From NCBI GenBank assembly GCA_017935565.1, contig JAGBHK010000022.1:62001-126000 (forward strand): DNA of 64,000 nucleotides, in the 5' to 3' direction. This document shows positions 1 to 64,000 of this stretch, one piece after another (positions within the stretch are counted from its first letter, which is position 1; every line of letters starts with the position of its first letter). The notes under the pieces are model-generated. The model was not told where the DNA came from. It searched no databases and saw only the letters and a list, made by a program, of their open reading frames with translations. The stretch is from Lachnospiraceae bacterium (GTDB taxonomy: Bacteria > Bacillota > Clostridia > Lachnospirales > Lachnospiraceae). A program made the translations under genes and the position numbers.

Positions 1-2
1 GG

Positions 3-80
3 ATTTTTGAGAGATATAATCCGCTTGTAATTAATCATCAAACAGATGAATTAAAAAATGGAGGACTAAAATATGAGTAA
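3..80 (+). CDS. C-terminal end of an upstream gene (partial)
   Basis: An open frame enters from the left edge and ends at TAA 78-80, giving about 25 residues ending in KNGGLKYE. Its stop overlaps the ATG of the following lipoprotein gene at 73, the arrangement seen in translationally coupled operons. Too little is present to recognise a family. That it is coding at all is inferred from the overlap. Confidence 0.4.
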   Translation: MFERYNPLVINHQTDELKNGGLKYE

Positions 81-1068
81 ATTGATGAGAAAAACAATTG
101 CAATAATTATGTTGGCGATTATTACAACGTCGTTTGTTGCGTGTGCGGAGAAAAAAGATGCAAGCGAAAACAACGCGAGTGTTAAAGATGAAGAAGGGTC
201 AAAGTCAGATGTAAACCCAAACAAAGTGAAAGTTGTGTCAAAACAAACAGAAACATATAACGGAAATAAGAATGTAACAGAATATAAGTACAATAAATAT
301 GGTGAAGTTACTGAAGAAAAGATTCTTATGGAACAATATAATTCTGAGAGGGTAGTAACATATGTATATGATGAGTTGGGAAATAAGATTGAAATTAGCA
401 ATACAACTAAAGATCTTAATGGTTTGAATCCTGATTACACATATGTGAGGACATTTGAATATGATGATAATAATCTAGTAAAATGTGAAGAAGATGGAAG
501 TTTATTGGAAGAATACACATATAACGATGATGGTACATTAAAATCAAAGATAGAAGTTAGGGGTGGAACTATATTTGAACAAAAATACGAATATGATGAA
601 AATGGTAATCTTGTAAAGATGGAAGAGAGAATGGAATCGGTAGAGGAACCTACTCTTGTAGAAGAATATTCTTATAATAGTGATGGAACATTATTATGTA
701 TAACAGGTGTGGTTGGAAATATTGGTCCATATAAGAAAGAATATGATAAAAACGGAAACTGTTTAAAATATGAAATCTATGATGAGAATAAAAAAGAGGT
801 AATATCTTTAGAGGAATATAATTACAATGAAAATGGTGATATGACTAGACGCCAGTACTATACAAAAGGTTGGGGCCTTTCTAAAGATGAATTAGGTATA
901 GTGGAAGATACTTTGTACGAGTATAATGGAGATGAATTGTATAAAATGATTGATACACATTATGAATTGTCGTGTGATGATAATAAAGAAGTAATCGATG
1001 TTTATACAGCTGATACTGAATATGTGTATGAGTATGAATATATGGAAATTGAGGTAGAGGAAAGGTAA
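73..1068 (+). CDS. Secreted lipoprotein with YD-like repeats
   Basis: A 331-aa predicted lipoprotein. The N-terminus is a basic stretch plus hydrophobic core ending in a lipobox (FVAC, Cys about residue 24), then a charged linker. The body holds repeated units of the type YEYDENGNLVK, EYSYNSDGTL and KEYDKNGNCLKYE, the pattern of YD/RHS-like beta repeats. It should sit on the outer face of the membrane. There is no C-terminal toxin domain or RHS core motif, so a polymorphic toxin role is not supported. The ATG has GGAGG 8 bp upstream and a terminator follows at 1102. Function unknown. Confidence 0.75.
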   Translation: MSKLMRKTIAIIMLAIITTSFVACAEKKDASENNASVKDEEGSKSDVNPNKVKVVSKQTETYNGNKNVTEYKYNKYGEVTEEKILMEQYNSERVVTYVYDELGNKIEISNTTKDLNGLNPDYTYVRTFEYDDNNLVKCEEDGSLLEEYTYNDDGTLKSKIEVRGGTIFEQKYEYDENGNLVKMEERMESVEEPTLVEEYSYNSDGTLLCITGVVGNIGPYKKEYDKNGNCLKYEIYDENKKEVISLEEYNYNENGDMTRRQYYTKGWGLSKDELGIVEDTLYEYNGDELYKMIDTHYELSCDDNKEVIDVYTADTEYVYEYEYMEIEVEER

Positions 1069-1101
1069 ATATTGGTATGGGAGTATATTAAATAGAGTTT
1101 T

Positions 1102-1132
1102 AAAGCAACTTGTGGGAGCAGGTTGCTTTTTT
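1102..1132 (+). terminator. Rho-independent terminator after lipoprotein gene
   Basis: Arms AAAGCAAC and GGTTGCTTTT form a stem with a GC-rich loop followed by a T run. Confidence 0.75.
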
Positions 1133-1157
1133 ATAGCAAAAAAAATGTAAAGTTTGC

Positions 1158-1206
1158 TTGACATTTTGTTTAAACATGGATATAATATATGTAAAGTTAA
1201 CTTTAC
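1158..1206 (+). promoter_or_regulatory. Consensus promoter with palindromic operator
   Basis: TTGACA at 1158-1163 and TATAAT at 1181-1186 with exactly 17 bp between them form a textbook sigma-A promoter. A perfect 16-bp palindrome, GTAAAGTTAACTTTAC, lies at 1191-1206, over the expected start point. A half-match (GTAAAGTTT) lies just before the -35. The palindrome is the likely autorepression site for the XRE protein encoded next. Confidence 0.8.
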
Positions 1207-1241
1207 ATTACATTATAAGAAATGGAGATTATGGAAGCAAT

Positions 1242-1439
1242 ATGAAAAATAATCTTGAAAAATTAAGAAAAGAAAAAGGCATAAAACAAGAAGAACTAGC
1301 TTTGGCGATGGAGGTTTCGAGGCAAACCATAAGTTCCCTTGAAAGTGGAAAATATAATCCATCTATATTGCTGGCCTTTAAACTTGCCAAATTTTTTGAA
1401 ATGTCAATTGAAGAAATATTTATTTTTGAGGAGGATTAA
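1242..1439 (+). CDS. XRE-family transcriptional regulator
   Basis: A 65-aa single-domain helix-turn-helix protein starting MKNNLEKLRKEKGIKQEEL, with recognition helix region VSRQTISSLESGKYNPS and the usual C-terminal IEEIF. It matches the compact Cro/CI-like regulators that are paired with a small membrane protein in Firmicutes. The ATG at 1242 fits the family N-terminus; the frame extends upstream but that stretch overlaps the promoter and operator. It probably represses its own promoter through the palindrome at 1191. The next gene begins 4 bp after its stop. Confidence 0.88.
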   Translation: MKNNLEKLRKEKGIKQEELALAMEVSRQTISSLESGKYNPSILLAFKLAKFFEMSIEEIFIFEED

Positions 1440-1443
1440 TAGT

Positions 1444-1866
1444 ATGAAGTCAAGTGTGAAAAAATATGCAGTTATAGGTGTTATTTGTTGGGTGGTTAGT
1501 ACGTTTTTATTGATTTTATCCAGCCAAAATTCAGAATTTGGAATCGGAACTGTAGGTAAATATGTCATAGGGATAGTAGGAATAGTTTTCTTTTTGGTTG
1601 CATTTATTTGCATGTACAAAAGTATTACAGTATGGGTGGAAACAGACAAGGAAGCAAAGATAGAAGAAAACGATGAGCGAAATCAGCAGATAAGAGGCAA
1701 AGTTGCAGAGGATGTAAATGTATTTTCAGCTGTTGTTTTTGCTATAGTTATGATGATTCTGTTGATGAATAACCAGATTCTTGGTGTGATACTCATTGCT
1801 ATTGCTAATATTTTGATAAATTTATTCCAGACTTATAGATTTAAGAAATATAATGATGAGTTGTAG
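1444..1866 (+). CDS. Small membrane protein, DUF2178-like
   Basis: A 140-aa protein with four predicted membrane segments in two hairpins (about residues 7-24, 34-53, 88-106 and 108-125) and a charged cytoplasmic loop with EENDERNQQIRGK between the pairs. This loop motif and layout are typical of DUF2178/DUF6442-type proteins encoded next to XRE regulators. The ATG at 1444 follows GGAGG at 1428-1432 and starts 4 bp after the regulator stop, so the two are co-transcribed. The role of such pairs is unknown. Confidence 0.8.
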   Translation: MKSSVKKYAVIGVICWVVSTFLLILSSQNSEFGIGTVGKYVIGIVGIVFFLVAFICMYKSITVWVETDKEAKIEENDERNQQIRGKVAEDVNVFSAVVFAIVMMILLMNNQILGVILIAIANILINLFQTYRFKKYNDEL

Positions 1867-1926
1867 AAAACTATTGTAATTTTTATAAAAATGTGTAAGT
1901 AATGAGTATAAAAGTTTGAAATTATG

Positions 1927-1968
1927 AACTCGCATCAAACATTAAGAAATGTTTGATGTGAGTTTTTT
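1927..1968 (+). terminator. Strong rho-independent terminator
   Basis: Near-perfect 16-bp stem (AACTCGCATCAAACAT / ATGTTTGATGTGAGTT) followed by a T run. It closes the XRE/membrane-protein operon. Confidence 0.85.
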
Positions 1969-2057
1969 ATTGATATATTAGATATTTGCGAAAATGTGAA
2001 GTACAACTTGCAATATAGCAATGGAAAATGTTATATTATATACAAATGTTAATGTAG

Positions 2058-2354
2058 GTGTGCGATATGGAAGAAATATTATATAACAAGAAGTTTGTTT
2101 TTGAATATATGGATGGACGTGTGGAGGAGATAAAACCTGTAATTGTTGAAAGTTGTATGAATCCGGGACAAAAGAAAATTATCCCTGTCACATATGTGAA
2201 AGAAGATGGAAAGGAATCGTTCATTGTAAGTAATACATATAAGTCCATTGAAGTAAAAGATATGAAAGAATATAAGGCCATATATGCAGAGGATTACGAA
2301 CCTAAGATAGAAAGGCATAGCTGCAGTGAATGCACAAACTGCGGGAGGTGTTAG
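2058..2354 (+). CDS. Small protein with Cys-rich tail, unknown function
   Basis: A 98-aa soluble protein with no recognised family. The body alternates strand-like and charged segments. The last 11 residues carry four cysteines (CSECTNCGRC), a possible metal-binding tail. The GTG at 2058 follows no strong ribosome site; ATG at 2067 is an equally possible start. The stop overlaps the ribosome site region of the acetyltransferase gene that follows, so they are probably co-expressed. Confidence 0.6.
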   Translation: MCDMEEILYNKKFVFEYMDGRVEEIKPVIVESCMNPGQKKIIPVTYVKEDGKESFIVSNTYKSIEVKDMKEYKAIYAEDYEPKIERHSCSECTNCGRC

Positions 2355-2355
2355 T

Positions 2356-2931
2356 GTGAAGGATAAATTACATTCAGGAGAGATATATTACCCAAACGAT
2401 GACAGCATTATGAAAGAGCAGACTTTATGTTTGGAAAAGCTTTATGACTATAATGCTACCCGTCCTTTTGAAGGAGAAAAAAGAGAAAAGCTTTTGAAAG
2501 AAATGTTTGCTGAGATTGGTGAAGGATGCCATATTGAGCCACCACTTCATTCCAATTGGGGTGGACATCATGTACATTTTGGTAAAAATGTGTATGCCAA
2601 CTTTAACCTGACACTGGTTGATGATACACATATCTATGTGGACGATTATACTATGCTTGGCCCCAATGTCACCTTGGCTACAGCAGGACATCCCATAGCA
2701 CCAGAGCTTAGAGAAAAGGGATATCAGTTTAATATGCCTATACATATTGGGAAAAACTGTTGGCTTGGCGCTGGTGTAATAGTGCTTCCGGGAGTGACAA
2801 TTGGAGATAATGTAGTTAATGGTGCCGGAAGTGTGGTTACAAAGGATATACCATCAAATGTGGTGGCTGTAGGCAATCCGTGCAGGGTTATGCGAGAGGT
2901 TAGTGAGAGGGATAGGGAGTACATACGATGA
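2356..2931 (+). CDS. Maltose/galactoside-type O-acetyltransferase
   Basis: A 191-aa acetyl-CoA-dependent sugar O-acetyltransferase of the LacA/Maa (NodL) family. It has the N-terminal mac domain (EKLYDYNATRPFEGEKREKL), then left-handed beta-helix hexapeptide repeats. Family signatures seen are HFGKNVYANFN, the catalytic-loop histidine in TAGHPIAPELR, and GAGVIVLPGVTIGDN followed by GAGSVVTKDIP. Length is about normal. GTG at 2356 was chosen because GGGAGG lies 7 bp upstream; the longer frame overlaps the preceding gene. It overlaps the next gene by 4 bp (ATGA). Confidence 0.9.
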   Translation: MKDKLHSGEIYYPNDDSIMKEQTLCLEKLYDYNATRPFEGEKREKLLKEMFAEIGEGCHIEPPLHSNWGGHHVHFGKNVYANFNLTLVDDTHIYVDDYTMLGPNVTLATAGHPIAPELREKGYQFNMPIHIGKNCWLGAGVIVLPGVTIGDNVVNGAGSVVTKDIPSNVVAVGNPCRVMREVSERDREYIR

Positions 2932-3560
2932 ATAGTCAACTAAAATATATTGAATACGTTGCAGAATTTGCGAAAAGTAATAAAATTCACATTTGGTTAG
3001 GTGGGTCATTTTTAAACGGAAATGCCACCTCGTTTTCGGATGTGGATATAAGTGTTTTTTGTTGCCGCGGAAAATTAAACGATTTTATATATGGTTACGG
3101 AGAACCAGTATATATATCATATACAAGTAATCCACTAGGAATATTGATAGTTATATATGCGGATGGAGTGGCTGTTGATTTGGAAATAGTAGAAAAAGTT
3201 GATGTTGAAGATGGTGTGTATTTTCATAGAGAAGATATAAAAAAACTAAGATATATTCGTGAGGAAAAGTTATGTAGAAAATTTGCTATTAATAATGATA
3301 TTTCATACCAAATTTCACGTCTGTTTCATAGGAGCCTAATAAAGTTTTTAGCAGGAAAAAAGAATATCGGTGTGGTAATAGCTAATGAAATTGTAACATT
3401 TATGGAATTAACTGATTTAGTTAATGAGAATGATTATAAAGCTAAATTTATTGAATTGATGAAAATATATGATGAACGGTATGGTTTTCAAAATGGCTAT
3501 TATAAGTTATTGTGTGAGCTAATTGAAAAATTGGATAAAACAGAATGTGTGTTAATGTGA
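2928..3560 (+). CDS. Nucleotidyltransferase-fold protein
   Basis: A 210-aa protein with the polymerase-beta-like nucleotidyltransferase signature GGSFLNGNATSFSDVDISVF near residues 25-45: a glycine-serine turn followed by D-x-D metal ligands. The rest is helical and could be the substrate-binding half of an aminoglycoside adenylyltransferase-like enzyme or another small-molecule nucleotidyltransferase. The substrate cannot be read from the sequence. The ATG overlaps the acetyltransferase stop. Confidence 0.75.
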   Translation: MNSQLKYIEYVAEFAKSNKIHIWLGGSFLNGNATSFSDVDISVFCCRGKLNDFIYGYGEPVYISYTSNPLGILIVIYADGVAVDLEIVEKVDVEDGVYFHREDIKKLRYIREEKLCRKFAINNDISYQISRLFHRSLIKFLAGKKNIGVVIANEIVTFMELTDLVNENDYKAKFIELMKIYDERYGFQNGYYKLLCELIEKLDKTECVLM

Positions 3561-3581
3561 TGTATAATTAAGGAGGTAAAA

Positions 3582-4697
3582 ATGTATTATTCGTATGTAA
3601 TGGGGATAGATGATTCTATATTGGAATTGAAAAAATATGGGTTTGTAATAGAAAATGACAATGAAAATTATACAATATCTTTTCCAAAGGATAAGGCAAT
3701 GCTTTGGGAAGAGTTTATAGTTAATAAATTAGAACTGGGCTATTGGAATGAATATCTTGCAGATGATAAGGTTGTTTTTTTATTTCAGTTAGAAGAAGGG
3801 ATAGAGCGATATGAGGTATTTGATTTCAAAAATGATGAAGTATTAGCTTTGTGTGAGAAATTATGCGAATGTAAGATGGAATCACTTGAGAAAATGCTTA
3901 GTGAAAATTGGTATTATAAAAAGGTGATGGCAGATAGAATTAAAAGTACCAATCAAACTTATTGGAATGAGCACGCTGACTTGTGGTTTGGGACTACAGC
4001 ACTTCCTACGCTGGGGGTACTTTTTCCAACAGAAGAGGAGTTGCATTTATTTGGTGATGTGACAGGTAAAAGAATGTTGGAAATATGTTGTGGTAGCGGA
4101 CATTCTTTGAAATATAATGCCGATAGAGGCGCGACTGAGCTTTGGGGAATAGATATTTCACAGAAACAACTAGAAAATGCGTCTGCGTATCTAAATGAAA
4201 ATGGTTATTCGGCTAATTTAATTTGCTCGCCTATGGAAGCAGATATGGATATTCCAAAGGAATATTTTGATATTGTTTATTCGATTTATGGTGTTGGATG
4301 GACCACAGATTTGCAGGGAACATTTGATAAGATTGCATCATATTTGAAAAAGGATGGAATCTTTATATTCAGTTGGCATCATACACTTAATTATTGTGTT
4401 GGTTGGTCTTGTGATGAAAGAAAAGATGTTCTTGAATCAGATGGTTCATTGATATTCCATAAAAGTTATTTTGATGAATCTTACTTTAATATGCCAGTGC
4501 ATGATAGTAAGATTGTATTATGCAATCGAAAGATTTCTACATATATCAATGCTTTGGCAAATGCTGGATTTGTTATTGAACAGATGATTGAGCAAACAGA
4601 TGATGCAACTATGGCAGCAGAAGGCAACATTACAGATAAAGAGAAGAAGGCTAAAATGGTGCCGATTTCATTCTGTATAAAGGCAAGGAAATTATGA
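3582..4697 (+). CDS. SAM-dependent class I methyltransferase
   Basis: A 371-aa protein. Residues 1-115 form an N-terminal region without a recognised family. The C-terminal half is a Rossmann methyltransferase: motif I MLEICCGSGHSLKY (about 165-178), acidic loop LWGIDISQKQLENA, motif IV-like YFDIVYSIYGVGWTTD, then FDKIASYLKKDGIFIFSWHH. It probably methylates a small molecule. AAGGAGG lies 6-7 bp upstream of the ATG. It lies between a nucleotidyltransferase and a cyclase-family hydrolase, suggesting a modification or resistance cluster, but no substrate is evident. Confidence 0.85.
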   Translation: MYYSYVMGIDDSILELKKYGFVIENDNENYTISFPKDKAMLWEEFIVNKLELGYWNEYLADDKVVFLFQLEEGIERYEVFDFKNDEVLALCEKLCECKMESLEKMLSENWYYKKVMADRIKSTNQTYWNEHADLWFGTTALPTLGVLFPTEEELHLFGDVTGKRMLEICCGSGHSLKYNADRGATELWGIDISQKQLENASAYLNENGYSANLICSPMEADMDIPKEYFDIVYSIYGVGWTTDLQGTFDKIASYLKKDGIFIFSWHHTLNYCVGWSCDERKDVLESDGSLIFHKSYFDESYFNMPVHDSKIVLCNRKISTYINALANAGFVIEQMIEQTDDATMAAEGNITDKEKKAKMVPISFCIKARKL

Positions 4698-4709
4698 GGT
4701 GATTAATAA

Positions 4710-5306
4710 ATGAAAATTTATGATATATCACAACCGATTTTAGGTTGTAATGTTTATCCTGGTGACCCAATTCCAGAAAAAATAAGTATTAAAGAAATGG
4801 AAAAGGGGGATATGTATAATTTGTCTTCCGTCAATATGTGTGTTCATAATGGTACGCATATTGATGCTCCGAGACATTTTATTAAAGATGGTAATAATGT
4901 TGAGGATATTTGTTTGGACAAGTTTATCGGATTTGCATATGTGGTAGAACATAATGGAGAGGTTACTGCAAAGGATGCGATTTCTATTATTGAAAAGGCG
5001 CGTGAGTGTGACGTAAGAGCGGCTAAGCGAATACTCTTGAAGGGAAATGTGGTTGTAACAGAAGAGGCAGCTCATGTTTTTGCAGAAGCAGAATTACATT
5101 TATTAGGGAATGAATCACAATCCGTAGGTCCGGAGAATGCACCTATGGAGGTCCATCTTATATTGTTATCTAGCGAAGTGGTGCTTTTAGAAGGTGTTAG
5201 ATTGGACAAGGTGCAGGAAGGTGTGTATTTTCTAAATGCAGCACCGATTAATCTAAATGGTTGTGAGGGTGCGCCTTGCAGGGCGGTGTTGGTTGATTTG
5301 GAGTAA
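4710..5306 (+). CDS. Cyclase-family metal-dependent hydrolase (kynurenine formamidase-like)
   Basis: A 198-aa protein of the Cyclase family (PF04199). It starts with KIYDISQPI and carries the metal-binding signature HNGTHIDAPRHF (about residues 46-57), the family HxGTHxDxP motif, with a later GNESQSVGP segment. Known members hydrolyse formylkynurenine or related amides. The gene starts 12 bp after the methyltransferase stop, behind GAGGTGAT. No tryptophan-degradation genes are nearby, so the substrate is open. Confidence 0.85.
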   Translation: MKIYDISQPILGCNVYPGDPIPEKISIKEMEKGDMYNLSSVNMCVHNGTHIDAPRHFIKDGNNVEDICLDKFIGFAYVVEHNGEVTAKDAISIIEKARECDVRAAKRILLKGNVVVTEEAAHVFAEAELHLLGNESQSVGPENAPMEVHLILLSSEVVLLEGVRLDKVQEGVYFLNAAPINLNGCEGAPCRAVLVDLE

Positions 5307-5403
5307 CCCTCCGATTTGATGCATAATGAATTGAAAAATTGTAAAAAATGTGATAAAATTAGGTGTTAGAGAATAGGGTGATATCCCTAGGAGGTGACCG
5401 TGA

Positions 5404-7881
5404 ATGTTATTTTATAAAGCTCAAATATATTGTATGTTTGTAATAGCTGTTTTATTTGCTATGTGCTTTTTTGGAATTAAACAAAGAACAAGGGAGAATA
5501 AATTGTTTAATACATTACTTCTTTGTGGCTTTGTTAACCTGATATTTGATATAGCCAGCAATTATACAGTTAATCATTTGGAGACAGTACACCCGCTGGT
5601 TAATCGAGTAATACATATATGCTTTTTTATGTCGGTGACTATATTAATGTTGCTTCTTTATTTGTATCTGGCAGCACTTGTTGAAAAAGAATTGGGCAGA
5701 ACTCTTAAAGGGAAAAAAAAGGCATATTTACCGTGTGTGGTTGTTTTTGTGATTAATATATTTGCACCGCTTTATTATATGGAGCATCCTACTGCAAATT
5801 ATTCGTATGGGGTGGGTGTATATGTTTTGTATGTATGTGTTGGTGTTTATATGGGATTGATTGTGTGGCATTTACACAATTTTAGGAATAACATATCCAA
5901 TAAAAATAAATTGGCAGCAGCTTTGGGTTTGTTGTCTGTTCTGGGTACATCGTTATTTCAGTTGTTTAATCCGGAGGCTTTGACATCTAGCCTTGGTGTA
6001 ACATTGTTTTGTTTGTTCATGTATATGACGGTGGCCAGTCCTGATGCAGTACTTATCGGTTTACTTAAAGAAGAAACAGCTAGGGCAGATGCTGCAAACA
6101 GAGCAAAATCAGACTTTATAGCTAAGATGTCTCATGAAATAAGAACACCTATCAACGCGGTTATAGGTATGAATGAGATGATACTTAGAGAAAGTACCGA
6201 AAATGAAGTGAAAAAATATGCATATGATGCTAAGAGCGCAGGAAATACATTGCTTAGTATTGTTAATGAGATATTAGATTCGTCGAAGATAGAATCAGGG
6301 AAATTAGAGATTATCCCTGTTAATTATGAGATATACAGCCTTTTTAACGATCTTCACAATATGATAGATTTAAAGGCGAAAAAGAAAGGTTTAAAGCTTG
6401 TCTTTGATATAGATCAAAATATGCCCGTAGGATATTTCGGCGATGATTTACGAATAAGACAGGTTCTTGTTAATCTGCTTACCAACGCAGTAAAATACAC
6501 TGAAAAAGGAACAGTAATAATGACTGTAAGAGCAGAAATAAACGGTGATATTGCCACATTGAATTATTCTGTAAAAGATACAGGTATTGGCATAAAAGAT
6601 GAGGATTTAGACAAACTTTATAGTAAATTTGAACGTATAGAAGAATCAAGAAATAGAAGCATAGAAGGTACAGGCTTAGGTATGAGCATTGTTGTACAGC
6701 TTCTAGGCTTGATGGATAGTGAACTGAAGGTTCAAAGTGAATACGGCAAGGGTAGTGAGTTTTCATTTGCAATAAATCAAAAAATAAACAATAGTGAGCC
6801 AATAGGTGATTTTTATGTACGTGCAGCAAATGATTCTAAAGAATACACTGGTGGTTCAAACTATTTTGCGGAAAATGCGAAAGTATTAGTGGTAGACGAT
6901 AATGAAATAAATCGTAGGGTTGTTAAAGGATTCTTGAAGGCAACAAAGATGCAGGTATATGAAGCTAGTAGTGGACAAGAATGTATTGATATGATGTCTA
7001 AATATAAGTATGATTTGGTGTTTCTTGACTATATGATGCCATTTATGGATGGAGTGGAAACATTACATATTATAAAAGAGAGAAAATTGTGCGAAAATAC
7101 GCCTGTTATAATGCTTACGGCGAATGCTGTTGTTGGAGCTAAGGAACAATTTTTGAAAGAAGGTTTTGATGATTACCTTACTAAACCTGTTATTCCGGAA
7201 AAATTAGATAAGATAATTCTTAAGTATTTACCAGGCCATTTGATAACTAATGCCAGAAATGAAGCAGAAGAGGTTATAGAAACTATCGAACTGCCACAAA
7301 TTGATGAATTCGATTTGGATTATGCATTTAATTTACTGAAAAGTAAAGAAATAGTATTAAGTATGCTTGAAGAATTTTACAATATGTTAGGTGGTTTGAC
7401 AGGAAAATTATCTGCAATATATGAAAATATTGAGCAGGAAGATAATTTAAAACTGTATCGTATAGAGGTTCATGCATTAAAGAGTACCTCAGCATTAGTT
7501 GGAGCTATGTTGTTGTCAAAATTGGCCAGATTGCTGGAAGTTGCTGCTAGTGAAAAAAATATATCAAGGATACATGCATTGCATCCGATATTATTAGAAG
7601 AGATTGAAAATCACAGATTGCGAATAAGTGATGTGTTTCCGAAAGAAGAAAAGTTGGAAGTGATAAATGTGGATGAAGTATTATTATATTTTGATATGTT
7701 GGCGATGAATCTTCAAAATGGCGATTATAATACTGCAGATTTTGTATGTGGTGAATTAAAAAAATACAAATATCCAGAAAATATAGAACCTTTAGTTGAA
7801 AAGGTAATGGAGCAAGTACTAAATTTACAAGCAGAGGAAGCTGTAAGCAACATCGATAGGATAAGGAGTGAATGGAAATGA
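5404..7881 (+). CDS. Hybrid sensor histidine kinase with receiver and Hpt domains
   Basis: An 825-aa membrane hybrid kinase. Residues 1-215 form about seven transmembrane helices of the 7TM-sensor type. HisKA follows with H244 in SHEIRTP, then HATPase_c with N-box VLVNLLTNAVKYT, G1 VKDTGIGI and G2 GTGLGMSIV. A receiver domain has VVDDNEINRR and acceptor D542 in FLDYMMP. A C-terminal Hpt domain has H690 in EVHALKSTSALVGA. It is thus a self-contained His-Asp-His relay. AGGAGGTG lies about 10 bp upstream of the ATG. The next gene overlaps by 10 bp and is the likely acceptor. Confidence 0.93.
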   Translation: MLFYKAQIYCMFVIAVLFAMCFFGIKQRTRENKLFNTLLLCGFVNLIFDIASNYTVNHLETVHPLVNRVIHICFFMSVTILMLLLYLYLAALVEKELGRTLKGKKKAYLPCVVVFVINIFAPLYYMEHPTANYSYGVGVYVLYVCVGVYMGLIVWHLHNFRNNISNKNKLAAALGLLSVLGTSLFQLFNPEALTSSLGVTLFCLFMYMTVASPDAVLIGLLKEETARADAANRAKSDFIAKMSHEIRTPINAVIGMNEMILRESTENEVKKYAYDAKSAGNTLLSIVNEILDSSKIESGKLEIIPVNYEIYSLFNDLHNMIDLKAKKKGLKLVFDIDQNMPVGYFGDDLRIRQVLVNLLTNAVKYTEKGTVIMTVRAEINGDIATLNYSVKDTGIGIKDEDLDKLYSKFERIEESRNRSIEGTGLGMSIVVQLLGLMDSELKVQSEYGKGSEFSFAINQKINNSEPIGDFYVRAANDSKEYTGGSNYFAENAKVLVVDDNEINRRVVKGFLKATKMQVYEASSGQECIDMMSKYKYDLVFLDYMMPFMDGVETLHIIKERKLCENTPVIMLTANAVVGAKEQFLKEGFDDYLTKPVIPEKLDKIILKYLPGHLITNARNEAEEVIETIELPQIDEFDLDYAFNLLKSKEIVLSMLEEFYNMLGGLTGKLSAIYENIEQEDNLKLYRIEVHALKSTSALVGAMLLSKLARLLEVAASEKNISRIHALHPILLEEIENHRLRISDVFPKEEKLEVINVDEVLLYFDMLAMNLQNGDYNTADFVCGELKKYKYPENIEPLVEKVMEQVLNLQAEEAVSNIDRIRSEWK

Positions 7882-8630
7882 AGAAAATACTTTTGGTAGG
7901 CAAGTTTAACACAGTATTTCAGGATATGAGTAATTTTCTGATGGAATACTTTCAAGTACAGGCGTGCATTGACAAAGCGGATATGGTTAAAGGTATGTTA
8001 AAACTCAATCATCCTGATGTTGTGGTCATAAGTCTTATAGGGTTAAACAAGGATAATGAAAAAATGTTTATGGAGCTTAAGCTTAATTATGCTCGTACTC
8101 CAGTGGTATGCATAGGTTCAGAGGGTGAGATAGAGACTATGAAGGTTTATATGAAAGAACCGCAATTTAGTACTATCACACGACAAAAGAACAAAGAAAC
8201 TATTATGGAAGAAATCTGCAGAAGAATAAATATGACATACGGCGAAGAGGGGGTTGTTGAAAACAATGTAAAGAAAAGTATATTATTAGTAGATGATAGT
8301 GTTATTCAGCTTCGTGCACTAAACGAGATGTTAAAGGATGAATATGATGTGCAAATGGCAACATCGGGTATGCAGGCATTGACGCTGATAGGGAAAAAAC
8401 TTCCGGACATTATCTTTTTGGATTATGAAATGCCAATGTGTGACGGAAAAATGACCCTTGAGATGATAAGACAGGTTGATGAGGCGAAAGACGTTCCAGT
8501 GGTATTTTTAACCGGAGTAAATGACAAGGATCATATAGAAGCGGTTATTAAGCTAAGACCGGCAGGATATATATTGAAACCTGCCAGCAAAGAAAAAATA
8601 TATGAGACAATAAGTGAGATATTGGTGTAA
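7872..8630 (+). CDS. Tandem-receiver protein (first receiver degenerate)
   Basis: A 252-aa protein with two receiver folds and no output domain. The first (residues 1-115) lacks the acidic pair and acceptor Asp: the expected strand reads VVVISLIGL. It is therefore a pseudo-receiver. The second has ILLVDDSVIQLR, acceptor D184 in IIFLDYEMP, the T in VFLTG and K in ILKPAS. It overlaps the upstream hybrid kinase gene and is probably phosphorylated through that kinase's Hpt domain. ATG 7878 is an alternative start. The output must be protein-protein or through another partner. Confidence 0.88.
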   Translation: MEMKKILLVGKFNTVFQDMSNFLMEYFQVQACIDKADMVKGMLKLNHPDVVVISLIGLNKDNEKMFMELKLNYARTPVVCIGSEGEIETMKVYMKEPQFSTITRQKNKETIMEEICRRINMTYGEEGVVENNVKKSILLVDDSVIQLRALNEMLKDEYDVQMATSGMQALTLIGKKLPDIIFLDYEMPMCDGKMTLEMIRQVDEAKDVPVVFLTGVNDKDHIEAVIKLRPAGYILKPASKEKIYETISEILV

Positions 8631-8643
8631 TAGGTGTAAAGGT

Positions 8644-9333
8644 ATGATAATGTTAAAGACGAATAATTATGTAGATATAGATTTCAATCAAATACAAAAT
8701 GTACTATTTTATGTTTGCATATTTGCGTTGGCTTTTGTTATATGGAATGGACGAAGGCGAGAAATAAAAGATATAAGTGAAGTAAATAGAGATAAGCTTA
8801 AACGAGAACCAGAAAGGATAGTTGATAAAGAGGTTATTGAAAGGATAAGAAAAGATAGGAGTATTGTGATATTTTTTGGTTTCATTTTTATAATATTTAC
8901 ATCCAAAATCTCTAGAATGTTTATTGAAGATCGCTATAGGGCAGAAATAGAGGCAGGAACTTATGAAGATCGCATTCGAATTTGGGGACATTTAGACAGA
9001 ATAGAATGGAACATAGTCTTAGTAATGGCTGTATTGTTTATAGCTTGGTTGCTCTATGATATTAAGCAGGTAAAAGACCTTAATAATAAAGTCATAATAT
9101 TGGCATATATTCAATCAATCTTTATGAATCCACGTAGTAAGCATAAAATGGCGGAAATAATATATTATGACTATAAGAAAAATAAATTTCGACTTAAAAC
9201 AGTAGCTATTGGTGAGTGCGAGAATATATATGGTCGATTTATGATGACGGATATTTTGGAGATTATTGCAATAGAAGGTGTATATACCGTAAAATATGTG
9301 TCTTTGATGGGAAAATATAATCCGATAGAATAA
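8644..9333 (+). CDS. Membrane protein of unknown function
   Basis: About 229 aa with three predicted membrane helices (near residues 12-30, about 78-92 and about 129-147). A charged segment with EVNRDKLKREPERIVDKEVIERIRKDR separates the first and second. The C-terminal 80 residues look soluble and cytoplasmic. No family recognised. The frame opens upstream at 8614, but ATG 8644 (or 8650) fits better, just after the receiver gene stop. It probably belongs to the same operon, which ends at the hairpin at 9358. Confidence 0.6.
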   Translation: MIMLKTNNYVDIDFNQIQNVLFYVCIFALAFVIWNGRRREIKDISEVNRDKLKREPERIVDKEVIERIRKDRSIVIFFGFIFIIFTSKISRMFIEDRYRAEIEAGTYEDRIRIWGHLDRIEWNIVLVMAVLFIAWLLYDIKQVKDLNNKVIILAYIQSIFMNPRSKHKMAEIIYYDYKKNKFRLKTVAIGECENIYGRFMMTDILEIIAIEGVYTVKYVSLMGKYNPIE

Positions 9334-9357
9334 TAAGATAATATAAAAGTTGAAAAA

Positions 9358-9402
9358 AGAGTCTGACTATGGTATTATAATATGTTGTGTCAGGCTCTTT
9401 TT
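9358..9402 (+). terminator. Rho-independent terminator
   Basis: AGAGTCTGAC at 9358-9367 pairs with GTCAGGCTCT at 9389-9398 (one G-T pair), followed by T residues. It ends the kinase operon. Confidence 0.8.
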
Positions 9403-9437
9403 ATGTTATACATACCGCCTGACCATAAAGCAAACAT

Positions 9438-9499
9438 AAGCCTAAAAAACAGGCCAGCCACAACGTGGACAACGAGCTGGTTTCACATTTTAGGCTTTT
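9438..9499. repeat. Large nested hairpin
   Basis: Outer arms AAGCCTAAAA (9438-9447) and TTTTAGGCTT (9488-9497) are perfect 10-bp complements. They enclose a second stem, CCAGC / GCTGG. It could be a second terminator, a leader element or an integration-associated structure; nothing decides between these. Confidence 0.55.
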
Positions 9500-9555
9500 A
9501 GTAACGTAGATAATATCACGAAATATGATATAGGTAAATAAAAGGAGACGAAAAA

Positions 9556-9582
9556 ATGAAACTAGGAATTGTTATAAATTGA
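9556..9582 (+). pseudogene. Truncated gene start at the island border
   Basis: AAAGGAGA at 9541 sits at good distance from ATG 9556, followed by only MKLGIVIN and TGA. Skipping one base after codon 8 extends the frame by 17 more codons (DDFDVSFYILLNPHKAL). This looks like the 5' end of a gene whose body was lost, perhaps when the adjacent island arrived. Family assignment is not possible. Confidence 0.35.
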
Positions 9583-10229
9583 CGATTTTGATGTAAGTTT
9601 CTATATTTTATTAAATCCTCATAAAGCTTTATAAATCAATGATTTGGAAGATTTTTTATTACGATAAGAGTTTATATAAGTTTATGTAATTGTTCTAAAA
9701 ATTGGTACGTAATTGGTACGTAATTGGTACGTAACACATGTATAGTAATATACGAAAAAATGAAATTAGATGTTATATCAATTAGCCTCAATATTGAAAT
9801 GATAATGTGGAAATATGCCTTTGACAATGGTCAGGGGCATATTTTTTGTTATTGTAAATGAATGGGCTTTGGTAAGTGAAATATATAGAATGAGTAAGGT
9901 TGTAAGGTGTGCTTTTATATTTGTAGAGATAATAGATGAAAATGTAGGGTGGTTGTGATATAATTTTAAGTGTCGGAACGAAAGATTTAAAGTGTATTTG
10001 ATTTAGGAGAATGGAGAGAATATGGTGCAACAATAATGTCAACGTGTATTATTGTTTGCCGATTCAATATATTATAAAAAAATTTAATTGTATTGTGAAA
10101 AAATGAATAATGAGGTAAAATTAATAGGTATATATGCATTTAAAGAGTATAAGCAAGCAGAGAATAAATTATTGATTAATATAAACAGATTAGAATATTA
10201 ATGATAGATTGTAAGTAAAGAGGTATAAT
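9583..10229. other. Mostly non-coding junction between chromosome-like genes and defence island
   Basis: About 650 bp without a convincing gene. It holds the 11-bp tandem repeats at 9701, a hairpin with T run at 9812-9847 (AATATGCC / GGCATATT), a possible extended -10 (TGATATAAT, near 9955-9963) and a weak 32-codon frame at 10103-10201 (MNNEVKLIGIYAF start, no ribosome site). The last could be a small orphan peptide or a fragment. Confidence 0.5.
9701..9733. repeat. Three tandem 11-bp repeats
   Basis: ATTGGTACGTA occurs three times head to tail at 9701, 9712 and 9723, followed by AC. The unit contains the palindrome TACGTA. The 11-bp period puts each copy on the same DNA face, as in operator or recombinase-arm arrays. 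Confidence 0.85.
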
Positions 10230-11644
10230 ATGAATAAGAAGTGTCAAGTATTCACCCCTGAAAATTATGTAAGAGAGTTATTGGATAGTGTTGGATATAA
10301 GGAACACATATATGGAAAAAGAATATTAGAAAATTCATGTGGAGATGGTAATATTCTGGTAGAAGTTGTTCAACGATACATAGATAACTGCGTGGCAATG
10401 GGATTATCAAAAACACGTATAAAGAATGGATTAGAAAGAGATGTTTATGGAGTTGAAATTGATCCCGAGCAGTATAAAAAATGTATTAAAAACTTAGATG
10501 AGGTATTAAAAAGAAATAACATTAGCAACGTACGGTGGAAAATTTTCAATGCAGATTATTTAAGATGGAATAATGAGTCACGATTTAATTATATCGTGGG
10601 TAATCCACCTTATATAACATATAGTGAATTAGAAAAGATGAACAAAAGTATGTAAAACAAAATTTTGAAACGTGTGCAAAGGGGAAATTTGATTATTGTT
10701 ATGCTTTTATTGAAAAAAGTATTAATTCACTAACACCAGACGGAATTATGGCTTACTTGATACCAAGTAGTATATTTAAGACAGTTTTTGGCGAAAAATT
10801 AAGAGGATATATAAAAAACTATCTAAAAGAAATAAAAGATTATACACAAGATAAAATGTTTAATGGTGTTTTAGTTAAATCTGCTATTATGGTCTTGGAT
10901 ATAGGAAGAAGAGATAGAGTGTTTAATTACTATAATATGGGTACTGGAAAAAAAACAAATATTTCGGTCAATAGGTTAAAGGAAAAGTGGGTTTTTGAAA
11001 CAGATAATTTAGTAGGAACAGAGAGATTTGGTAAATATTTTCAAGTTTCTCATACTGTGGCAACATTGCTAAATGAAGCATATGTTTTAAAAAAAGAAAA
11101 TTGTCAAGATATAGATGGATTTTATTTATGTGATGACCAATGTATAGAAAAGGAGATTGTTAGGGAGACTGCGACCCCACGTACAAAAAGATATAAGAAA
11201 GAAGAATATATCATTTTTCCATATTTTTACGAAAAAGGGAAACTAATTAGATATAGCGAAGCAGATTTTAATAATAAATTTCCAGGGGCAAGTGCATATT
11301 TAAGTGGTTTTAAGGAAAAATTAGATTCTAGAAAAAGTGATAAAAATGCATTGTGGTTTGAGTATGGTCGAACACAAGCTTTAGCAGGGTTGAATAGGAG
11401 AAAACTTCTTATATCAACTGTAATTACTGATAAAGTTGCAGTATATATGCTGAAAAAGAAATGTATTCCATATGCAGGTATGTATATTGTTCCTAAGAAG
11501 GATAATAAGACATATAGTTTAGATTATGCAAAAGAGATATTAGAAAGTAATGAGTTTATGAAGTATGTGGAACGTGTCGGTATACACATTAGTGGAACTT
11601 CATTAAGAATTACTTCAAAGGATATTGAAAACTATATGTTTTAA
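10230..11644 (+). pseudogene. N6-adenine DNA methyltransferase, Eco57I/TaqI type, frameshifted
   Basis: Two frames make one amino-methyltransferase of about 471 aa. Part 1 (10230-10655) has motif I around ENSCGDGNILVEVV and motif IV NPPYITYSELE. It then hits a stop. Reading on in the frame shifted by one base at the A-run 10633-10636 gives DEQKYVKQNFETCAKG joined to FDYCYAFIEKSINSLTPDG and MAYLIPSSIFKT, the normal continuation. The second part also holds the likely target-recognition region. Restoring one A repairs the gene, so this is a 1-bp deletion or an assembly error. It leads the GHKL-receiver-HNH operon, as the probable self-protection enzyme. Confidence 0.85.
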
Positions 11645-11713
11645 ACATAAGAATTGAAACATACATACGAAATAGATAATAGTTGATACTTCGAAGGAAG
11701 TGAGGGATTTAGT

Positions 11714-14230
11714 GTGAAAGAAGTAAAATTTTCAGTGGCAGCTAAGGCTGCGAGATTAATAGGTAGAGAAAATATTGCGGATGTTGATGGTGCATTAGTT
11801 GAGTTAATAAAGAACGCTTATGATGCAGATGCAAGTTGTGTGTTAGTAAAATTACAAATACCATTTCCGGATATACCTAATATATTAGATTTGTCTTTGG
11901 CAGCAGAGGTATTAAACAAAGAAGATTTGAACCTTGTTATGTCATATTATAATGAAAATGACAATGAAATGGTAAGAAATACTGATTTAACACAAATCCA
12001 ACTGGATGAATTAAGAGATATTCTGTTTTCGTATAATAGGATTATTATTGCTGATAATGGATATGGTATGACAGAAGAAGTTGTTGGAACAACATGGATG
12101 CATATTGGTACTAGTGATAAGGAAAGTAATATAGTATCACCAAAGGGACGCATTAAGACAGGAGCAAAAGGAATCGGCAGATTTGCATTAGATAAGCTTT
12201 CTAAACATTCTTTAATGTATACAAAATCAGTAAACAGTGATTCTGTTATTAGATGGTCTATGGATTGGGAGCAATTTGCAAAAGTAAAATTAATTGAGGA
12301 TGTAAAAGCAGAATTACAAAAAGATGATAATTTTTATGAAGAATATGTTCGTTCGGAGTTTAAAGATTATGAAAATATTATTGAAGAACATGATTGGACA
12401 ACAGGAACAATGATAATTTTAACTCCAACAAGAGAACCTTGGAGTAAAAGATTGTTTAGAAAGGTTAATACTAATTTGAATAGCATTAATCCGATAGGAA
12501 GTGTTGACAAGTTTGAGGTTGTTATTGATAATGAATATTGGAATGAGTTTGATTATCATACAGAAAAAGTTGCTATAGATAAAGAAGATTTTGATTATAG
12601 GATTAGAGTTGAATATGATGGAAAAGAGGGGGTGTTTGTGCGATTATTGCGTAATGAAGTGGATTTATCATGTCGTACAATCACAGTTGAAAAGTATGGT
12701 CATTCAGTTACAAAAAACATAGATGAATTTTGGCAAAATGAAAAATTTCAAGTTAAAAATTATACAAAGGATGATTATAATAAAGAAATAATTAAGGAAA
12801 TAAAAATTCTTGAGGCGCTTAAGGAGGACGAAAGGGATAGAATTCAGAGTGTAGGACCATTTCAAGCGGAGATGTATTTTTTACGAAATACCAACAGTGT
12901 TGGGTATGATCTTATGAAAAAGGTTGCTACACGAAAGAGAAAAAAATTATTGGAACATTTTTCAGGAATAAAAATATATAGAGATAATTTTAAAGTGCGT
13001 CCTTATGGTGATGAGGGGGCTTTGTACGATTGGTTAGGCTTAGGCGTTCGCGCGCAAAAAAGTCCAGCTGCACCTTCTCATCCTACGGGACGTTGGCGCG
13101 TTGAACCATATCAGATGATTGGTTGGGTGAAGATTGGTAGGGAAACTAATCCGGAACTTGAAGATATGGCAAATAGAGAAGGAATTGCATTGACAGATGT
13201 ATATTATATATTTGTTAGTATGTTGCAAGAAGCAGTTAATGAATTTGAATATGATAGACAATATATTTACAGAGAATATGCAAAATGGATACTCTCAATA
13301 GAGAAAGAGTTGGCAGATTTTGCAGAACGTGTAAAAGAAGAAGCGCGTAAGCGAACACAAAGACAGCAAAATAACAAATCTGATGATGAAGGAACATATG
13401 AAGAAAATGACGAACAAGAAAGATTTACTGAAGATGAGTTGTTTAGTACGGTACAGCAATTAGTTGATGAGGCTGAAAAAGAATTGAAAAGTAAACAGAT
13501 GTTGCAAGTTTTAAGTTCATCTGGTATTATTCTTAATACTTTTTTTCACGAGTTTAATGCTATAAATACACAGTTTCACATACAGGCCCCTCAAATTAGA
13601 AGTAGAGTGAATTACATTCTTCAGGGAAATGAATATACAGGATTGCCAGTATATAATCCATATACAAGAATAGATGTATTGGAAAAAAATGATAAATTAA
13701 CAGCAGCTTTTCTAGATGTTGTAATGGAAGGATTAAAGAAGAATAGTTTGGACAAAAGGGAAATTTCATTACACAGAGAGATTGTTAATATATTAGAAAA
13801 ATGGCAATTGATGCTTGAAGACAAACATATTACAATCAGATCTAATATATTCGATAAAAGGGAAATTGAAGATAATGTTGAGATGTCGATTGTTGATCTT
13901 TATATTATATTAAATAATTTTTTATTGAACTCTGCGTGGTTTTTAGAGCAAGAACATAATCCTAATCGAGAGGTGTGGTTTGACTTGTTCAAAAACGAAA
14001 ATGATTTATGTTTTGTTATGGAAAACAATGGACCAGCTTTGGCGGATAAGTTTAAAGATAATCCCGATAAAATATTTGAGATGGGGGAGACTTCAAAAGA
14101 TAAAGACGGAACAGGATTAGGCTTATGGGTCGTAAAAGAAACTGTAGAAAGAAATAATGGAACAATAAAGGTGTTAGAAAGAAATCAAGGTTTTGGTTTA
14201 GAAATTATTTTTAAAGGAATGGTAAAATAA
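11714..14230 (+). CDS. Dual-GHKL ATPase with histidine-kinase-like module
   Basis: An 838-aa soluble protein with no membrane segments. The N-terminal GHKL ATPase is of the Hsp90/MutL/MORC kind: N-box DGALVELIKNAYDADA, G1 ADNGYGM, and G2 TGAKGIGRFALDKLS. A middle region and charged coiled coil follow. The C-terminus looks like a histidine kinase core: H612 in NTFFHEFNAI, N-box YIILNNFLLNSAWFL, G1 ENNGP, and G2 GTGLGLWVV. It lies next to a stand-alone receiver gene (1 bp gap) and an HNH nuclease gene. I infer an intracellular damage or invader sensor that signals by phosphotransfer. GTG start has GAAGGAAGTGAGG upstream. GHKL proteins of the MORC/MutL class in restriction-like operons are known, but I cannot name this exact system. 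Confidence 0.82.
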   Translation: MKEVKFSVAAKAARLIGRENIADVDGALVELIKNAYDADASCVLVKLQIPFPDIPNILDLSLAAEVLNKEDLNLVMSYYNENDNEMVRNTDLTQIQLDELRDILFSYNRIIIADNGYGMTEEVVGTTWMHIGTSDKESNIVSPKGRIKTGAKGIGRFALDKLSKHSLMYTKSVNSDSVIRWSMDWEQFAKVKLIEDVKAELQKDDNFYEEYVRSEFKDYENIIEEHDWTTGTMIILTPTREPWSKRLFRKVNTNLNSINPIGSVDKFEVVIDNEYWNEFDYHTEKVAIDKEDFDYRIRVEYDGKEGVFVRLLRNEVDLSCRTITVEKYGHSVTKNIDEFWQNEKFQVKNYTKDDYNKEIIKEIKILEALKEDERDRIQSVGPFQAEMYFLRNTNSVGYDLMKKVATRKRKKLLEHFSGIKIYRDNFKVRPYGDEGALYDWLGLGVRAQKSPAAPSHPTGRWRVEPYQMIGWVKIGRETNPELEDMANREGIALTDVYYIFVSMLQEAVNEFEYDRQYIYREYAKWILSIEKELADFAERVKEEARKRTQRQQNNKSDDEGTYEENDEQERFTEDELFSTVQQLVDEAEKELKSKQMLQVLSSSGIILNTFFHEFNAINTQFHIQAPQIRSRVNYILQGNEYTGLPVYNPYTRIDVLEKNDKLTAAFLDVVMEGLKKNSLDKREISLHREIVNILEKWQLMLEDKHITIRSNIFDKREIEDNVEMSIVDLYIILNNFLLNSAWFLEQEHNPNREVWFDLFKNENDLCFVMENNGPALADKFKDNPDKIFEMGETSKDKDGTGLGLWVVKETVERNNGTIKVLERNQGFGLEIIFKGMVK

Positions 14231-14231
14231 T

Positions 14232-14882
14232 ATGTATCGAATAGGAATAATTGATGATGTGAAAAGTGAAAGAGAAGATATACAAGTATCTATTCTTGAT
14301 AATGTAAATACAAGTATAGAAGTTGATTTTAAAGAATATGAATTAGAACATAGGACAAAAGCTGAACTCTTTGATGAAATAAGAGAAGATGTATCAGAAG
14401 AGAGAATTCATGCACTGATTGTTGATTTTCGTTTAGATACAACAGAAGATATTATTAAAGGGTGGGAAATAATAGAATTTACTCATGATGAGTTTCCTGA
14501 ATTTCCAGTAGTGATTATGACTAATGCTCCTGACGAAAGTAAGGAATCAAGTTATATTGATGCAGATAAGGTGTACGCAAAAAAAGTATTTTTGAATCCA
14601 CAGTTAGACGAAACAAATGAACTCGTGAAAAATATTGTCTTAAATATTAGTCGATATGATAAAAAACGAAAAGAATTAGAGGCAAAATTGACAATTGAAT
14701 TGCAAAAACTTGAAAATGATAGCGAGAGTATAGAGGTGCTTGAAAATATTATTGCTATTGAAAAGGAACTGACAAAGTATAAGCAAATGTATCATACGAC
14801 ATTAGATACGGAATTGGAAATGGATGATTTGAAAGAAGCGTTTGCATTGCTTGATAAATATGAAAATATGTTGAGGAATTAA
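14232..14882 (+). CDS. Stand-alone receiver-domain protein with coiled coil
   Basis: A 216-aa protein. Residues 1-125 form a receiver fold: acidic pair in IGIIDDVKSE, acceptor D65 in ALIVDFRLDT, the T of VVIMTNAP, and lysine near YAKKVF. Residues 140-216 are a charged helical tail predicted to form a coiled coil. There is no DNA-binding domain, so the output is likely by protein contact. It sits 1 bp after the dual-GHKL gene and 1 bp before the HNH gene, which suggests phosphotransfer from the first and control of the second. Confidence 0.82.
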   Translation: MYRIGIIDDVKSEREDIQVSILDNVNTSIEVDFKEYELEHRTKAELFDEIREDVSEERIHALIVDFRLDTTEDIIKGWEIIEFTHDEFPEFPVVIMTNAPDESKESSYIDADKVYAKKVFLNPQLDETNELVKNIVLNISRYDKKRKELEAKLTIELQKLENDSESIEVLENIIAIEKELTKYKQMYHTTLDTELEMDDLKEAFALLDKYENMLRN

Positions 14883-14883
14883 T

Positions 14884-15525
14884 ATGAGGTATCATAAATT
14901 TAAAGAACATCAGATAACAAGAACTTGTAAAGAAAACTTTGATAAATATTCAAAATATAGACCTTTTTTAGAAGAGGATTTTAAAGGTAGATGCTGCTAT
15001 TGTAATATGTCAAGCGAGTTGTTGACAATTTCTTATCATGTCGAACATTTTATACCTATAAAGGTTTTTGAAGGAAAAAGAGATTCCTTGTTAACAGATT
15101 ATGATAATTTGATGTGGGCATGTCCTAAATGCAATTTATCAAAAGGTGATAAATATGAAGGAGACTTTCAAAATTCATCTAGAATAGAAAATGAGTTGTT
15201 TTATAATCCTGTTACAGTAGATTATAATGATATTTTTTTTAGAAATGAAATTGGTGGGATTGATTCGGACGACGAAAAAGGACGAGAAATGATTAAATTG
15301 TTGAAATTATATCGTCCTATACATAATCTGGCATGGTTAATTGAAAGATTGGAAAAATTAGCATTCAATTTGGATTTAGCGGCAAAAAAGGAAACTGATT
15401 TAGAAAGAAGAGAACTATTAGATGTAGCAGCAGGTAAAGTTGCACTTGAATTGGCAAAGAAAGCTAAATTATTTAGAGCGGCTTATAATGGTAAGAAATT
15501 TATAGAAAGTGAGTATAATAAATAG
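14884..15525 (+). CDS. HNH endonuclease
   Basis: A 213-aa HNH nuclease. Zinc ligands are seen as CCYC (about residues 38-41) and CPKC (about 80-83). The catalytic core runs YHVEHFIPIK to YDNLMWACPKCNLSKGD, as in McrA-like and Septu PtuB/retron-associated HNH proteins. The C-terminal 90 residues are helical and may bind a partner. It directly follows the receiver gene in one transcription unit, so it is the probable effector of the cassette. Confidence 0.88.
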   Translation: MRYHKFKEHQITRTCKENFDKYSKYRPFLEEDFKGRCCYCNMSSELLTISYHVEHFIPIKVFEGKRDSLLTDYDNLMWACPKCNLSKGDKYEGDFQNSSRIENELFYNPVTVDYNDIFFRNEIGGIDSDDEKGREMIKLLKLYRPIHNLAWLIERLEKLAFNLDLAAKKETDLERRELLDVAAGKVALELAKKAKLFRAAYNGKKFIESEYNK

Positions 15526-15592
15526 TTATAGAGTTTTAATAGTAAATATAATAGTGTATCAAAAAATATAATTAAAATAATTGGATTATCAA

Positions 15593-15688
15593 ATGGAAAA
15601 AGTGTCACCAAAAGTCAGGTTGTCAGAAGGATATCTTGATGAATATTCTGTAAAACAGTCGATTGACGAGTATAAAAACAGACGATAG
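15593..15688 (+). CDS. Possible 31-aa peptide or gene fragment
   Basis: A short frame reads MEKVSPKVRLSEGYLDEYSV and continues to KNRR before TAG, then runs into a terminator. No clear ribosome site precedes it. Its composition is protein-like, so it may be the surviving C-terminus of a larger gene replaced by the neighbouring defence genes. Confidence 0.35.
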   Translation: MEKVSPKVRLSEGYLDEYSVKQSIDEYKNRR

Positions 15689-15720
15689 TATAGCCAGCTA
15701 CACTGTCGTCTATTTTATTT
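15680..15720 (+). terminator. Rho-independent terminator
   Basis: AGACGATAGT (15680-15689) pairs with ACTGTCGTCT (15702-15711), one G-T pair, followed by a T-rich tract. It separates the HNH operon from the STAND gene. Confidence 0.75.
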
Positions 15721-16062
15721 ACAGAGTTATTGAACTGAAACCTTGTTAGGTTGTCAATTCGTATATAACACACAATCATTCAGTATACGACGATACTATG
15801 CAAATCATGATATTTATGTTATCATATAAGTATTTCAAAATCATTAATAGAAAAAGCAATTTTGCTATGTTAGACATTGAAAATTGTTACTAATCTATGC
15901 TAGAGATATGCAAGTAACTTAGAATTAGCATGGATACTGCGTTGCGCTGAATCGCAACCAAGAATATGTCTACATATAAGAACGGTAATAACTAGAAGTT
16001 TAAGGTTTCTGAAATTGATGAGTGAGTAAAACGTGGAAAAGCAGAGGAATGAGGTTATCAAT
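15721..16062. other. Gap before the STAND nuclease gene
   Basis: About 340 bp without a gene. Base composition is less AT-rich toward the right end. An inverted repeat (TTGCG / CGCAA) occurs near 15943-15957. It should hold the promoter of the next gene, but no consensus boxes are convincing. Confidence 0.5.
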
Positions 16063-19000
16063 ATGGCAAAGAAAAAGAAACAAAAATCGAATAAAAAACC
16101 ACCCGTTGCTAAAGTTAATATTCAAGAACTTAGCGAATCAAGGGATGGTGGGCAAATTGCATTGAGGGGATACTCCTATCAGTTTCTTTATTCGTGTAAT
16201 TTGATTTTAGCATCTGACACCAACACAATTTTTACTCTTGAAGGAATCGAAGATATCGATACTATAAAATGCATTGATGGCAACAAAACAATTACACATA
16301 TCCAACTCAAATACTCCACTCAACGGCAAGATGCTAGCTTTATGGATAGCGTGTTGAAAAACTATCTTGAGGTGTACCTAATCGATAAGAATAGACATTT
16401 TAAATTGGTGTATGATTTTTCTGTTGCAGCTGGAAATTTAACCAAAATGTTTTCAGGAAATCTTGATAAAAAATCAAAAGGATTCTGGAAGACTAAAATT
16501 GATAAGATAAAGAAAGAAACATCTTTGTGGAATTGGAGTGATTTCATTTTTGAAGATTTTATCCAAAGGTTATCTTTTGAAAAAGTTAAAAAGGATTCTC
16601 TTGAGAAAAGCATTGAAGATTCGTTGATAATGAATTTCGAGATTAATACCGATAATATTTCTTTATTTGCTAATGGTATCAAATTATTATGCTTCGACAA
16701 AATGGAAAGTCGTGGTGAAATCTCGCATCACGATATAACACAATGTATTGAAGAAATGAAATTTGATATAAGTAAAGGCCCTCAAAATCCAGCTCACGCT
16801 TGGATTCAAAAGCTTCAATTCTCTAAATCTGATAAGTATTCTTCAGATTACTATGAAGGGAAGAAAGCAACCACTTCTGACATCGCAAACAATCTACCTG
16901 TGATACGCCCAGTTGTTGAAAAGAAAATTATCGATTCTATCGGCAAAAACACGATCACCATTATTAAAACATCCAGCGGTCAGGGTAAAACCACACTTGC
17001 ATTAAGGGCAATATCATCATTAATCGAAGAATACACGCCCTATCAAATCACAAGATGTAACAACGCTGCAGAGTTAGGGCATATCGTTGAATATTTTCGT
17101 ATGCGTACCCGAATAGGCGAAAAGCCACTTATTTTACTTGATAATCTTGACGCGCATCTGAGCGAGTGGAATTTGTTAGCTCAACTTATGCAAGCGGGTG
17201 TAACGTACCATTATAAGATTCTTGTTACTTCTCGCGAAAATGACTGGTACAATTATGGCGGAGACATAAGCAATCTTCATAATTTACAAATCGTTAAGCC
17301 TGTATTAAATGAAAAAGAAGCGGCGGATATATTCTATTCTCTAAAAAAAGAGGGGAAACTGCATCACGATATCGCTGATTGGAAGGCTGCTTGGTCGAAA
17401 ATTGCAGATCGCCAACTTCTTATAGAGTATGTATATCTTTTGACCCATGGTGAGATGATTGCCGAACGAATATCGGCGCAAATGAAGGATATTGGTAACG
17501 CATCATCAGGAGGAATTAAATTTGAAATATTAAGGAAAGTGTGTTTTGCTGATGTCTGCGGTATTAAACTTGAAACCAAGTCGATAATTGAAGATTTAAC
17601 AGCTAAAACCGAGTTTGATATTGGTGAAGTACTAACAAGCTTGACTGATGAGTTTTTGGTGCATATTAGTTCAGAGGGGGATTATATCGAGGGATTACAC
17701 CCTGTACGTTCTCAACATATTGTTAATCGTTTACATGAATATGTCTCTCTTGATGAAACAGCTCTTTCTATTGCAAAGATTGCATCTGTTTCAGATATAT
17801 CGGTTTTGTTTTCGCATTATCCTGATTTCGATTTTGACAAGGATAGTTTTTATGCTAACGTTGTTAACATGTGGCCATGTGGATCAGACTTGTCCCGCTT
17901 CGTCCAAGCAATTCGCGGTACTTTTTCAGGAAGTGTAATGCAGTACTTCAGAACACACAAGGCATTGTTTGATGATGCATACGAGCATGGAGGATTATTT
18001 CTTGTAGCAACGGATCTTTGCCCATTTTCCAAGTTTGAAGATTGCGAACAGGAATTGAATATGCTTAATAAAATGGCTGAAATAATGCCAGATAATACTA
18101 ACATCCAACAAATGATTAAACTGCGTGATTCAATTCCGAAATTCAGAACTTCAAAAACTGACATCTACTGCTTGTGTTCTGCCCTATATTCAAAATTTAA
18201 AGGAATTGATTTTGCGGAAATATCAGATTTAGAATCATATGCGGTTATTGTAGATTGGCTTTATAATATAGATCCTTCAATGAATTTATCATTAAGAATT
18301 TCTTTGAACGATCTATGGAACAAGTCTGAAAGCTGCTCAATTAAAACAGTATCCTCATTGATGTATTCGTCTTTCTGTGGTAATAAAGATGTATACAGCG
18401 AGTTTGTAATAAACAATATTCAGAGAATTATTAGCTATCTCAGACACAAAACCAACTCTCACAAGGTTCAAGTAAGCGACGATAATATGGAAATAAAGGT
18501 CGAGTATTTACTTAGAGCAAGTGAGATTACAAAAGGTAATAACGAAAGCGTTTCAAGACTGACTGATATATGCCGTACACTTCCGATCTTTGAAACGTAT
18601 TGTTCAGACGCAATTAAGCCCCAAATCGATTTGTTGGCAAACTATCAAATTCCTAATGATGCGCACAAGGAAATGCCCAAACAGAAAATAGTCATAACTT
18701 TCCATCAAGAGTTTAATGGTCTATGGTTGAGAACTATAGAAAGCAATTATGAGTTTGACACCGTATATGCATGGATTAATCATTGGCTTGATATTCGCAA
18801 ATGTGCATGTGATTTGTTGGCCGCAAGCTCTGTGTGTTTACACAAATTATTGGGTAACAGGAAACTTGGTGATATCGGCAACTCGTTTGACTCCTTGCAT
18901 AATCACTATAATAGAATGATGGTTGCACATTTGTCATATCCAAGAGAACACCGCCCATTTGAAAAGAAACCTGAAGTACCAACGTTGTTTAATAAAGCAA

Positions 19001-20001
19001 AACGAGATTACTTTGATAGCATCCAAAATTTCGCTAACCAACTAATCAATTTCATCAAAAAAGAGGAAAAGGCCAAGCGCCTAGCAATATATAACCTAAA
19101 AGCAGCATTAGCAGCACTACCTAATGTTCAAAAATTCTTTGATGATATTACTTTGGATAGCGAACACCAGAGCAAACATATAGAACTATGTGTTCTTGAA
19201 GAAAAAGTTATCTTTGAGACTTATATGTGTTGTGAATACTATTTATCTCATGCGCCTGAAAACAATTATAATAAATACCAAGTCAAGGGTTGGTTTTCAG
19301 CATCCCGGAAGGCGGAAATAGATAAAATTAATAGTGCAATGACAGATTTAATGAGCACATACGATGCTGTTTTGCCTAAAAGCTCATATCGCGACAAAAC
19401 ATTTCTGTGCTACCCAATATTGTTAAAGAATTTTGATCAAGCAAACGAGGAGATGATAAACGATTTCTTAATTACCTCTATCTCATTTGCAGAATCACCA
19501 TATGATTATTTACTTTTATTGTTGACAAATGACATCGGTGAAGTTATTCCGAATGCAATCAAATTCCCCAAAAAGGCATTCCAACACATTTACAATGCCC
19601 TAAATTTAGGAGTGGAGGAAGAAATGGATCCGTTAGCGTCTCCATACCCTATCGAGGTAAATCAAAAGATGTTGGAGTGTTTTGAAGGTGAATATATACT
19701 TCAAAAACAGGAGCCGGTTAATATTTGGCTTGGACGTATAGCAGATATAGGTGAGGAATTATGGATGTATTCCAAAAATCGCGAGTATCTTGTTGACGAA
19801 GAAGACAAGCAGTATCTTTCCAATAATCTCAATGAGATAAAAAATCGAATTGATGAAATGATAAAATGCATAGAGTCAAATGTAAGTACAGAAATATTAT
19901 CGGTAGTAAATGAATTGTGCTCCGCTGTTTATCAAGGTGATTCTTTTGACGATGATAAATATAACGAATTGATTTCTTACGTGCAAGCTGCAATCGTTTG
20001 A
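16063..20001 (+). CDS. Avs-like STAND NTPase with Cap4/DUF4297-type nuclease domain
   Basis: A 1312-aa protein. After a Lys-rich start, residues about 30-230 resemble the DUF4297/Cap4 dsDNA nuclease family: GGQIALRGYSYQFLYS, then GIEDIDT and THIQLKYSTQ, which fits a PD-(D/E)xK core. A P-loop NTPase follows with Walker A SSGQGKTT (K309) and Walker B PLILLDNLDA, then a STAND-like winged region. The last 800 residues are helical and repeat-like, as in sensor domains of antiviral STAND proteins. Known Avs proteins bind a phage protein and then degrade DNA. ATG 16063 was chosen for the GAGG 8 bp upstream. GC content is higher than in neighbours, suggesting separate acquisition. Confidence 0.8.
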   Translation: MAKKKKQKSNKKPPVAKVNIQELSESRDGGQIALRGYSYQFLYSCNLILASDTNTIFTLEGIEDIDTIKCIDGNKTITHIQLKYSTQRQDASFMDSVLKNYLEVYLIDKNRHFKLVYDFSVAAGNLTKMFSGNLDKKSKGFWKTKIDKIKKETSLWNWSDFIFEDFIQRLSFEKVKKDSLEKSIEDSLIMNFEINTDNISLFANGIKLLCFDKMESRGEISHHDITQCIEEMKFDISKGPQNPAHAWIQKLQFSKSDKYSSDYYEGKKATTSDIANNLPVIRPVVEKKIIDSIGKNTITIIKTSSGQGKTTLALRAISSLIEEYTPYQITRCNNAAELGHIVEYFRMRTRIGEKPLILLDNLDAHLSEWNLLAQLMQAGVTYHYKILVTSRENDWYNYGGDISNLHNLQIVKPVLNEKEAADIFYSLKKEGKLHHDIADWKAAWSKIADRQLLIEYVYLLTHGEMIAERISAQMKDIGNASSGGIKFEILRKVCFADVCGIKLETKSIIEDLTAKTEFDIGEVLTSLTDEFLVHISSEGDYIEGLHPVRSQHIVNRLHEYVSLDETALSIAKIASVSDISVLFSHYPDFDFDKDSFYANVVNMWPCGSDLSRFVQAIRGTFSGSVMQYFRTHKALFDDAYEHGGLFLVATDLCPFSKFEDCEQELNMLNKMAEIMPDNTNIQQMIKLRDSIPKFRTSKTDIYCLCSALYSKFKGIDFAEISDLESYAVIVDWLYNIDPSMNLSLRISLNDLWNKSESCSIKTVSSLMYSSFCGNKDVYSEFVINNIQRIISYLRHKTNSHKVQVSDDNMEIKVEYLLRASEITKGNNESVSRLTDICRTLPIFETYCSDAIKPQIDLLANYQIPNDAHKEMPKQKIVITFHQEFNGLWLRTIESNYEFDTVYAWINHWLDIRKCACDLLAASSVCLHKLLGNRKLGDIGNSFDSLHNHYNRMMVAHLSYPREHRPFEKKPEVPTLFNKAKRDYFDSIQNFANQLINFIKKEEKAKRLAIYNLKAALAALPNVQKFFDDITLDSEHQSKHIELCVLEEKVIFETYMCCEYYLSHAPENNYNKYQVKGWFSASRKAEIDKINSAMTDLMSTYDAVLPKSSYRDKTFLCYPILLKNFDQANEEMINDFLITSISFAESPYDYLLLLLTNDIGEVIPNAIKFPKKAFQHIYNALNLGVEEEMDPLASPYPIEVNQKMLECFEGEYILQKQEPVNIWLGRIADIGEELWMYSKNREYLVDEEDKQYLSNNLNEIKNRIDEMIKCIESNVSTEILSVVNELCSAVYQGDSFDDDKYNELISYVQAAIV

Positions 20002-20133
20002 TAAATATGCATTCAATATAACAAATACTCAACACATTGTACTGATAAATAATAATTTCTATCGCATCTGTATAGGTATTTATCGGTGATTCTGTAATAT
20101 TATTAAATCCATGTTTTTTCACGTCTGGATTAC

Positions 20134-20166
20134 CTAAGGAATATGAGCGCTTATCATATTCCTTAG
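20134..20166. repeat. Perfect 13-bp inverted repeat downstream of STAND gene
   Basis: CTAAGGAATATGA (20134-20146) and TCATATTCCTTAG (20154-20166) flank a 7-base loop. There is no T run, so it may be a transcript-stabilising hairpin or weak terminator. Confidence 0.6.
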
Positions 20167-20419
20167 AAAATTGAATATATTTAGCTGGTCACATCGATAC
20201 TTTTTCATCAGTAGACGATACCTCAAATACATTTGTTAACAATTGTGTATTGCGCGTCAAATCCGAGATGTTGTCCTTGACGCAACTATACTTTAAGTGA
20301 TTCGTCGAATTACCTACTATGCTCGTATCAAGACTTATGAATTTGTTAAGTTCATAAACAAGAAAAGCTCCTATGAAAATTGAAGAGAGCTTACCGTAAA
20401 AACAAGAGAGCTTGGCAAA

Positions 20420-20700
20420 TTAGAGAAAAATGACGCAGAGCAAAGAGTGATACCTGAACAGATTCTAATTCTGTAAAATCATATTGAGAAGCTTCATCGA
20501 TAAAGATATAATCCACGAGCGAACCGAAAAGTGCGCAAAAACACCATATTGACATCTGCTTTCAGTATATTAGGCATACAGTTTCCAATCCCACTGATTA
20601 AAACAAAAGGAAAGGGCGATAGAACAAACTGTCCGTCAAACTCCCAGCCATAGCCTTACGCAAGATATTCCTATGACAACGTGCGCAAAAATGTCACATT
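20420..20700 (-). pseudogene. Decayed SF1 (Upf1-like) helicase fragment
   Basis: Read on the minus strand, 20484-20520 encodes DYIFIDEASQYDFTE, the motif II region of superfamily 1 Upf1/DNA2-type helicases. Flanking sense is broken: upstream residues (SGIGNCMPNILKAD) lie in another frame, and stops follow soon. The rest of 20167-20420 shows no gene. It looks like the remnant of a helicase-bearing defence gene lost before or during insertion of the neighbouring element. Confidence 0.45.
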
Positions 20701-21176
20701 TTTCCTTTGGTTTTTTCTATATCAATCAAAATATTTTCAAAGTCATACATAAACGAAGAATGTTCTTTATCGGCATGTTCAGTAACCGCTGAATCTTTAT
20801 ACTGAAGATATAACGCCAAAATATCATTAATCTTTTTATCAGAGAATGTGATTTTTACTGTATCAGACAGATATTTACCATCTTCATCCTTTTCCGCAGT
20901 AATATCCATAGGAGCCTGTTCATCTAGTTTTACTATAGTAGATATAATGTCCCTAACTGATGATATATCATATGATATAAATGAATTTATGCTAACGCCT
21001 AAAGCTATGGCGATTTTATTGAGTTGCTCTGGTTTAGGGTTGCGAATACCACATTCATATTTTTTGATAGTAGATACATTAATACCACATAATTGGCTTA
21101 AGTCCTCTTGTGACATCTTCTTTATACTTCTATAATATTTTATCTTTTCTGCAATACTGTTTTTATTATCACTCAT
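20694..21176 (-). CDS. XRE-family repressor of the mobile element
   Basis: A 160-aa protein with an N-terminal HTH (IAEKIKYYRSIKKMSQEDLSQLCG, then VSTIKKYECGIRNPKPEQL). The C-terminal 90 residues have no recognised family and include VKLDEQAPMDITAEKDEDGKY-like charged sequence. ATG at 21174-21176 was chosen because a GAAAGGA ribosome site precedes it; the longer frame runs across the operators. It faces three copies of one palindrome upstream and is the likely master repressor of the divergent transcript. Confidence 0.88.
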   Translation of the reverse strand: MSDNKNSIAEKIKYYRSIKKMSQEDLSQLCGINVSTIKKYECGIRNPKPEQLNKIAIALGVSINSFISYDISSVRDIISTIVKLDEQAPMDITAEKDEDGKYLSDTVKITFSDKKINDILALYLQYKDSAVTEHADKEHSSFMYDFENILIDIEKTKGKM

Positions 21177-21224
21177 AATAATTCCTTTCAAAGTCATTAG
21201 TAATATACCTAATATAACATAAAA

Positions 21225-21311
21225 GTTCACAAAAGTGAACATTTTATTGTAAAAACTATTGACGTTCACAAAAGTGAACTGTATAATAAAAATAAGTTCA
21301 CTTTTGTGAAC
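21225..21311. promoter_or_regulatory. Three palindromic operators and a strong divergent promoter
   Basis: GTTCACAAAAGTGAAC lies at 21225-21240 and 21264-21279, and its central complement GTTCACTTTTGTGAAC at 21296-21311. Between them a plus-strand promoter has TTGACG at 21259-21264 and TATAAT at 21282-21287, 17 bp apart, with the middle operator filling the spacer. Binding there should block transcription rightward. The outer sites could act cooperatively and on the repressor's own promoter. Confidence 0.9.
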
Positions 21312-21419
21312 TTGAAAAGATTGCAAATTGGTCTTTTAAAGTTCAATACATATTTCAAAAATTGTTTTATTATCGTTTTGCAAGTTACAGAGTGACTTGT
21401 TGTTGAAAATTGAATAGTC

Positions 21420-21720
21420 AGTTACAGCATGGAAAATTCCGGTACATCCCAGGCAGAGAATCAGCTAAGGCTTGCCAAGAGAGTTGAAGGACCGAGAGGT
21501 GAAGATGAAGCGAGTTAGGGAATATAGTGTGGCGGAAGGATAATAACCTACAAGGGGACTTAACGAGGTTCCTGACCTTCGAAATGGCGTAAGAGGGGAT
21601 TGTGTCAGAGGATAATCTGAGGCATCGTAATCACTATATGTGACATGCGACGAATGGTATCGTCAGTAACTCCCACGTGTACGGGGCGAAGAGGGACTTG
21701 GAATAGTAGGCGTACACTTA
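21420..21720 (+). ncRNA. Candidate structured RNA or group II intron remnant
   Basis: A 300-bp block with much higher G+C than its flanks and no long frame. It contains many purine-rich GNRA-like and paired segments (for example GTGTCAGAGGATAATCTGAG, with a TCAGA/TCTGA stem) and a CACGTGTACGGGGCGAAGAGG segment recalling group II intron domains. It lies directly downstream of the repressed promoter at 21259 and upstream of the ParM-like gene, so it is probably a long leader or an independent RNA. Identity is unproven. Confidence 0.4.
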
Positions 21721-21825
21721 CATGATTAATAAAAATATGAAAACATAATTGAAAATAAATATATTGATTTTAGGATTATTTGTAATAAAGAAACATTTAT
21801 AAGTGACTTTGAAAGGAGATTGAGT

Positions 21826-22734
21826 ATGAGTAATATTGAAATTATTGGAATTGACCATGGATGGTCTATGGTAAAGACAGCTACGCAGGTATTTCCAACC
21901 GGAGTAAAGGAAATTGCTAATGAGCCACCTATGAGGAATGACATTCTTGAATATGATGGAAGATTCTATTCCATAGGCGAAAGACGATTGGAAGTAAGAG
22001 ATGGAAAGACAGAAAATGAGAATTTTTACCTGTTAACTTTAGCTGCTATGGCAAAGGAACTAAGAAAGAGAGGAAAGCAGGAAGCGAATGTATATTTAGC
22101 AGCTGGCTTACCAATATCAAGATTTAGTGATGAGAAAAAGGATTTTATTGATTATCTGTATAAGAATAAAGAAATATCGTTTAGATACGAGGATAATTAC
22201 TTTAAGGTCAAGCTGGTTCATGTTGCAGTATTTCCACAATGTTATGCAGCAGTTGTAAGCAAGATTATGGAATTTAATCAGAGAGTAGTTATAGTTGATA
22301 TTGGTTCATGGACTATAGATATTATGCCTATAGAGAACAAGAGACCGGTAAATGGAGAGTGTATCTCATTACAAAATGGGCTCATTCCATGTATGCGTTC
22401 ATTGAACGAGAAGTGTTATAGGTTATACAATACAGAAATTGATGAAAGTATGATACAACACTTTATGAGATACGGAAATGTAGACCTTGATGAAGAATAC
22501 ACAAAACTTATGGCTGAAGAATTAGGGCATTATGCAGATGGAGTATATAATTCCTTACGAGAGTATAAGATTAATCTTAAAACATCAAAAATAATCTTTG
22601 TAGGTGGTGGAGCTTCTGTAATGAAGAATTTTGGTAAGATACAGCAGAAAAACATATCTTATATACTTGATGTTAAGGCTAATGCGAAGGGATTTGAGTA
22701 TTTAGGCACAGTATCTCTTAAGAATAAAAAGTAA
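21826..22734 (+). CDS. ParM/Alp-type plasmid segregation actin
   Basis: About 302 aa, actin-fold ATPase of the ParM/StbA class. Phosphate-1 motif IIGIDHGWSMVKTA is at the start, VYLAAGLPISRF in the middle, VIVDIGSWTIDIM as phosphate-2, and IIFVGGGASVMKNF as the adenosine motif. It should form filaments that move the element's DNA. ATG 21826 has GAAAGGAG 7 bp upstream. The gene downstream has the size and N-terminal fold expected of its DNA-binding partner. Its presence implies an extrachromosomal or circular stage. Confidence 0.85.
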   Translation: MSNIEIIGIDHGWSMVKTATQVFPTGVKEIANEPPMRNDILEYDGRFYSIGERRLEVRDGKTENENFYLLTLAAMAKELRKRGKQEANVYLAAGLPISRFSDEKKDFIDYLYKNKEISFRYEDNYFKVKLVHVAVFPQCYAAVVSKIMEFNQRVVIVDIGSWTIDIMPIENKRPVNGECISLQNGLIPCMRSLNEKCYRLYNTEIDESMIQHFMRYGNVDLDEEYTKLMAEELGHYADGVYNSLREYKINLKTSKIIFVGGGASVMKNFGKIQQKNISYILDVKANAKGFEYLGTVSLKNKK

Positions 22735-22757
22735 TAATCATATGGAGGTGATATACA

Positions 22758-23195
22758 ATGGCTAGGAATAATCTGTTATATATGAGCTTTCGTATGAATG
22801 TTAATAATCCACAGCATGTTAAGATTGCGAAGGTTATTAATAATCTTGACAAGAAACTGTATAAATCAAAGAACCAGTTTGTTATAGATGCGTGTGAATA
22901 TTACATAGACCATTATGGTTCCGAAGCATTTATGGATGTTTCACAGAATGAAGAAAATCCTTATATAAAGCGAGAAGAATTTAATGATATATGTGAAAAA
23001 ATGAAATTGGAAGCTGCGATTTCTGCAAGGGATGAAGTTATAAGGTTATTGGGTAGTATTGTTATGAATGCTAAAGGTAATTCTTATATGAACAATGATG
23101 AAATAGAGGTTGCAGTAAATGGTAACAGTAATAAGAACAACAGTGAACAGGATGATACGTTAGCTGATTTGGTGGCAAGCTGGGATGATTTATGA
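22758..23195 (+). CDS. ParR-like DNA-binding partner protein
   Basis: A 145-aa protein. The first 55 residues (LYMSFRMNVNNPQHVKIAKVINNLDKKLYKSKNQFV) fit a ribbon-helix-helix fold with a beta strand followed by two helices. The rest is acidic and flexible, ending ADLVASWDDL, which may contact the actin. Position 23 bp after the ParM-like gene and behind GGAGGTGAT supports a ParMR pair. No clear centromere repeat was found nearby. Confidence 0.7.
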   Translation: MARNNLLYMSFRMNVNNPQHVKIAKVINNLDKKLYKSKNQFVIDACEYYIDHYGSEAFMDVSQNEENPYIKREEFNDICEKMKLEAAISARDEVIRLLGSIVMNAKGNSYMNNDEIEVAVNGNSNKNNSEQDDTLADLVASWDDL

Positions 23196-23235
23196 TAAAA
23201 AATATGTTATAATGGAGGACAAAGATGCATTTGAT

Positions 23236-23343
23236 ACGGGACAGACCATAAGTGTCCCGTGAATATAGAATGTCTGCAATGTAAGAGTAGACAGGCTACA
23301 CGGTACACATAGCCTATCTCTCTTACAGAAAGGGATAGGTATA
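23236..23343 (+). promoter_or_regulatory. Leader with two hairpins
   Basis: CGGGACA / TGTCCCG forms one stem near 23238-23262. AGCCTATC near 23308 and GGATAGGT near 23333 form another just before the lipoprotein ATG, so the second could hide or expose its ribosome site (AGAAAGGGATAGG). Confidence 0.4.
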
Positions 23344-23347
23344 TATT

Positions 23348-24232
23348 ATGAAAGGTTGTTTATATATTATTATATCTGTTATGATTCTTGTGATGAGTGG
23401 GTGCAGTAATGAGCAATCGGCAGAAGTCAATAAAATCAAAAGCGTTGATGTAACAGAGAGTGGTAGAAATAATGACATTAAAAATGATGTTATAGAAAAA
23501 GATAGTGTAAAAGATACTTATGGTGAGAAAGAGAGTTTTTCTAAGGATGAAACCACTAGCGTACTATCTGAAAACATAGATAGTGAAAATAATACTGTGG
23601 AGAGCAATAATACGGAGACAAAAGAATTAGAAGATAAGGATGATGATTATGACAGAAGTTCTGATTCTTATCAAATTGTAGAAGTACAGACAACATCAAC
23701 AGAGCAGTCGAAGACAGAAAGGGCTACAAACAGTACAACTGCAGGAGAGAAAATTGATGATGAGACTATTACAACCGAGTTTGTTACAACAGAAGAAGCA
23801 ACAAGTGAAATTGTAAGCAATGAAACTATCACAGAACAAGAGACTACAGAGGAAGAAACTACATCTAACACAGTTATAGAGTATAATCCTGATAGGGTAT
23901 GCGCATTAGCTACTGCAATATGCGAGGAGGCTGGATTAAAGACTACTGCTGATAGCATGGATGAGATGCTTGCCAATGGATTGATAAGTCAAGAGGAGTA
24001 TGATGAATTTTATCCATACGCAGGAGCAGGATATTTAGGGGTGTTTTTGGAAACGGATTTATCCATAGCATGCACAATCACTGGTAGAAAATTGTCATCA
24101 GAGCAGGCTATAGCAGAGTATCTCGCAGAGGTTATGATAAGTGAGGCAACAGATGAATTCTTTTTCATAGAATGTGCTGGTATATACATTCATAACGGAG
24201 TACCTATGTATGAATTTAGATGTTACAGATAA
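23348..24232 (+). CDS. Lipoprotein with Thr/Glu-rich stalk
   Basis: A 294-aa lipoprotein: signal peptide ending VMSGC (Cys about residue 19), then about 160 residues rich in T, E, S and D (for example TEEETTSNT), a stalk typical of surface-exposed proteins. A C-terminal globular domain of 110 residues starts at DRVCALATAICEEAG and ends ECAGIYIHNGVPMYEFRCYR. The domain is not recognised. The terminator at 24251 follows. It may serve in cell contact or exclusion during conjugation; that is inference from location. Confidence 0.7.
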   Translation: MKGCLYIIISVMILVMSGCSNEQSAEVNKIKSVDVTESGRNNDIKNDVIEKDSVKDTYGEKESFSKDETTSVLSENIDSENNTVESNNTETKELEDKDDDYDRSSDSYQIVEVQTTSTEQSKTERATNSTTAGEKIDDETITTEFVTTEEATSEIVSNETITEQETTEEETTSNTVIEYNPDRVCALATAICEEAGLKTTADSMDEMLANGLISQEEYDEFYPYAGAGYLGVFLETDLSIACTITGRKLSSEQAIAEYLAEVMISEATDEFFFIECAGIYIHNGVPMYEFRCYR

Positions 24233-24250
24233 TAGAATAATAAGTTTTTT

Positions 24251-24279
24251 AAAGCAGGTCAATAAAAGGCCTGCTTTTT
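24251..24279 (+). terminator. Rho-independent terminator
   Basis: AAAGCAGG and CCTGCTTTTT form a short strong stem with T run. Confidence 0.8.
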
Positions 24280-24336
24280 GAGTGGGCCAATGGAGGTTTA
24301 CTCAAGTCTCCATTAGGCAGAATGGAGGAAATTAGA

Positions 24337-27300
24337 GTGAAACAGAAGTTGAAAAGATTTATTGCAGTAATTATGGCAATGGTAACGGCTATTATGACAG
24401 TAGTATCCGGTAGTATTCCGGTAGTGGCAGCAAGTCCACAGGCTAATTTGAAAATATGGCCTGCATCACCAAACAGAACTGGGAAAATAGAGGAATTTGA
24501 GCCAGGTTATGACCATGGAATAATGTATTATCATATGATAGACAATGAAGTATCGTATTGTTTAAATTATACTTTAGAGGCAACAAATGGTTCATTGTTA
24601 ACAAGTTCATATGATATGATGAGTGAATTTACGACGGAGCAAGAGAGATTGTTGCATTATTGCTTGTATTATGGTCATTCCAATACTGTTATGGCTGAAC
24701 CGACAGAGGTTCAAAAAGATGAGCGTTCCGCAACGCAGGCAATGGTATGGATTATTGAGGCTGGTATATTTGGAACTGAAAAAGCTGACAGTGCAGCAAG
24801 AAAGATATGTAATGCAGGATATGATCCAGAATATGCGTATAGTTATTATGAAAAGCTTAAGGAGAACATAACTAATGCATATTATATGAAAAGACCAAGT
24901 TTTACTGCAGCAAATATCTTAAATGCGAGTACATATGAGCTAAAGTGGAATGAGTCAAATCAGAGGTTTGAGAATACATTTACAGATACGAATGGTATTC
25001 TTAGTGCTTACGATTTGACATTAAATGGATATAGTGTGTCAAGAAATGGAAATAAGATTACCATATACACAGATAGTGTTAAGACTACATCAACTTTGGC
25101 TACATTGAAAAATAATACTAATGCCGTAGAGATTGCCGGAAGCTGTATATATTGGGTTACAGGAAATCCTGAAGACCAGGAGATGATATCAACAAAGCCT
25201 GCAGCTGACCCGGTAACAGCATATTTTAGGCTGAAAACAGAGAGTCTTGGTTATGGTGCTGTTACAAAAACTGATGAAAGTACAGGAAAAAAGCTTGCAG
25301 GTGCCGTATTTGGCATTTATAAGGATAGTGGGTGTACAAGTTTAGTTGAAACGATGATAACAGATTCAAATGGGTATGCAAAAAGTGGTTATCTTACATC
25401 CGGTACATATTATGTGAAGGAGATTAGTGCACCGGAAGGTTATGTGGTAAGTAATAAGGTACACACACTTACTGTAAGGGCAGGTCAGACAACTAACATT
25501 AATGCAACGAATTCAGAGCAGCTAGGTAATATAACAATATATAAAGAGGGCGAAGTATTAACAGGATGGGATGGAAGTAATTTTATATATGAAAATGACT
25601 TTTTATCAGGAGTTACATTTAAGGTAACTGCCGGAAGTGACATTTATAAAGCAGACGGTACTAAAGTGTATGATAAAGGGGCAGTTGTAGAGGAAAATCT
25701 CGTAACAGGAAGCGATGGTAAGGCAATACTTACTGATTTGCATCTTGGAACATATGTTATTTCTGAAACATCCAGTATAGACGGATATACCATTAATACA
25801 ACACCACAGACAGTTGAATTGACTTATGGAAACCAAAGTGAAGAAGTACAGTATGAAGCGGTGAATGTAATAAATACAAGACAGAAGGCAGAGGTAAAAG
25901 TATATAAGGTTGATTCGGAAACAAAAAATAGTCTTGTAGGTGGAGAGTATACGTTATATGCTGCAGATGATATCCAAAATCATGTGGGAGAAGTTATCGT
26001 TTCAAAACATACTGCATTACAGACAGTATCAACAGGAGAAAATGGAATGGTATGCTATACAGTTGATTTGCCTATTGCAAACAGCTATTACATTATGGAA
26101 ACAAAAGCACCAGAAGGGTATATAAGAGACACAGAGGCAGTATATAGATTTATGTTTGAATATATGGCAGAAACAGAAGAAAAAGCCGTGTTTTCACATG
26201 CATTTAGTAATGACAGAACAACTGCAAAAATTCGTATTCATAAGCTGGATAGGGAATTAAATGAACCGGTGTCACAGGGAAATGCAACGTTAGAGGGGGC
26301 TGTATATGGAATATATGCAAGGGATAATATAATTCATCCTGATGGAGTTACAGGTATTGTTTTTAGTGCAGATGAATTGGTGGCAACGGTGATTACAAAC
26401 GACAAAGGTGAGGCAAGTGCAGATAATCTATATCTTGGAAACTATTACATTAAAGAGATTCAGCCATCAATGGGATATTTGCTTGATGAAACTGAATACG
26501 ATGTGGTTTGTGGTTATGAAGGTGATATGGTAGTAGAAGTTTCACGAAGCAGAAATGTTTATGAAACTGTGATGAAACAGTCGTTTCAACTTATAAAAAT
26601 TGCTGATAATGGTATTGATACAGAAGCAACATTACTTGAGGCAGCAGGATTTAAAGCATACTTAAAATCTTCGTTATCAGTAAACAAGGAAGGGAGCTAC
26701 GATTTTGACAATGCTAATCCTATTGTAATAGGTGAAAATGGAGAAACAGAGTTGTTCACAGATGAAAAGGGGCATCTTACTACCATTCCCATTCCATATG
26801 GCGATTATGTTGTGGTTGAATCAACTACACCTCATAATATGGTAACAATAAGACCATTCGAGGTAAGTATTGCAGAAAATAGTAATGAACCACAGACATG
26901 GAGAGTATTTGTGGACAGAGAATTTACTGCAAAATTGAGAATTGTGAAAAAGGATGCTGATACTGGAAATGTAGTGTTAGTTCCTAATGCAGAGTTTAAG
27001 ATATACAATGTTGATACTAAAGAGTATGTGGAGATGATAACAACATATCCATCTAAAGAGGTTCACACTTCGTTTTTTACAGATGAAGATGGTGATTTAA
27101 TCTTGCCAGATGTGTTAAGCGTTGGTACATATAGGATTGAAGAGGTATCAGCACCTTACGGATATCTGTTAAATGAGAATTTTGTGACTGTGAAAATAGA
27201 CAGTGATACATTTCATAAGGTGGATTATGACATAAATGAGGCAATTATTACAGTAATGTATGAGGATACAGCTGTTGTGGGTAAATTGGCAGTCGAAAAG

Positions 27301-28701
27301 AGGGGCGAAGTTCTTACTGGGTATAAGATGGGACAGTTTGTATACGAAGAACAGCCTTTAAAGGGAGCTAAATTTAATATTTATGCAGCAGAGGATATTT
27401 ATACGCCTGACGGTCAGAAAAGCGAAAATGGAGAGCGAATTACGCTTTATCAAGCAGGAGATTTGATTGATACTGTTGTTACCGATGATAATGGAAAAGC
27501 TGAAGTATCTAATTTACCGTTGGGTGCATACAGAGTTGTAGAGGTTGAGGCACCACATGGCTTTGTGTGTGGAAAAGATGAAAAAAGGGTTACTTTAGAG
27601 TATGCGAATCAGGAAACAGCAGTTGTGATGGAAACTGTAACATTTGTAAATGACAGACAGAAGCTCGATATATCTGTAATTAAGAAGGATGCTGAAACAG
27701 GAGATACAATTTCAGGGGCAGTATTTGGATTATATGCAAAAGAAGATATTAAGAACATAAATGGAGAGGTTATCATTGAAGCAGGCTCGCTTGTGGAAAT
27801 GGTTACATCTGATGAAGCAGGTTTGATTCAGTTTACAAGGGATTATCCGTTTGCAAAATATTATGTGAAGGAGCTTAAAGCATCTAAAGGGTATGTATCA
27901 AGTAATGATATTATAGAGTATGATGCTGAATATCAGGGACAGGATGTGGAAGTTGTCACATATAGAAGTGAATTTAGCAATCATCCTGTCAGAGTAGAGA
28001 TTTCAAAGACAGATATTACAGGTCAACATGAACTTGAAGGTGCAAAATTATCAATTATTGATGAGAATGGTAATGTTATACATAGTTGGGTATCGGATGG
28101 TTCTGTACATTTAATTGAGAGATTACCTGTAGGTAAATATATTTTAAAGGAAGAATGCGCTCCTTACGGATATTCATTGGCAGAAGATGTAGCATTTGAG
28201 GTGTATGAAACTTTGGAAATTCAGAAAGTAGATATGAAGGATGATTTCATAAAAGGTCAGATTGTAATAAGAAAGACTGATGAAGATACAGGAAAACCTA
28301 TATCCGGTGTGGAATTTGAGATACTAGACCAGGAGGGAAATGTAATTGAGAAACTTGTCACGAATGAGGATGGTGTTGGTACTTCTTCTTTATTTGATAT
28401 TACTTTTATTGATAAGGATATCTTTGTAAAAGATAATACATTTTATGTGAAAGAGGTGAAAACTGCTAATAATTATGTGTTGGATGATACTGTAAGAGAA
28501 GTAATACTAGATTTTGAAAATGCAATAGATGGAGTTGTGGTATATACTCTTGATATTACAAACAAATATGTTGAACCAGAAACTCCTAATACAGGTGATA
28601 CATTTAATATTTTGCCAGTAGCATTACTGATGGGTTCTGCGACTGTCGTTGGAGTGACAGCAGTAAAAGGCAGACGAAAAGAAAATGAGAGAACAGAATA
28701 A
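24337..28701 (+). CDS. Sortase-anchored thioester/SpaA-repeat surface protein
   Basis: A 1454-aa adhesin-like protein. A signal peptide ends near PVVAAS. The N-terminal part looks like a thioester domain: Cys75 in VSYCLNY and Gln in ATQAMVW are the usual cross-linked pair. About ten SpaA/CNA-B domains follow, each opening with a strand such as LDISVIKKDAETGDTISGAV and ending with a YYVKE-type segment; these normally carry Lys-Asn isopeptide bonds. The C-terminus has the sortase signal ETPNTGD, a hydrophobic helix and KGRRK. GTG 24337 was chosen for the GGAGG upstream. Such proteins are common beside Tn1549-like transfer genes and probably aid mating contact. Confidence 0.9.
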   Translation: MKQKLKRFIAVIMAMVTAIMTVVSGSIPVVAASPQANLKIWPASPNRTGKIEEFEPGYDHGIMYYHMIDNEVSYCLNYTLEATNGSLLTSSYDMMSEFTTEQERLLHYCLYYGHSNTVMAEPTEVQKDERSATQAMVWIIEAGIFGTEKADSAARKICNAGYDPEYAYSYYEKLKENITNAYYMKRPSFTAANILNASTYELKWNESNQRFENTFTDTNGILSAYDLTLNGYSVSRNGNKITIYTDSVKTTSTLATLKNNTNAVEIAGSCIYWVTGNPEDQEMISTKPAADPVTAYFRLKTESLGYGAVTKTDESTGKKLAGAVFGIYKDSGCTSLVETMITDSNGYAKSGYLTSGTYYVKEISAPEGYVVSNKVHTLTVRAGQTTNINATNSEQLGNITIYKEGEVLTGWDGSNFIYENDFLSGVTFKVTAGSDIYKADGTKVYDKGAVVEENLVTGSDGKAILTDLHLGTYVISETSSIDGYTINTTPQTVELTYGNQSEEVQYEAVNVINTRQKAEVKVYKVDSETKNSLVGGEYTLYAADDIQNHVGEVIVSKHTALQTVSTGENGMVCYTVDLPIANSYYIMETKAPEGYIRDTEAVYRFMFEYMAETEEKAVFSHAFSNDRTTAKIRIHKLDRELNEPVSQGNATLEGAVYGIYARDNIIHPDGVTGIVFSADELVATVITNDKGEASADNLYLGNYYIKEIQPSMGYLLDETEYDVVCGYEGDMVVEVSRSRNVYETVMKQSFQLIKIADNGIDTEATLLEAAGFKAYLKSSLSVNKEGSYDFDNANPIVIGENGETELFTDEKGHLTTIPIPYGDYVVVESTTPHNMVTIRPFEVSIAENSNEPQTWRVFVDREFTAKLRIVKKDADTGNVVLVPNAEFKIYNVDTKEYVEMITTYPSKEVHTSFFTDEDGDLILPDVLSVGTYRIEEVSAPYGYLLNENFVTVKIDSDTFHKVDYDINEAIITVMYEDTAVVGKLAVEKRGEVLTGYKMGQFVYEEQPLKGAKFNIYAAEDIYTPDGQKSENGERITLYQAGDLIDTVVTDDNGKAEVSNLPLGAYRVVEVEAPHGFVCGKDEKRVTLEYANQETAVVMETVTFVNDRQKLDISVIKKDAETGDTISGAVFGLYAKEDIKNINGEVIIEAGSLVEMVTSDEAGLIQFTRDYPFAKYYVKELKASKGYVSSNDIIEYDAEYQGQDVEVVTYRSEFSNHPVRVEISKTDITGQHELEGAKLSIIDENGNVIHSWVSDGSVHLIERLPVGKYILKEECAPYGYSLAEDVAFEVYETLEIQKVDMKDDFIKGQIVIRKTDEDTGKPISGVEFEILDQEGNVIEKLVTNEDGVGTSSLFDITFIDKDIFVKDNTFYVKEVKTANNYVLDDTVREVILDFENAIDGVVVYTLDITNKYVEPETPNTGDTFNILPVALLMGSATVVGVTAVKGRRKENERTE

Positions 28702-28710
28702 AACTAAGCA

Positions 28711-28746
28711 TGAGGTATAAGCCGGTGAGTTTATACCTCATTTTTT
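28711..28746 (+). terminator. Rho-independent terminator
   Basis: TGAGGTATAA and TTATACCTCA flank a short loop and are followed by six T. Located between the surface protein and the DUF5688 gene. Confidence 0.85.
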
Positions 28747-28762
28747 AAGGAGGAATTGTTAT

Positions 28763-29755
28763 ATGATGACATATGAAGTTTTTAAAGATGTGGTTAAAGA
28801 AAGATTTATGGAATATATGCCGGAGAAGTACCACGGCATGGAAATTAATACACAGGAAGTAAATAAAGTAAACGTTACACTTGACGGATTAACACTACTT
28901 GTGGGAGAAAGAGGAGTTTCACCTACAATATACATAAATCATATGTATGAAAAGTATTTGGAGACAGAAGATTTACAAGGGACATTGCAGGATGCTGCAG
29001 TACAAATGGATAAAGCAATGAAGAATGCTCCTGAATTCGATAAAATTGACTTATCAGCAGCAAAGGACAATATTGTATTTCAACTGATTAATACAGAGCA
29101 AAATAAAGAAATGCTTGAAAATATGCCGAATAGACCATTTCAAGATTTATCAATCATTTATCGTTGGGTTGTATTTGATGATGAAAAAGGCATTCAAAGC
29201 ACGATTATTAAAAATAATTTGGCAGAGCATTTAGGCATGGATGAGGAACAGTTGTTTAAGGCTGCAGTGGAGAATACAAGAAGAATATTCAAGCCAACTG
29301 TAAAACGTATGGATGATGTAATCAAAGATATATTTATTAAGGATGGAATGCCACCTGAAATTGCTGAACTTTTAAAACAGGAGATTCCTGAGCAAGAAAT
29401 GTTATGGGTTATTAGCAATGAAAAGGGAGTTAATGGAGCAATCACAATGTTATATGAAGATGTTTTACAGGATGTGGCTAAGCAATTAGATAGTGATTTG
29501 TATATATTGCCTGCTTCTGTGCATGAAACGATTGCTGTAAGTGCAGATAATCATGATCCATATGAATTGGCACAAATGGTAGAAGAAATAAATATGAATG
29601 AGGTTTCATTAGATGAAAGACTTTCGAATCAGGTATACCATTACGATAAGGATTTGAGAAAACTTACAATGGCAACGGACACTCCGAACAAGAGACTAGA
29701 TGGTATTGTTGCTGAACCACAGCTAGTATATGATGCAGGTGGCAGAGGCAGATAA
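28763..29755 (+). CDS. DUF5688-family mobile element protein
   Basis: A 330-aa soluble protein with the DUF5688 opening (TYEVFKDVVKERFMEYMP, then NKVNVTLDGLTLL). The region about 110-260 includes LSIIYRWVVFDDEKGIQ, ENTRRIFKP and ISNEKGVNGAITMLYED. The family is widespread in Lachnospiraceae and Ruminococcaceae conjugative elements; its function is unknown. AAGGAGG precedes the ATG. It begins the accessory replication/maintenance block. Confidence 0.82.
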   Translation: MMTYEVFKDVVKERFMEYMPEKYHGMEINTQEVNKVNVTLDGLTLLVGERGVSPTIYINHMYEKYLETEDLQGTLQDAAVQMDKAMKNAPEFDKIDLSAAKDNIVFQLINTEQNKEMLENMPNRPFQDLSIIYRWVVFDDEKGIQSTIIKNNLAEHLGMDEEQLFKAAVENTRRIFKPTVKRMDDVIKDIFIKDGMPPEIAELLKQEIPEQEMLWVISNEKGVNGAITMLYEDVLQDVAKQLDSDLYILPASVHETIAVSADNHDPYELAQMVEEINMNEVSLDERLSNQVYHYDKDLRKLTMATDTPNKRLDGIVAEPQLVYDAGGRGR

Positions 29756-29764
29756 GGAGGAAGC

Positions 29765-29896
29765 ATGGAGCCAAAGGAAATGACAATGGATGAATTGATT
29801 GCTTTTGTAAATGGTTTGGATGATGATAAAAAGATAATAATCCGAGTACAGTTTGGGGAGGCTGGTGAGTTGGATGAAAAAGAAAAATCTGTATGA
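29765..29896 (+). CDS. Small 43-aa protein
   Basis: AAGGAGGAAGC immediately precedes ATG 29765. The frame encodes MEPKEMTMDELIAFVNGLDD and ends EKEKSV, overlapping the RadC-like start by 23 bp. The ribosome site and overlap suggest a real, translationally coupled acidic peptide. No family recognised. Confidence 0.55.
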   Translation: MEPKEMTMDELIAFVNGLDDDKKIIIRVQFGEAGELDEKEKSV

Positions 29897-30413
29897 GTTG
29901 GAGGTTGTGTCAATAAGACTTGTTAAAGATGCTCCGATTATCAGTGATAAGCCTATTACAATGCCTGAAGATGCAGTAGAATTATTAGGTGAGTATTTAT
30001 GTCAAATGGATAGAGAGATGATGTGTGTTATTAATTTAAAGGCTGATGGAACTCCTATAAACTGCAACATAGCAAGTATTGGAGCAGTAGATTCAAGTAT
30101 AGCGCATCCAAGAGAACTGTTTAAATCAAGTATATTATCAAACGCTTCAAAAATGATATTAGTTCATAATCATCCGTCATCAAGTATAAAGCCTAGTGAG
30201 ATGGATACGATGCTGACTGATAGAATGGTGAATTTAGGGTCAATGATGGGGATACCTATTATAGACCATATAATAGTAGGTGGTGATAATTCACAGTTTT
30301 TTAGTTTTAAGGCAGGAGGTATTATGCCTTTTCCGAAAAATGTTCTAAGGACTGATTATAAGAAGGTAGAATTTCAAACTGCAACAGTTGCAGAAAAGGG
30401 GAGAGCAAGATGA
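29874..30413 (+). CDS. RadC-like JAB/MPN-domain protein
   Basis: About 179 aa. The JAB1/MPN metalloprotease-type motif is intact: ILVHNHPSSSIKPSEMDTMLTDRM, with the two His, Ser and Asp ligands, then IPIIDHIIVGG. It lacks the N-terminal helix-hairpin-helix of chromosomal RadC, as is usual for the plasmid and phage versions. GGGGAGG lies about 11 bp before ATG 29874. It overlaps the next gene by 4 bp. The role in mobile elements is unresolved. Confidence 0.85.
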   Translation: MKKKNLYELEVVSIRLVKDAPIISDKPITMPEDAVELLGEYLCQMDREMMCVINLKADGTPINCNIASIGAVDSSIAHPRELFKSSILSNASKMILVHNHPSSSIKPSEMDTMLTDRMVNLGSMMGIPIIDHIIVGGDNSQFFSFKAGGIMPFPKNVLRTDYKKVEFQTATVAEKGRAR

Positions 30414-31384
30414 CAGACAAAAGTAGTTTTACAAGTGAAGAGCTTGCCATAGCAAAGCAAGTAGATCTTACCGCTGTAGCTTCAGCACTTGGATATACCG
30501 TTCGGAAAATAGGAAACTATCACACATTAAAAGAAATGGATTCGATACGGATATATAATAGAAGTCATTGGTTCAGATGGTCGAGACAGTATGAAAAAGG
30601 GGAAAATGGAGGTTCACAGATAGATTTTTTACGAATCTTTGGTGGTATGAGTGTTAAAGAAGCAGTATTTTGGTTGTTGGATTTTGCAGGATATTCAAAA
30701 TATGAGGCGAAAGAAAGTAAATTAAACAATCAGGTGGAGTACATAAAAGAGAAAAAGTCAGAATTTGTGTTACCGCCACAAAATTACACGAATCACTATC
30801 TGTATGACTATCTTTGTAATGGCAGAGGGATAAAAAGAAAAGTTGTGGACTATTTCGTTCATCATGGACTTATATATGAAAGTCGTAATTACCATAACAT
30901 TGTATTTAAAGGTAATGACAAGGATGGAATAACACGATTTGCAAGCATGCGAGGGGTATTTGATGGAAACGGCAAAGCTTTTAAATGTGATGTAAAGGGG
31001 AATGATAAAAGGTACGGATTTAACATATTCAACGAAAATAGTGATAAAATTGTTGTATTTGAAGCTGCTATTGATATGATGAGTTATATGGATATATACG
31101 ATGATTTTAGCACTAATATGATTGCACTTGGTATGGTAAGCGATGAGCCACTGGTTACATTTCTTAATGAACATCCACACATTACTGATATTATATTTTG
31201 TCTTGATAATGATGAGCCAGGAAGAAAGGCAACAAAAAGTCTTATGAGCAAATATTATGAATTGGGGTATGAGGTAGAGGATAAGCCTGTTCCGAATGGA
31301 TATAAGGACTATAATGAATGGTTGCAGGCAAAAGTTATGACTACAGAAAATATGATGGTAAAAAAGTCACTCAAATCAAGATAG
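30410..31384 (+). CDS. DUF3991/toprim primase-like protein
   Basis: A 324-aa protein. The N-terminal part (VDLTAVASALGYTVRKIGNYHTLKEMDSIRI, then GSQIDFLRIFGGMSVKEAV) resembles the DUF3991 and DnaG-like N-terminal region. The C-terminal part is a toprim fold: VVFEAAIDMMSYM with the catalytic Glu, and IIFCLDNDEPGRKA with the DxD. It probably acts in element DNA priming or replication. Its ATG overlaps the RadC stop. The first copy of the 118-bp repeat array lies inside its last codons. Confidence 0.85.
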   Translation: MTDKSSFTSEELAIAKQVDLTAVASALGYTVRKIGNYHTLKEMDSIRIYNRSHWFRWSRQYEKGENGGSQIDFLRIFGGMSVKEAVFWLLDFAGYSKYEAKESKLNNQVEYIKEKKSEFVLPPQNYTNHYLYDYLCNGRGIKRKVVDYFVHHGLIYESRNYHNIVFKGNDKDGITRFASMRGVFDGNGKAFKCDVKGNDKRYGFNIFNENSDKIVVFEAAIDMMSYMDIYDDFSTNMIALGMVSDEPLVTFLNEHPHITDIIFCLDNDEPGRKATKSLMSKYYELGYEVEDKPVPNGYKDYNEWLQAKVMTTENMMVKKSLKSR

Positions 31385-31555
31385 TGAGTGAATAATTATC
31401 ACTCAAAAGGAGAATATGATAGCAAAATAGTCACTCACAGAGTTTTTATTTATGAAAGTGATAAAAAAGATGATAGTAAAAAGTTCACTCAAAATCGACA
31501 AGTGAGTGTGTTTTTGTCACTCATATAATAAAAATGATAGTAAAAATATCACTCA
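31352..31555. repeat. Duplicated iteron-like array
   Basis: TCACTCA occurs at 31367, 31399, 31431, 31485, 31517 and 31549, that is two groups of three at 32-bp intervals. TGAGTG occurs at 31385 and 31503. The two groups (31352-31437 and 31470-31555) align without gaps at an offset of 118 bp, and each starts and ends with an ATGATAGTAAAA-like block. This is a tandem duplication of a spaced binding-site cluster, next to oriT and after a primase-like gene. Confidence 0.88.
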
Positions 31556-31589
31556 CTATATGTGTAAAAGGGGTTTTAGGGGATTTCAC

Positions 31590-31655
31590 CTAACAAGATG
31601 CATAAGATAAGCGAAGCGACGTCGCTTATGCGTATCTTGCAGTTTAGGGAAGGAG
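31590..31655. other. oriT: Candidate oriT
   Basis: CAAGATGCATAAG (31594-31606) is matched by CTTATGCGTATCTTG (31625-31639) as an inverted repeat with a 2-base bulge. The perfect palindrome AGCGACGTCGCT lies inside at 31615-31626. It sits 75 bp before mobC and the relaxase gene, where MOBP elements keep their nic-proximal hairpin. The nic position is not established. Confidence 0.6.
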
Positions 31656-31713
31656 GGCTATAAGCAATATTTGAGGAAATGTGTGGGAGCAGACTATTTT
31701 AAGGAGGTGCAGG

Positions 31714-32048
31714 GTGACAAATAATAAAACTTATACATACAGAAAGACTGTGCGTATAACACCTGATGAAGAAAAAGTTTGAGGGAGAGATGCGCTGAAT
31801 TTAATATGAAGGAAGCAGAGTACTTTAGGTTTCTGTTAAGTCAAAAGCCGATGGATTACCCAGAGATAAGGAAGCTACTGACAGAGCTTATCAATCAGGT
31901 TAATTACATAGGAAGAAACATTAATCAGATAGTTTATAATAATAATTCGGGCTTATATTATGAACGTGATAAGGTTCAGCTGGTAGCCTATATGAGAAAA
32001 CTCAATGATATGGTAAATGAGGCGGTGAAAAAGATTGGCAATCAGTAA
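31714..32048 (+). pseudogene. mobC: MobC-like relaxosome protein, frameshifted
   Basis: GTG 31714 follows AAGGAGGT and starts VTNNKTYTYRKTVRITPDEE, the ribbon-helix-helix start of MobC proteins, then hits TGA at 31780. A frame shifted by one base continues LRERCAEFNMKEAEYFRFLL and on to RNINQIVYN, normal for the family. A single missing base near 31776-31780 explains the break. MobC binds oriT and helps the relaxase nick. The relaxase gene overlaps its end. Either the element lost full mobilisation or this is a sequence error. Confidence 0.8.
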
Positions 32049-33465
32049 AATAATGCATATGAAGGACAGTGGAAGCAATTATCACGGAATGCATTTGAAA
32101 CGTTCCATTGATTACATAACAGTAGCGGAGAAAACGCAGGATGGAAGGCTTATAGGTAGTGTAAATTGTATTGCTAACAAGGCATATGAGCAGATGAGAG
32201 AGACTAAACTTCGATTTAATAAGAATAATCAGAGGCAGGGCTATCATATTGTTCTTTCATTTAAAGAGGGGGAAGTGGATGCTGATACAGTATTTGAAAT
32301 AACTGAAAAGTTTGTTGCTGAGTTTATAGGTGAGAGATATGAAGCAGTATTTGCGGTGCATGACAACACGGAACATATACATAGTCATATTGTATATAAT
32401 AGTGTCAGTTTTCTTGATGGTAGGAAATATCATTATGCAAAAGGAGATTGGGAGAAGGAAATACAGCCTATAACCAACAGATTATGTAAAGAATATGGTC
32501 TGTCAGTTATTGAACTGGATGGGGAAAGAGCTAATTCTGAAGAAAAGGCATGGAGAGTATCTGAAAATAAAAGGTTTATATGGGGAAATATGATAAAAAG
32601 GGATATTGATGCTTGTATCATAATGTCTGCCACATATGAGAGTTTTATAAAAATGCTTGAAACTAAAGGGTATGAAGTCAAGCAGGGAAAATATCTTGCC
32701 GTTAAACCTCCGGGGATGAATAGATTCAGAAGATGCAAGACATTGGGGGATGATTATCGTGAAGAAATGATAAGGGAGCGAATTGTAACTGAGAGTCTTA
32801 ATGACTATAAAAAAGAAAAACATTTAAGTCCTAAAATAGTTAAATGTAGTATAAAAAGATACAGAAGGGCAAAACTGTCAGGTTTACAGAAGAAATATTT
32901 TGCAAAGCTTTATCGTACAGGAAGACTTAAGAAGCGGGCATATAGTCAGGCGTGGAAATATAAGAGTGACATAGAGCATATGAATAAGTTGCAACAACAA
33001 TATTTGTTTCTTGCTAGGCATAACATTCGTTCAATGTCTGAACTTATAGTGGTTATCAATAGTCTTACGAATAAAAAGGATGAAGTGAATAAGGAAAAAA
33101 GTAAAATATATAAGGCAAGGGCAAAATGTAAGTCTCTTTTTGATATTGTGGACAGAATGGACGAGCTCGTGTGTGCAAAAGAGGCATTTATAGGAGGAGA
33201 TGAAAATTTTCAAGTTGAATATAATCAGTGGCAGGAACTGGAAGAACAATTGCAATCGCAGGGGTATACTTATGATGAGGTAAAAAGGCTAAAGGAACAT
33301 TATAAAAATGAAATAGCGAAAGTAAGTGGTAAAGCAGCGGTGATAAAAAAGGAAATGTGGAATGCAGACAGCATATTAAAAGATATCACAGATACAAAAA
33401 GAGAAATGCTTACCAAAAAAGAAATTAATGATAATAAGGACATTAGAGTGCAGCCAAAAAGATAG
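32035..33465 (+). CDS. mobA: MOBP-type relaxase
   Basis: A 476-aa relaxase of the VirD2/MobA type. The histidine metal triad lies in HDNTEHIHSHIVYNSV (H109, H114, H116, H118), preceded by FNKNNQRQGYHIVLSF. The catalytic tyrosine is likely Y16 or Y27 in the N-terminal region (NYHGMHLKRSIDYI). The C-terminal 200 residues are basic and coiled-coil. TTG 32035 was chosen because it gives MAISKI, a family-typical start, and overlaps mobC. It nicks oriT and leads the strand through the mating pore. Confidence 0.9.
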   Translation: MAISKIMHMKDSGSNYHGMHLKRSIDYITVAEKTQDGRLIGSVNCIANKAYEQMRETKLRFNKNNQRQGYHIVLSFKEGEVDADTVFEITEKFVAEFIGERYEAVFAVHDNTEHIHSHIVYNSVSFLDGRKYHYAKGDWEKEIQPITNRLCKEYGLSVIELDGERANSEEKAWRVSENKRFIWGNMIKRDIDACIIMSATYESFIKMLETKGYEVKQGKYLAVKPPGMNRFRRCKTLGDDYREEMIRERIVTESLNDYKKEKHLSPKIVKCSIKRYRRAKLSGLQKKYFAKLYRTGRLKKRAYSQAWKYKSDIEHMNKLQQQYLFLARHNIRSMSELIVVINSLTNKKDEVNKEKSKIYKARAKCKSLFDIVDRMDELVCAKEAFIGGDENFQVEYNQWQELEEQLQSQGYTYDEVKRLKEHYKNEIAKVSGKAAVIKKEMWNADSILKDITDTKREMLTKKEINDNKDIRVQPKR

Positions 33466-33478
33466 GCTGTATTTTTTT
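33449..33478 (+). terminator. Rho-independent terminator
   Basis: CAGCC and GGCTG stem at 33451-33469 followed by seven T, at the relaxase stop codon. Confidence 0.65.
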
Positions 33479-33501
33479 GTCCCATTTTTAGGAGGATTTA
33501 T

Positions 33502-34578
33502 ATGGAACTAGAGAGAACAAAACAGCAAAGAATGGATTTGCAGAGATTAATTGACAGAAGTATTGCTCATGCCCAAAACAGGGGCATTACAAGCGATGAG
33601 GCTATAAAGCTAATTAAGGATGATATTGAGTATGGTCTTACTGAGGAACAGATAGTTCTTTATGAAAAGAAGTTTCCAAAGGAGCCGGATAAGATGGCTG
33701 TATTTTCAAAATGTTTAAGAGCTGGATATTCAGAGGAGGCTATAGAGGTCATCACAGATACCAGACTTAATGCACACCAAATGGAAGTGGCATATGACTT
33801 TTATGAAAGAAGAGTATCACTCGATGCTATAAGAGATATTGTTTTTAAAAATATGCCTGCAAAACGTATGAGGGAGCTGTTAAAAGAAATGCTCATGGAG
33901 ATTGAAGCAAAGAATGAAGATATGGAAGTGGCGCCAGAGTATGTGAAGGAACTGTTTAAGGAAATGAAGGAAAGTCTTATGGCGCTTAAGGCTGATAATA
34001 ATAAGTATGAAGCATTAAGTAAGAAACTGGATGAGATAGTGGTTTATAAGAAAGAGTTGCAGATACAGAATAATCTTATAAACCAAATGAAGAAAGAAAT
34101 TATGGAAAAAGACAGTGTAATAGCAGGAAAAGATGCAGAGATAAAAAAGCTTAAAGGAGAAGTATCGGATGTGAATGTTTCAACAAAGGAAACGGATGTG
34201 GATGTTAAAGCTACGGATAAGAAGGAGGAGGCAGTGATTATGGATAACAGAATACCTGTTTATTATCAGATGCAAGTAGTAGACAGGGGAATAATAACTG
34301 ATAGGATGCTGATTGACCGTTCAGAGCGAAAAATCAGTGGTTTTAATGCAATTATAAGCAGATTATGTTCAAAAAGGAAATCAAGACAGGACATTGTAAG
34401 ACTGGTAGCTAGTGGTGATTTGAATGCTGAACAGCTTGAGCAAATATATGTGGGCATGGAGAGTGGTCTTACAGAGGAACAACTTGAGCAGCTTATAAAC
34501 AATAATCTTACGCCGGATAGAATGGCAAAAATCATTCTTATAGCAAAGAGTGATAATCAGCGAAGACAGATGAATTAG
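33502..34578 (+). CDS. Helical repeat/coiled-coil element protein
   Basis: A 358-aa soluble protein. Short helical repeats of the form SDEAIKLIKDDIEYGLTEEQIVLYEKKF recur at the N-terminus and again at the C-terminus (LTEEQLEQLINNNLTPDRM). A long coiled coil lies between about residues 150 and 215. The family is not named, but such proteins occur between the relaxase and pcfB genes of Tn1549-like elements. AGGAGG precedes the ATG by about 8 bp. Confidence 0.65.
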   Translation: MELERTKQQRMDLQRLIDRSIAHAQNRGITSDEAIKLIKDDIEYGLTEEQIVLYEKKFPKEPDKMAVFSKCLRAGYSEEAIEVITDTRLNAHQMEVAYDFYERRVSLDAIRDIVFKNMPAKRMRELLKEMLMEIEAKNEDMEVAPEYVKELFKEMKESLMALKADNNKYEALSKKLDEIVVYKKELQIQNNLINQMKKEIMEKDSVIAGKDAEIKKLKGEVSDVNVSTKETDVDVKATDKKEEAVIMDNRIPVYYQMQVVDRGIITDRMLIDRSERKISGFNAIISRLCSKRKSRQDIVRLVASGDLNAEQLEQIYVGMESGLTEEQLEQLINNNLTPDRMAKIILIAKSDNQRRQMN

Positions 34579-34588
34579 GAGGAAATGT

Positions 34589-34984
34589 ATGAGTTTAATT
34601 ACAATTAAGGAAACTATTGAAAAGATTGAGGCAAAGAATAAATCAATGCCTGTAGAGGACAAGCAGTATGTGGTCCAATTTGCATTTAAAACAAATGATA
34701 AGGAACTGACAGAAAGCCTGCTTGACGAATTATCAAAGGAAGAATCTGACAGGGAGGCAGTTAAAGCTAAATATGATGCAATTATTGATTTAAAACCAAA
34801 GTGGCTTGAGCATATTGAAAATCTGCTCGTAGCCATAGAAATGTACCGTCTTGAGGAGAAAAAGGCATCACAGAGACTTGTAGAATTACTTAAGGCTCAC
34901 AATATAGATGTATCCATTGAAGAACTTCGATGTGAGGACACAAGTATCATTAAAGAGAGAGTGGTTAAGAGTATGTCTTTATAG
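34589..34984 (+). CDS. Helical protein of unknown function
   Basis: A 131-aa mostly helical acidic protein (KETIEKIEAKNKSMPVEDK at the start, then ELTESLLDELSKEESDREAVKAK). It starts 10 bp after the previous stop behind AGGAGG and is 14 bp from the next gene, so it belongs to the transfer operon. Not recognised. Confidence 0.6.
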   Translation: MSLITIKETIEKIEAKNKSMPVEDKQYVVQFAFKTNDKELTESLLDELSKEESDREAVKAKYDAIIDLKPKWLEHIENLLVAIEMYRLEEKKASQRLVELLKAHNIDVSIEELRCEDTSIIKERVVKSMSL

Positions 34985-34998
34985 AAGGGAGTGGTTGT

Positions 34999-36129
34999 AT
35001 GGCAGAGGCAATACAGGAAGCAGTACAGATAATTACGGTGGCTTATGATGGTATTGATATTGCAATGAAGGTAGGAAGTGGCAGTATTGAGACAATGCAG
35101 AAAGCAATAGCATTTTTGAAGGGAATGCTTGATTATGAGAAGACATTAGGCAAGACATCCATGAGAAAACTACTTATGAAGGGTGGAGACCTTCAGGTGT
35201 TGCAGTTTAAGACTGAAGATATGAAAAAGGTACAGAAAATGGCTAAAAAGTATGGTTTGTTATATTCTGTGCTACCGGATGTTAATAAAACCGATGGTTT
35301 ATCGGAAATTATATTTCATACAGAGGCTGTACCAAGAGCAAATATGATGATTCAAAAGCTTGGTGTTGGAAGCATTGCATCGTTTGATGACTATCTTAAG
35401 AATGGTGATGAGAAAACTCTCGGGAAATTAATGGAGTTTTTACAGGAACAGAAGAAGGGAAATGATAAAGTCCGCACTGAGGAATCATCAAGGGCAAGTG
35501 AACTGATGGATGGGCTAATGGAGAAGGTTGGCTTATTTGCAATGGAAAAGCAGAGCATCAGTGTGGACGCTGTTAAGGAAAATTTCAGTATAGGAAATGA
35601 GCAGGCAGAAAATATTATAAAGCAGCTTGAAAACATAGGTTTTTTAAGTAAGAGAGATGAGACAGGTGTACATAAAGTTATTATGGATAAAGAGGCATTT
35701 TATAGCAGAATCAGAGGGTATAATGAGCTTGCGAACAGAATGAGGACTATAGCTGCATCAAAAAATATGAATTTATCTGATATTACAATAAGTAAGACTC
35801 TTATAGTTCAGGAAAGTGACCATGCTGTTAAGACAAGAGTACCGGGAACATGGGGAGATAATGCCAGATACATTTGGATTGACAAGGAAGATATTATGGA
35901 AATTCATAATGGTAAGACAATGCTTACATTTCTTGATAAAAATAAGCAATATAAGCTTTATGATAAAGAAAACAAAGTTGTTGAAACCATGAAAGGGGAT
36001 GCGCTATATAAGGGGCATTATGACAGGGTTGAAGCTGAGGTCAGAAAGAGATATGAAAAGAATGTTAAGGAAAACAAAGAGGTTTCAAAGGCAGTAAAGA
36101 AGCCGGCAAGTCAAAAGAGGGGGAAATAA
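34999..36129 (+). CDS. PcfB/DUF3801-family conjugation protein
   Basis: A 376-aa protein. Residues 1-150 match the DUF3801/PcfB layout: AYDGIDIAMKVGSGSIETMQ, LMKGGDLQVLQFKTEDM, KYGLLYSVLPD, and DGLSEIIFHTEAVPRANMM. The rest includes a winged-helix-like section (FSIGNEQAENIIKQLENIGFLSK) and a Lys-rich end. In pCF10, PcfB-type proteins help load the relaxosome on the coupling protein. It directly precedes virD4 with a 3-bp gap, in keeping with that role. Confidence 0.85.
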   Translation: MAEAIQEAVQIITVAYDGIDIAMKVGSGSIETMQKAIAFLKGMLDYEKTLGKTSMRKLLMKGGDLQVLQFKTEDMKKVQKMAKKYGLLYSVLPDVNKTDGLSEIIFHTEAVPRANMMIQKLGVGSIASFDDYLKNGDEKTLGKLMEFLQEQKKGNDKVRTEESSRASELMDGLMEKVGLFAMEKQSISVDAVKENFSIGNEQAENIIKQLENIGFLSKRDETGVHKVIMDKEAFYSRIRGYNELANRMRTIAASKNMNLSDITISKTLIVQESDHAVKTRVPGTWGDNARYIWIDKEDIMEIHNGKTMLTFLDKNKQYKLYDKENKVVETMKGDALYKGHYDRVEAEVRKRYEKNVKENKEVSKAVKKPASQKRGK

Positions 36130-36132
36130 CTT

Positions 36133-38277
36133 ATGGATACAACCAAAAAGAAACCTTCCCTGATATTGATTATTGGTGGTGTTATTTTGGCTATATACAT
36201 TGGGTATCTTGTTGGTGGCGTATGGGAAGAAGGGATGACAGCAGACATATTTATTCCGGCATTTACCAAGGTCGTGCAAAGACCTATTGGTAATTACTTC
36301 ACGGAACATACATTTAAATGTGTTGTAGTTATGCTTGTGATATATGCGATGGTTATGATTATGTACTATACAAGTATGAGAAACTATATGCCAGGCAAGG
36401 AATATGGTACGGCGAGGTTTGAAAATCCAAAGAAAGCAAATGAGATTTTAATGGATAAGGATGAACATTTTAATCGTATATTAAGTCAAAATGTGAAGAT
36501 GTCTCTTGATTTTAGGAGACTTAAGCTAAATGGTAATATTTTGATATGTGGTGGCTCGGGTGCGGGAAAGACATTCTATGAAGTAAAGCCTAATCTTATG
36601 CAGATGCCACGTAATTGTTCATTTATCTCGACCGACCCAAAGGGCGAAATTTTGAGAAGCTGTGGGCAGATGCTTAAAGATAATGGGTACAATGTAAAAG
36701 CCATAAACCTGCTTGAAATGGAGAAGTCAGACTGTTACAATCCGTTTTCATATATAAGGGAAGAAACAGATGTTGTGAAGCTTATTACAAATCTTATTTC
36801 AAATACAACACCAAAAGGAGCTACACCATCAGATCCATTCTGGGAGAAGGCGGAAAGTTTGTTTTTGCAGGCAATATTTTACTATGTATGGCTTGAATTA
36901 CCGGTAAATGAAAAGAATTTTGAATCAGTACTTAATTTAATCGGTGAGGCTGAAGTTGTAGGTGAAGGAAAACAGTCAAGACTTGATGCGAGAATGAATG
37001 CATTGGAGGCAACTTCACCACTTGGAGCAAATCATCCAGCACTAAAACAGTACAGAAAATGTATGAGTGGTGCAGGAGATACGGTTCGTTCCATTATTAT
37101 AAGCGCAAATTCAAGACTTGCTTTTCTTGAAAATAGAAAGGTTTTAAGACTTTTATCTAAAGATGAACTTAATCTTGCAGAACTTGGTATAGGTGTGAAT
37201 GGTGATAAGGAAACAAAAACAGCGCTATTCTGTGTTATTCCTGATTCGGACAAGTCATACAACTTCATTATAGGTATGTTATATACACAGATATTTCAGG
37301 AATTGTACTATCAGGCAGACTTTGTATGTGGTGGCAGATTACCAATTCATGTAACATTTATGATGGACGAATTTGCAAATGTGGCATTGCCGGATGATTA
37401 TTGCTCATTGCTTTCAACAATGCGAAGCAGGGAAATAAGTTCAATAATAATCATACAGAATTTTGCTCAGCTTAAAGCTTTGTTTAAGGATACTTGGGAA
37501 ACAATTCCCGGAAACTGTGATACATTTATATATTTGGGTGGAAATGAACAGAGTACGCATAAATATGTATCAGAACTTTTGGGTAAGGGAACTATTGATA
37601 AGAAATCTACAGGTGAAACTAAAGGGAGACAGGGGAGTGCTTCAAGGAACTATGACGTTCTTGGAAGAGAGCTCTTTACTGCTGATGAAGTAAGAAAACT
37701 CGATAACAGGAAATGTATCATATTCATCAGAGGCTTTGATCCTATAATGGATGACAAATACATACCATTCAAGCATAGCAAATTCAAACAGACAGCTGAT
37801 GGTGGTGGTAAACCATATATTGGTGAAGCTAATAAAGATGATGGAGTTATAGGAGCACCATTTTATCTTCTGTCAGCAAATTCTGTTGAGCATTATACAA
37901 GATTAAAAGAGCAGGGGGAGAATATTTACATAGATAGTCTTTCTTATAATGAGTTTATGAATCTTGGTCAGGAACAGATGAAACAAAGATTTATAAAGTT
38001 TGATGAAGATAGACAAAAGGAAAGATATAACAAAGAGCAGGCAGTTGAATTACAGTATACGGATAATACACAGATATGTAAAAAATTTAACAGGGAACAG
38101 TATAAGATAAAGGGCAAGGATACTTATTTCAATCGTGCAGCACAGTGGGATTTTTCGGATGAACAGCTTGATTTGGGAGAGATGGCTAAAAATAAAGGAG
38201 TTCCAAAAAATCTGTTATGTAAGTATTTTTATCCTTGTGTAAGTCCGGAAGAAATGAGAAGAGCCTGGGGCTTATAA
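36133..38277 (+). CDS. virD4: VirD4-type coupling protein
   Basis: A 714-aa type IV coupling ATPase. Two N-terminal membrane helices (about 9-29 and 62-84) precede PGKEYGTARF and Walker A GGSGAGKT (K146). DPKGEILR follows, and Walker B VTFMMDEFANVALP, with the RSREISSIIIIQN segment. It recruits the relaxase-DNA complex to the secretion channel. The C-terminal 150 residues carry LGEMAKNKGVPKNLLCKYF. It follows pcfB directly. Confidence 0.92.
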   Translation: MDTTKKKPSLILIIGGVILAIYIGYLVGGVWEEGMTADIFIPAFTKVVQRPIGNYFTEHTFKCVVVMLVIYAMVMIMYYTSMRNYMPGKEYGTARFENPKKANEILMDKDEHFNRILSQNVKMSLDFRRLKLNGNILICGGSGAGKTFYEVKPNLMQMPRNCSFISTDPKGEILRSCGQMLKDNGYNVKAINLLEMEKSDCYNPFSYIREETDVVKLITNLISNTTPKGATPSDPFWEKAESLFLQAIFYYVWLELPVNEKNFESVLNLIGEAEVVGEGKQSRLDARMNALEATSPLGANHPALKQYRKCMSGAGDTVRSIIISANSRLAFLENRKVLRLLSKDELNLAELGIGVNGDKETKTALFCVIPDSDKSYNFIIGMLYTQIFQELYYQADFVCGGRLPIHVTFMMDEFANVALPDDYCSLLSTMRSREISSIIIIQNFAQLKALFKDTWETIPGNCDTFIYLGGNEQSTHKYVSELLGKGTIDKKSTGETKGRQGSASRNYDVLGRELFTADEVRKLDNRKCIIFIRGFDPIMDDKYIPFKHSKFKQTADGGGKPYIGEANKDDGVIGAPFYLLSANSVEHYTRLKEQGENIYIDSLSYNEFMNLGQEQMKQRFIKFDEDRQKERYNKEQAVELQYTDNTQICKKFNREQYKIKGKDTYFNRAAQWDFSDEQLDLGEMAKNKGVPKNLLCKYFYPCVSPEEMRRAWGL

Positions 38278-38443
38278 TATGAAAGGGGGGATTGTCGCAG
38301 TAACGTATCGGGGAAAGCCCGATTTAACACTATAACAGGATTATCCTGATGATATAAATAAAATATTGGTAACATTAGGCAGATGTAGGAGTCATATCCA
38401 TATCTGCCTTTTTGTTGCCTAAAAGTAGGAGGAGATTAATAAT
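38278..38443 (+). promoter_or_regulatory. Leader/terminator region between virD4 and the pilin gene
   Basis: A small hairpin ATCGGG / CCCGAT lies near 38306-38323. A rho-independent terminator (AGGCAGAT 38377-38384, ATCTGCCT 38402-38409, T run) follows. It should separate or attenuate expression between the coupling-protein genes and the highly expressed pilin-like gene, whose AGGAGGAG ribosome site lies at 38428-38435. Confidence 0.65.
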
Positions 38444-38839
38444 ATGAATCAGAATGAAAATATATTGGTGAACGAAAAAAAGAAGCATGGATTTATTGAA
38501 TCATTAAGAACGGTTAAAAATAAGGTGATTGCAACTGTATCAATGGGTGTTTTGATGAGCAATGTGATGGTAACGCAGGTGTTTGCAACAACAGCGACAA
38601 CGGCAGCATCAACAACTGCATCGACATCATCCATTACAGAACCGCTTGATAACCTTAAAACATTAGTTATTGCAGTTATTGGTGCTGTAGGTGTGATTAT
38701 TCTTGCAAAGAATGTAATGGAATTTGCGCAGGCTTATCAGGGACAGGATTCATCTACAATGAATTCTGCCTTGAAAGGTATCGTGGCAGGAATAATGATG
38801 GCAGGTATTTCCACAGTATTGGCATTCTTGGGATTTTAA
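38444..38839 (+). CDS. VirB2-like/Maff2-type membrane subunit
   Basis: A 131-aa protein. A charged N-terminus precedes a signal-like helix that ends TQVFA. A Thr/Ser/Ala stretch follows, then two hydrophobic helices (about 67-90 and 107-130) separated by a short polar loop (FAQAYQGQDSSTMNSALKG). This matches the Maff2/VirB2-like small pilin or channel subunits in Firmicute elements. It precedes a VirB6-like gene, as expected. Confidence 0.8.
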   Translation: MNQNENILVNEKKKHGFIESLRTVKNKVIATVSMGVLMSNVMVTQVFATTATTAASTTASTSSITEPLDNLKTLVIAVIGAVGVIILAKNVMEFAQAYQGQDSSTMNSALKGIVAGIMMAGISTVLAFLGF

Positions 38840-38892
38840 GAAATGCATATGGAAGATGAGCCACGATTTATGAAGGGAGGAGTTAAACAAGT

Positions 38893-39735
38893 ATGGACAT
38901 ATTCAAACTTGGAGATAAAATACTTGCTCTTTTGGAAGTAGTGTTTGGCTTTTGGAACAATCAGGTGTCGCTGGTGTTTTCGATGCTTGGAGAATCGCCG
39001 GTTGATTTTAAGAATGGTGACCCATGGACAATCATAGAGACTATCAATCCGGTGTTTGTGGCTGTGGGTTCATCACTTGTGGTACTGTTCTTTGTCATTG
39101 GCTTTTGTTCGGAGAGCGTGGATATTAAAGAAGAGATGCGATTTGAAGTAATACTCAGGATGCTTATAAAATTGGCACTTGCTGAATGGTTTGTTGCCAA
39201 TAATATAACGATTATGAAGGCAATATTTGAAACCGTAGGAAATCTTGTAAATGCACTGACTAATGGCACAACATCAAACTTAAGTATTAACAGTACACAG
39301 GCAGATACAATTAAGAATTTAGGATTCGGTGAGAGTCTGATAATGTTAATTTTGTCGGCATTAATAGCAATTATTGTTATTATATGTGGTTTCTTTTTGA
39401 TTTACAATGTGTACTTTAGGTTTTTGAAGCTGTTAATCATTGTTCCACTTGGAGCGTTGGCATTTTCAACCATGGGTGGTAACAGGGCAGTAAGTCATAC
39501 GGTGGTGTCATATGTAAAGTACTTTTTATCAGTGTGTTTTGAGGCTGTAACAATGGCACTTGCGATAATAGTATGCAATTCTTTTATAAATGCCGGTCTG
39601 CCAACATTTACAGGAAGTTATGCAGATTGGGCAAAAACGCTCATTTATTTATGCGAGCTTACATTTACCATTGCGCTTACGGTTGGAAGCGTGAAAGGAG
39701 CACAGTCACTTACAAGTAAAGTATTTGGACTATAA
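38893..39735 (+). CDS. VirB6/TrbL-like membrane protein
   Basis: A 280-aa polytopic protein with about six membrane helices. Extracellular and cytoplasmic loops include NPVFVAVGSSLVVLF, FCSESVDIKEEMRF and the conserved-looking FRFLKLLIIVPLGALAFS. It fits the VirB6/TrbL component of the mating channel. AGGGAGGA lies about 12 bp before ATG 38893. Confidence 0.85.
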   Translation: MDIFKLGDKILALLEVVFGFWNNQVSLVFSMLGESPVDFKNGDPWTIIETINPVFVAVGSSLVVLFFVIGFCSESVDIKEEMRFEVILRMLIKLALAEWFVANNITIMKAIFETVGNLVNALTNGTTSNLSINSTQADTIKNLGFGESLIMLILSALIAIIVIICGFFLIYNVYFRFLKLLIIVPLGALAFSTMGGNRAVSHTVVSYVKYFLSVCFEAVTMALAIIVCNSFINAGLPTFTGSYADWAKTLIYLCELTFTIALTVGSVKGAQSLTSKVFGL

Positions 39736-39745
39736 AGGAGGAGAA

Positions 39746-40162
39746 ATGGAACAGAATTTAGAACTTAAGACACAATGGGGAACCACGGAGCAGGTAAGAC
39801 TTGAAATTAACCAGTATATGAATAATGCTTGCATATACATAGGTCTTGTGTCATATGAGGACAGTTGTCCTGAACCATATGGTGATTTAACGGTAAATCT
39901 TGATGGAAAGGTACCTGATTACTGTGGGTATGTAGACACAAACAATATGCCGGAGCTGGAAAAGTTCATAGAGGAAAATAGGATTGGAACTTTTACTGGT
40001 CTTGTGAAACAAAGTGGTTACTGTACATATCCATTGTATTTGTTTGATGCTGCAAGACTTAGGGAATTATGTCCTGATGGAATGGCTATTTATGAGCGAA
40101 ACATTAGCAAAAGTTCAACAGAGGTAAAGCATGAACATAAAAAGAGTGAGAGGACAAGGTAG
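39746..40162 (+). CDS. DUF4313-like element protein
   Basis: A 138-aa soluble protein (MEQNLELKTQWGTTEQVRLE start; SYEDSCPEPYGDLTVNLDG, and FIEENRIGTFTGLVKQSGYCTYPLYLFD). The layout fits the DUF4313 family found next to conjugation genes in Clostridia. ATG 39746 was chosen for AAAGGAGG 5-8 bp upstream; the start of the ribosome site overlaps the previous stop codon. Function unknown. Confidence 0.7.
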   Translation: MEQNLELKTQWGTTEQVRLEINQYMNNACIYIGLVSYEDSCPEPYGDLTVNLDGKVPDYCGYVDTNNMPELEKFIEENRIGTFTGLVKQSGYCTYPLYLFDAARLRELCPDGMAIYERNISKSSTEVKHEHKKSERTR

Positions 40163-40178
40163 AAGGGAGTGATAATAT

Positions 40179-40670
40179 ATGTTAATTGAAATCAACAAAG
40201 ACATAGACCGTTATCAGGAATCACTGGCAATGGGACTCACGGCAAAACAGTTAGTATTTTCCGTTGCCAGCGTGATTGCAGGAGGGACACTTGTATTTTT
40301 TCTGTACAGATATATAGGTCTTACAGTTTCTGCATATGTGGCAATACCAGTGGTTTCACCGATTGCTCTTGGAGGTTTCTATTCATATAATGGTATGGAT
40401 TTTTATGAATATATGAGTAGAAAGCTACATTTTATGTTTTCTAACAGAACACTTACATATGTGTCAACAGAGAGCGAGCAGTTGATTAAGAAGTATGAAA
40501 TGGAAATTGTGAATGCACAAAAATCCGGTAAGAGTACAAATGCAGAAGAAGCAGAAAATATCAGTGAATTTGAGGCAATGAAGGAAAAAATGAAAAGAAC
40601 TATGCTTATATGTGCAATGATAATAGTTATGCTGGTTATTGCAGCAGTTGCTTACAAATTTATGAGATAA
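40179..40670 (+). CDS. prgI: PrgI-family (VirB3-like) protein
   Basis: A 163-aa PrgI-type protein. The start LIEINKDIDRYQESLAMGLTAKQL leads to two adjacent membrane helices (about 28-70), then YNGMDFYEYMSRKLHFMF. A third helix forms the C-terminus. PrgI proteins sit directly before virB4 in Firmicute conjugation systems, as here. They form part of the inner-membrane channel. Confidence 0.9.
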   Translation: MLIEINKDIDRYQESLAMGLTAKQLVFSVASVIAGGTLVFFLYRYIGLTVSAYVAIPVVSPIALGGFYSYNGMDFYEYMSRKLHFMFSNRTLTYVSTESEQLIKKYEMEIVNAQKSGKSTNAEEAENISEFEAMKEKMKRTMLICAMIIVMLVIAAVAYKFMR

Positions 40671-40717
40671 AAGTTAAATATGTTCTGACTTTTGTGGTCG
40701 GGGCAACTTTGGCATCA

Positions 40718-40735
40718 GCCGGGATTGCACCCGGC
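40718..40735. repeat. Short GC hairpin upstream of virB4
   Basis: GCCGGG and CCCGGC flank ATTGCA in a G/C-rich patch of 100 bp between prgI and virB4. It lacks a T run and might tune virB4 expression. Confidence 0.45.
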
Positions 40736-40774
40736 ATGGTGTGATGAATAATCGCGAAAGAGAGGGAGAAGAAC

Positions 40775-43153
40775 ATGGGTTTATTTTCAGACGGATTTAA
40801 GGAACTTAAGAAAGCAAGCGAGCCTTTATATAAGTCTCCAAAATCCATACAGGAAACCATAGAGATTATGGCAGTGGCTGAAAATGGAATATTTGAGGTG
40901 GCTAGAAACAAGTATTCCAAGTGCTACCGCTTTCAGGACATTAATTATACAACTACCAGTGAAGATGAGCAGATGGACATATTTGAGAGATACTGCAAAT
41001 TCCTTAATTCATTAGATTGTTGCTTTAAGATAACAACAAATAATAAAAATAAGAATATGGATGAGCTTAAGAGTCAGATATTAATCCAGTATATGGATGA
41101 TGGATATGATGAGTACCGTAAGGTATATAACGACATCATAGAAGAAAAGATAATTGAAGGAAGACAAGGTATAGAGCAGGAGAGGTACCTGACAATTACA
41201 ATTGAGCGAAAGAATTTTGAAGAGGCAAAAGCACAGTTTGCAACACTTGAAGCAACCATACATAAGGCTTTTGTTGAACTTGGTGCGGAAATTATACCAT
41301 TAAGCGGAAATGAGAGGTTAAAAATATTACACGATTTCTATCATTTGGGGGATGAAAGTTCTTTTGATTTTGACATAAAGAAAGCAAGAAAAATAGGTGC
41401 TGATTTTAGAAATGATTTGTGCAACGGCATGCTTAAGTTCTTTCCAGACAGATTTGAGGATGAAGGTAAGTATTGTAAGGCATTGTTCATAAAAAAGTAT
41501 CCAAGCAGCTTATCTGACAGATTTCTTAATGAAATCACATCACTTCCTGTGCATTCAATGGTTAGTATAGACGTAGTTCCCATACCAAAGGATTTAACAC
41601 AAAGGACATTACAGAAAAAGTATTTAGGTATTGAGTCAGACATCATCAAGCAACAGCGTATTCGTAATAAAAACAATGATTTTTCATCAGAAATATCATA
41701 TGCAAAGCGAACGGAAAAGCGAGAAATAGAGGCTATAATGGATGATGTGCGAGAAAATGACCAATGCCTTTTTTATGTGGGTGTTACGATTATACTTATG
41801 GCTGATTCGCTTGAGGAGTTAAAAAGTGTTGAGGAAACAGTCGTAACCATTGGAAAGCGTAACAGCTGCACCATTGATGTTCATTTCTTAAAACAGAGGG
41901 AGGCATTAAATACCGCATTGCCTATAGGCGTAAGACAGGTGGAAACAATGAGAACAATGCTTACACAGTCACTTGCAGTGTTAATGCCTTTTAATGTGCA
42001 GGAACTTAACCAGCTCGGAGGAAACTATTATGGTATCAATCAGGTGTCAAAAAACATCAATGTAGGTAACAGAAAGAAGCTTATCAACGGTAACGGCTTT
42101 GTATTTGGTGTGCCAGGTTCTGGTAAATCGTTCTTCTGTAAAATGGAGATGGGTTCAGTATTTTTGAGTGGAGATGATGAGATTATTGTTATTGACCCAC
42201 AAAATGAATACTTTGATGTTGCCAGGACATATGGTGGGACTGTCGTAAATATGTCTACATATACGGATAATTATGTGAATCCATTGTCAATGGATGTATG
42301 GAATCTCGACCAGAGTGACAGTAAAGGATGGATAAGAGAAAAGGGAGAATTCATGCTTGGATTATGTGAGCAATGTATAGGTGACTCTTTAAATTCAAGA
42401 CAGAAGTCAATCATTGACCGTTGCATCAGAAATATGTACACAGAGATTGCAAGAAACAAAGAAAAATACATACCTGTAATGTCTGATTTCTATGATTTGC
42501 TACTAAAGCAACCAGAGGAGGAAGCAAAGGATATAGCTTTGTCACTAGAGCTGTTTGTAAATGGTTCACTTAATATATTTAATCACCAGACTAATGTTGA
42601 TGTAGACAACAGATTTACAGTCTATGGTATAAGAGACTTGGGGGCGGAACTCAGTCCTATTACAATGCTTGTGATGATGGAGTCAATACAGCAGAGAATA
42701 ATCGAGAATGGTAATAAAGGTAAGGCTACATGGTTATATATAGATGAATTTCATGTGCTTTTAAATTCAGAATATTCAGCAAAATATTTGCAGCAGTTGT
42801 GGAAAAAGGTGAGAAAGCAAGGTGGCTTATGTACTGGTATTACACAGAATGTGACAGACCTTTTGCAAAATTATACAGCTACAACAATGCTTGCAAATTC
42901 AGAATTTGTGGCACTTCTTAAACAGGCGAATACGGACAGTTCAAAAATGGCAGAGGTTATCAGCGTATCCGATGCACAGCTTAATTATGTAACAAACACA
43001 TCATCCGGTATGGGGTTACTTAAGTGTGGTTCTGTGGTAGTGCCTTTTGATAATCAGATCGGGAAGGATACTGGTATTTATAAGCTGTATAATACAAATA
43101 TTCATGAGAAGATTGCGGAGAGGAAAATAAAAGACAAATATATGGAAAAATAA
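40775..43153 (+). CDS. virB4: VirB4-type conjugation ATPase
   Basis: A 792-aa secretion ATPase. The N-terminal half is the CagE/TrbE-like region. Walker A GVPGSGKSFF (K451) and Walker B TWLYIDEFHVLL follow, with RKQGGLCTGITQNVTDLL near the end. It energises pilus and channel assembly. The ATG has AGAGGGAG 9 bp upstream. Length is normal. Confidence 0.92.
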   Translation: MGLFSDGFKELKKASEPLYKSPKSIQETIEIMAVAENGIFEVARNKYSKCYRFQDINYTTTSEDEQMDIFERYCKFLNSLDCCFKITTNNKNKNMDELKSQILIQYMDDGYDEYRKVYNDIIEEKIIEGRQGIEQERYLTITIERKNFEEAKAQFATLEATIHKAFVELGAEIIPLSGNERLKILHDFYHLGDESSFDFDIKKARKIGADFRNDLCNGMLKFFPDRFEDEGKYCKALFIKKYPSSLSDRFLNEITSLPVHSMVSIDVVPIPKDLTQRTLQKKYLGIESDIIKQQRIRNKNNDFSSEISYAKRTEKREIEAIMDDVRENDQCLFYVGVTIILMADSLEELKSVEETVVTIGKRNSCTIDVHFLKQREALNTALPIGVRQVETMRTMLTQSLAVLMPFNVQELNQLGGNYYGINQVSKNINVGNRKKLINGNGFVFGVPGSGKSFFCKMEMGSVFLSGDDEIIVIDPQNEYFDVARTYGGTVVNMSTYTDNYVNPLSMDVWNLDQSDSKGWIREKGEFMLGLCEQCIGDSLNSRQKSIIDRCIRNMYTEIARNKEKYIPVMSDFYDLLLKQPEEEAKDIALSLELFVNGSLNIFNHQTNVDVDNRFTVYGIRDLGAELSPITMLVMMESIQQRIIENGNKGKATWLYIDEFHVLLNSEYSAKYLQQLWKKVRKQGGLCTGITQNVTDLLQNYTATTMLANSEFVALLKQANTDSSKMAEVISVSDAQLNYVTNTSSGMGLLKCGSVVVPFDNQIGKDTGIYKLYNTNIHEKIAERKIKDKYMEK

Positions 43154-43260
43154 AAGCGTTTGTAATATAATGGAAAAGAAAATATTATTGTTTGGATAAC
43201 TTAAGAACCGTAGTATTAAAAATACTATATAATTTGATTATATGAGAGGTGTGAAGAATT

Positions 43261-44163
43261 ATGAATACTTATGTTGTTAAAAGTCTTGCTGAATACATAA
43301 ATCTTATAGAAAAGATAGGTAGTAATGATACTGAAAAATGGTATAGAGGGCAAAGTAAGTGTGAATACAGACTTTCTCCTTCTGCATTACGAAAAGTAAT
43401 TGCAATCGAAGATCAAAGAGGAAATAAATTAGATACTCCTGTTTTAGATAATACATGTAGCGGTTCTAATAATTTGGTGGCTTTTTTACCAGTAGATAAA
43501 ATGGTTGATGAGTTTAGTAAAAAAGCGGCTGGATGTTTAGAATATGATGTAAAATCTAATATTGAATGGGAGTGTATTGCTCAACATTATGGAATTCCTA
43601 CAAGGGTTTTAGATTGGACGACAAATGCAATGAATGCTTTGTTTTTTGCGGTTGGAGATTGCTTAATAGGAAAAACAGAAGAAGATGATATTGAGTATTT
43701 TATTGAATCAGAAGGTTTTGGAAGTGGAGGAGGAGCTGTTTTTGTGATTGATCCGTTAGAGATTAATAAATTAAGTGCGCCTATAAAAGATTTTGAAGAA
43801 AACCCTAAAATTCTTGATGCAATTGAGGACTCAAAATTATTAGAAGAATGTTTGCATAGTATGATACCACCAGTGTGTTTTTCGGGATTTAATAAAGAAA
43901 AAAGGATTTCAAGACAAGCAGGCAAATTTACAACAACTGGAACTCTATTGTGGCCGATGGATTATTATAATGTATTACAGAAAAAAATAACAAAAATATT
44001 TATTCCATATAGTGCGTTTGAATCAATACGCCATCAATTGAGTGCGTTGGGAATAACGCATAATACAATTTATGTAGAAGATGATGAGAAAGATGTATTA
44101 GCAAAAGAAATAGCAGAAGAAACAAAAAAGAAGTTTGATGATTTGTTTTCATTAGAACATTAA
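43261..44163 (+). CDS. FRG-domain protein (cargo)
   Basis: A 300-aa protein with the FRG signature: EKWYRGQSKCEYRLSPSALR near the start, and HYGIPTRVLDWTTNAMNALFFAV (about residues 109-131), then GTLLWPMDYY. FRG proteins are of unknown biochemical function and often appear in mobile elements and defence loci. It sits between virB4 and the CD1108-like gene, places normally adjacent, with its own gap of 107 bp upstream and 168 bp downstream. It is probably an inserted cargo gene. Confidence 0.82.
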   Translation: MNTYVVKSLAEYINLIEKIGSNDTEKWYRGQSKCEYRLSPSALRKVIAIEDQRGNKLDTPVLDNTCSGSNNLVAFLPVDKMVDEFSKKAAGCLEYDVKSNIEWECIAQHYGIPTRVLDWTTNAMNALFFAVGDCLIGKTEEDDIEYFIESEGFGSGGGAVFVIDPLEINKLSAPIKDFEENPKILDAIEDSKLLEECLHSMIPPVCFSGFNKEKRISRQAGKFTTTGTLLWPMDYYNVLQKKITKIFIPYSAFESIRHQLSALGITHNTIYVEDDEKDVLAKEIAEETKKKFDDLFSLEH

Positions 44164-44267
44164 TTGTGAGATTATCATATAGAATAGTGATTTATTTTAC
44201 AAATAAATAGGTCTAGTTTGCAGGGAATTAGATAAAAATTTATTCCACAACAATTAAAAAGTTACTT

Positions 44268-44308
44268 TAGCCATTATGGAGATTAAGTTCTCTGTAATGG
44301 CTATTTTT
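44268..44308 (+). terminator. Rho-independent terminator after FRG gene
   Basis: TAGCCATTATGGAGA and TTCTCTGTAATGGCTA form a 15-bp stem with few mismatches, followed by T run. Confidence 0.8.
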
Positions 44309-44331
44309 ATACTCCAAAGGAGGTGGATTAA

Positions 44332-45666
44332 CTGAAAATAAAAAAAGTAGATGACAAGCCTATGGTTATTCATACAAAGCAGAAAATGAAGGTACATAAA
44401 GTAGAGAATACTATTAAACCTATAAATACTTTGAAGGGTAAGCGAAAATGGAAGTTTGGACGAATAAAAGAAAATTTTAGTGAGTCAAGAAAGTCTATAA
44501 AAGCAAAACATAAAAATCTGAAGATGGTTGGTGCAGCAGGTATAAACTGTGCCTTGGATAAGGTTGATGGTGGTGATGAATTAAGGGATGCTACAGTTAT
44601 GGCATATGCATTTTCAAAGCCTATAACTGGTATATCTTCAAAAGGTGCAGCAATGTTTAAAAATAAATTTGTTAAGATGAAGGGTAATGGGATTAAGAAA
44701 GTAAATACTGCCAAAAAGATTGGTAAGAAGTCTGTCAAGAATGTGGCAAATAAGACAGCCAAAAAAGTTGCCAAGGAAACAGCAAAGACCAGTGCAAAAG
44801 AAACGGCAAAAGCTACAGCTAAAGCTACCGTAAAAGTGGCAACAACAGTAGCTACCACGGCAGCAGGTACCACAGTTGCACCGGGAATAGGAACTGCTAT
44901 TGGTATAGGAGCAGGATATGTTGCAGGAGTAGCTATTGATGAAAAGGATACACAAATCACATGCAAGAGTAGAATGCTTAAATTCTTTCTAGATAAGCTT
45001 AATGAACAAAGTAAGCAGAAAGACAGCTTTGCAAAACTTGTAAAAGACTTATTTATCACGGGTGGTAGTTTTATATTAAAGACAATAGGACCTGTAATAG
45101 CATTATCATTATTGACACTTATTCCAATGATTATCATATCGGTATTGCCTATTGTAATCATTGTTGCAATCATATATAATTCACCGCTTGCCATATTTTT
45201 TCCGCCACTTCAGGATGGAGATACTGTTCAAACTGTGACAAGCGCATATGTTGCAGAATTTAACAGGGATGTAAACACATTGGCTGATGAGCATGAAGGA
45301 TATGATATTGGAAAGATTGTTTATGTGGGGTATGATGAAGGAGATACACCTTCAAACTATTATGACATCTTAAACATATATATGGTTAAATATGGTGTCG
45401 AGGATGTAGCAATTATAGTGAATGATACAGCAAGGACAAGGCTACAGGATATTGTTAATGATATGTGTAGCTACACAACATCAACTGGAACAGAGACTGT
45501 AAGAGGTGCCAATGGAAGGAACGAGAGAAAATCTGTATTATATGTTAATGTTACATTAAAAACATATGAAGATATGGCAGATGAGTATAATTTTAACTCA
45601 AACCAAAAAGAATTGTTAGAAAGTATGGTGAGTCAGGAAAGTATTAATTTACTTACAGGCTCATAA
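44332..45666 (+). CDS. CD1108-family mobile element protein, short form
   Basis: About 444 aa. AAAGGAGGTGG lies 6-7 bp before CTG 44332, and that reading gives MKIKKVDDKPMVIHTKQK, the usual CD1108 start, so a CTG start is likely; the first ATG (44362) has no ribosome site. A basic N-terminus is followed by a Lys/Ala/Thr-rich coil (KTAKKVAKETAKTSAKE), a GxGxxxG-like patch and one strong membrane helix (about 235-265). The extracellular part ends NQKELLESMVSQESIN. Longer relatives carry a C-terminal cell-wall hydrolase; here none is present. Confidence 0.75.
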   Translation: MKIKKVDDKPMVIHTKQKMKVHKVENTIKPINTLKGKRKWKFGRIKENFSESRKSIKAKHKNLKMVGAAGINCALDKVDGGDELRDATVMAYAFSKPITGISSKGAAMFKNKFVKMKGNGIKKVNTAKKIGKKSVKNVANKTAKKVAKETAKTSAKETAKATAKATVKVATTVATTAAGTTVAPGIGTAIGIGAGYVAGVAIDEKDTQITCKSRMLKFFLDKLNEQSKQKDSFAKLVKDLFITGGSFILKTIGPVIALSLLTLIPMIIISVLPIVIIVAIIYNSPLAIFFPPLQDGDTVQTVTSAYVAEFNRDVNTLADEHEGYDIGKIVYVGYDEGDTPSNYYDILNIYMVKYGVEDVAIIVNDTARTRLQDIVNDMCSYTTSTGTETVRGANGRNERKSVLYVNVTLKTYEDMADEYNFNSNQKELLESMVSQESINLLTGS

Positions 45667-45672
45667 AGAGAT

Positions 45673-45700
45673 AGGCAGAGTCGGTTGGCTCTGCCTTGTT
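45673..45700 (+). terminator. Short terminator or attenuator
   Basis: AGGCAGAG and CTCTGCCT flank TCGGTTGG right after the CD1108-like gene; the following TTG-TTTAT is T-rich. Confidence 0.65.
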
Positions 45701-45721
45701 TATAAAAAATGGGAGGTAAAG

Positions 45722-46621
45722 ATGAAGATAAATGAAATTATTTTAGGCACAGTAAATGAGAAAGGCTATGAGCGAAACTTTATATGTACATTTGAGACAT
45801 TCGTAAAAAAATATATGCCAAGTGCATGCGAAAATTACTGGGAAGTGGCAGAAATAATCACAGAACTTGAGAAAGTGAAGGAAAAAGGTGATGCTTGTTG
45901 TGAAATGTATTTTTCACCTAATGAAACAATGTATGTAAGATACTGCAAGAATATTTCTGATTTGGAATTGTTTATAACCGGGAGATATAATGAAACAGAG
46001 TGTGAGTTTTATTATGAGCTTTGTGATGAAAAATGTATGGAGATACTTGATAGATTAGGAATCAGTATTAAGGATGAGAAAATAAAGCGACCATATCCTC
46101 ATTACGAGAAAATAGAAAGAGAATATGAGCAGGGTGATATATTACATAACCTTAATGGTAGTGATTATAGAGTAGTTGAAAAACTCACAGATAAGAATCT
46201 GTTACTTATGGAGCTTAAATCCGGTAATTACACAGTTGCCATTGGCGTTGAGTATTATGCCAGATATCCAAAACAAGAAGATGTTAATTCTGAATTGTGT
46301 GAAAAAGGTATTGAGTGGGGGCATGGTATATATCTTGGAAATACACCCTCAACAATTGACTTTAAACTTATTCGTGAAGAGTATGGAAAAAGCAGATATA
46401 TGGATGAAAGTGAACAGGATGAAAAACGAACATATCAGGTAGAAATAGAAGAAAGACTGGCAAGAACAATAGAAGTAGATGCTAAATCCATGGATGAGGC
46501 AATTAATATTGTTAATGAGAAGTATTACAATGAAGAGATAGTTTTGGATGCTGAGGATATGAAGGATGTGAACTTAAAGGTTGTAGGAAGTAAGGCATTA
46601 ACAAGAGAAAAATCAAGATAG
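45722..46621 (+). CDS. DpnD/PcfM-domain protein
   Basis: A 299-aa protein. The N-terminal 230 residues include a YECEFYYELCDEK-like region and EQGDILHNLNGSDYRVVEKL. The C-terminus (TYQVEIEERLARTIEVDAKSMDEAINIVNEKYYN region) fits the DpnD/PcfM family common in conjugative elements. GGGAGG precedes ATG 45722. Function unknown. Confidence 0.75.
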   Translation: MKINEIILGTVNEKGYERNFICTFETFVKKYMPSACENYWEVAEIITELEKVKEKGDACCEMYFSPNETMYVRYCKNISDLELFITGRYNETECEFYYELCDEKCMEILDRLGISIKDEKIKRPYPHYEKIEREYEQGDILHNLNGSDYRVVEKLTDKNLLLMELKSGNYTVAIGVEYYARYPKQEDVNSELCEKGIEWGHGIYLGNTPSTIDFKLIREEYGKSRYMDESEQDEKRTYQVEIEERLARTIEVDAKSMDEAINIVNEKYYNEEIVLDAEDMKDVNLKVVGSKALTREKSR

Positions 46622-46635
46622 TGAGGTATGAATTG

Positions 46636-47004
46636 ATGAGAGAGGGACAGGAATTAGTTAAGAATATGGAATTTTTAGTGAAGGAATTAGAGAAGGAATG
46701 GGAACAGTCAGGTGTGACAAAGGCAAAGGTGGTGTTGGAGGTAGATGATATTGCTGAGGTAAATGAAGTAATATCTAGGAAGATATCAAAAACACAGGAA
46801 TCCATAGAGAATGACACAATGACATTTACACAAAATATGCATCTTGTAAAAGAAAATTACATTCTTTTGCGCTTGTTAAAGAAAATTGTGAAGAAAGAAG
46901 AAAAAGCTATGAATATAGGTGTCGATTATGAAATTAGTATTGCAATGGATAAAGAGGAACTTAAACTTTACAAGACAATGTTTGAGCCAAGGATAGAGGA
47001 ATAA
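46636..47004 (+). CDS. Helical element protein of unknown function
   Basis: About 122 aa, mostly helical and charged (REGQELVKNMEFLVKELEKE start). ATG 46636 has GAGGT 9 bp upstream; a GTG at 46621 overlapping the previous stop is an alternative. It sits in the accessory tail of the transfer region. Not recognised. Confidence 0.6.
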   Translation: MREGQELVKNMEFLVKELEKEWEQSGVTKAKVVLEVDDIAEVNEVISRKISKTQESIENDTMTFTQNMHLVKENYILLRLLKKIVKKEEKAMNIGVDYEISIAMDKEELKLYKTMFEPRIEE

Positions 47005-47059
47005 AGTCATATATGAAAAACACAGTATTTAGCACAAAGAGGCAGAAAGAGAGGTATTT

Positions 47060-47752
47060 ATGAAATATTCAATTAGAGTAAATGAGGTAAAAAATAAGGA
47101 AGGTAACATTAAAGGCTTTGCAACAGTAGTATTTGGTGATTCGTTTAAAATAACTAATATCGCTATACTTGAGAATACAGAACGAGGTGAATTATTTGTA
47201 TCAATGCCAAGATATAAGTCAAATGAACGTGATGAAAATGGTGTTATCTATAAGGATATCTGCAATCCGATAACAAAAGAATTTCGTGAGGAATTGTATG
47301 ATAACATACTTGAGGCTTTTAAAAGACTAAAAGAACAGGATGAGGAACCAGAGCAGGACATTAAAGGTGATAAATCTGTAGAGGAACCAGAGTTTTTCGT
47401 AACGGTTACACCGTTTGAAAGAGAAGGCAGCAACATCAAGGGGCTTGCACGTATTTATTTTGAAGACAGTTTTATTGTCAATAATATAAATATCCTTCAG
47501 GGTAAGGAAAGTTTGTTTATTGCGATGCCATCGTATAAGACAAAGCAGGTGGATGAGCAGGGTAAGGCTGTGTATCAGGATATCTGCTATCCTGTGACGA
47601 AGGAGTTTAGGGAAAAGCTCTATGGCACAATTCTTGAGGAGTATGAAATGGAGAAGCAAGAGCAGATGGAGTGGGCAAAGAATGACAAAAGTGAAGATAC
47701 AATGAAAAAATACAGATTTGCAAAAATTGACAATGATAAGTCTGTAAGATAA
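47060..47752 (+). CDS. Tandem SpoVG-like protein
   Basis: A 230-aa protein with two SpoVG-type domains in tandem. Repeat 1 has KGFATVVFGDSFKITNIAIL, LFVSMPRYKS and DICNPITKEFREELY. Repeat 2 has KGLARIYFEDSFIVNNINIL, LFIAMPSYKT and DICYPVTKEFREKLY. SpoVG proteins bind nucleic acids and normally are single-domain dimers of about 90 aa; this is a fused pair. It is the last recognisable gene of the transfer backbone before the quorum-sensing cargo. Confidence 0.85.
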   Translation: MKYSIRVNEVKNKEGNIKGFATVVFGDSFKITNIAILENTERGELFVSMPRYKSNERDENGVIYKDICNPITKEFREELYDNILEAFKRLKEQDEEPEQDIKGDKSVEEPEFFVTVTPFEREGSNIKGLARIYFEDSFIVNNINILQGKESLFIAMPSYKTKQVDEQGKAVYQDICYPVTKEFREKLYGTILEEYEMEKQEQMEWAKNDKSEDTMKKYRFAKIDNDKSVR

Positions 47753-48158
47753 GAAAAAGGTTGAAAACGTAATGTTCACGCTTAAAAAGGATGCTTTAAT
47801 TAAATATAATAGCATTATTGGTAAAGGCTCTGCTGTTGAAAGATAATACAGAAATAATAAGTTAAATGAAGTCAATTTTTTATTAGATAATACTTTTTTA
47901 ATAGTATACAAATTTATAGGTATAATAAAAATATAAGTTTATAGATTTTTAGGTGCAAAAATGGCACTTTAAATGTCGAAAATGGCGCGTTGCTCCTTGA
48001 AAATTAAAAAATAATGTAAATTAAAAGTATTATAAATGTGCAAGGAGATGGTTGGGAGAAAATAATAGAATTATTGATATTTTATTAAAGTAGCAATTGA
48101 TGAGTAAAATGAAAAAGGGTTTAATTTTAATGTTTTACCCTAAGATTGGAGGATTATT
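47753..48158. other. Junction between transfer backbone and quorum-sensing cargo
   Basis: A 400-bp gap. A short frame at 47772-47849 (MFTLKKDALIKYNSIIGKGS start) lacks a ribosome site and may be a fragment. The region carries LytTR-type operator 1 and the promoter for the secreted-protein operon. No other gene seen. Confidence 0.55.
47957..48021 (+). promoter_or_regulatory. LytTR operator 1 and promoter
   Basis: Half sites ATGGCAC (47961-47967) and ATGGCGC (47982-47988), 21 bp apart, flank AAATGTCG. A likely -10, TAAATT, starts 27-28 bp after the second half site. The same layout recurs at three other places in the window. It should put the secreted-protein/ABC operon under AgrA-like control. 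Confidence 0.85.
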
Positions 48159-48581
48159 ATGAACAAAATTGTAAAAAACATTATCGCATTAATGATGGTA
48201 CTTGTTGTGGTGTCAACAATGTCACAAAGTGTATCAGCGGAAACCTTTTACTGGTCGGCAACAAAAACACCAGGTATGACTAGTGATTATGATACGGTAA
48301 AGATTGCTTTGTATAAAGGTACAATGACATTTAAAGTTACTGATTTGAACGGAAGTTGTAGTTATTTAGTAGGACAATGTGAAAGCCTACATTCTAATTT
48401 GTATTATATTAATAATACAGCTAAAAATGTTAAGATAAGTGTTGAAAATGGTACCCAAACTTTTATTATGGCATTTTCAAGTGCTGGAGAGAAGGAAGAT
48501 TATATGTATCTTAAATGTTCAGTTGAACATAATGCATCTGTTGGTCAGTTAGCAGCTGCAGCGGGAATAATATATTTCTAA
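48159..48581 (+). CDS. Small secreted protein under Agr-type operator
   Basis: A 140-aa protein with a classical signal peptide (MNKIVKNIIALMMVLVVVST, cleavage probably after SVSA). The mature part of about 112 aa has three Cys (NGSCSYLVGQCES and LKCSVEH) and ends in a hydrophobic AAAAGIIYF. No family recognised. It is followed at once by a membrane protein and an ABC transporter and preceded by operator 1. A bacteriocin-like or signalling role is plausible by context only. GGAGG precedes the ATG. Confidence 0.7.
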   Translation: MNKIVKNIIALMMVLVVVSTMSQSVSAETFYWSATKTPGMTSDYDTVKIALYKGTMTFKVTDLNGSCSYLVGQCESLHSNLYYINNTAKNVKISVENGTQTFIMAFSSAGEKEDYMYLKCSVEHNASVGQLAAAAGIIYF

Positions 48582-48582
48582 T

Positions 48583-49821
48583 ATGAGGAACAGGTTTATG
48601 AAAAAGAATAGGACTAAAGTGTTAATAATCAGTGTATTGTTGATAATAGTTTCTTCGTTGCTTATTGCATTTTTATTATTTCGAAAAGAAGACACATCAA
48701 AAGAAGGTGTGGAATTGGATAGGGTAAAGGAATTGTTATCAACGGATTTAGATGAATTAAAGAATGGTAAGTATAGCAACTTGATATATCATGAGTTTGA
48801 TTTATCGCTTGATGATGTAAAAGGTGTGTATAAATTAGAGATAGAATCTGATAACAGTTACCAAGAACGTTCATTTCTTGAAAATTTTGAAATAATGAAA
48901 AGTGTTATTGATAAGTTTTTTAATGCTGATTTTGATAAGTCGTATATTGTAGCTGATTTTCCGTTTGAAGATGGCACAGAGTATATTGAATTTAACAAAA
49001 TTACGTCAAAATGTGCAGATAAAAAATATAATATGGACAGAAACACATATTTATTCGGAAATAATACATCTGAAGGCGGATATATGGTTCAAATATCAGA
49101 ATCGCTTATTAATACATGGTTTTCTAGATTTGGTTTGGGCTCAATTATGCCGTCTCAACTTGAAATCAAAAATGTATATACATATATATCGGGTAATAGA
49201 CAAGGTGAAGATGTAATGTTGAATTTGAAGGATGGAACAATAAGTCTTTCGACAATGGAAGAAAAGGTGTTGGCCTTTTTAAATCAAAATTTTCCAATGC
49301 CAGTGAGTGATGGAATTACCTTTGGAATAGGCGAGGCAAGGGTATTGGATAATGGAGAGTATGATGGTGTGAGTTTTAAAGCAAGACGAATATATAAAGG
49401 TGTTCCATTCGAATATGGTTCAAATATATCAACTGGTATGTATATAGATAAATATGATAGTGATTGTGGTGAAGTGGCTTATGCAGAATCAAGTGCACCG
49501 GATACTATGTTGGCTTTTGGTAACATAAACGGTACGGTTGTTGAAACTGAATGCATATCTAAAATTCTTACAGTAGGTGATGCACTAAATATTTTATCTA
49601 AACAAGTAGGTGATAACTCGGTTTATGATGTATATGGCATAGAGTTAGTTTACAGAGATGATGATATACCAGAAGAGAAGAAGAATGAAATAGACGATAT
49701 ATTAGTTCCGAAATGGAAAATTATCACGGTAAATCAAAATGATGATAAATACACAATGTTTTATGTGGATGTAGTATCAGGCGAAATAACAGAAAGATTT
49801 GAGTATTATTATGGTAATTAA
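48583..49821 (+). CDS. Membrane-anchored extracellular protein
   Basis: A 412-aa protein with one N-terminal membrane helix (about 13-33) and a large outside domain containing FFNADFDKSYIVADFPFEDG, NRQGEDVMLNLKDG and a late WKIITVNQNDDKYTMFYVDVVSGEI, which resembles PepSY-like or regulatory ectodomains but is not assignable. It begins 1 bp after the secreted protein gene and overlaps the next permease by 11 bp. It may be an immunity or accessory protein of the transporter. Confidence 0.65.
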   Translation: MRNRFMKKNRTKVLIISVLLIIVSSLLIAFLLFRKEDTSKEGVELDRVKELLSTDLDELKNGKYSNLIYHEFDLSLDDVKGVYKLEIESDNSYQERSFLENFEIMKSVIDKFFNADFDKSYIVADFPFEDGTEYIEFNKITSKCADKKYNMDRNTYLFGNNTSEGGYMVQISESLINTWFSRFGLGSIMPSQLEIKNVYTYISGNRQGEDVMLNLKDGTISLSTMEEKVLAFLNQNFPMPVSDGITFGIGEARVLDNGEYDGVSFKARRIYKGVPFEYGSNISTGMYIDKYDSDCGEVAYAESSAPDTMLAFGNINGTVVETECISKILTVGDALNILSKQVGDNSVYDVYGIELVYRDDDIPEEKKNEIDDILVPKWKIITVNQNDDKYTMFYVDVVSGEITERFEYYYGN

Positions 49822-50569
49822 ATTGTACACAAAAAGGATTCTTTTTAATAAACTTTTTTGGCTGTCAGTAATGGCAGCCTTGTTCTTGTTAATGGGTTCT
49901 ACGGTATATGTAGATATATTAAGTGGAAAACAGTATATGTTTTATAATTTGATTTATGACGATATGCTTAAGGAATTGGTATATAATGGTCAGATATCTT
50001 TACATAACATAATGCTTGGGTTTGATAGTAGTTATCTATGGATGTTTTGTCCAATTATTGTGGGAATACCGTGCATAATGACGAAAAAGATAGAACGTTT
50101 TGTATTATTTAGAAGTGATAAAAGAAAGTATGTGTTTGGTAAATTCTTTTTAAATATTCTAGCAGGTGGCTTGATGTTGTTTATTGCGTATCTTGTTTAT
50201 GTAAGTATAGCTGTTGTAATACTTAAAGATAATATATGGGATATTAACCTTGTAAAGAAAATGTTATCAGTATTTTGTTGGGGAATTATGAGCGCTATAC
50301 CATGTAATCTGTTATGTGAATTCCTTGAAAATAAGTATTTGATACTATGTATTCCATTTGTGTTAAATTACTTTATGTATATGTTTGTTCCAGGGTGGTT
50401 CACATATGATGTTGGAAAGTACATTGATCCATCAGGATATCAAATATTTTTTTTGCATGATAAAAAAACGATTATCACATATTTGCTGATTAGTGCATTT
50501 GTAATAGGCATAAGTACGATTTTTAAGTGGATTATGGCTGAGAGAAGGTGTGATTGTGGACAGAAATAA
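49811..50569 (+). CDS. ABC transporter permease
   Basis: About 252 aa with six predicted membrane helices. The first follows KLYTKRILFNKLFWLSVMA. It resembles ABC-2-type permeases of bacteriocin or lantibiotic export/immunity systems. ATG 49811 was chosen over an upstream TTG. It overlaps its neighbours on both sides, which shows one operon with the second permease and ATPase. Confidence 0.75.
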   Translation: MVIKLYTKRILFNKLFWLSVMAALFLLMGSTVYVDILSGKQYMFYNLIYDDMLKELVYNGQISLHNIMLGFDSSYLWMFCPIIVGIPCIMTKKIERFVLFRSDKRKYVFGKFFLNILAGGLMLFIAYLVYVSIAVVILKDNIWDINLVKKMLSVFCWGIMSAIPCNLLCEFLENKYLILCIPFVLNYFMYMFVPGWFTYDVGKYIDPSGYQIFFLHDKKTIITYLLISAFVIGISTIFKWIMAERRCDCGQK

Positions 50570-51419
50570 GATATTGAGAATGGCAAAAAATGAATATGTA
50601 AAATGGATTACTAATCCGAAAATGATTATATTGGTTGTAATGCTTATATTTGCATATGATTATGTGATTTTAGAATTAAGCGATGCGGCTGATAAGATGA
50701 ATGTCAATATACAGATTTTTGAAGGATTTATAGGTATTTCTAACTCGCAAGTACTTATAATGATTATTCCGATTGTATTTATTGGACTTATGGGAGACTT
50801 TCCAAGAACCGATGGAAATTCAATGCTATACATTTATAGAATTGGCAAGACGAATTGGCTTATGGGTCAGGTGTTATTTTTGATGATGGCATCAGTAACG
50901 TATCTTGCTTTATTGATAGGATTTAGCATCGCTACACTATCTGGAAAATCATATTTTTCTGATAAATGGAGTGAAGTAACGACAAAATATTATCTATTTG
51001 CACCGAATGATTATGAAAGTAATGTGGCAAAGCTTACTACTGGAAGACTATATAACAATCTAAAACCGACAGAAGCTATGGCGAATATAGTGGTATTAAT
51101 GTTTCTGTTGATGATATTGATTTCTATGATGTTATTGGTTGCATTTATATGTAAAAGAAAAATTGCAGGAATGGTAATAACTATAGGCATAATGTGTATG
51201 GGAAATGTTTTTGCATATATGGAAAATAACACAAGATGGCTATTCCCAAGCAGTCATGCAATATTAGAGATGCATTTTGATGAAATATATAAGGAACCTG
51301 TTATGGATATGTGTTGGTCTTATATGTATTACATACTCGGGATAGCTGTATTATTCATAATAGCACTGGTAAATGTTGATAAATATGATTTTTCTAAGAT
51401 ACAGGAATTGGAGGAATAA
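50550..51419 (+). CDS. ABC transporter permease
   Basis: A 289-aa polytopic protein (about six helices) with an early cytoplasmic segment NEYVKWITNPKM and a long external loop (GKSYFSDKWSEVTTKYYLF region). It is the second ABC-2-type permease of the set. GTG 50550 follows GAGAAGG and overlaps the preceding gene by 20 bp. It is directly followed by the ATPase. Confidence 0.75.
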   Translation: MIVDRNKILRMAKNEYVKWITNPKMIILVVMLIFAYDYVILELSDAADKMNVNIQIFEGFIGISNSQVLIMIIPIVFIGLMGDFPRTDGNSMLYIYRIGKTNWLMGQVLFLMMASVTYLALLIGFSIATLSGKSYFSDKWSEVTTKYYLFAPNDYESNVAKLTTGRLYNNLKPTEAMANIVVLMFLLMILISMMLLVAFICKRKIAGMVITIGIMCMGNVFAYMENNTRWLFPSSHAILEMHFDEIYKEPVMDMCWSYMYYILGIAVLFIIALVNVDKYDFSKIQELEE

Positions 51420-51420
51420 A

Positions 51421-52050
51421 ATGATTCATATTAATAATTTATCATTGAAAATAAAAGAAGATGTTATATTATCTGATATTACCCTGAATATAAAAAAAGG
51501 AAAAATCACAGGTCTTGTTGGAAGGAATGGATGTGGAAAAACAATGCTTATGAAGTGTATTACAGGCTTTGTAAGACCGACAAGTGGAGAGGTGATTTTT
51601 GATAATAAGAAAATTGGTATAGATATTGATTTTCCAGACAATACGGGGATAATTATCGAAACACCTTCGTTCGTGCCATATTATACAGGACTAAAAAATC
51701 TTATGGAACTTGCTATGCTTCAAAAAAAGATAGGAAAGAAGGAAGTTGAAGCTGCATTAAAGCAGGTTGGATTATATGAGGCAAGAAACAAAATGGTTAG
51801 GAAATATAGCTTGGGAATGAAGCAAAGATTAGGAATAGCCCAAGCTTTGATGGAACACCCGGATACACTTATATTAGATGAACCTATGAATGGATTGGAT
51901 AACGAATGTGTAAAAATGGTGCGTAATATTTTGATGAAGCTTAAAGAAGAAGGTAAAACAATACTTCTTGTTAGTCACAATGCGGAAGATATTAGAGTTT
52001 TGTGTGATGAAATATATGAAATGGATAAGGGAAAGATAATTGTGGGGTAG
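51421..52050 (+). CDS. ABC transporter ATP-binding protein
   Basis: A 209-aa ATPase with Walker A GLVGRNGCGKTMLM, Q-loop region around GIIIETPSF, signature YSLGMKQRLGIAQALMEHP, Walker B TLILDEPMNGLD and H-loop LLVSHNAED. It forms an exporter or immunity transporter with the two permeases. ATG 51421 has TTGGAGGAAT upstream and lies 1 bp after the permease stop. Confidence 0.9.
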   Translation: MIHINNLSLKIKEDVILSDITLNIKKGKITGLVGRNGCGKTMLMKCITGFVRPTSGEVIFDNKKIGIDIDFPDNTGIIIETPSFVPYYTGLKNLMELAMLQKKIGKKEVEAALKQVGLYEARNKMVRKYSLGMKQRLGIAQALMEHPDTLILDEPMNGLDNECVKMVRNILMKLKEEGKTILLVSHNAEDIRVLCDEIYEMDKGKIIVG

Positions 52051-52147
52051 ATTTATGAGAAAAAGAATTCATATTTTTGGATAGGTGTTTAATGGGTACG
52101 AAATGGATTGTCATAGATTTAAATTTATCGCATAGGAGGAAGTTTCA

Positions 52148-53135
52148 ATGAGAATATTATTGAGAAATATTGCTATTTTTTTTGTGTTTAACAATAAGTA
52201 TGATTTCTACAGTTGAAATTTATGCTAATGATAATATCAGTACTATTATTAGTGAAGAAACGGATGTGTTACAAAGTAATACAGATGATGGAAATAATAA
52301 TAATGTGGAAAATATTATAAAAATAAACGAAAAATTATACGATTTATATGGTACATGGACATCAATTATAGCAATAATTGCTATTTTGATTACAATATTA
52401 GGATTTGCTGTGCCATTATACAATAGTAAAAAAATTGATAGAAAGATTGAAAATGCTATTTGTGAAATAAAAAAAGAGAATGAATTGATAAATAAAAAAC
52501 AGCTATTGCTGAACAATGCATTAATGCTATCAGCATCATCGAATTATTACTCATCTAATAAAATACTAAATAGACTTGTTGAAACAGACAAGAGTAATAG
52601 TTATTTGCATCTGCTTATAGGTAGAAATATATTTCATAAATACGAAACTGTATATATCGAAAGAGAATTGGATTACGATGAAATAAATGAAATAGAAAAA
52701 GCGATTAAACATTTTTTGTTTGTGGCTGATAATAGTGATAAGGATGAAGAATATTATGAACTTGGTTCTGTTTTTTCAGACAGTATTATTCATGAGTTAT
52801 GTATGCTAACAAATAGGTTGATAGAATTTTCTATAATGCATGAGTATACTGGAAATTATCATAAGTTAGCAATAAGGGTAATAAAAGCGATTGAGGATTT
52901 GCTGGGGATTAAAGAATTTGATGATATAGTTAATGAAGAACAAAGCAATGTTCATATAATGAATTACATTATTCTTAATCATATGTTGGCGAAAAGTTAC
53001 TTGCATTATGGAAATATCAAAGCGAAAGAGCAATATGAGTATACCATTAAGTTGTACTCTATATCAAAGGAATTAGATTATGAAAAAGAAATAAATGATT
53101 GCTATGAAGCGATAAATTCAATATTAAAACGATGA
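52148..53135 (+). pseudogene. Secreted/membrane TPR-like protein, signal peptide frameshifted
   Basis: AGGAGGAAG precedes ATG 52148, which starts MRILLRNIAI and then runs out of frame through eight T (52177-52184). Removing one T continues FLCLTISMISTVEIYA, a complete signal peptide, into the long frame that ends at 53135. The protein would be about 328 aa: signal, charged linker, one membrane helix (IIAIIAILITILGFAV), coiled coil and a helical domain with TPR-like spacing. Function unknown. The lesion is a homopolymer length change, so an assembly error is possible. Confidence 0.65.
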
Positions 53136-53148
53136 AAAAGGAGAGGAG

Positions 53149-53213
53149 AGTGTTATAGAGCTAGAAAGAACGAAATAGTTTAACACACTCTAATTCTCTA
53201 TAACACTTTTTCT
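53149..53213. terminator. Convergent bidirectional terminator
   Basis: AGTGTTATAGAG (53149-53160) and CTCTATAACACT (53196-53207) are perfect 12-bp complements, followed by T run. It lies between the convergent 52148 gene and the minus-strand XRE gene. Confidence 0.65.
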
Positions 53214-53457
53214 ACTTACCGTCTATGAGGTATTCATAGCTAACATCAAAAATTTCTGTTAATACTTTTAATTCAAAGTCGGTTACATATCTTTTGTTTG
53301 TTTCGATTCTGGTAATGACATTTTTATCTATATCATATCCAGCGAGTTGAAATCTATGTGCTAAGTCTCTTTGGGATAAATGGTGTTGTTTTCTTAGTTC
53401 AATAAGACGTTTACTGATAAGGTTTTTACCACCATCTGCAGTTCTTGGTTTTAACAT
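53212..53457 (-). CDS. XRE-family regulator
   Basis: About 81 aa with a single HTH: LISKRLIELRKQHHLSQRDLAHRF, then YDIDKNVITRIETNKRYVTDFELK and VSYEYLIDGK. The start (MLKPRTADGGK) was chosen because AAGAAGGA lies 6-7 bp upstream on the minus strand; an upstream ATG adds seven residues. It is the only minus-strand gene in the quorum-sensing region and is divergent from agrB, with operator 2 between them. Confidence 0.85.
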   Translation of the reverse strand: MLKPRTADGGKNLISKRLIELRKQHHLSQRDLAHRFQLAGYDIDKNVITRIETNKRYVTDFELKVLTEIFDVSYEYLIDGK

Positions 53458-53642
53458 AAATATCCTTCTTTCACTCATTATATCAATATATTTTGTCTCA
53501 TTTTTGCAATTTTATATTGATTTTAAATCAGAAACAGGTTAAAATCGGTTGTAAAAGTGATACAAAATCTTTTGAGTATATGCTTGTCAATTGAATTTTT
53601 ATTGGCAATTATAGAAAATGTAGAAAAAATATGGTTTTGTAC

Positions 53643-53708
53643 AAAAATGGCACATCAAATGTCGAAAAAGGCACATTGAATAATGTGTAAAAGAAAGAAT
53701 GATATATT
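53643..53708 (+). promoter_or_regulatory. LytTR operator 2 and agrB promoter
   Basis: Half sites ATGGCAC (53647-53653) and AAGGCAC (53668-53674), 21 bp apart, flank AAATGTCG. TATATT at 53703-53708 begins 28 bp after the second half site. It should give positive feedback on agrB and the following kinase genes. Confidence 0.85.
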
Positions 53709-53742
53709 TTTCAACGAATAAATAAGTTTGGAGATAAAATAT

Positions 53743-54336
53743 ATGATTCAGAGATTAGTAGACAAAATAATAAACCGACAAATTAAAAATAAGACAATAT
53801 TGGAGAATGAGGTTAATATATATCGATATGGGTATTTTTTATTGTTTGAGATTTTGATAAATATAATAATTTCTATATTTATTGGAATGATGTTTAGAGA
53901 TATGGAAACGATTTTGGTTTTCTTGTTTATGTATGTTCCATTGAGGACATATAGTGGTGGATGGCATGCGAATAAATTATGGAAATGTACACTTATTTCA
54001 AATCTTATTTTAGTCATAGCAGAAGTTATTATAAATTATTGGATAGAGTATATTTCTGTAACTAATGGTTTGTTTGTCGCAATATGGTGCGTTGTATTAA
54101 TATTAGTTTTTTCTCCTGTTGATACAGAAACAAAAATATTAAATGAGGTAGAGAAAAAAATATACAAAAGGAAAACCTATGTTATTGCAATGATTCAAAT
54201 TTGTATAATGTGTTTTTGTATAGTATTTTCCAAGAATAAATATTCTATAATAATTGAGTATACATATTTTATACAGGCTTTAATGTTAATTGTCGAAAAA
54301 ATAAAAAGATGTTCAAAAATTAAGATAAAATATTGA
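53743..54336 (+). CDS. agrB: AgrB-like peptide processing protease/exporter
   Basis: About 197 aa, integral membrane. The active-site region RTYSGGWHANKLWKC carries catalytic H75 and C82 with the 7-residue spacing of AgrB. LVFSPVDTETK matches the conserved loop after it. Five to six hydrophobic segments surround it. AgrB cuts the AgrD C-terminus and forms the cyclic thiolactone peptide. It is followed by a LytTR regulator and kinase, but its AgrD is not adjacent: candidate substrates lie at 56634 (decayed) and 60929 (intact). Confidence 0.9.
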   Translation: MIQRLVDKIINRQIKNKTILENEVNIYRYGYFLLFEILINIIISIFIGMMFRDMETILVFLFMYVPLRTYSGGWHANKLWKCTLISNLILVIAEVIINYWIEYISVTNGLFVAIWCVVLILVFSPVDTETKILNEVEKKIYKRKTYVIAMIQICIMCFCIVFSKNKYSIIIEYTYFIQALMLIVEKIKRCSKIKIKY

Positions 54337-54396
54337 GAATTGTCGAAATGTATGTTATAATAATTCATTAACTTGAAAAGAAGGAGGGGCATCCCT

Positions 54397-55137
54397 GTGA
54401 TAAACATTGCTATTTGTGATGATGATAAGAATTTTATTTCATACATAAAAAGGATTATAATAGCATCTGGAGCAGAGCCACAGACAACATTTTTTGATGA
54501 ATATACATCAGGAAAAGAGTTCATCTTTAATTTGGAATCGAGAAAAAAGTGTGATTTGTTAATTTTGGATATGCAGTTAGGCGATATGGATGGAGATGAT
54601 ATTGCAAAGAAATTTAGGGAGATGTATCCATATGCAATACTTGTTTTTTGTTCAGGGTTGCATTTACCAACTGTAAAATCTTTTAAAACAACTCCTTTTA
54701 GATATTTACTTAAATCATATAGTGATGATGAAATGATTGAAGAAATAAAAGAAATATTAAAAGAAGTGGATAGAAATAGTGAAGAAGGATTTCTTGTAGG
54801 TCATTATCGATATAATGCGATAAAAGTAAAATTGAAGAATATTATGTATATAACTAATACTAAAAGAGGTAGTAGAGTGTTTGTTACACCAGAATGTAAT
54901 GAATATAATTTTGAAGAGCAAATATTAGTGGATGCAAAACTGCAAGACTTGTATGAAAAATATGAAAAAGATGGTTTTGAATTTGCGCATGTAAGTTATA
55001 TTGTGAATATGCGTTATGTGAAACAAATTGTGTCTAGAGAATTAGTATTATATAACAATGAGAGATTGTCAATATCGCGAAATTATTATACAAGTTTTCG
55101 AGAGCGATTCACTAAAAATTTAGCAAGAAAATATTAG
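54397..55137 (+). CDS. AgrA-like LytTR response regulator
   Basis: About 246 aa. Receiver: INIAICDDDKNF and acceptor D58 in LLILDMQLGDMDG, with lysine in RYLLKSY. The LytTR DNA-binding domain follows (VKLKNIMYITNTKRGSRVFV, YIVNMRYVKQI, LSISRNYY). LytTR proteins bind 9-bp half sites repeated every 21 bp, exactly the layout of the four operators here. GTG 54397 was chosen for AAGGAGG about 10 bp upstream. It is encoded with the kinase that follows. Confidence 0.9.
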   Translation: MINIAICDDDKNFISYIKRIIIASGAEPQTTFFDEYTSGKEFIFNLESRKKCDLLILDMQLGDMDGDDIAKKFREMYPYAILVFCSGLHLPTVKSFKTTPFRYLLKSYSDDEMIEEIKEILKEVDRNSEEGFLVGHYRYNAIKVKLKNIMYITNTKRGSRVFVTPECNEYNFEEQILVDAKLQDLYEKYEKDGFEFAHVSYIVNMRYVKQIVSRELVLYNNERLSISRNYYTSFRERFTKNLARKY

Positions 55138-55155
55138 ACATAGAGGAGAATAGTG

Positions 55156-56472
55156 ATGGACACATTGGATACAGTAATAATGTTTGTAGGATGTATAATT
55201 GAAGTGTATCTTATATTCGATTATTTTTATAATTTCTTTTCGATTAAGGAGAGATGGACAAATAGAAATGTTTGGATTATAGCAACAAGTGTCTGTATAT
55301 CTTTGTTTGCGGTTAACTTGTTAAAAAACGGTTTTTTAAATTTATTTGCGTTTCCTTTATTATTATGGATATTTGTGTCATTGGTATTTGAGTCGAAGGT
55401 AGGTGTGCGTATAGGATATTTTGTATCGGCGTATACGGTTATGATAGGAGTTGAATTTTTATATTTGATAATGTCGGAGACGACATTAAGTGTGGTAGCT
55501 AAAACAGGCCTTGTTCCGTTTTCACAATATGCATGGCAATTGATATTTGTAAAATTTCTTAATTACATAGTATTTGCTATATTAAAGCAAACATCAGAAA
55601 AATCAAAAAAAAGATTGTCAAATAAGATGTTTGTCGCATATTTATGTTTACCTGTGTGTACAATTGGTTGCATGGTAACAATATTTTATTCAGGCGTTGA
55701 CTTCTCGGGAAATTTTATGCCTAAATTATTGATGACAATATTTTTTGTATGTATGCTTTTGGGTAATATTTTGGTTTTTTATGCTTTTCAAAGTTATACA
55801 GAGGGATTGTACAAAGAGAGCGAACATCAGGTTGAGATAATGCATCAAAAAGCAGAAATATATCGTTTAAACCAGATAACAGAGATGAATGAAAATTATA
55901 AAGAAATGGTTCATAATACAAGTCATTTTTTGAAAGTGATAGGAGAAATGGCTGCAGAAAAACAAAATGAGGAAATATATGACTTGGTAAAAAAGATAGA
56001 TGGAACATTTGAAAAGAATATTGTTACTGTATATAGTGATTATAAAATACTTAATACATTGTTAGCTGAAAATGAAGTTAAGGCAAGAAAAAATGGAGTA
56101 TCGTTTGATGTATATATAGAACAGGGAACAAATTTAGATAATATATCGGATATGGATATGATTTCTATGATAGGAAATTTGTTAGATAATGCTGTTACAG
56201 CTGCATCTAAAAAGGTAGAGAACTCGTTGGTAAAAGTAAGAATTTATATGCAAAATGAAGGAAGTATTTGTGTAGTAAAGATTGTTAATGATTATGTTGA
56301 AAAACTGGTAAAAAAAGATGGAAAGTTGAAGACAACAAAGAAAGATGGTGGCCTTCATGGAATAGGAATGTCAAGCGTAAATCGTACAGCAGAGAAGTAT
56401 GATGGATATCTAGAGTATTATACGGAAGAGGATAAGTTTGTTTCGGTATTGGTATTGCCGATTATAGAGTGA
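55156..56472 (+). CDS. AgrC-like sensor histidine kinase
   Basis: About 438 aa: six to seven N-terminal membrane helices (1-205), a coiled-coil, and a GHKL kinase core. The H-box reads EMVHNTSHFLKVI with H253; most AgrC-type kinases have HD..NH, so here Asp is replaced by Asn. N-box SMIGNLLDNAVTAAS and G-box GGLHGIGMSSV are intact. It should sense the cyclic peptide. AGAGGAGA lies upstream; it follows its regulator by 18 bp. A terminator follows at 56491. Confidence 0.88.
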   Translation: MDTLDTVIMFVGCIIEVYLIFDYFYNFFSIKERWTNRNVWIIATSVCISLFAVNLLKNGFLNLFAFPLLLWIFVSLVFESKVGVRIGYFVSAYTVMIGVEFLYLIMSETTLSVVAKTGLVPFSQYAWQLIFVKFLNYIVFAILKQTSEKSKKRLSNKMFVAYLCLPVCTIGCMVTIFYSGVDFSGNFMPKLLMTIFFVCMLLGNILVFYAFQSYTEGLYKESEHQVEIMHQKAEIYRLNQITEMNENYKEMVHNTSHFLKVIGEMAAEKQNEEIYDLVKKIDGTFEKNIVTVYSDYKILNTLLAENEVKARKNGVSFDVYIEQGTNLDNISDMDMISMIGNLLDNAVTAASKKVENSLVKVRIYMQNEGSICVVKIVNDYVEKLVKKDGKLKTTKKDGGLHGIGMSSVNRTAEKYDGYLEYYTEEDKFVSVLVLPIIE

Positions 56473-56490
56473 AAAAATTAAGTTTAATTG

Positions 56491-56520
56491 ATACCTGGTG
56501 TATTTACCAGGTATTTTTTT
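56491..56520 (+). terminator. Rho-independent terminator
   Basis: ATACCTGGT and ACCAGGTAT flank a 6-base loop, followed by T run. It ends the agrB-regulator-kinase operon. Confidence 0.85.
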
Positions 56521-56524
56521 ATGT

Positions 56525-56590
56525 AAAAATGGCTCCTTAAATGTCGAAGATGTCACATTGTTTAGTGAATAATATATGACAATGTATAAT
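56525..56590 (+). promoter_or_regulatory. LytTR operator 3 and promoter
   Basis: Half sites ATGGCTC (56529-56535) and ATGTCAC (56550-56556), 21 bp apart, flank AAATGTCG. TATAAT at 56585-56590 begins 28 bp after the second half site. It drives the decayed agrD and the subtilase. Confidence 0.85.
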
Positions 56591-56633
56591 TTATTTTGTA
56601 AAAAACATAAATTTATTTTAGGAGGAACAAGAA

Positions 56634-56732
56634 ATGAAGGTGACAGAAAGATTGAATATGAAAGTTATAGTAGGTGTTAACTCATTAGCAAAGAAAATGG
56701 TGGTGCAGAATGATAATTTGACACATAGCTGA
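56634..56732 (+). pseudogene. Decayed AgrD-like peptide gene
   Basis: AGGAGGAA precedes ATG 56634. The 32-codon frame (MKVTERLNMKVIVGVNSLAK start) matches the intact AgrD at 60929 in its leader (MKV...LN.KV, LAKKMV.QN.N.T). Where the intact copy has Cys-Val-Trp this one reads His-Ser-stop, so the thiolactone cysteine is lost and the tail missing. It could be a pseudogene, or its leader may now serve only to couple translation. The subtilase gene follows. Confidence 0.7.
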
Positions 56733-56812
56733 TTAACACATCATTAGGCATAATAAAGAAGTGTAACTGATTACAAGTTAAAGGAAAAATATTGGAGGAA
56801 AAGAATTGAACT

Positions 56813-59800
56813 ATGAAAAAAATATATAAAAGAATGCTATCATTTTTTATGGCATGGGTGATATGTTTAGGCTTAATACAAATGCCAGTGATGGCAGAAA
56901 CACAAAATAATGGTGTGTATAATCCTTGTTTTGTCTTGTTTGCGCAACAAACAGAAAATTCAATTAATATCACTGGAAATAGTATTAGTATTAATGGAGA
57001 TATAATAACAAATGGTACAGTATTAACTGTTTCAAACTATTCTGGTATTAATGGTTCTATTTTGGAAGATCAAGAGAATTGTATGATAGATTATCATTCA
57101 AGTATTGAAGAGTTATACTTTGGTGAAGAGGTGCGATATGTAGAGAATGATTATGTTCAAAATGAATATAACGAAAATATTAATGTTTCGACATTTGTTG
57201 AAGGTGATTTTAATGGTGGAAATAATGTATCACTAAACAATTCAGCACTTATGACAATTGAAAATATAAATATAGAAGGGGGTAATTTTAATTCAAATAA
57301 TGCAGTAATATATTCTCAATTTGGAGATATTTATGTTAATAATGATAACTTTTCTTCAAATGGCTTAATATATGCACCATTAGGTAAAGTTTTTATAGAA
57401 AGTGGTAATGTAAATATTAGTGGTTGTATCATTGCTCAAGAAATTGAAATTATTGGTGAATATAATGTTAATATAAATAAAAATGAAAGTTTTATAAAAC
57501 AATTTAAAAATGAAGAAATAAGTTCGGATACAGATGGTGAAGATTGTGATTATATTGATATAGGGACTATTTACGCTAAAAATATTCAAAAGGTTGATGA
57601 TATTATCTATGCAGGCGAAGGTATTTATTGTGTTAAGAATCAATTACAGTTTACAGCAAATGAGTCTGTTACATATGATGAAATTGAGAAATTTGTGGAA
57701 AGTTTGGAGGCGGAAATTGTTGGGTATATTCAGATGACAAATGATTACCAAATAGAGTTTCAATATGATATAAATGTAGAGGAATTAAAAATTATTATAG
57801 ATGAACTGTAGGAAAATACATTGATAAAAGAAGTATCCTTTAATTATGTAATAGAGAGTGAAGAAGAATTCTGTACGAATGATGCAGAGTGGAATAGTGA
57901 GTGGAATGAACAACAACCAAAAGGAAGAAATTGGGGAATTGAAGCTATAAAATTGGAATCTGCATTGATAAATCTAGGAGTAATAACAAGTGAATCTTCT
58001 AATAGTGTGGAAACAGATATAAGTATGTTGTATGATGTTAAAATAGGACTAATGGATGGTCAATTCGATACTGAACATAATGACTTAGTATTTTCAAAAG
58101 TATGGAATAATGATACGGATGAAAATAATTCGCATGGAACACATGTGGCTGGAATTATGGGTGCTGAATTTAATAATGGATTAGGTATTACAGGTATTAG
58201 TGTTAAGAATAGATTATACGGTTTTTCAACTAGTGGAGATAAGGATGAAGATTTAAACGGGAAAACATCTTTCTTTTTTGATAAGTATTGTTTGGCACTA
58301 TTGATTGGAAATAATGTTAAAGTTATAAATCATAGTCTTGGAAATGGAAATATGGCTTTTTATGCTGCGCAAGGAAACGAAAATGCATTAAACTTCTGGG
58401 AAGAAATAACACCCAAATATGAAACTTTTTTGGTAAAACTTATAGAAAAAGGATACGATTTTTTGATTGTAACATCTGCAGGTAATTCAAATGATGATAT
58501 TTATTATAAGGATGATAATGAAAAAGAAGCACCATATGGTTATATAAATTTGGCTGATTATGATGAAAATGAACATCCTAATGCTGATGTATCTGTAACA
58601 TATGGGTCTTCAACATCAAATGCTGATGAGATTTTAAATGAAACTGACGCGAAATATGATGATGAATTTCAGTATAGTAGTCATTATAGGCTTAGAACAA
58701 GAGTGGTTAGTGTGGGTTCTTTCGGATGTGATTCAGCAGGAAACTATTATATGTCTGACTTTAGTTGCAGAGGTTCACGGGTGGATATTCTAGCACCAGG
58801 AGAAAAGATATATAGTTGCTCATATACTGGTAATGGAGAAGGAGGAACTGACTATGAGGAGATGAGGGGAACCTCAATGGCAGCACCACATGTGTCAGGT
58901 GCGTTAGGATTAGCATATTCGTATTATCCAGCAATAAGTGCTTCTAAATTAAAATCCGCTATAATAGTAAGTGCAGCAGATCATGATATAATTGAAAATA
59001 ATAGGAATTACAAAGTTCTTGATGCGGCAGCTACAATAGAAAAAGTAAAAGATGTATATAACAGGTTAAAAAAATCGAATAAAAATGTATCAACAAATGA
59101 ATATAGTGGTATTGCAATTGGTATAGTAACAGATGAAGATGGCAATCCGCTATCAAATGTGAGTGTAACTGCAACTTTAGCGAGTGATGAAGGTTTATCA
59201 ATTGAAAATAGTATAGAGTATGTTGTTTGTACAGATGGAAATGGTGAATATGATATGATCTTACCACCAGGTGAATATTTATTGCAATATGGAAAAAGTA
59301 ATTTTCTAGGGGAAACTGTATATTACAATGCAGAACCAGAGGAAACAACTTATATAGATACGGTGGTTCTATTTAAAGAAAAAATATATTCAAGTATTTT
59401 GTTGACATTATACGGAAGAGTACAAGATGCAATAAGTGGAATAGGAGTAGAAGGCGCTACTGTAAAATTCAGAAAAGGATGGAATAATACAAATGGCAAA
59501 TATGTAAGTACGATATGGGGTGATGAAAAAGCAACAACAGATGGAAATGGAGCATATTCTGAAATGCTTTCTGTAGGAGCATATACTGTTGAAATAACAA
59601 AATCGGGATATATTAAAGCATATGCTAATATTGTAGTGTCTCCTAACGCGAATATACAATATACAACAATAACACCGATATTAGATGATGATGAATACAG
59701 AGTTATTTTAAGTTGGGGAGATGTACCGAGTGATTTGGATTCGCATTTGGTAGGTAATATAGATGGTGAAAATTATCATGTGTACTATTCAAATAAGTCG

Positions 59801-60103
59801 TATTATTACGATGATGAGTTAGTGGCATCTTTGGATTTAGATGATACATCAAGTTATGGACCTGAAACAATAACATTTACCTGGAAAGAAGATTTAGGCG
59901 AATGTACATATTATGTGCTTGATTTTACTAATAGATATAATTCCAGTTCGAAAGCATTATCATTTTCGTCGGCTAAAGTTCGCGTATATAAAGGAAATAA
60001 ATTAGTTGAAACATTTAATATTCCAGTTGGTTACGAAGGAACTAAATGGAATGTGTTTTCTATAAAAGATGGTGTATTGACGAAAATAAATACCATAGAA
60101 TGA
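56813..60103 (+). pseudogene. Secreted subtilisin-like protease split by an in-frame TAG
   Basis: A signal peptide (MKKIYKRMLSFFMAWVICLG start, cleavage after VMA), a 300-aa Asn-rich propeptide region ending IQMTNDYQIEFQYD, then TAG at 57809-57811. The same frame reads on with ENTLIKEVSFNYVIESEEEF, the usual end of such propeptides. An S8 domain follows, with Asp (GLMDGQFD), His (SHGTHVAG), Asn (SAGNS) and Ser (GTSMAAPHVSG) all intact, then two carboxypeptidase-regulatory-like beta domains. Restoring one codon (for example CAG) gives a 1096-aa protease. Without readthrough, only an internal TTG (57821) could start the catalytic part, without signal peptide. Confidence 0.85.
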
Positions 60104-60114
60104 GGTGATAAACT

Positions 60115-60762
60115 ATGAAAAAGATAACCTTTTTTCTTGTGTTGATGAGTTTTTTTTTGATAAATGCATGTGACAAAGAAAAAGAAGTGAACCAAACCGA
60201 AAGTAATATAGAAAAAGAAACCATAGGTGATAATGAATTGATTATGGAGAATATCGAATTGTTTGCTATACAACAATATATTGACGAAGAGAATAGAATA
60301 ATATATAATTTGTTTTTTATTATAAAAGATGGTTCGATATATACTATGAATTATGTTACAAACGTTGGTGGTTCTGATAATAATAGTTTTATAAAAAAGT
60401 TTTTCAATTTTGATAATAATATATGGGGGTTAGTTAATGGAATTAAAAAAGTTGGAAAACTTTCAGATGCAGAAAATGGGTTATTAAAAGAATGTTTACC
60501 GAAAGTGAATAAAGATAGTGGTTATTTTAAAGCAGATAAAGAGAAAATACCTGATGTAGAAGAAGTAGTATATTATAAAATTTATTGTTGCATCGGTGAG
60601 AATGATAGAAGCAAGGATACATTTTGTATAGCAAAAAATGGGAAATTAATTGGAAAATTATATGAAACATACGATAAAGATGCATTAAAGTTGTTGGAAA
60701 TGCTGGAAAATAATGTAATTTATTCAGAATGGTCAAATGTTTATTTGAATACCGTACATTAA
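60115..60762 (+). CDS. Small lipoprotein of unknown function
   Basis: A 215-aa lipoprotein with lipobox FLINAC (Cys about residue 19) and a soluble outer domain (FFIIKDGSIYTMNYVTNVGG, KNGKLIGKLYETYD). No family recognised. It starts 11 bp after the subtilase stop behind GAGGTGAT, so it is co-transcribed and could be a partner or inhibitor of that protease. A strong terminator follows. Confidence 0.7.
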   Translation: MKKITFFLVLMSFFLINACDKEKEVNQTESNIEKETIGDNELIMENIELFAIQQYIDEENRIIYNLFFIIKDGSIYTMNYVTNVGGSDNNSFIKKFFNFDNNIWGLVNGIKKVGKLSDAENGLLKECLPKVNKDSGYFKADKEKIPDVEEVVYYKIYCCIGENDRSKDTFCIAKNGKLIGKLYETYDKDALKLLEMLENNVIYSEWSNVYLNTVH

Positions 60763-60764
60763 TT

Positions 60765-60813
60765 AAAACGCTGTCGTGTTAATGTGTGATAACATTAAAA
60801 ACGACAGCGTTTT
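60765..60813 (+). terminator. Strong rho-independent terminator
   Basis: AAAACGCTGTCGT and ACGACAGCGTTTT are perfect 13-bp complements around a loop of 23 bases. Confidence 0.85.
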
Positions 60814-60825
60814 CTTGTTAAATGT

Positions 60826-60891
60826 AAAAATGGCTCTTTAAACGTCGAAAATGGCACATTGCAATACACAAAAGTGTATACGTTGTAAAAT
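60826..60891 (+). promoter_or_regulatory. LytTR operator 4 and agrD promoter
   Basis: Half sites ATGGCTC (60830-60836) and ATGGCAC (60851-60857), 21 bp apart, with AACGTCG between. TAAAAT at 60886 begins 28 bp after the second half site. It lies 72 bp before the intact agrD. Confidence 0.85.
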
Positions 60892-60928
60892 TTGTACATA
60901 AAATAAATTTTTTTGGAGGTACGAAAGT

Positions 60929-61084
60929 ATGAAAGTAGCAAAAATCTTGAACAAGAAGGTGACAGCGTGTACAAATGCGTTAGCAAAAAAAATGGTAGCG
61001 CAGAACGCTAATTCTACATGTGTATGGTTAGCATATCAGCCTACATTACCAGAGGAAGCAGAAAAATTTAGAAAGAAAAAATAG
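60929..61084 (+). CDS. agrD: AgrD-like cyclic peptide precursor
   Basis: A 51-aa precursor. The amphipathic leader is MKVAKILNKKVTACTNALAK. The core NSTCVWLAYQPTLPEEAEKF matches the AgrD pattern: a thiolactone Cys31, four following residues (VWLA) and a Pro/Glu-rich C-terminal tail with Y-Q-P-x-L-P. The predicted autoinducer would be a five-membered ring (CVWLA) with a short N-terminal tail. GGAGGT lies about 10 bp before ATG 60929. AgrB at 53743 is the visible processing enzyme. Confidence 0.88.
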   Translation: MKVAKILNKKVTACTNALAKKMVAQNANSTCVWLAYQPTLPEEAEKFRKKK

Positions 61085-61108
61085 ATAGATATCTTTTTTA
61101 CTAAATAG

Positions 61109-61178
61109 CAAGAAGTAGATAGTTGCGAAGAAGACTATAAAAGAAATTATTCAAATGTCTTTTTCGCAACATTTCTTG
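61109..61178. repeat. Long hairpin after agrD
   Basis: TTGCGAAGAAGAC (61123-61135) and GTCTTTTTCGCAA (61157-61169) pair at 12 of 13 positions; CAAGAA / TTCTTG extends the stem outside. T content after it is modest. It may limit transcription from agrD into the next genes. Confidence 0.65.
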
Positions 61179-61242
61179 TTTATAGCATATTGAATTATAG
61201 GTTAGTACAAAAAATAGGCAAAATTAAAAGGAGAATGATATT

Positions 61243-62247
61243 ATGAAAGCTGGATTTGAGTATGTGTTTCAAAATTACATATATGTGCCAATAGTTAGTG
61301 CAATTATTGGTGTTATATTCTCAATGTTTATCCCGAATTTTATTATCTGGGGTTGTAAAAAAATAAAAAATGTAATAAGTAAGTCGATTGATGTCATAGA
61401 TATTTCAGGGAAGTGGAACTCTTTTTTTCATGAAGGAGAACTGTTACAATCAGAATTGGTTGAATTGAAACAAGAAGGGCAAAAAGTTATTGGTGAAATT
61501 AGTTTAGGTAATAGAAAATATTTGATGAATGCAGAGTTTAAAAATCAAATACTAATCGGAACATATGTTTCGGAAAATAGAAAGAAGGATGAAAGAGGAA
61601 CAATAGTATTAAGAAGGATTAATGAACAATTATTAAGTGGTTTTTGTACGTTTGTTTATAAAGATAAACAAGTATATAGTAGCCCTTATGTACTTACTTA
61701 TTATTCATACCATAATGCTAAAAAAGGTACCTATAGTTTTTGTAACAATTGTGTAGGAAGGTTTGATTGTTGTTGTAACTGTAATAAAATAGATATGCCT
61801 ATTATTTTGCCTATGGAAGCAGAAAAGATAGAATCTGTATCAAGAAAAGCAATAAGTGAATTTGCGAAGAAAAAAACAAATAATTTGTATCAAATGAAAA
61901 GAGAGAATGATGATGATAAAAAAGGATGTATCTTTTATGTTAATAATAAATGTTCAATTTATGATTACAGACCAATAGATTGCCGATTGTTTCCGTTTGA
62001 TTTTAAAGAGATAGATGGTGAATATTGGTTGATATATTATAATAGTATTGATATTTGCAGGGCGTTACCAACAGATATAAATGAGATTAGAAATTATGCA
62101 CATAGTATTAGACCATTGTTGGATATGTTGTTACCCTATATGTCAGAATGTTCAGATCCTATATTTTGCGAAAGGTTAGAAAAACAAAATTTTGTGAAAT
62201 TGTATACAATAAAAAGTTTGAAAGAGGATATTACAAGTAAAACATAA
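61243..62247 (+). CDS. Membrane-anchored YkgJ-type cysteine-cluster protein
   Basis: A 334-aa protein. One N-terminal membrane helix (about 11-36) is followed by a beta-rich region of about 100 residues (GKWNSFFHEGE, then VLRRINEQLLSGFC). The C-terminal half carries the zinc/iron-binding cysteine cluster of YkgJ/FliB-like proteins: FDCCCNCNKIDMPIILPMEAE and CSIYDYRPIDCRLFPFDF. It lies between agrD and the second regulator pair, an unusual place for such a protein. GGAGAATG precedes the ATG. Function unknown. Confidence 0.75.
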   Translation: MKAGFEYVFQNYIYVPIVSAIIGVIFSMFIPNFIIWGCKKIKNVISKSIDVIDISGKWNSFFHEGELLQSELVELKQEGQKVIGEISLGNRKYLMNAEFKNQILIGTYVSENRKKDERGTIVLRRINEQLLSGFCTFVYKDKQVYSSPYVLTYYSYHNAKKGTYSFCNNCVGRFDCCCNCNKIDMPIILPMEAEKIESVSRKAISEFAKKKTNNLYQMKRENDDDKKGCIFYVNNKCSIYDYRPIDCRLFPFDFKEIDGEYWLIYYNSIDICRALPTDINEIRNYAHSIRPLLDMLLPYMSECSDPIFCERLEKQNFVKLYTIKSLKEDITSKT

Positions 62248-62314
62248 CCTTTATTGAGAAAAATGCGAATTATTTTGGATTTATATATAAAGTGTACAGT
62301 AAAGGTGAATCGTT

Positions 62315-63028
62315 ATGATGATTAAGATTGCGATATGTGATGATGATAGACAAATTGGTGGGAAATTAGAAGAAATGCTTATTAAGTTATTAAATAACAA
62401 TAATATACGGTATGAAATTGATGTGTTTGAGACAGGAGAATCCTTGTGTCGTGAATTCGAAAGAACAGAATATGATTTGATGTTTTTAGATATAGAGTTA
62501 CCAGAAATGAATGGTGTTCAGATAGGAAATTATATCAGAGATGTTAAGAAAAACAATATAGTACAGATTGCATATATATCCTCAAAGCAAGGATATGCAA
62601 TGGAGTTGTTTGATGTACGTCCAATAAATTTTCTTATAAAGCCATTAGAAGAGTTTAAGGTTCAAAAAGTAATTGAAACGTATATAAAAATAAATGGTGG
62701 AAAGAAAGATTTATTTTGCTATAAAAAGGGATTTGTATTTCACAGAATAGAAATGTATAAGATAAAGTACTTTGAAAGAGAAGGTCGTAAGGTAATAATG
62801 CATACTCTGGATGGTGATGTTGAGTTTTATGAGTCAATGGAAAAAATTTATGAAACGACAAAAAAATATAGATTTCTATTTATTCATAAATCATATATGA
62901 TAAATACTAGATATCTTAAAAATATACATTATGATAGGGTGACACTTGTTGATGGAGAGGATTTTCCTATAAGTCAGTCAAGAAGAAAAGAAATAAGGGA
63001 AATGTTTAAGTTAATGGAGGAAGATTAA
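62315..63028 (+). CDS. Second LytTR response regulator
   Basis: A 237-aa regulator. Receiver: IKIAICDDDRQIG, D59 in LMFLDIELPEMNG, K in FLIKPLE. LytTR domain: FHRIEMYKIKYFEREGRKVIM, YMINTRYLKNIHYDRVTL and FPISQSRRKEI. It is paralogous to the regulator at 54397 and may share the same operators. Its stop overlaps the ATG of the following kinase. Confidence 0.9.
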   Translation: MMIKIAICDDDRQIGGKLEEMLIKLLNNNNIRYEIDVFETGESLCREFERTEYDLMFLDIELPEMNGVQIGNYIRDVKKNNIVQIAYISSKQGYAMELFDVRPINFLIKPLEEFKVQKVIETYIKINGGKKDLFCYKKGFVFHRIEMYKIKYFEREGRKVIMHTLDGDVEFYESMEKIYETTKKYRFLFIHKSYMINTRYLKNIHYDRVTLVDGEDFPISQSRRKEIREMFKLMEED

Positions 63029-64000
63029 TGGAAAGTTCGCTATATTTGATGTCATATATATTTTATTTCTTATTTGAAACATATGTTTTATATAAAATTA
63101 TGAAAGTGTTTTTAGGAAAACCTAAATATAATTGTGAATGGGTATTTGTAATATATAGTTTTAGATTTATATCTGGAGGATTGCAATTTTACTATATGCC
63201 TTATGCATGGCTGAATCTAATAATGAGTATTTCTACGCTTTTAATACTTACAGTATGTTATGGAAATACCATCAAAAAGAAAGTAGTGGCAGTTGTTATT
63301 TCTTTTATGAGTTTGATAGCATCAGAGACAGTTATTGCTGCAGTGTGTGGAATTTGCAATATGAATATATCAGCAGAGGGGCATAATGGAAATGAATTTT
63401 CTTATATTGGTATGGCTATTGTTTTTGGCATTATTTATAAATTGATTGCTTGTTTTAGGAAGGATGATAACGAAGTGCCGATTCCAAAAAGATTTAATGT
63501 AATTATTATTTTAGTAAGTGTAATGTTACTTTTTCTTGTATCGGCACTTTTTTTGTTGGAAAATGTAAGTAAAAGTGTGAAGGTGATTTCGGCAATATGT
63601 TTATTATTGATTCTGTTTGTATTAATGTATCTGTATGATTTGATGATGATTAATTATTCGGAAAGGCTAAAAGCTGGAATGGTCGAAAAAGAAAAACAGT
63701 ACTATTACAAACAAATAGAGATTATGCGAGAAAATAACGATAAGATAAGTCGATTTAGACATGATATAAATAATCATTTATATGTTATTAATGAAATGAT
63801 TGACGAAAGAAATGAATCTGTTAAGAACTATATACAGAGGCTGGTTGATAGGGTGGATAATACCAAGGTATATAGTAAAACAGGAAATATAGCTATCGAT
63901 AGTGTTATAAACTATAAGCTTAGTAAAGCAGAGGATGAACAAATAGAGATTCGGGTTAATATTATATTACCACCAGGGCTTGATGGATTTACAGACGGGA
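63028..64000 (+). CDS. Second AgrC-like sensor kinase (partial, runs off the end)
   Basis: ATG 63028 overlaps the regulator stop and has GGAGGAAG upstream. The visible 324 residues give six to seven membrane helices (1-205) and a coiled coil with the canonical H-box RFRHDINNHLYVI (H245). NIAIDSVINYKL begins the GHKL domain, then the window ends. Unlike the first kinase it keeps the HD..NH motif. It is the likely receptor for the nearby intact AgrD peptide. Confidence 0.88.
   Translation, partial: MESSLYLMSYIFYFLFETYVLYKIMKVFLGKPKYNCEWVFVIYSFRFISGGLQFYYMPYAWLNLIMSISTLLILTVCYGNTIKKKVVAVVISFMSLIASETVIAAVCGICNMNISAEGHNGNEFSYIGMAIVFGIIYKLIACFRKDDNEVPIPKRFNVIIILVSVMLLFLVSALFLLENVSKSVKVISAICLLLILFVLMYLYDLMMINYSERLKAGMVEKEKQYYYKQIEIMRENNDKISRFRHDINNHLYVINEMIDERNESVKNYIQRLVDRVDNTKVYSKTGNIAIDSVINYKLSKAEDEQIEIRVNIILPPGLDGFTDG

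Follow-up and report, generated by a model that had tools for sequence, protein, structure and literature searches.

Paired 21-bp repeats mark a candidate Agr regulon, including a Lamassu operon, on a conjugative element of a Lachnospiraceae bacterium

In Staphylococcus aureus, AgrA recognizes two 9-bp sites 12 bp apart, according to the accessible part of one study (PMC10482373), and in the accessible part of another the repeats are centred near -60, at promoters with spacers of 18 and 20 bp (PMC4227749). As far as these parts of the two sources go, the geometry of the repeated motif analysed here, from a Lachnospiraceae genome, fits that of S. aureus AgrA (PMC10482373, PMC4227749). According to our analysis, the motif is likely the operator of the response regulator AgrA1 (54397-55137), and an integrative conjugative element likely has a split Agr quorum-sensing circuit as cargo. 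Below, "the window" means the whole stretch of DNA that was analysed (64,000 nucleotides).

Candidate operator sites and the genes behind them

An earlier note on this DNA had reported paired repeats at 47961, 53647, 56529 and 60830, and all four are present there, on the + strand and with a half-site step of 21 bp in every case. Operator 1 (47961-47988, +; half-site starts 47961/47982) lies 5' of a secreted-protein/ABC operon, with the -10-like hexamer TAAATT at 48017-48022, and operator 2 (53647-53674, +; 53647/53668) lies 5' of agrB, with TATATT at 53703-53708. Operator 3 (56529-56556, +; 56529/56550) is followed by TATAAT at 56585-56590; a terminator-like hairpin (56490-56515) is located immediately upstream of it. 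Operator 4 (60830-60857, +; 60830/60851) lies 5' of the intact agrD1, with TAAAAT at 60886-60891, and just upstream of it an inverted repeat with a T-run was seen by eye, which is absent from the terminator-scan list. Relative to the second half-site, the hexamer begins at 35 bp counted from the start, or 28 bp counted from the end, at all four sites, as the earlier note had it, although at 47961 it agrees with TATAAT at 4/6 positions only and a better AATAAT begins at 28.

The half-sites had been described as ATGGCAC-like, and such pairs were indeed found, but their letters vary: at 56529 and 60830 the first one reads ATGGCTC rather than ATGGCAC, and the second is, in site order, ATGGCGC, AAGGCAC, ATGTCAC and ATGGCAC. 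We take the half-site sequence to differ from that of S. aureus. AAAYGTCGAA is conserved between the half-sites; the middle element is AAATGTCGAA in 3/4 window sites and AAACGTCGAA at 60830. Compared pairwise in 10-bp bins, the four window sites have a mean identity of 0.57-0.95 from -20 to +30 and of 0.20-0.43 beyond, apart from two bins, +50 with 0.58, where the -10 lies, and +70 with 0.53.

The four window sites are genuine and exceed chance expectation by far. With a leave-one-out position weight matrix (PWM) they score 38.5-43.3 bits and the rest of the window at most 14.9, which bears out the claim that no further copy occurs there. A genome-wide scan had been proposed as a check, with many unrelated copies counting against the idea of a local regulon. 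In the 2.48 Mb assembly, an IUPAC pattern that tolerated at most 3 mismatches gave 6 matches, all confined to 25 kb around the agr locus, and the reversed-pattern control gave 0; since the assembly is 81% complete, one further copy could be missing. All six copies have paired direct half-sites, a 21-bp period and a long-spacer promoter. The two additional ones lie outside the window, past its edge: site 5 (C39:130666), 5' of lmuA, and site 6 (C39:134647), 5' of another agrD, after which a further run of secreted-protein/ABC genes was observed. Site 5 is among two less canonical copies, with 2 mismatches to the genome-scan pattern and the -10 at 34, not 35.

The operon behind site 1 (48159-52050, +) comprises ORFs for a 140-aa secreted-looking protein, for proteins of 412, 256 and 289 aa, and for an ABC ATPase (51373-52050, +; ABC_tran PF00005, 2e-31), the others having no Pfam family above cut-off. 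A reading of the small secreted proteins as bacteriocins was rejected on the same grounds. Site 2 precedes agrB1 (53743-54336, +; start ATG 53743; AgrB PF04647, 3.9e-35), agrA1 (54397-55137, +; receiver and LytTR domains, Pfam LytTR 1.3e-12, Response_reg 8e-10) and agrC1 (55153-56472, +; GHKL sensor kinase, HATPase_c_5 4.3e-20). Behind site 3, the decayed agrD (56634-56732, +) retains 32 leader residues, has lost its signal core and gives no AgrD match. The neighbouring genes were as the earlier note described them, with the addition that the subtilase gene (56813-60103, +) is split by an in-frame TAG (57809-57811) into ORFs 56813-57811 and 57821-60103, Peptidase_S8 (PF00082, 9.6e-34) falling in the second. 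The unit behind site 3 is thus decaying. The intact agrD1 (60929-61084, +) encodes the core NSTCVWLAYQP (TIGR04223, 3.9e-09), and the AgrD at L007:10750 also scored above the TIGR04223 cut-off. The locus therefore holds AgrB, AgrD with a cyclic-peptide core, and the AgrC GHKL kinase and AgrA LytTR regulator in one operon.

Site 5 precedes an intact Lamassu operon, lmuACB, in which lmuA, lmuC and lmuB are adjacent and full length, the PADLOC models covering the proteins almost completely (LmuA 9e-45, LmuC 4e-11, LmuB 1e-123). The link between operator and Lamassu was found in this genome only: at the family's five other DUF3732/LmuB loci, the stretches of 19 kb inspected contained neither an AgrA1 nor an AgrB1 relative, and one of these loci had a single weak match to LytTR2, the second response regulator discussed below.

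All six sites lie within a conjugative element of about 79.6 kb at ychF, in agreement with the mobile carrier that had been suggested. Its conjugation genes (32035-43153, +) include a relaxase ORF (32035-33465, +), a T4SS coupling protein (36133-38277, +) and a VirB4/TraG-type ATPase (40775-43153, +), and a tyrosine integrase adjoins ychF. The left end (9556-9572, +) is a remnant of the ychF start, and its 17 bp recur with one mismatch where ychF begins on the opposite side (C39:151117); relaxase, coupling protein, ATPase, integrase and repeated ends together identify an integrative conjugative element. Agr control of the transfer genes was rejected, as the whole-genome scan gave no site before them, and for the same reason the site-marked programme is cargo only. 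The earlier reading is thus largely right. LytTR/AgrA-like operators do precede the agr genes, as well as the secretion, protease and signal genes that had been joined into one programme, but that programme is limited to cargo, with one unit in decay, and the sites number six rather than four, adding Lamassu and another agrD; the regulon is larger, includes phage defence and probably answers to one regulator.

Recurrence in related genomes

An AgrA1 relative (E <= 1e-25) is encoded in 29 of 397 family genomes, our own included. Around such relatives, 18 loci from 17 other genomes were fetched, and the PWM found the operator in five of them (G083, G282, G277, G261 and G021), which represent five other genera, have AgrA1 relatives of 42-55% identity and carry a diverged half-site, GGACAT, in the same architecture. 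The G282, G277 and G021 copies were found first with a six-site matrix and afterwards trained on; the later PWM scan contributed the G083 copy and the two in G261. The controls, one-strand shuffles (1.24 Mb) and two-strand reversed sequence, gave 0. The other 13 loci were without a PWM match, and every one has an AgrA1 relative of at most 43% identity. The copies in relatives precede agrB (G282, G261, G021), agrA (G083) or a separate agrD (G282, G277, G261), and in G021 also two further genes. The middle element reads GTCGACA in both G261 copies and ACGACAA in all three G021 copies.

Within the genus, the pattern occurs in 3/8 genomes, our own included: G004 has an operator 5' of agrB, and G006 has one before an agrB remnant and one before a small unknown ORF. 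In a collection of genome contigs, the six-site pattern matched 2 further genomes, each a Lachnospiraceae MAG from goat gut; viral contigs gave 0 matches. A scan of the 397 genomes allowing 2 mismatches found matches in 23, against 32 with the reversed control (hand count), so the pattern alone is uninformative at this setting and was used for match location only. Four of the eight matches inspected are repeats within Fic-like coding genes. G257, which stood outside all pattern building, has a 2-mismatch copy 99 bp 5' of an AgrB-like ORF (42% identity to AgrB1 over 144 residues). Six AgrA-bearing genomes were matched, five of which (G000, G021, G261, G277 and G282) had shaped the pattern; the sixth and independent one, G137, has two sites, before lipoprotein-like and membrane-protein-like genes, with no AgrA1 or AgrB relative within the 2-3 kb fetched. 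A lag-repeat count over the 29 AgrA1-relative loci peaked at 21 bp (38 matches, followed by 20, 18 and 18 for the next lags), which is weak support because several matches fall in coding DNA. By eye, 21-bp repeats were also seen at the agrD genes of L059 and L065; they were left out of the counts.

The probable regulator of the sites

The consensus of the Spo0A box (0A box) is TGTCGAA, and the middle element could therefore be read as such a box, with the genes switched on at entry into sporulation and the flanking repeats either secondary or AgrA sites for a second input. The exact heptamer is present in 10 of 18 compared operator copies, with CGTCGAA in one more, and the Spo0A C-terminal domain is matched in our own genome and in 19/19 relatives searched. 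However, the other seven copies (G282, G083, G261, G021) have TGTCAAA, GTCGACA or ACGACAA although Spo0A is kept there; all copies in G261, and likewise all in G021, have changed together while the pair of half-sites 21 bp apart was retained; and six copies at a single agr locus do not resemble a genome-wide sporulation regulon. Spo0A as sole binder was rejected as the main reading, TGTCGAA not being conserved wherever the operator occurs, and we regard Spo0A operators as improbable.

It is similarly improbable that the second LytTR protein (LytTR2; 62315-63028, +) binds the sites, alone or in addition to AgrA1, and thereby couples two Agr circuits on the element. Such cross-talk is suggested by the position of module 2, a full AgrC/AgrD/AgrB set beside LytTR2, between sites 4 and 5. 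Self-regulation is usual for Agr circuits, yet the whole-genome scan found no operator before any module-2 gene. Moreover, LytTR2 is 24% identical to AgrA1 and has Q in place of R228, which is nearly invariant among the aligned AgrA1 relatives, and the site was found beside AgrA1 relatives in a search made from these relatives. Since the nearer AgrA1 relatives bear the same type of site and module 2 bears none, the sole binder, judged from sequence, is probably AgrA1 of the agrB-agrA-agrC operon. A PDB search with AgrA1 gave no AgrA among the best 60 of 91 matches, receiver domains leading.

A spreading repeat or integration by-product, copied with agrD duplications, is very improbable: an agrD, intact or as a remnant, follows 3/6 copies, so duplication could have spread some of them, but the likeness among the four window sites largely ends at the operator edges, unrelated genes follow the copies with the -10 in register, and diverged copies precede agrB or agrD in other genera.

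Proposed circuit and comparison with known systems

In the AgrA1 circuit that we propose, the AgrD peptides, transcribed apart from agrBAC, would be matured by AgrB1 into a cyclic signal that is secreted; analogy with S. aureus predicts the ring CVWLA for both intact peptides, whose predicted cores are NSTCVWLA and NSACVWLA. AgrC1 would sense this signal and phosphorylate AgrA1, a dimer of which would occupy the half-site pair at its spacing of two helical turns. We infer activation rather than repression: bound AgrA1 would activate promoters in which the 21 bp from a -35-like TTG to the -10 are presumably too long to work unaided. Six promoters would respond, those of agrBAC, two agrD genes, the secreted-protein/ABC operon, the decaying agrD/subtilase unit and lmuACB, and the sites at agrBAC and the two agrD genes may provide positive feedback. 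Beyond this, we give an even chance to the idea that the element runs its own peptide circuit, in which several co-regulated AgrD peptides feed one AgrC/AgrA pair, Lamassu and the secreted products are made only when element-bearing cells are crowded, and density-gated immunity travels as one unit, independent of host regulators. The conserved middle element would then make this a LytTR operator with three contacts.

If true, this would be a Gram-positive-type case of phage defence under an Agr peptide signal, both on the same mobile element. Immunity would depend on crowding, with one shared control site for signal, protease, secretion and defence genes, and the question of when bacteria bear the cost of Lamassu, and why, would become directly testable with synthetic peptide. 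The motif would predict Agr-controlled promoters in a gut-bacterial family, in which half-site and regulator appear to diverge together across genera. Literature searches, whose coverage excludes subscription papers and preprints, gave no such operator for this family among the matches listed, no match for AgrD with LytTR and Lachnospiraceae, and, as far as the sources were accessible, nothing on Agr control among the matches listed for quorum sensing and Lamassu. The accessible part of a paper on lanthipeptide neighbourhoods contains no Lamassu and has no bearing on the operator (PMC12715929).

Overall, the locus resembles S. aureus agr (AgrBDCA, P2/P3) in its set of AgrB, AgrD, GHKL AgrC and LytTR AgrA and, to judge from the accessible parts of the sources, in its twin half-sites at a 21-bp period and over-long promoter spacers (PMC10482373, PMC4227749). 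Unlike in S. aureus, agrD here lies outside the agrBAC operon, in more than one copy and with its own operator; the sequence separating the half-sites shows strong conservation; the system is borne by an integrative conjugative element; and neither the window nor C39:124001-144000 (L007) has an RNAIII family match at Rfam thresholds. The agr3 locus of the Clostridioides difficile phage phiCDHM1 is likewise borne by a mobile element and has homologues of agrB, agrC and agrD; the accessible part of that report names these three genes, no response regulator among them, and describes neither an operator set nor a defence operon (PMC3901668). LmuA with CTD7, LmuC with MC3 and LmuB with DUF3732 are shared with Lamassu and ABC-three-component systems, from which the present operon differs in its upstream agr-type operator, the five other family loci being without an AgrA1 or AgrB1 relative alongside. 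In the case of CRISPR-Cas under quorum-sensing control, the signal, regulator, defence system and phylum differ from those considered here. That case, from the accessible part of its report, is alike in that quorum sensing is reported to regulate phage immunity (PMC5179492), whereas here the signal and the defence share one mobile element.

Putative operator sites and the carrier element

The earlier note proposed four operators, each with two ATGGCAC-like half-sites around a conserved middle element, and all were found, at window 47961, 53647, 56529 and 60830 (sites 1–4). The half-site starts lie 21 bp apart in 4/4 sites, the invariant columns of the alignment read AAAAATGGCnCnTnAAAnGTCGAAnAnGnCnCnTTG, and the middle element AAAYGTCGAA is the best-conserved portion; a −10-like hexamer starts 35 bp past the start of the second half-site. 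Similarity between sites falls to 0.20–0.43 beyond about −20 to +30, with small rises at +50 (0.58) and +70 (0.53), and therefore the four are not long duplications. When a matrix was trained on any three window sites and scored on the fourth, the held-out site reached 38.5–43.3 bits, while no other position in the window scored above 14.9.

The genome scan suggested in that note (2,481,474 bases, 45 contigs, 81% complete) gave six matches to the operator pattern with at most three mismatches, against none for the reversed control, all within 25 kb on contig JAGBHK010000022.1 (C39). The count of four thus holds for the window and rises to six for the genome, since sites 5 and 6 (2 mismatches each) lie past the window end at C39:126000.

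All six operators are located inside what would be a conjugative element of ~79.6 kb with the 5' end of ychF as its insertion site. The tyrosine integrase (C39:150403) is followed by ychF (TIGR00092, 2e-149), the first 17 bases of which (C39:151117–151133) are repeated with one mismatch at window 9556–9572; TTGGTACGTAA repeats occur near both element ends. A relaxase (C39:94113), a coupling protein and a VirB4/TraG-type ATPase are also present, and the whole-genome pattern scan placed no operator ahead of the transfer genes.

The left cargo (window 10230–20001) encodes a split adenine methyltransferase-like pair, a HATPase protein, a PtuB-like HNH protein, a large nSTAND NTPase and a small protein with no PADLOC match; these are possibly further defence genes. 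Within the conjugation gene run, window 43261–44163 matches the PADLOC candidate family PDC-S15 (5e-38), and the element also carries a match to the Clostridiales-3 RNA family (Rfam RF02942, window 21477–21722, 160.7 bits, E 3e-43).

Genes behind the operators

The agrB1-agrA1-agrC1 operon sits behind site 2, and no agrD was seen in it; the agrD genes are free-standing, with one operator ahead of each. Intact copies are found at window 60929 (core NSTCVWLAYQP) and, behind site 6 (C39:134647), at C39:134750 (core NSACVWLAHQP). The latter is followed by genes for a secreted-looking 144-aa protein and a DUF5050-match protein and, further downstream, by a 743-aa membrane-protein-like ORF and an ABC ATPase. 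A decayed agrD (window 56634) ends ahead of the core and precedes a subtilase gene (window 56813–60103) split by an in-frame TAG (57809–57811). Because the subtilase ORF is split and the adjoining agrD decayed, the site-3 unit, one arm of the regulon, is degrading, barring assembly error.

Behind site 5 (C39:130666) lies an operon of three genes, with its first ATG 179 bp and the GTG 206 bp from the start of the site. The gene products align with LmuA, LmuC and LmuB over almost their full length and also match Pfam CTD7, MC3 and DUF3732. By these matches, the operon is a Lamassu (ABC-three-component) system with a predicted defence role. DUF3732/LmuB occurs in 1/8 genomes of the genus and 6/397 of the family, own genome included in each. 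No AgrA1 or AgrB1 relatives were found near the five other family loci (19 kb fetched), one of which had a weak match to LytTR2 (25% over 108 residues).

LytTR2 belongs to a second full Agr-like set, module 2 (LytTR2, AgrC2, AgrD2 with core NSNCTLFFYQP, and AgrB2; window 62315 to C39:127203), at which the whole-genome pattern scan found no operator of this type. Secreted-protein/ABC genes lie behind it.

Overall, the regulon interpretation mostly stands, with one predicted regulator. The proposed programme of secretion, protease and signal genes would comprise six putative promoters and control cargo only, the Lamassu operon being added.

Relatives of AgrA1 and the middle element

Relatives of AgrA1, the LytTR response regulator (window 54397–55137) proposed to bind the operator, were detected (E<=1e-25) in 29/397 family genomes, own genome counted. 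Among 18 such loci fetched from 17 other genomes, the matrix found the operator at five, in G083 (55% identity to AgrA1), G282 (55%), G277 (50%), G261 (45%) and G021 (42%); it had no match at the other 13, all with identity of at most 43%, and shuffled sequence (one strand, 1.24 Mb) and the reversed control also gave none. The copies of G282, G277 and G021 were already detected with the six-site matrix alone, and afterwards entered the training set of the final matrix.

In most copies of the five genomes GGACAT replaces GGCAC as half-site, with the 21 bp step kept. The copies stand ahead of agrB, agrA or a separate agrD, and therefore the plan of a split agrBAC with a lone agrD is not peculiar to the element; G021 has two additional copies, ahead of genes starting with a hydrophobic stretch. 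Since each of these genomes has one to three credible copies (counted with a pattern derived from the same five), the six copies here look like an expansion. Operator copies also occur at agrB or an agrB remnant in two same-genus genomes, and ahead of an AgrB-like ORF in G257, a genome outside every model. In G282, translations inspected by eye at locus L050 revealed acyl-carrier-like, ABC, ABC-2-like and adenylation-like ORFs after the operator-bearing lone agrD, which suggests a natural-product cluster beside the Agr circuit.

The middle element, one helical turn away from each half-site, reads exactly TGTCGAA, the Spo0A box, in 10/18 printed operator copies. In G261 and G021 the middle element is altered jointly in all copies of each, although both retain Spo0A; in G282 the two middle elements are one base apart. 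We read this as probable divergence of the element alongside AgrA1, rather than as a Spo0A site, but the operator may receive dual input from Spo0A and AgrA1.

Promoter geometry

A terminator-like hairpin immediately precedes site 3 (terminator scan), and inverted repeats with T-runs, seen by eye and absent from the terminator scan lists, lie just before sites 4 and 5. In 15/18 operator copies, a hexamer that ranks in the listed top three for its copy and agrees with TATAAT at 4/6 positions or more begins 34–36 bp past the second half-site start; the exceptions are G083 and both G282 copies. A 4/6 match in AT-rich DNA is weak; the 5/6 or 6/6 matches at 34–35 in sites 2–6 are the firmer part of this evidence. 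Site 1 has a better hexamer at 28, and in site 5 the −10 is at 34, versus 35. TTG at offset 8, taken as the −35, is present in sites 1–5 (TTT in site 6) and gives a spacer of 21 bp, or 20 bp in site 5. For Staphylococcus aureus AgrA, two 9-bp sites 12 bp apart are described (PMC10482373), and its promoters have spacers of 18 and 20 bp, with the repeats near −60 (PMC4227749).
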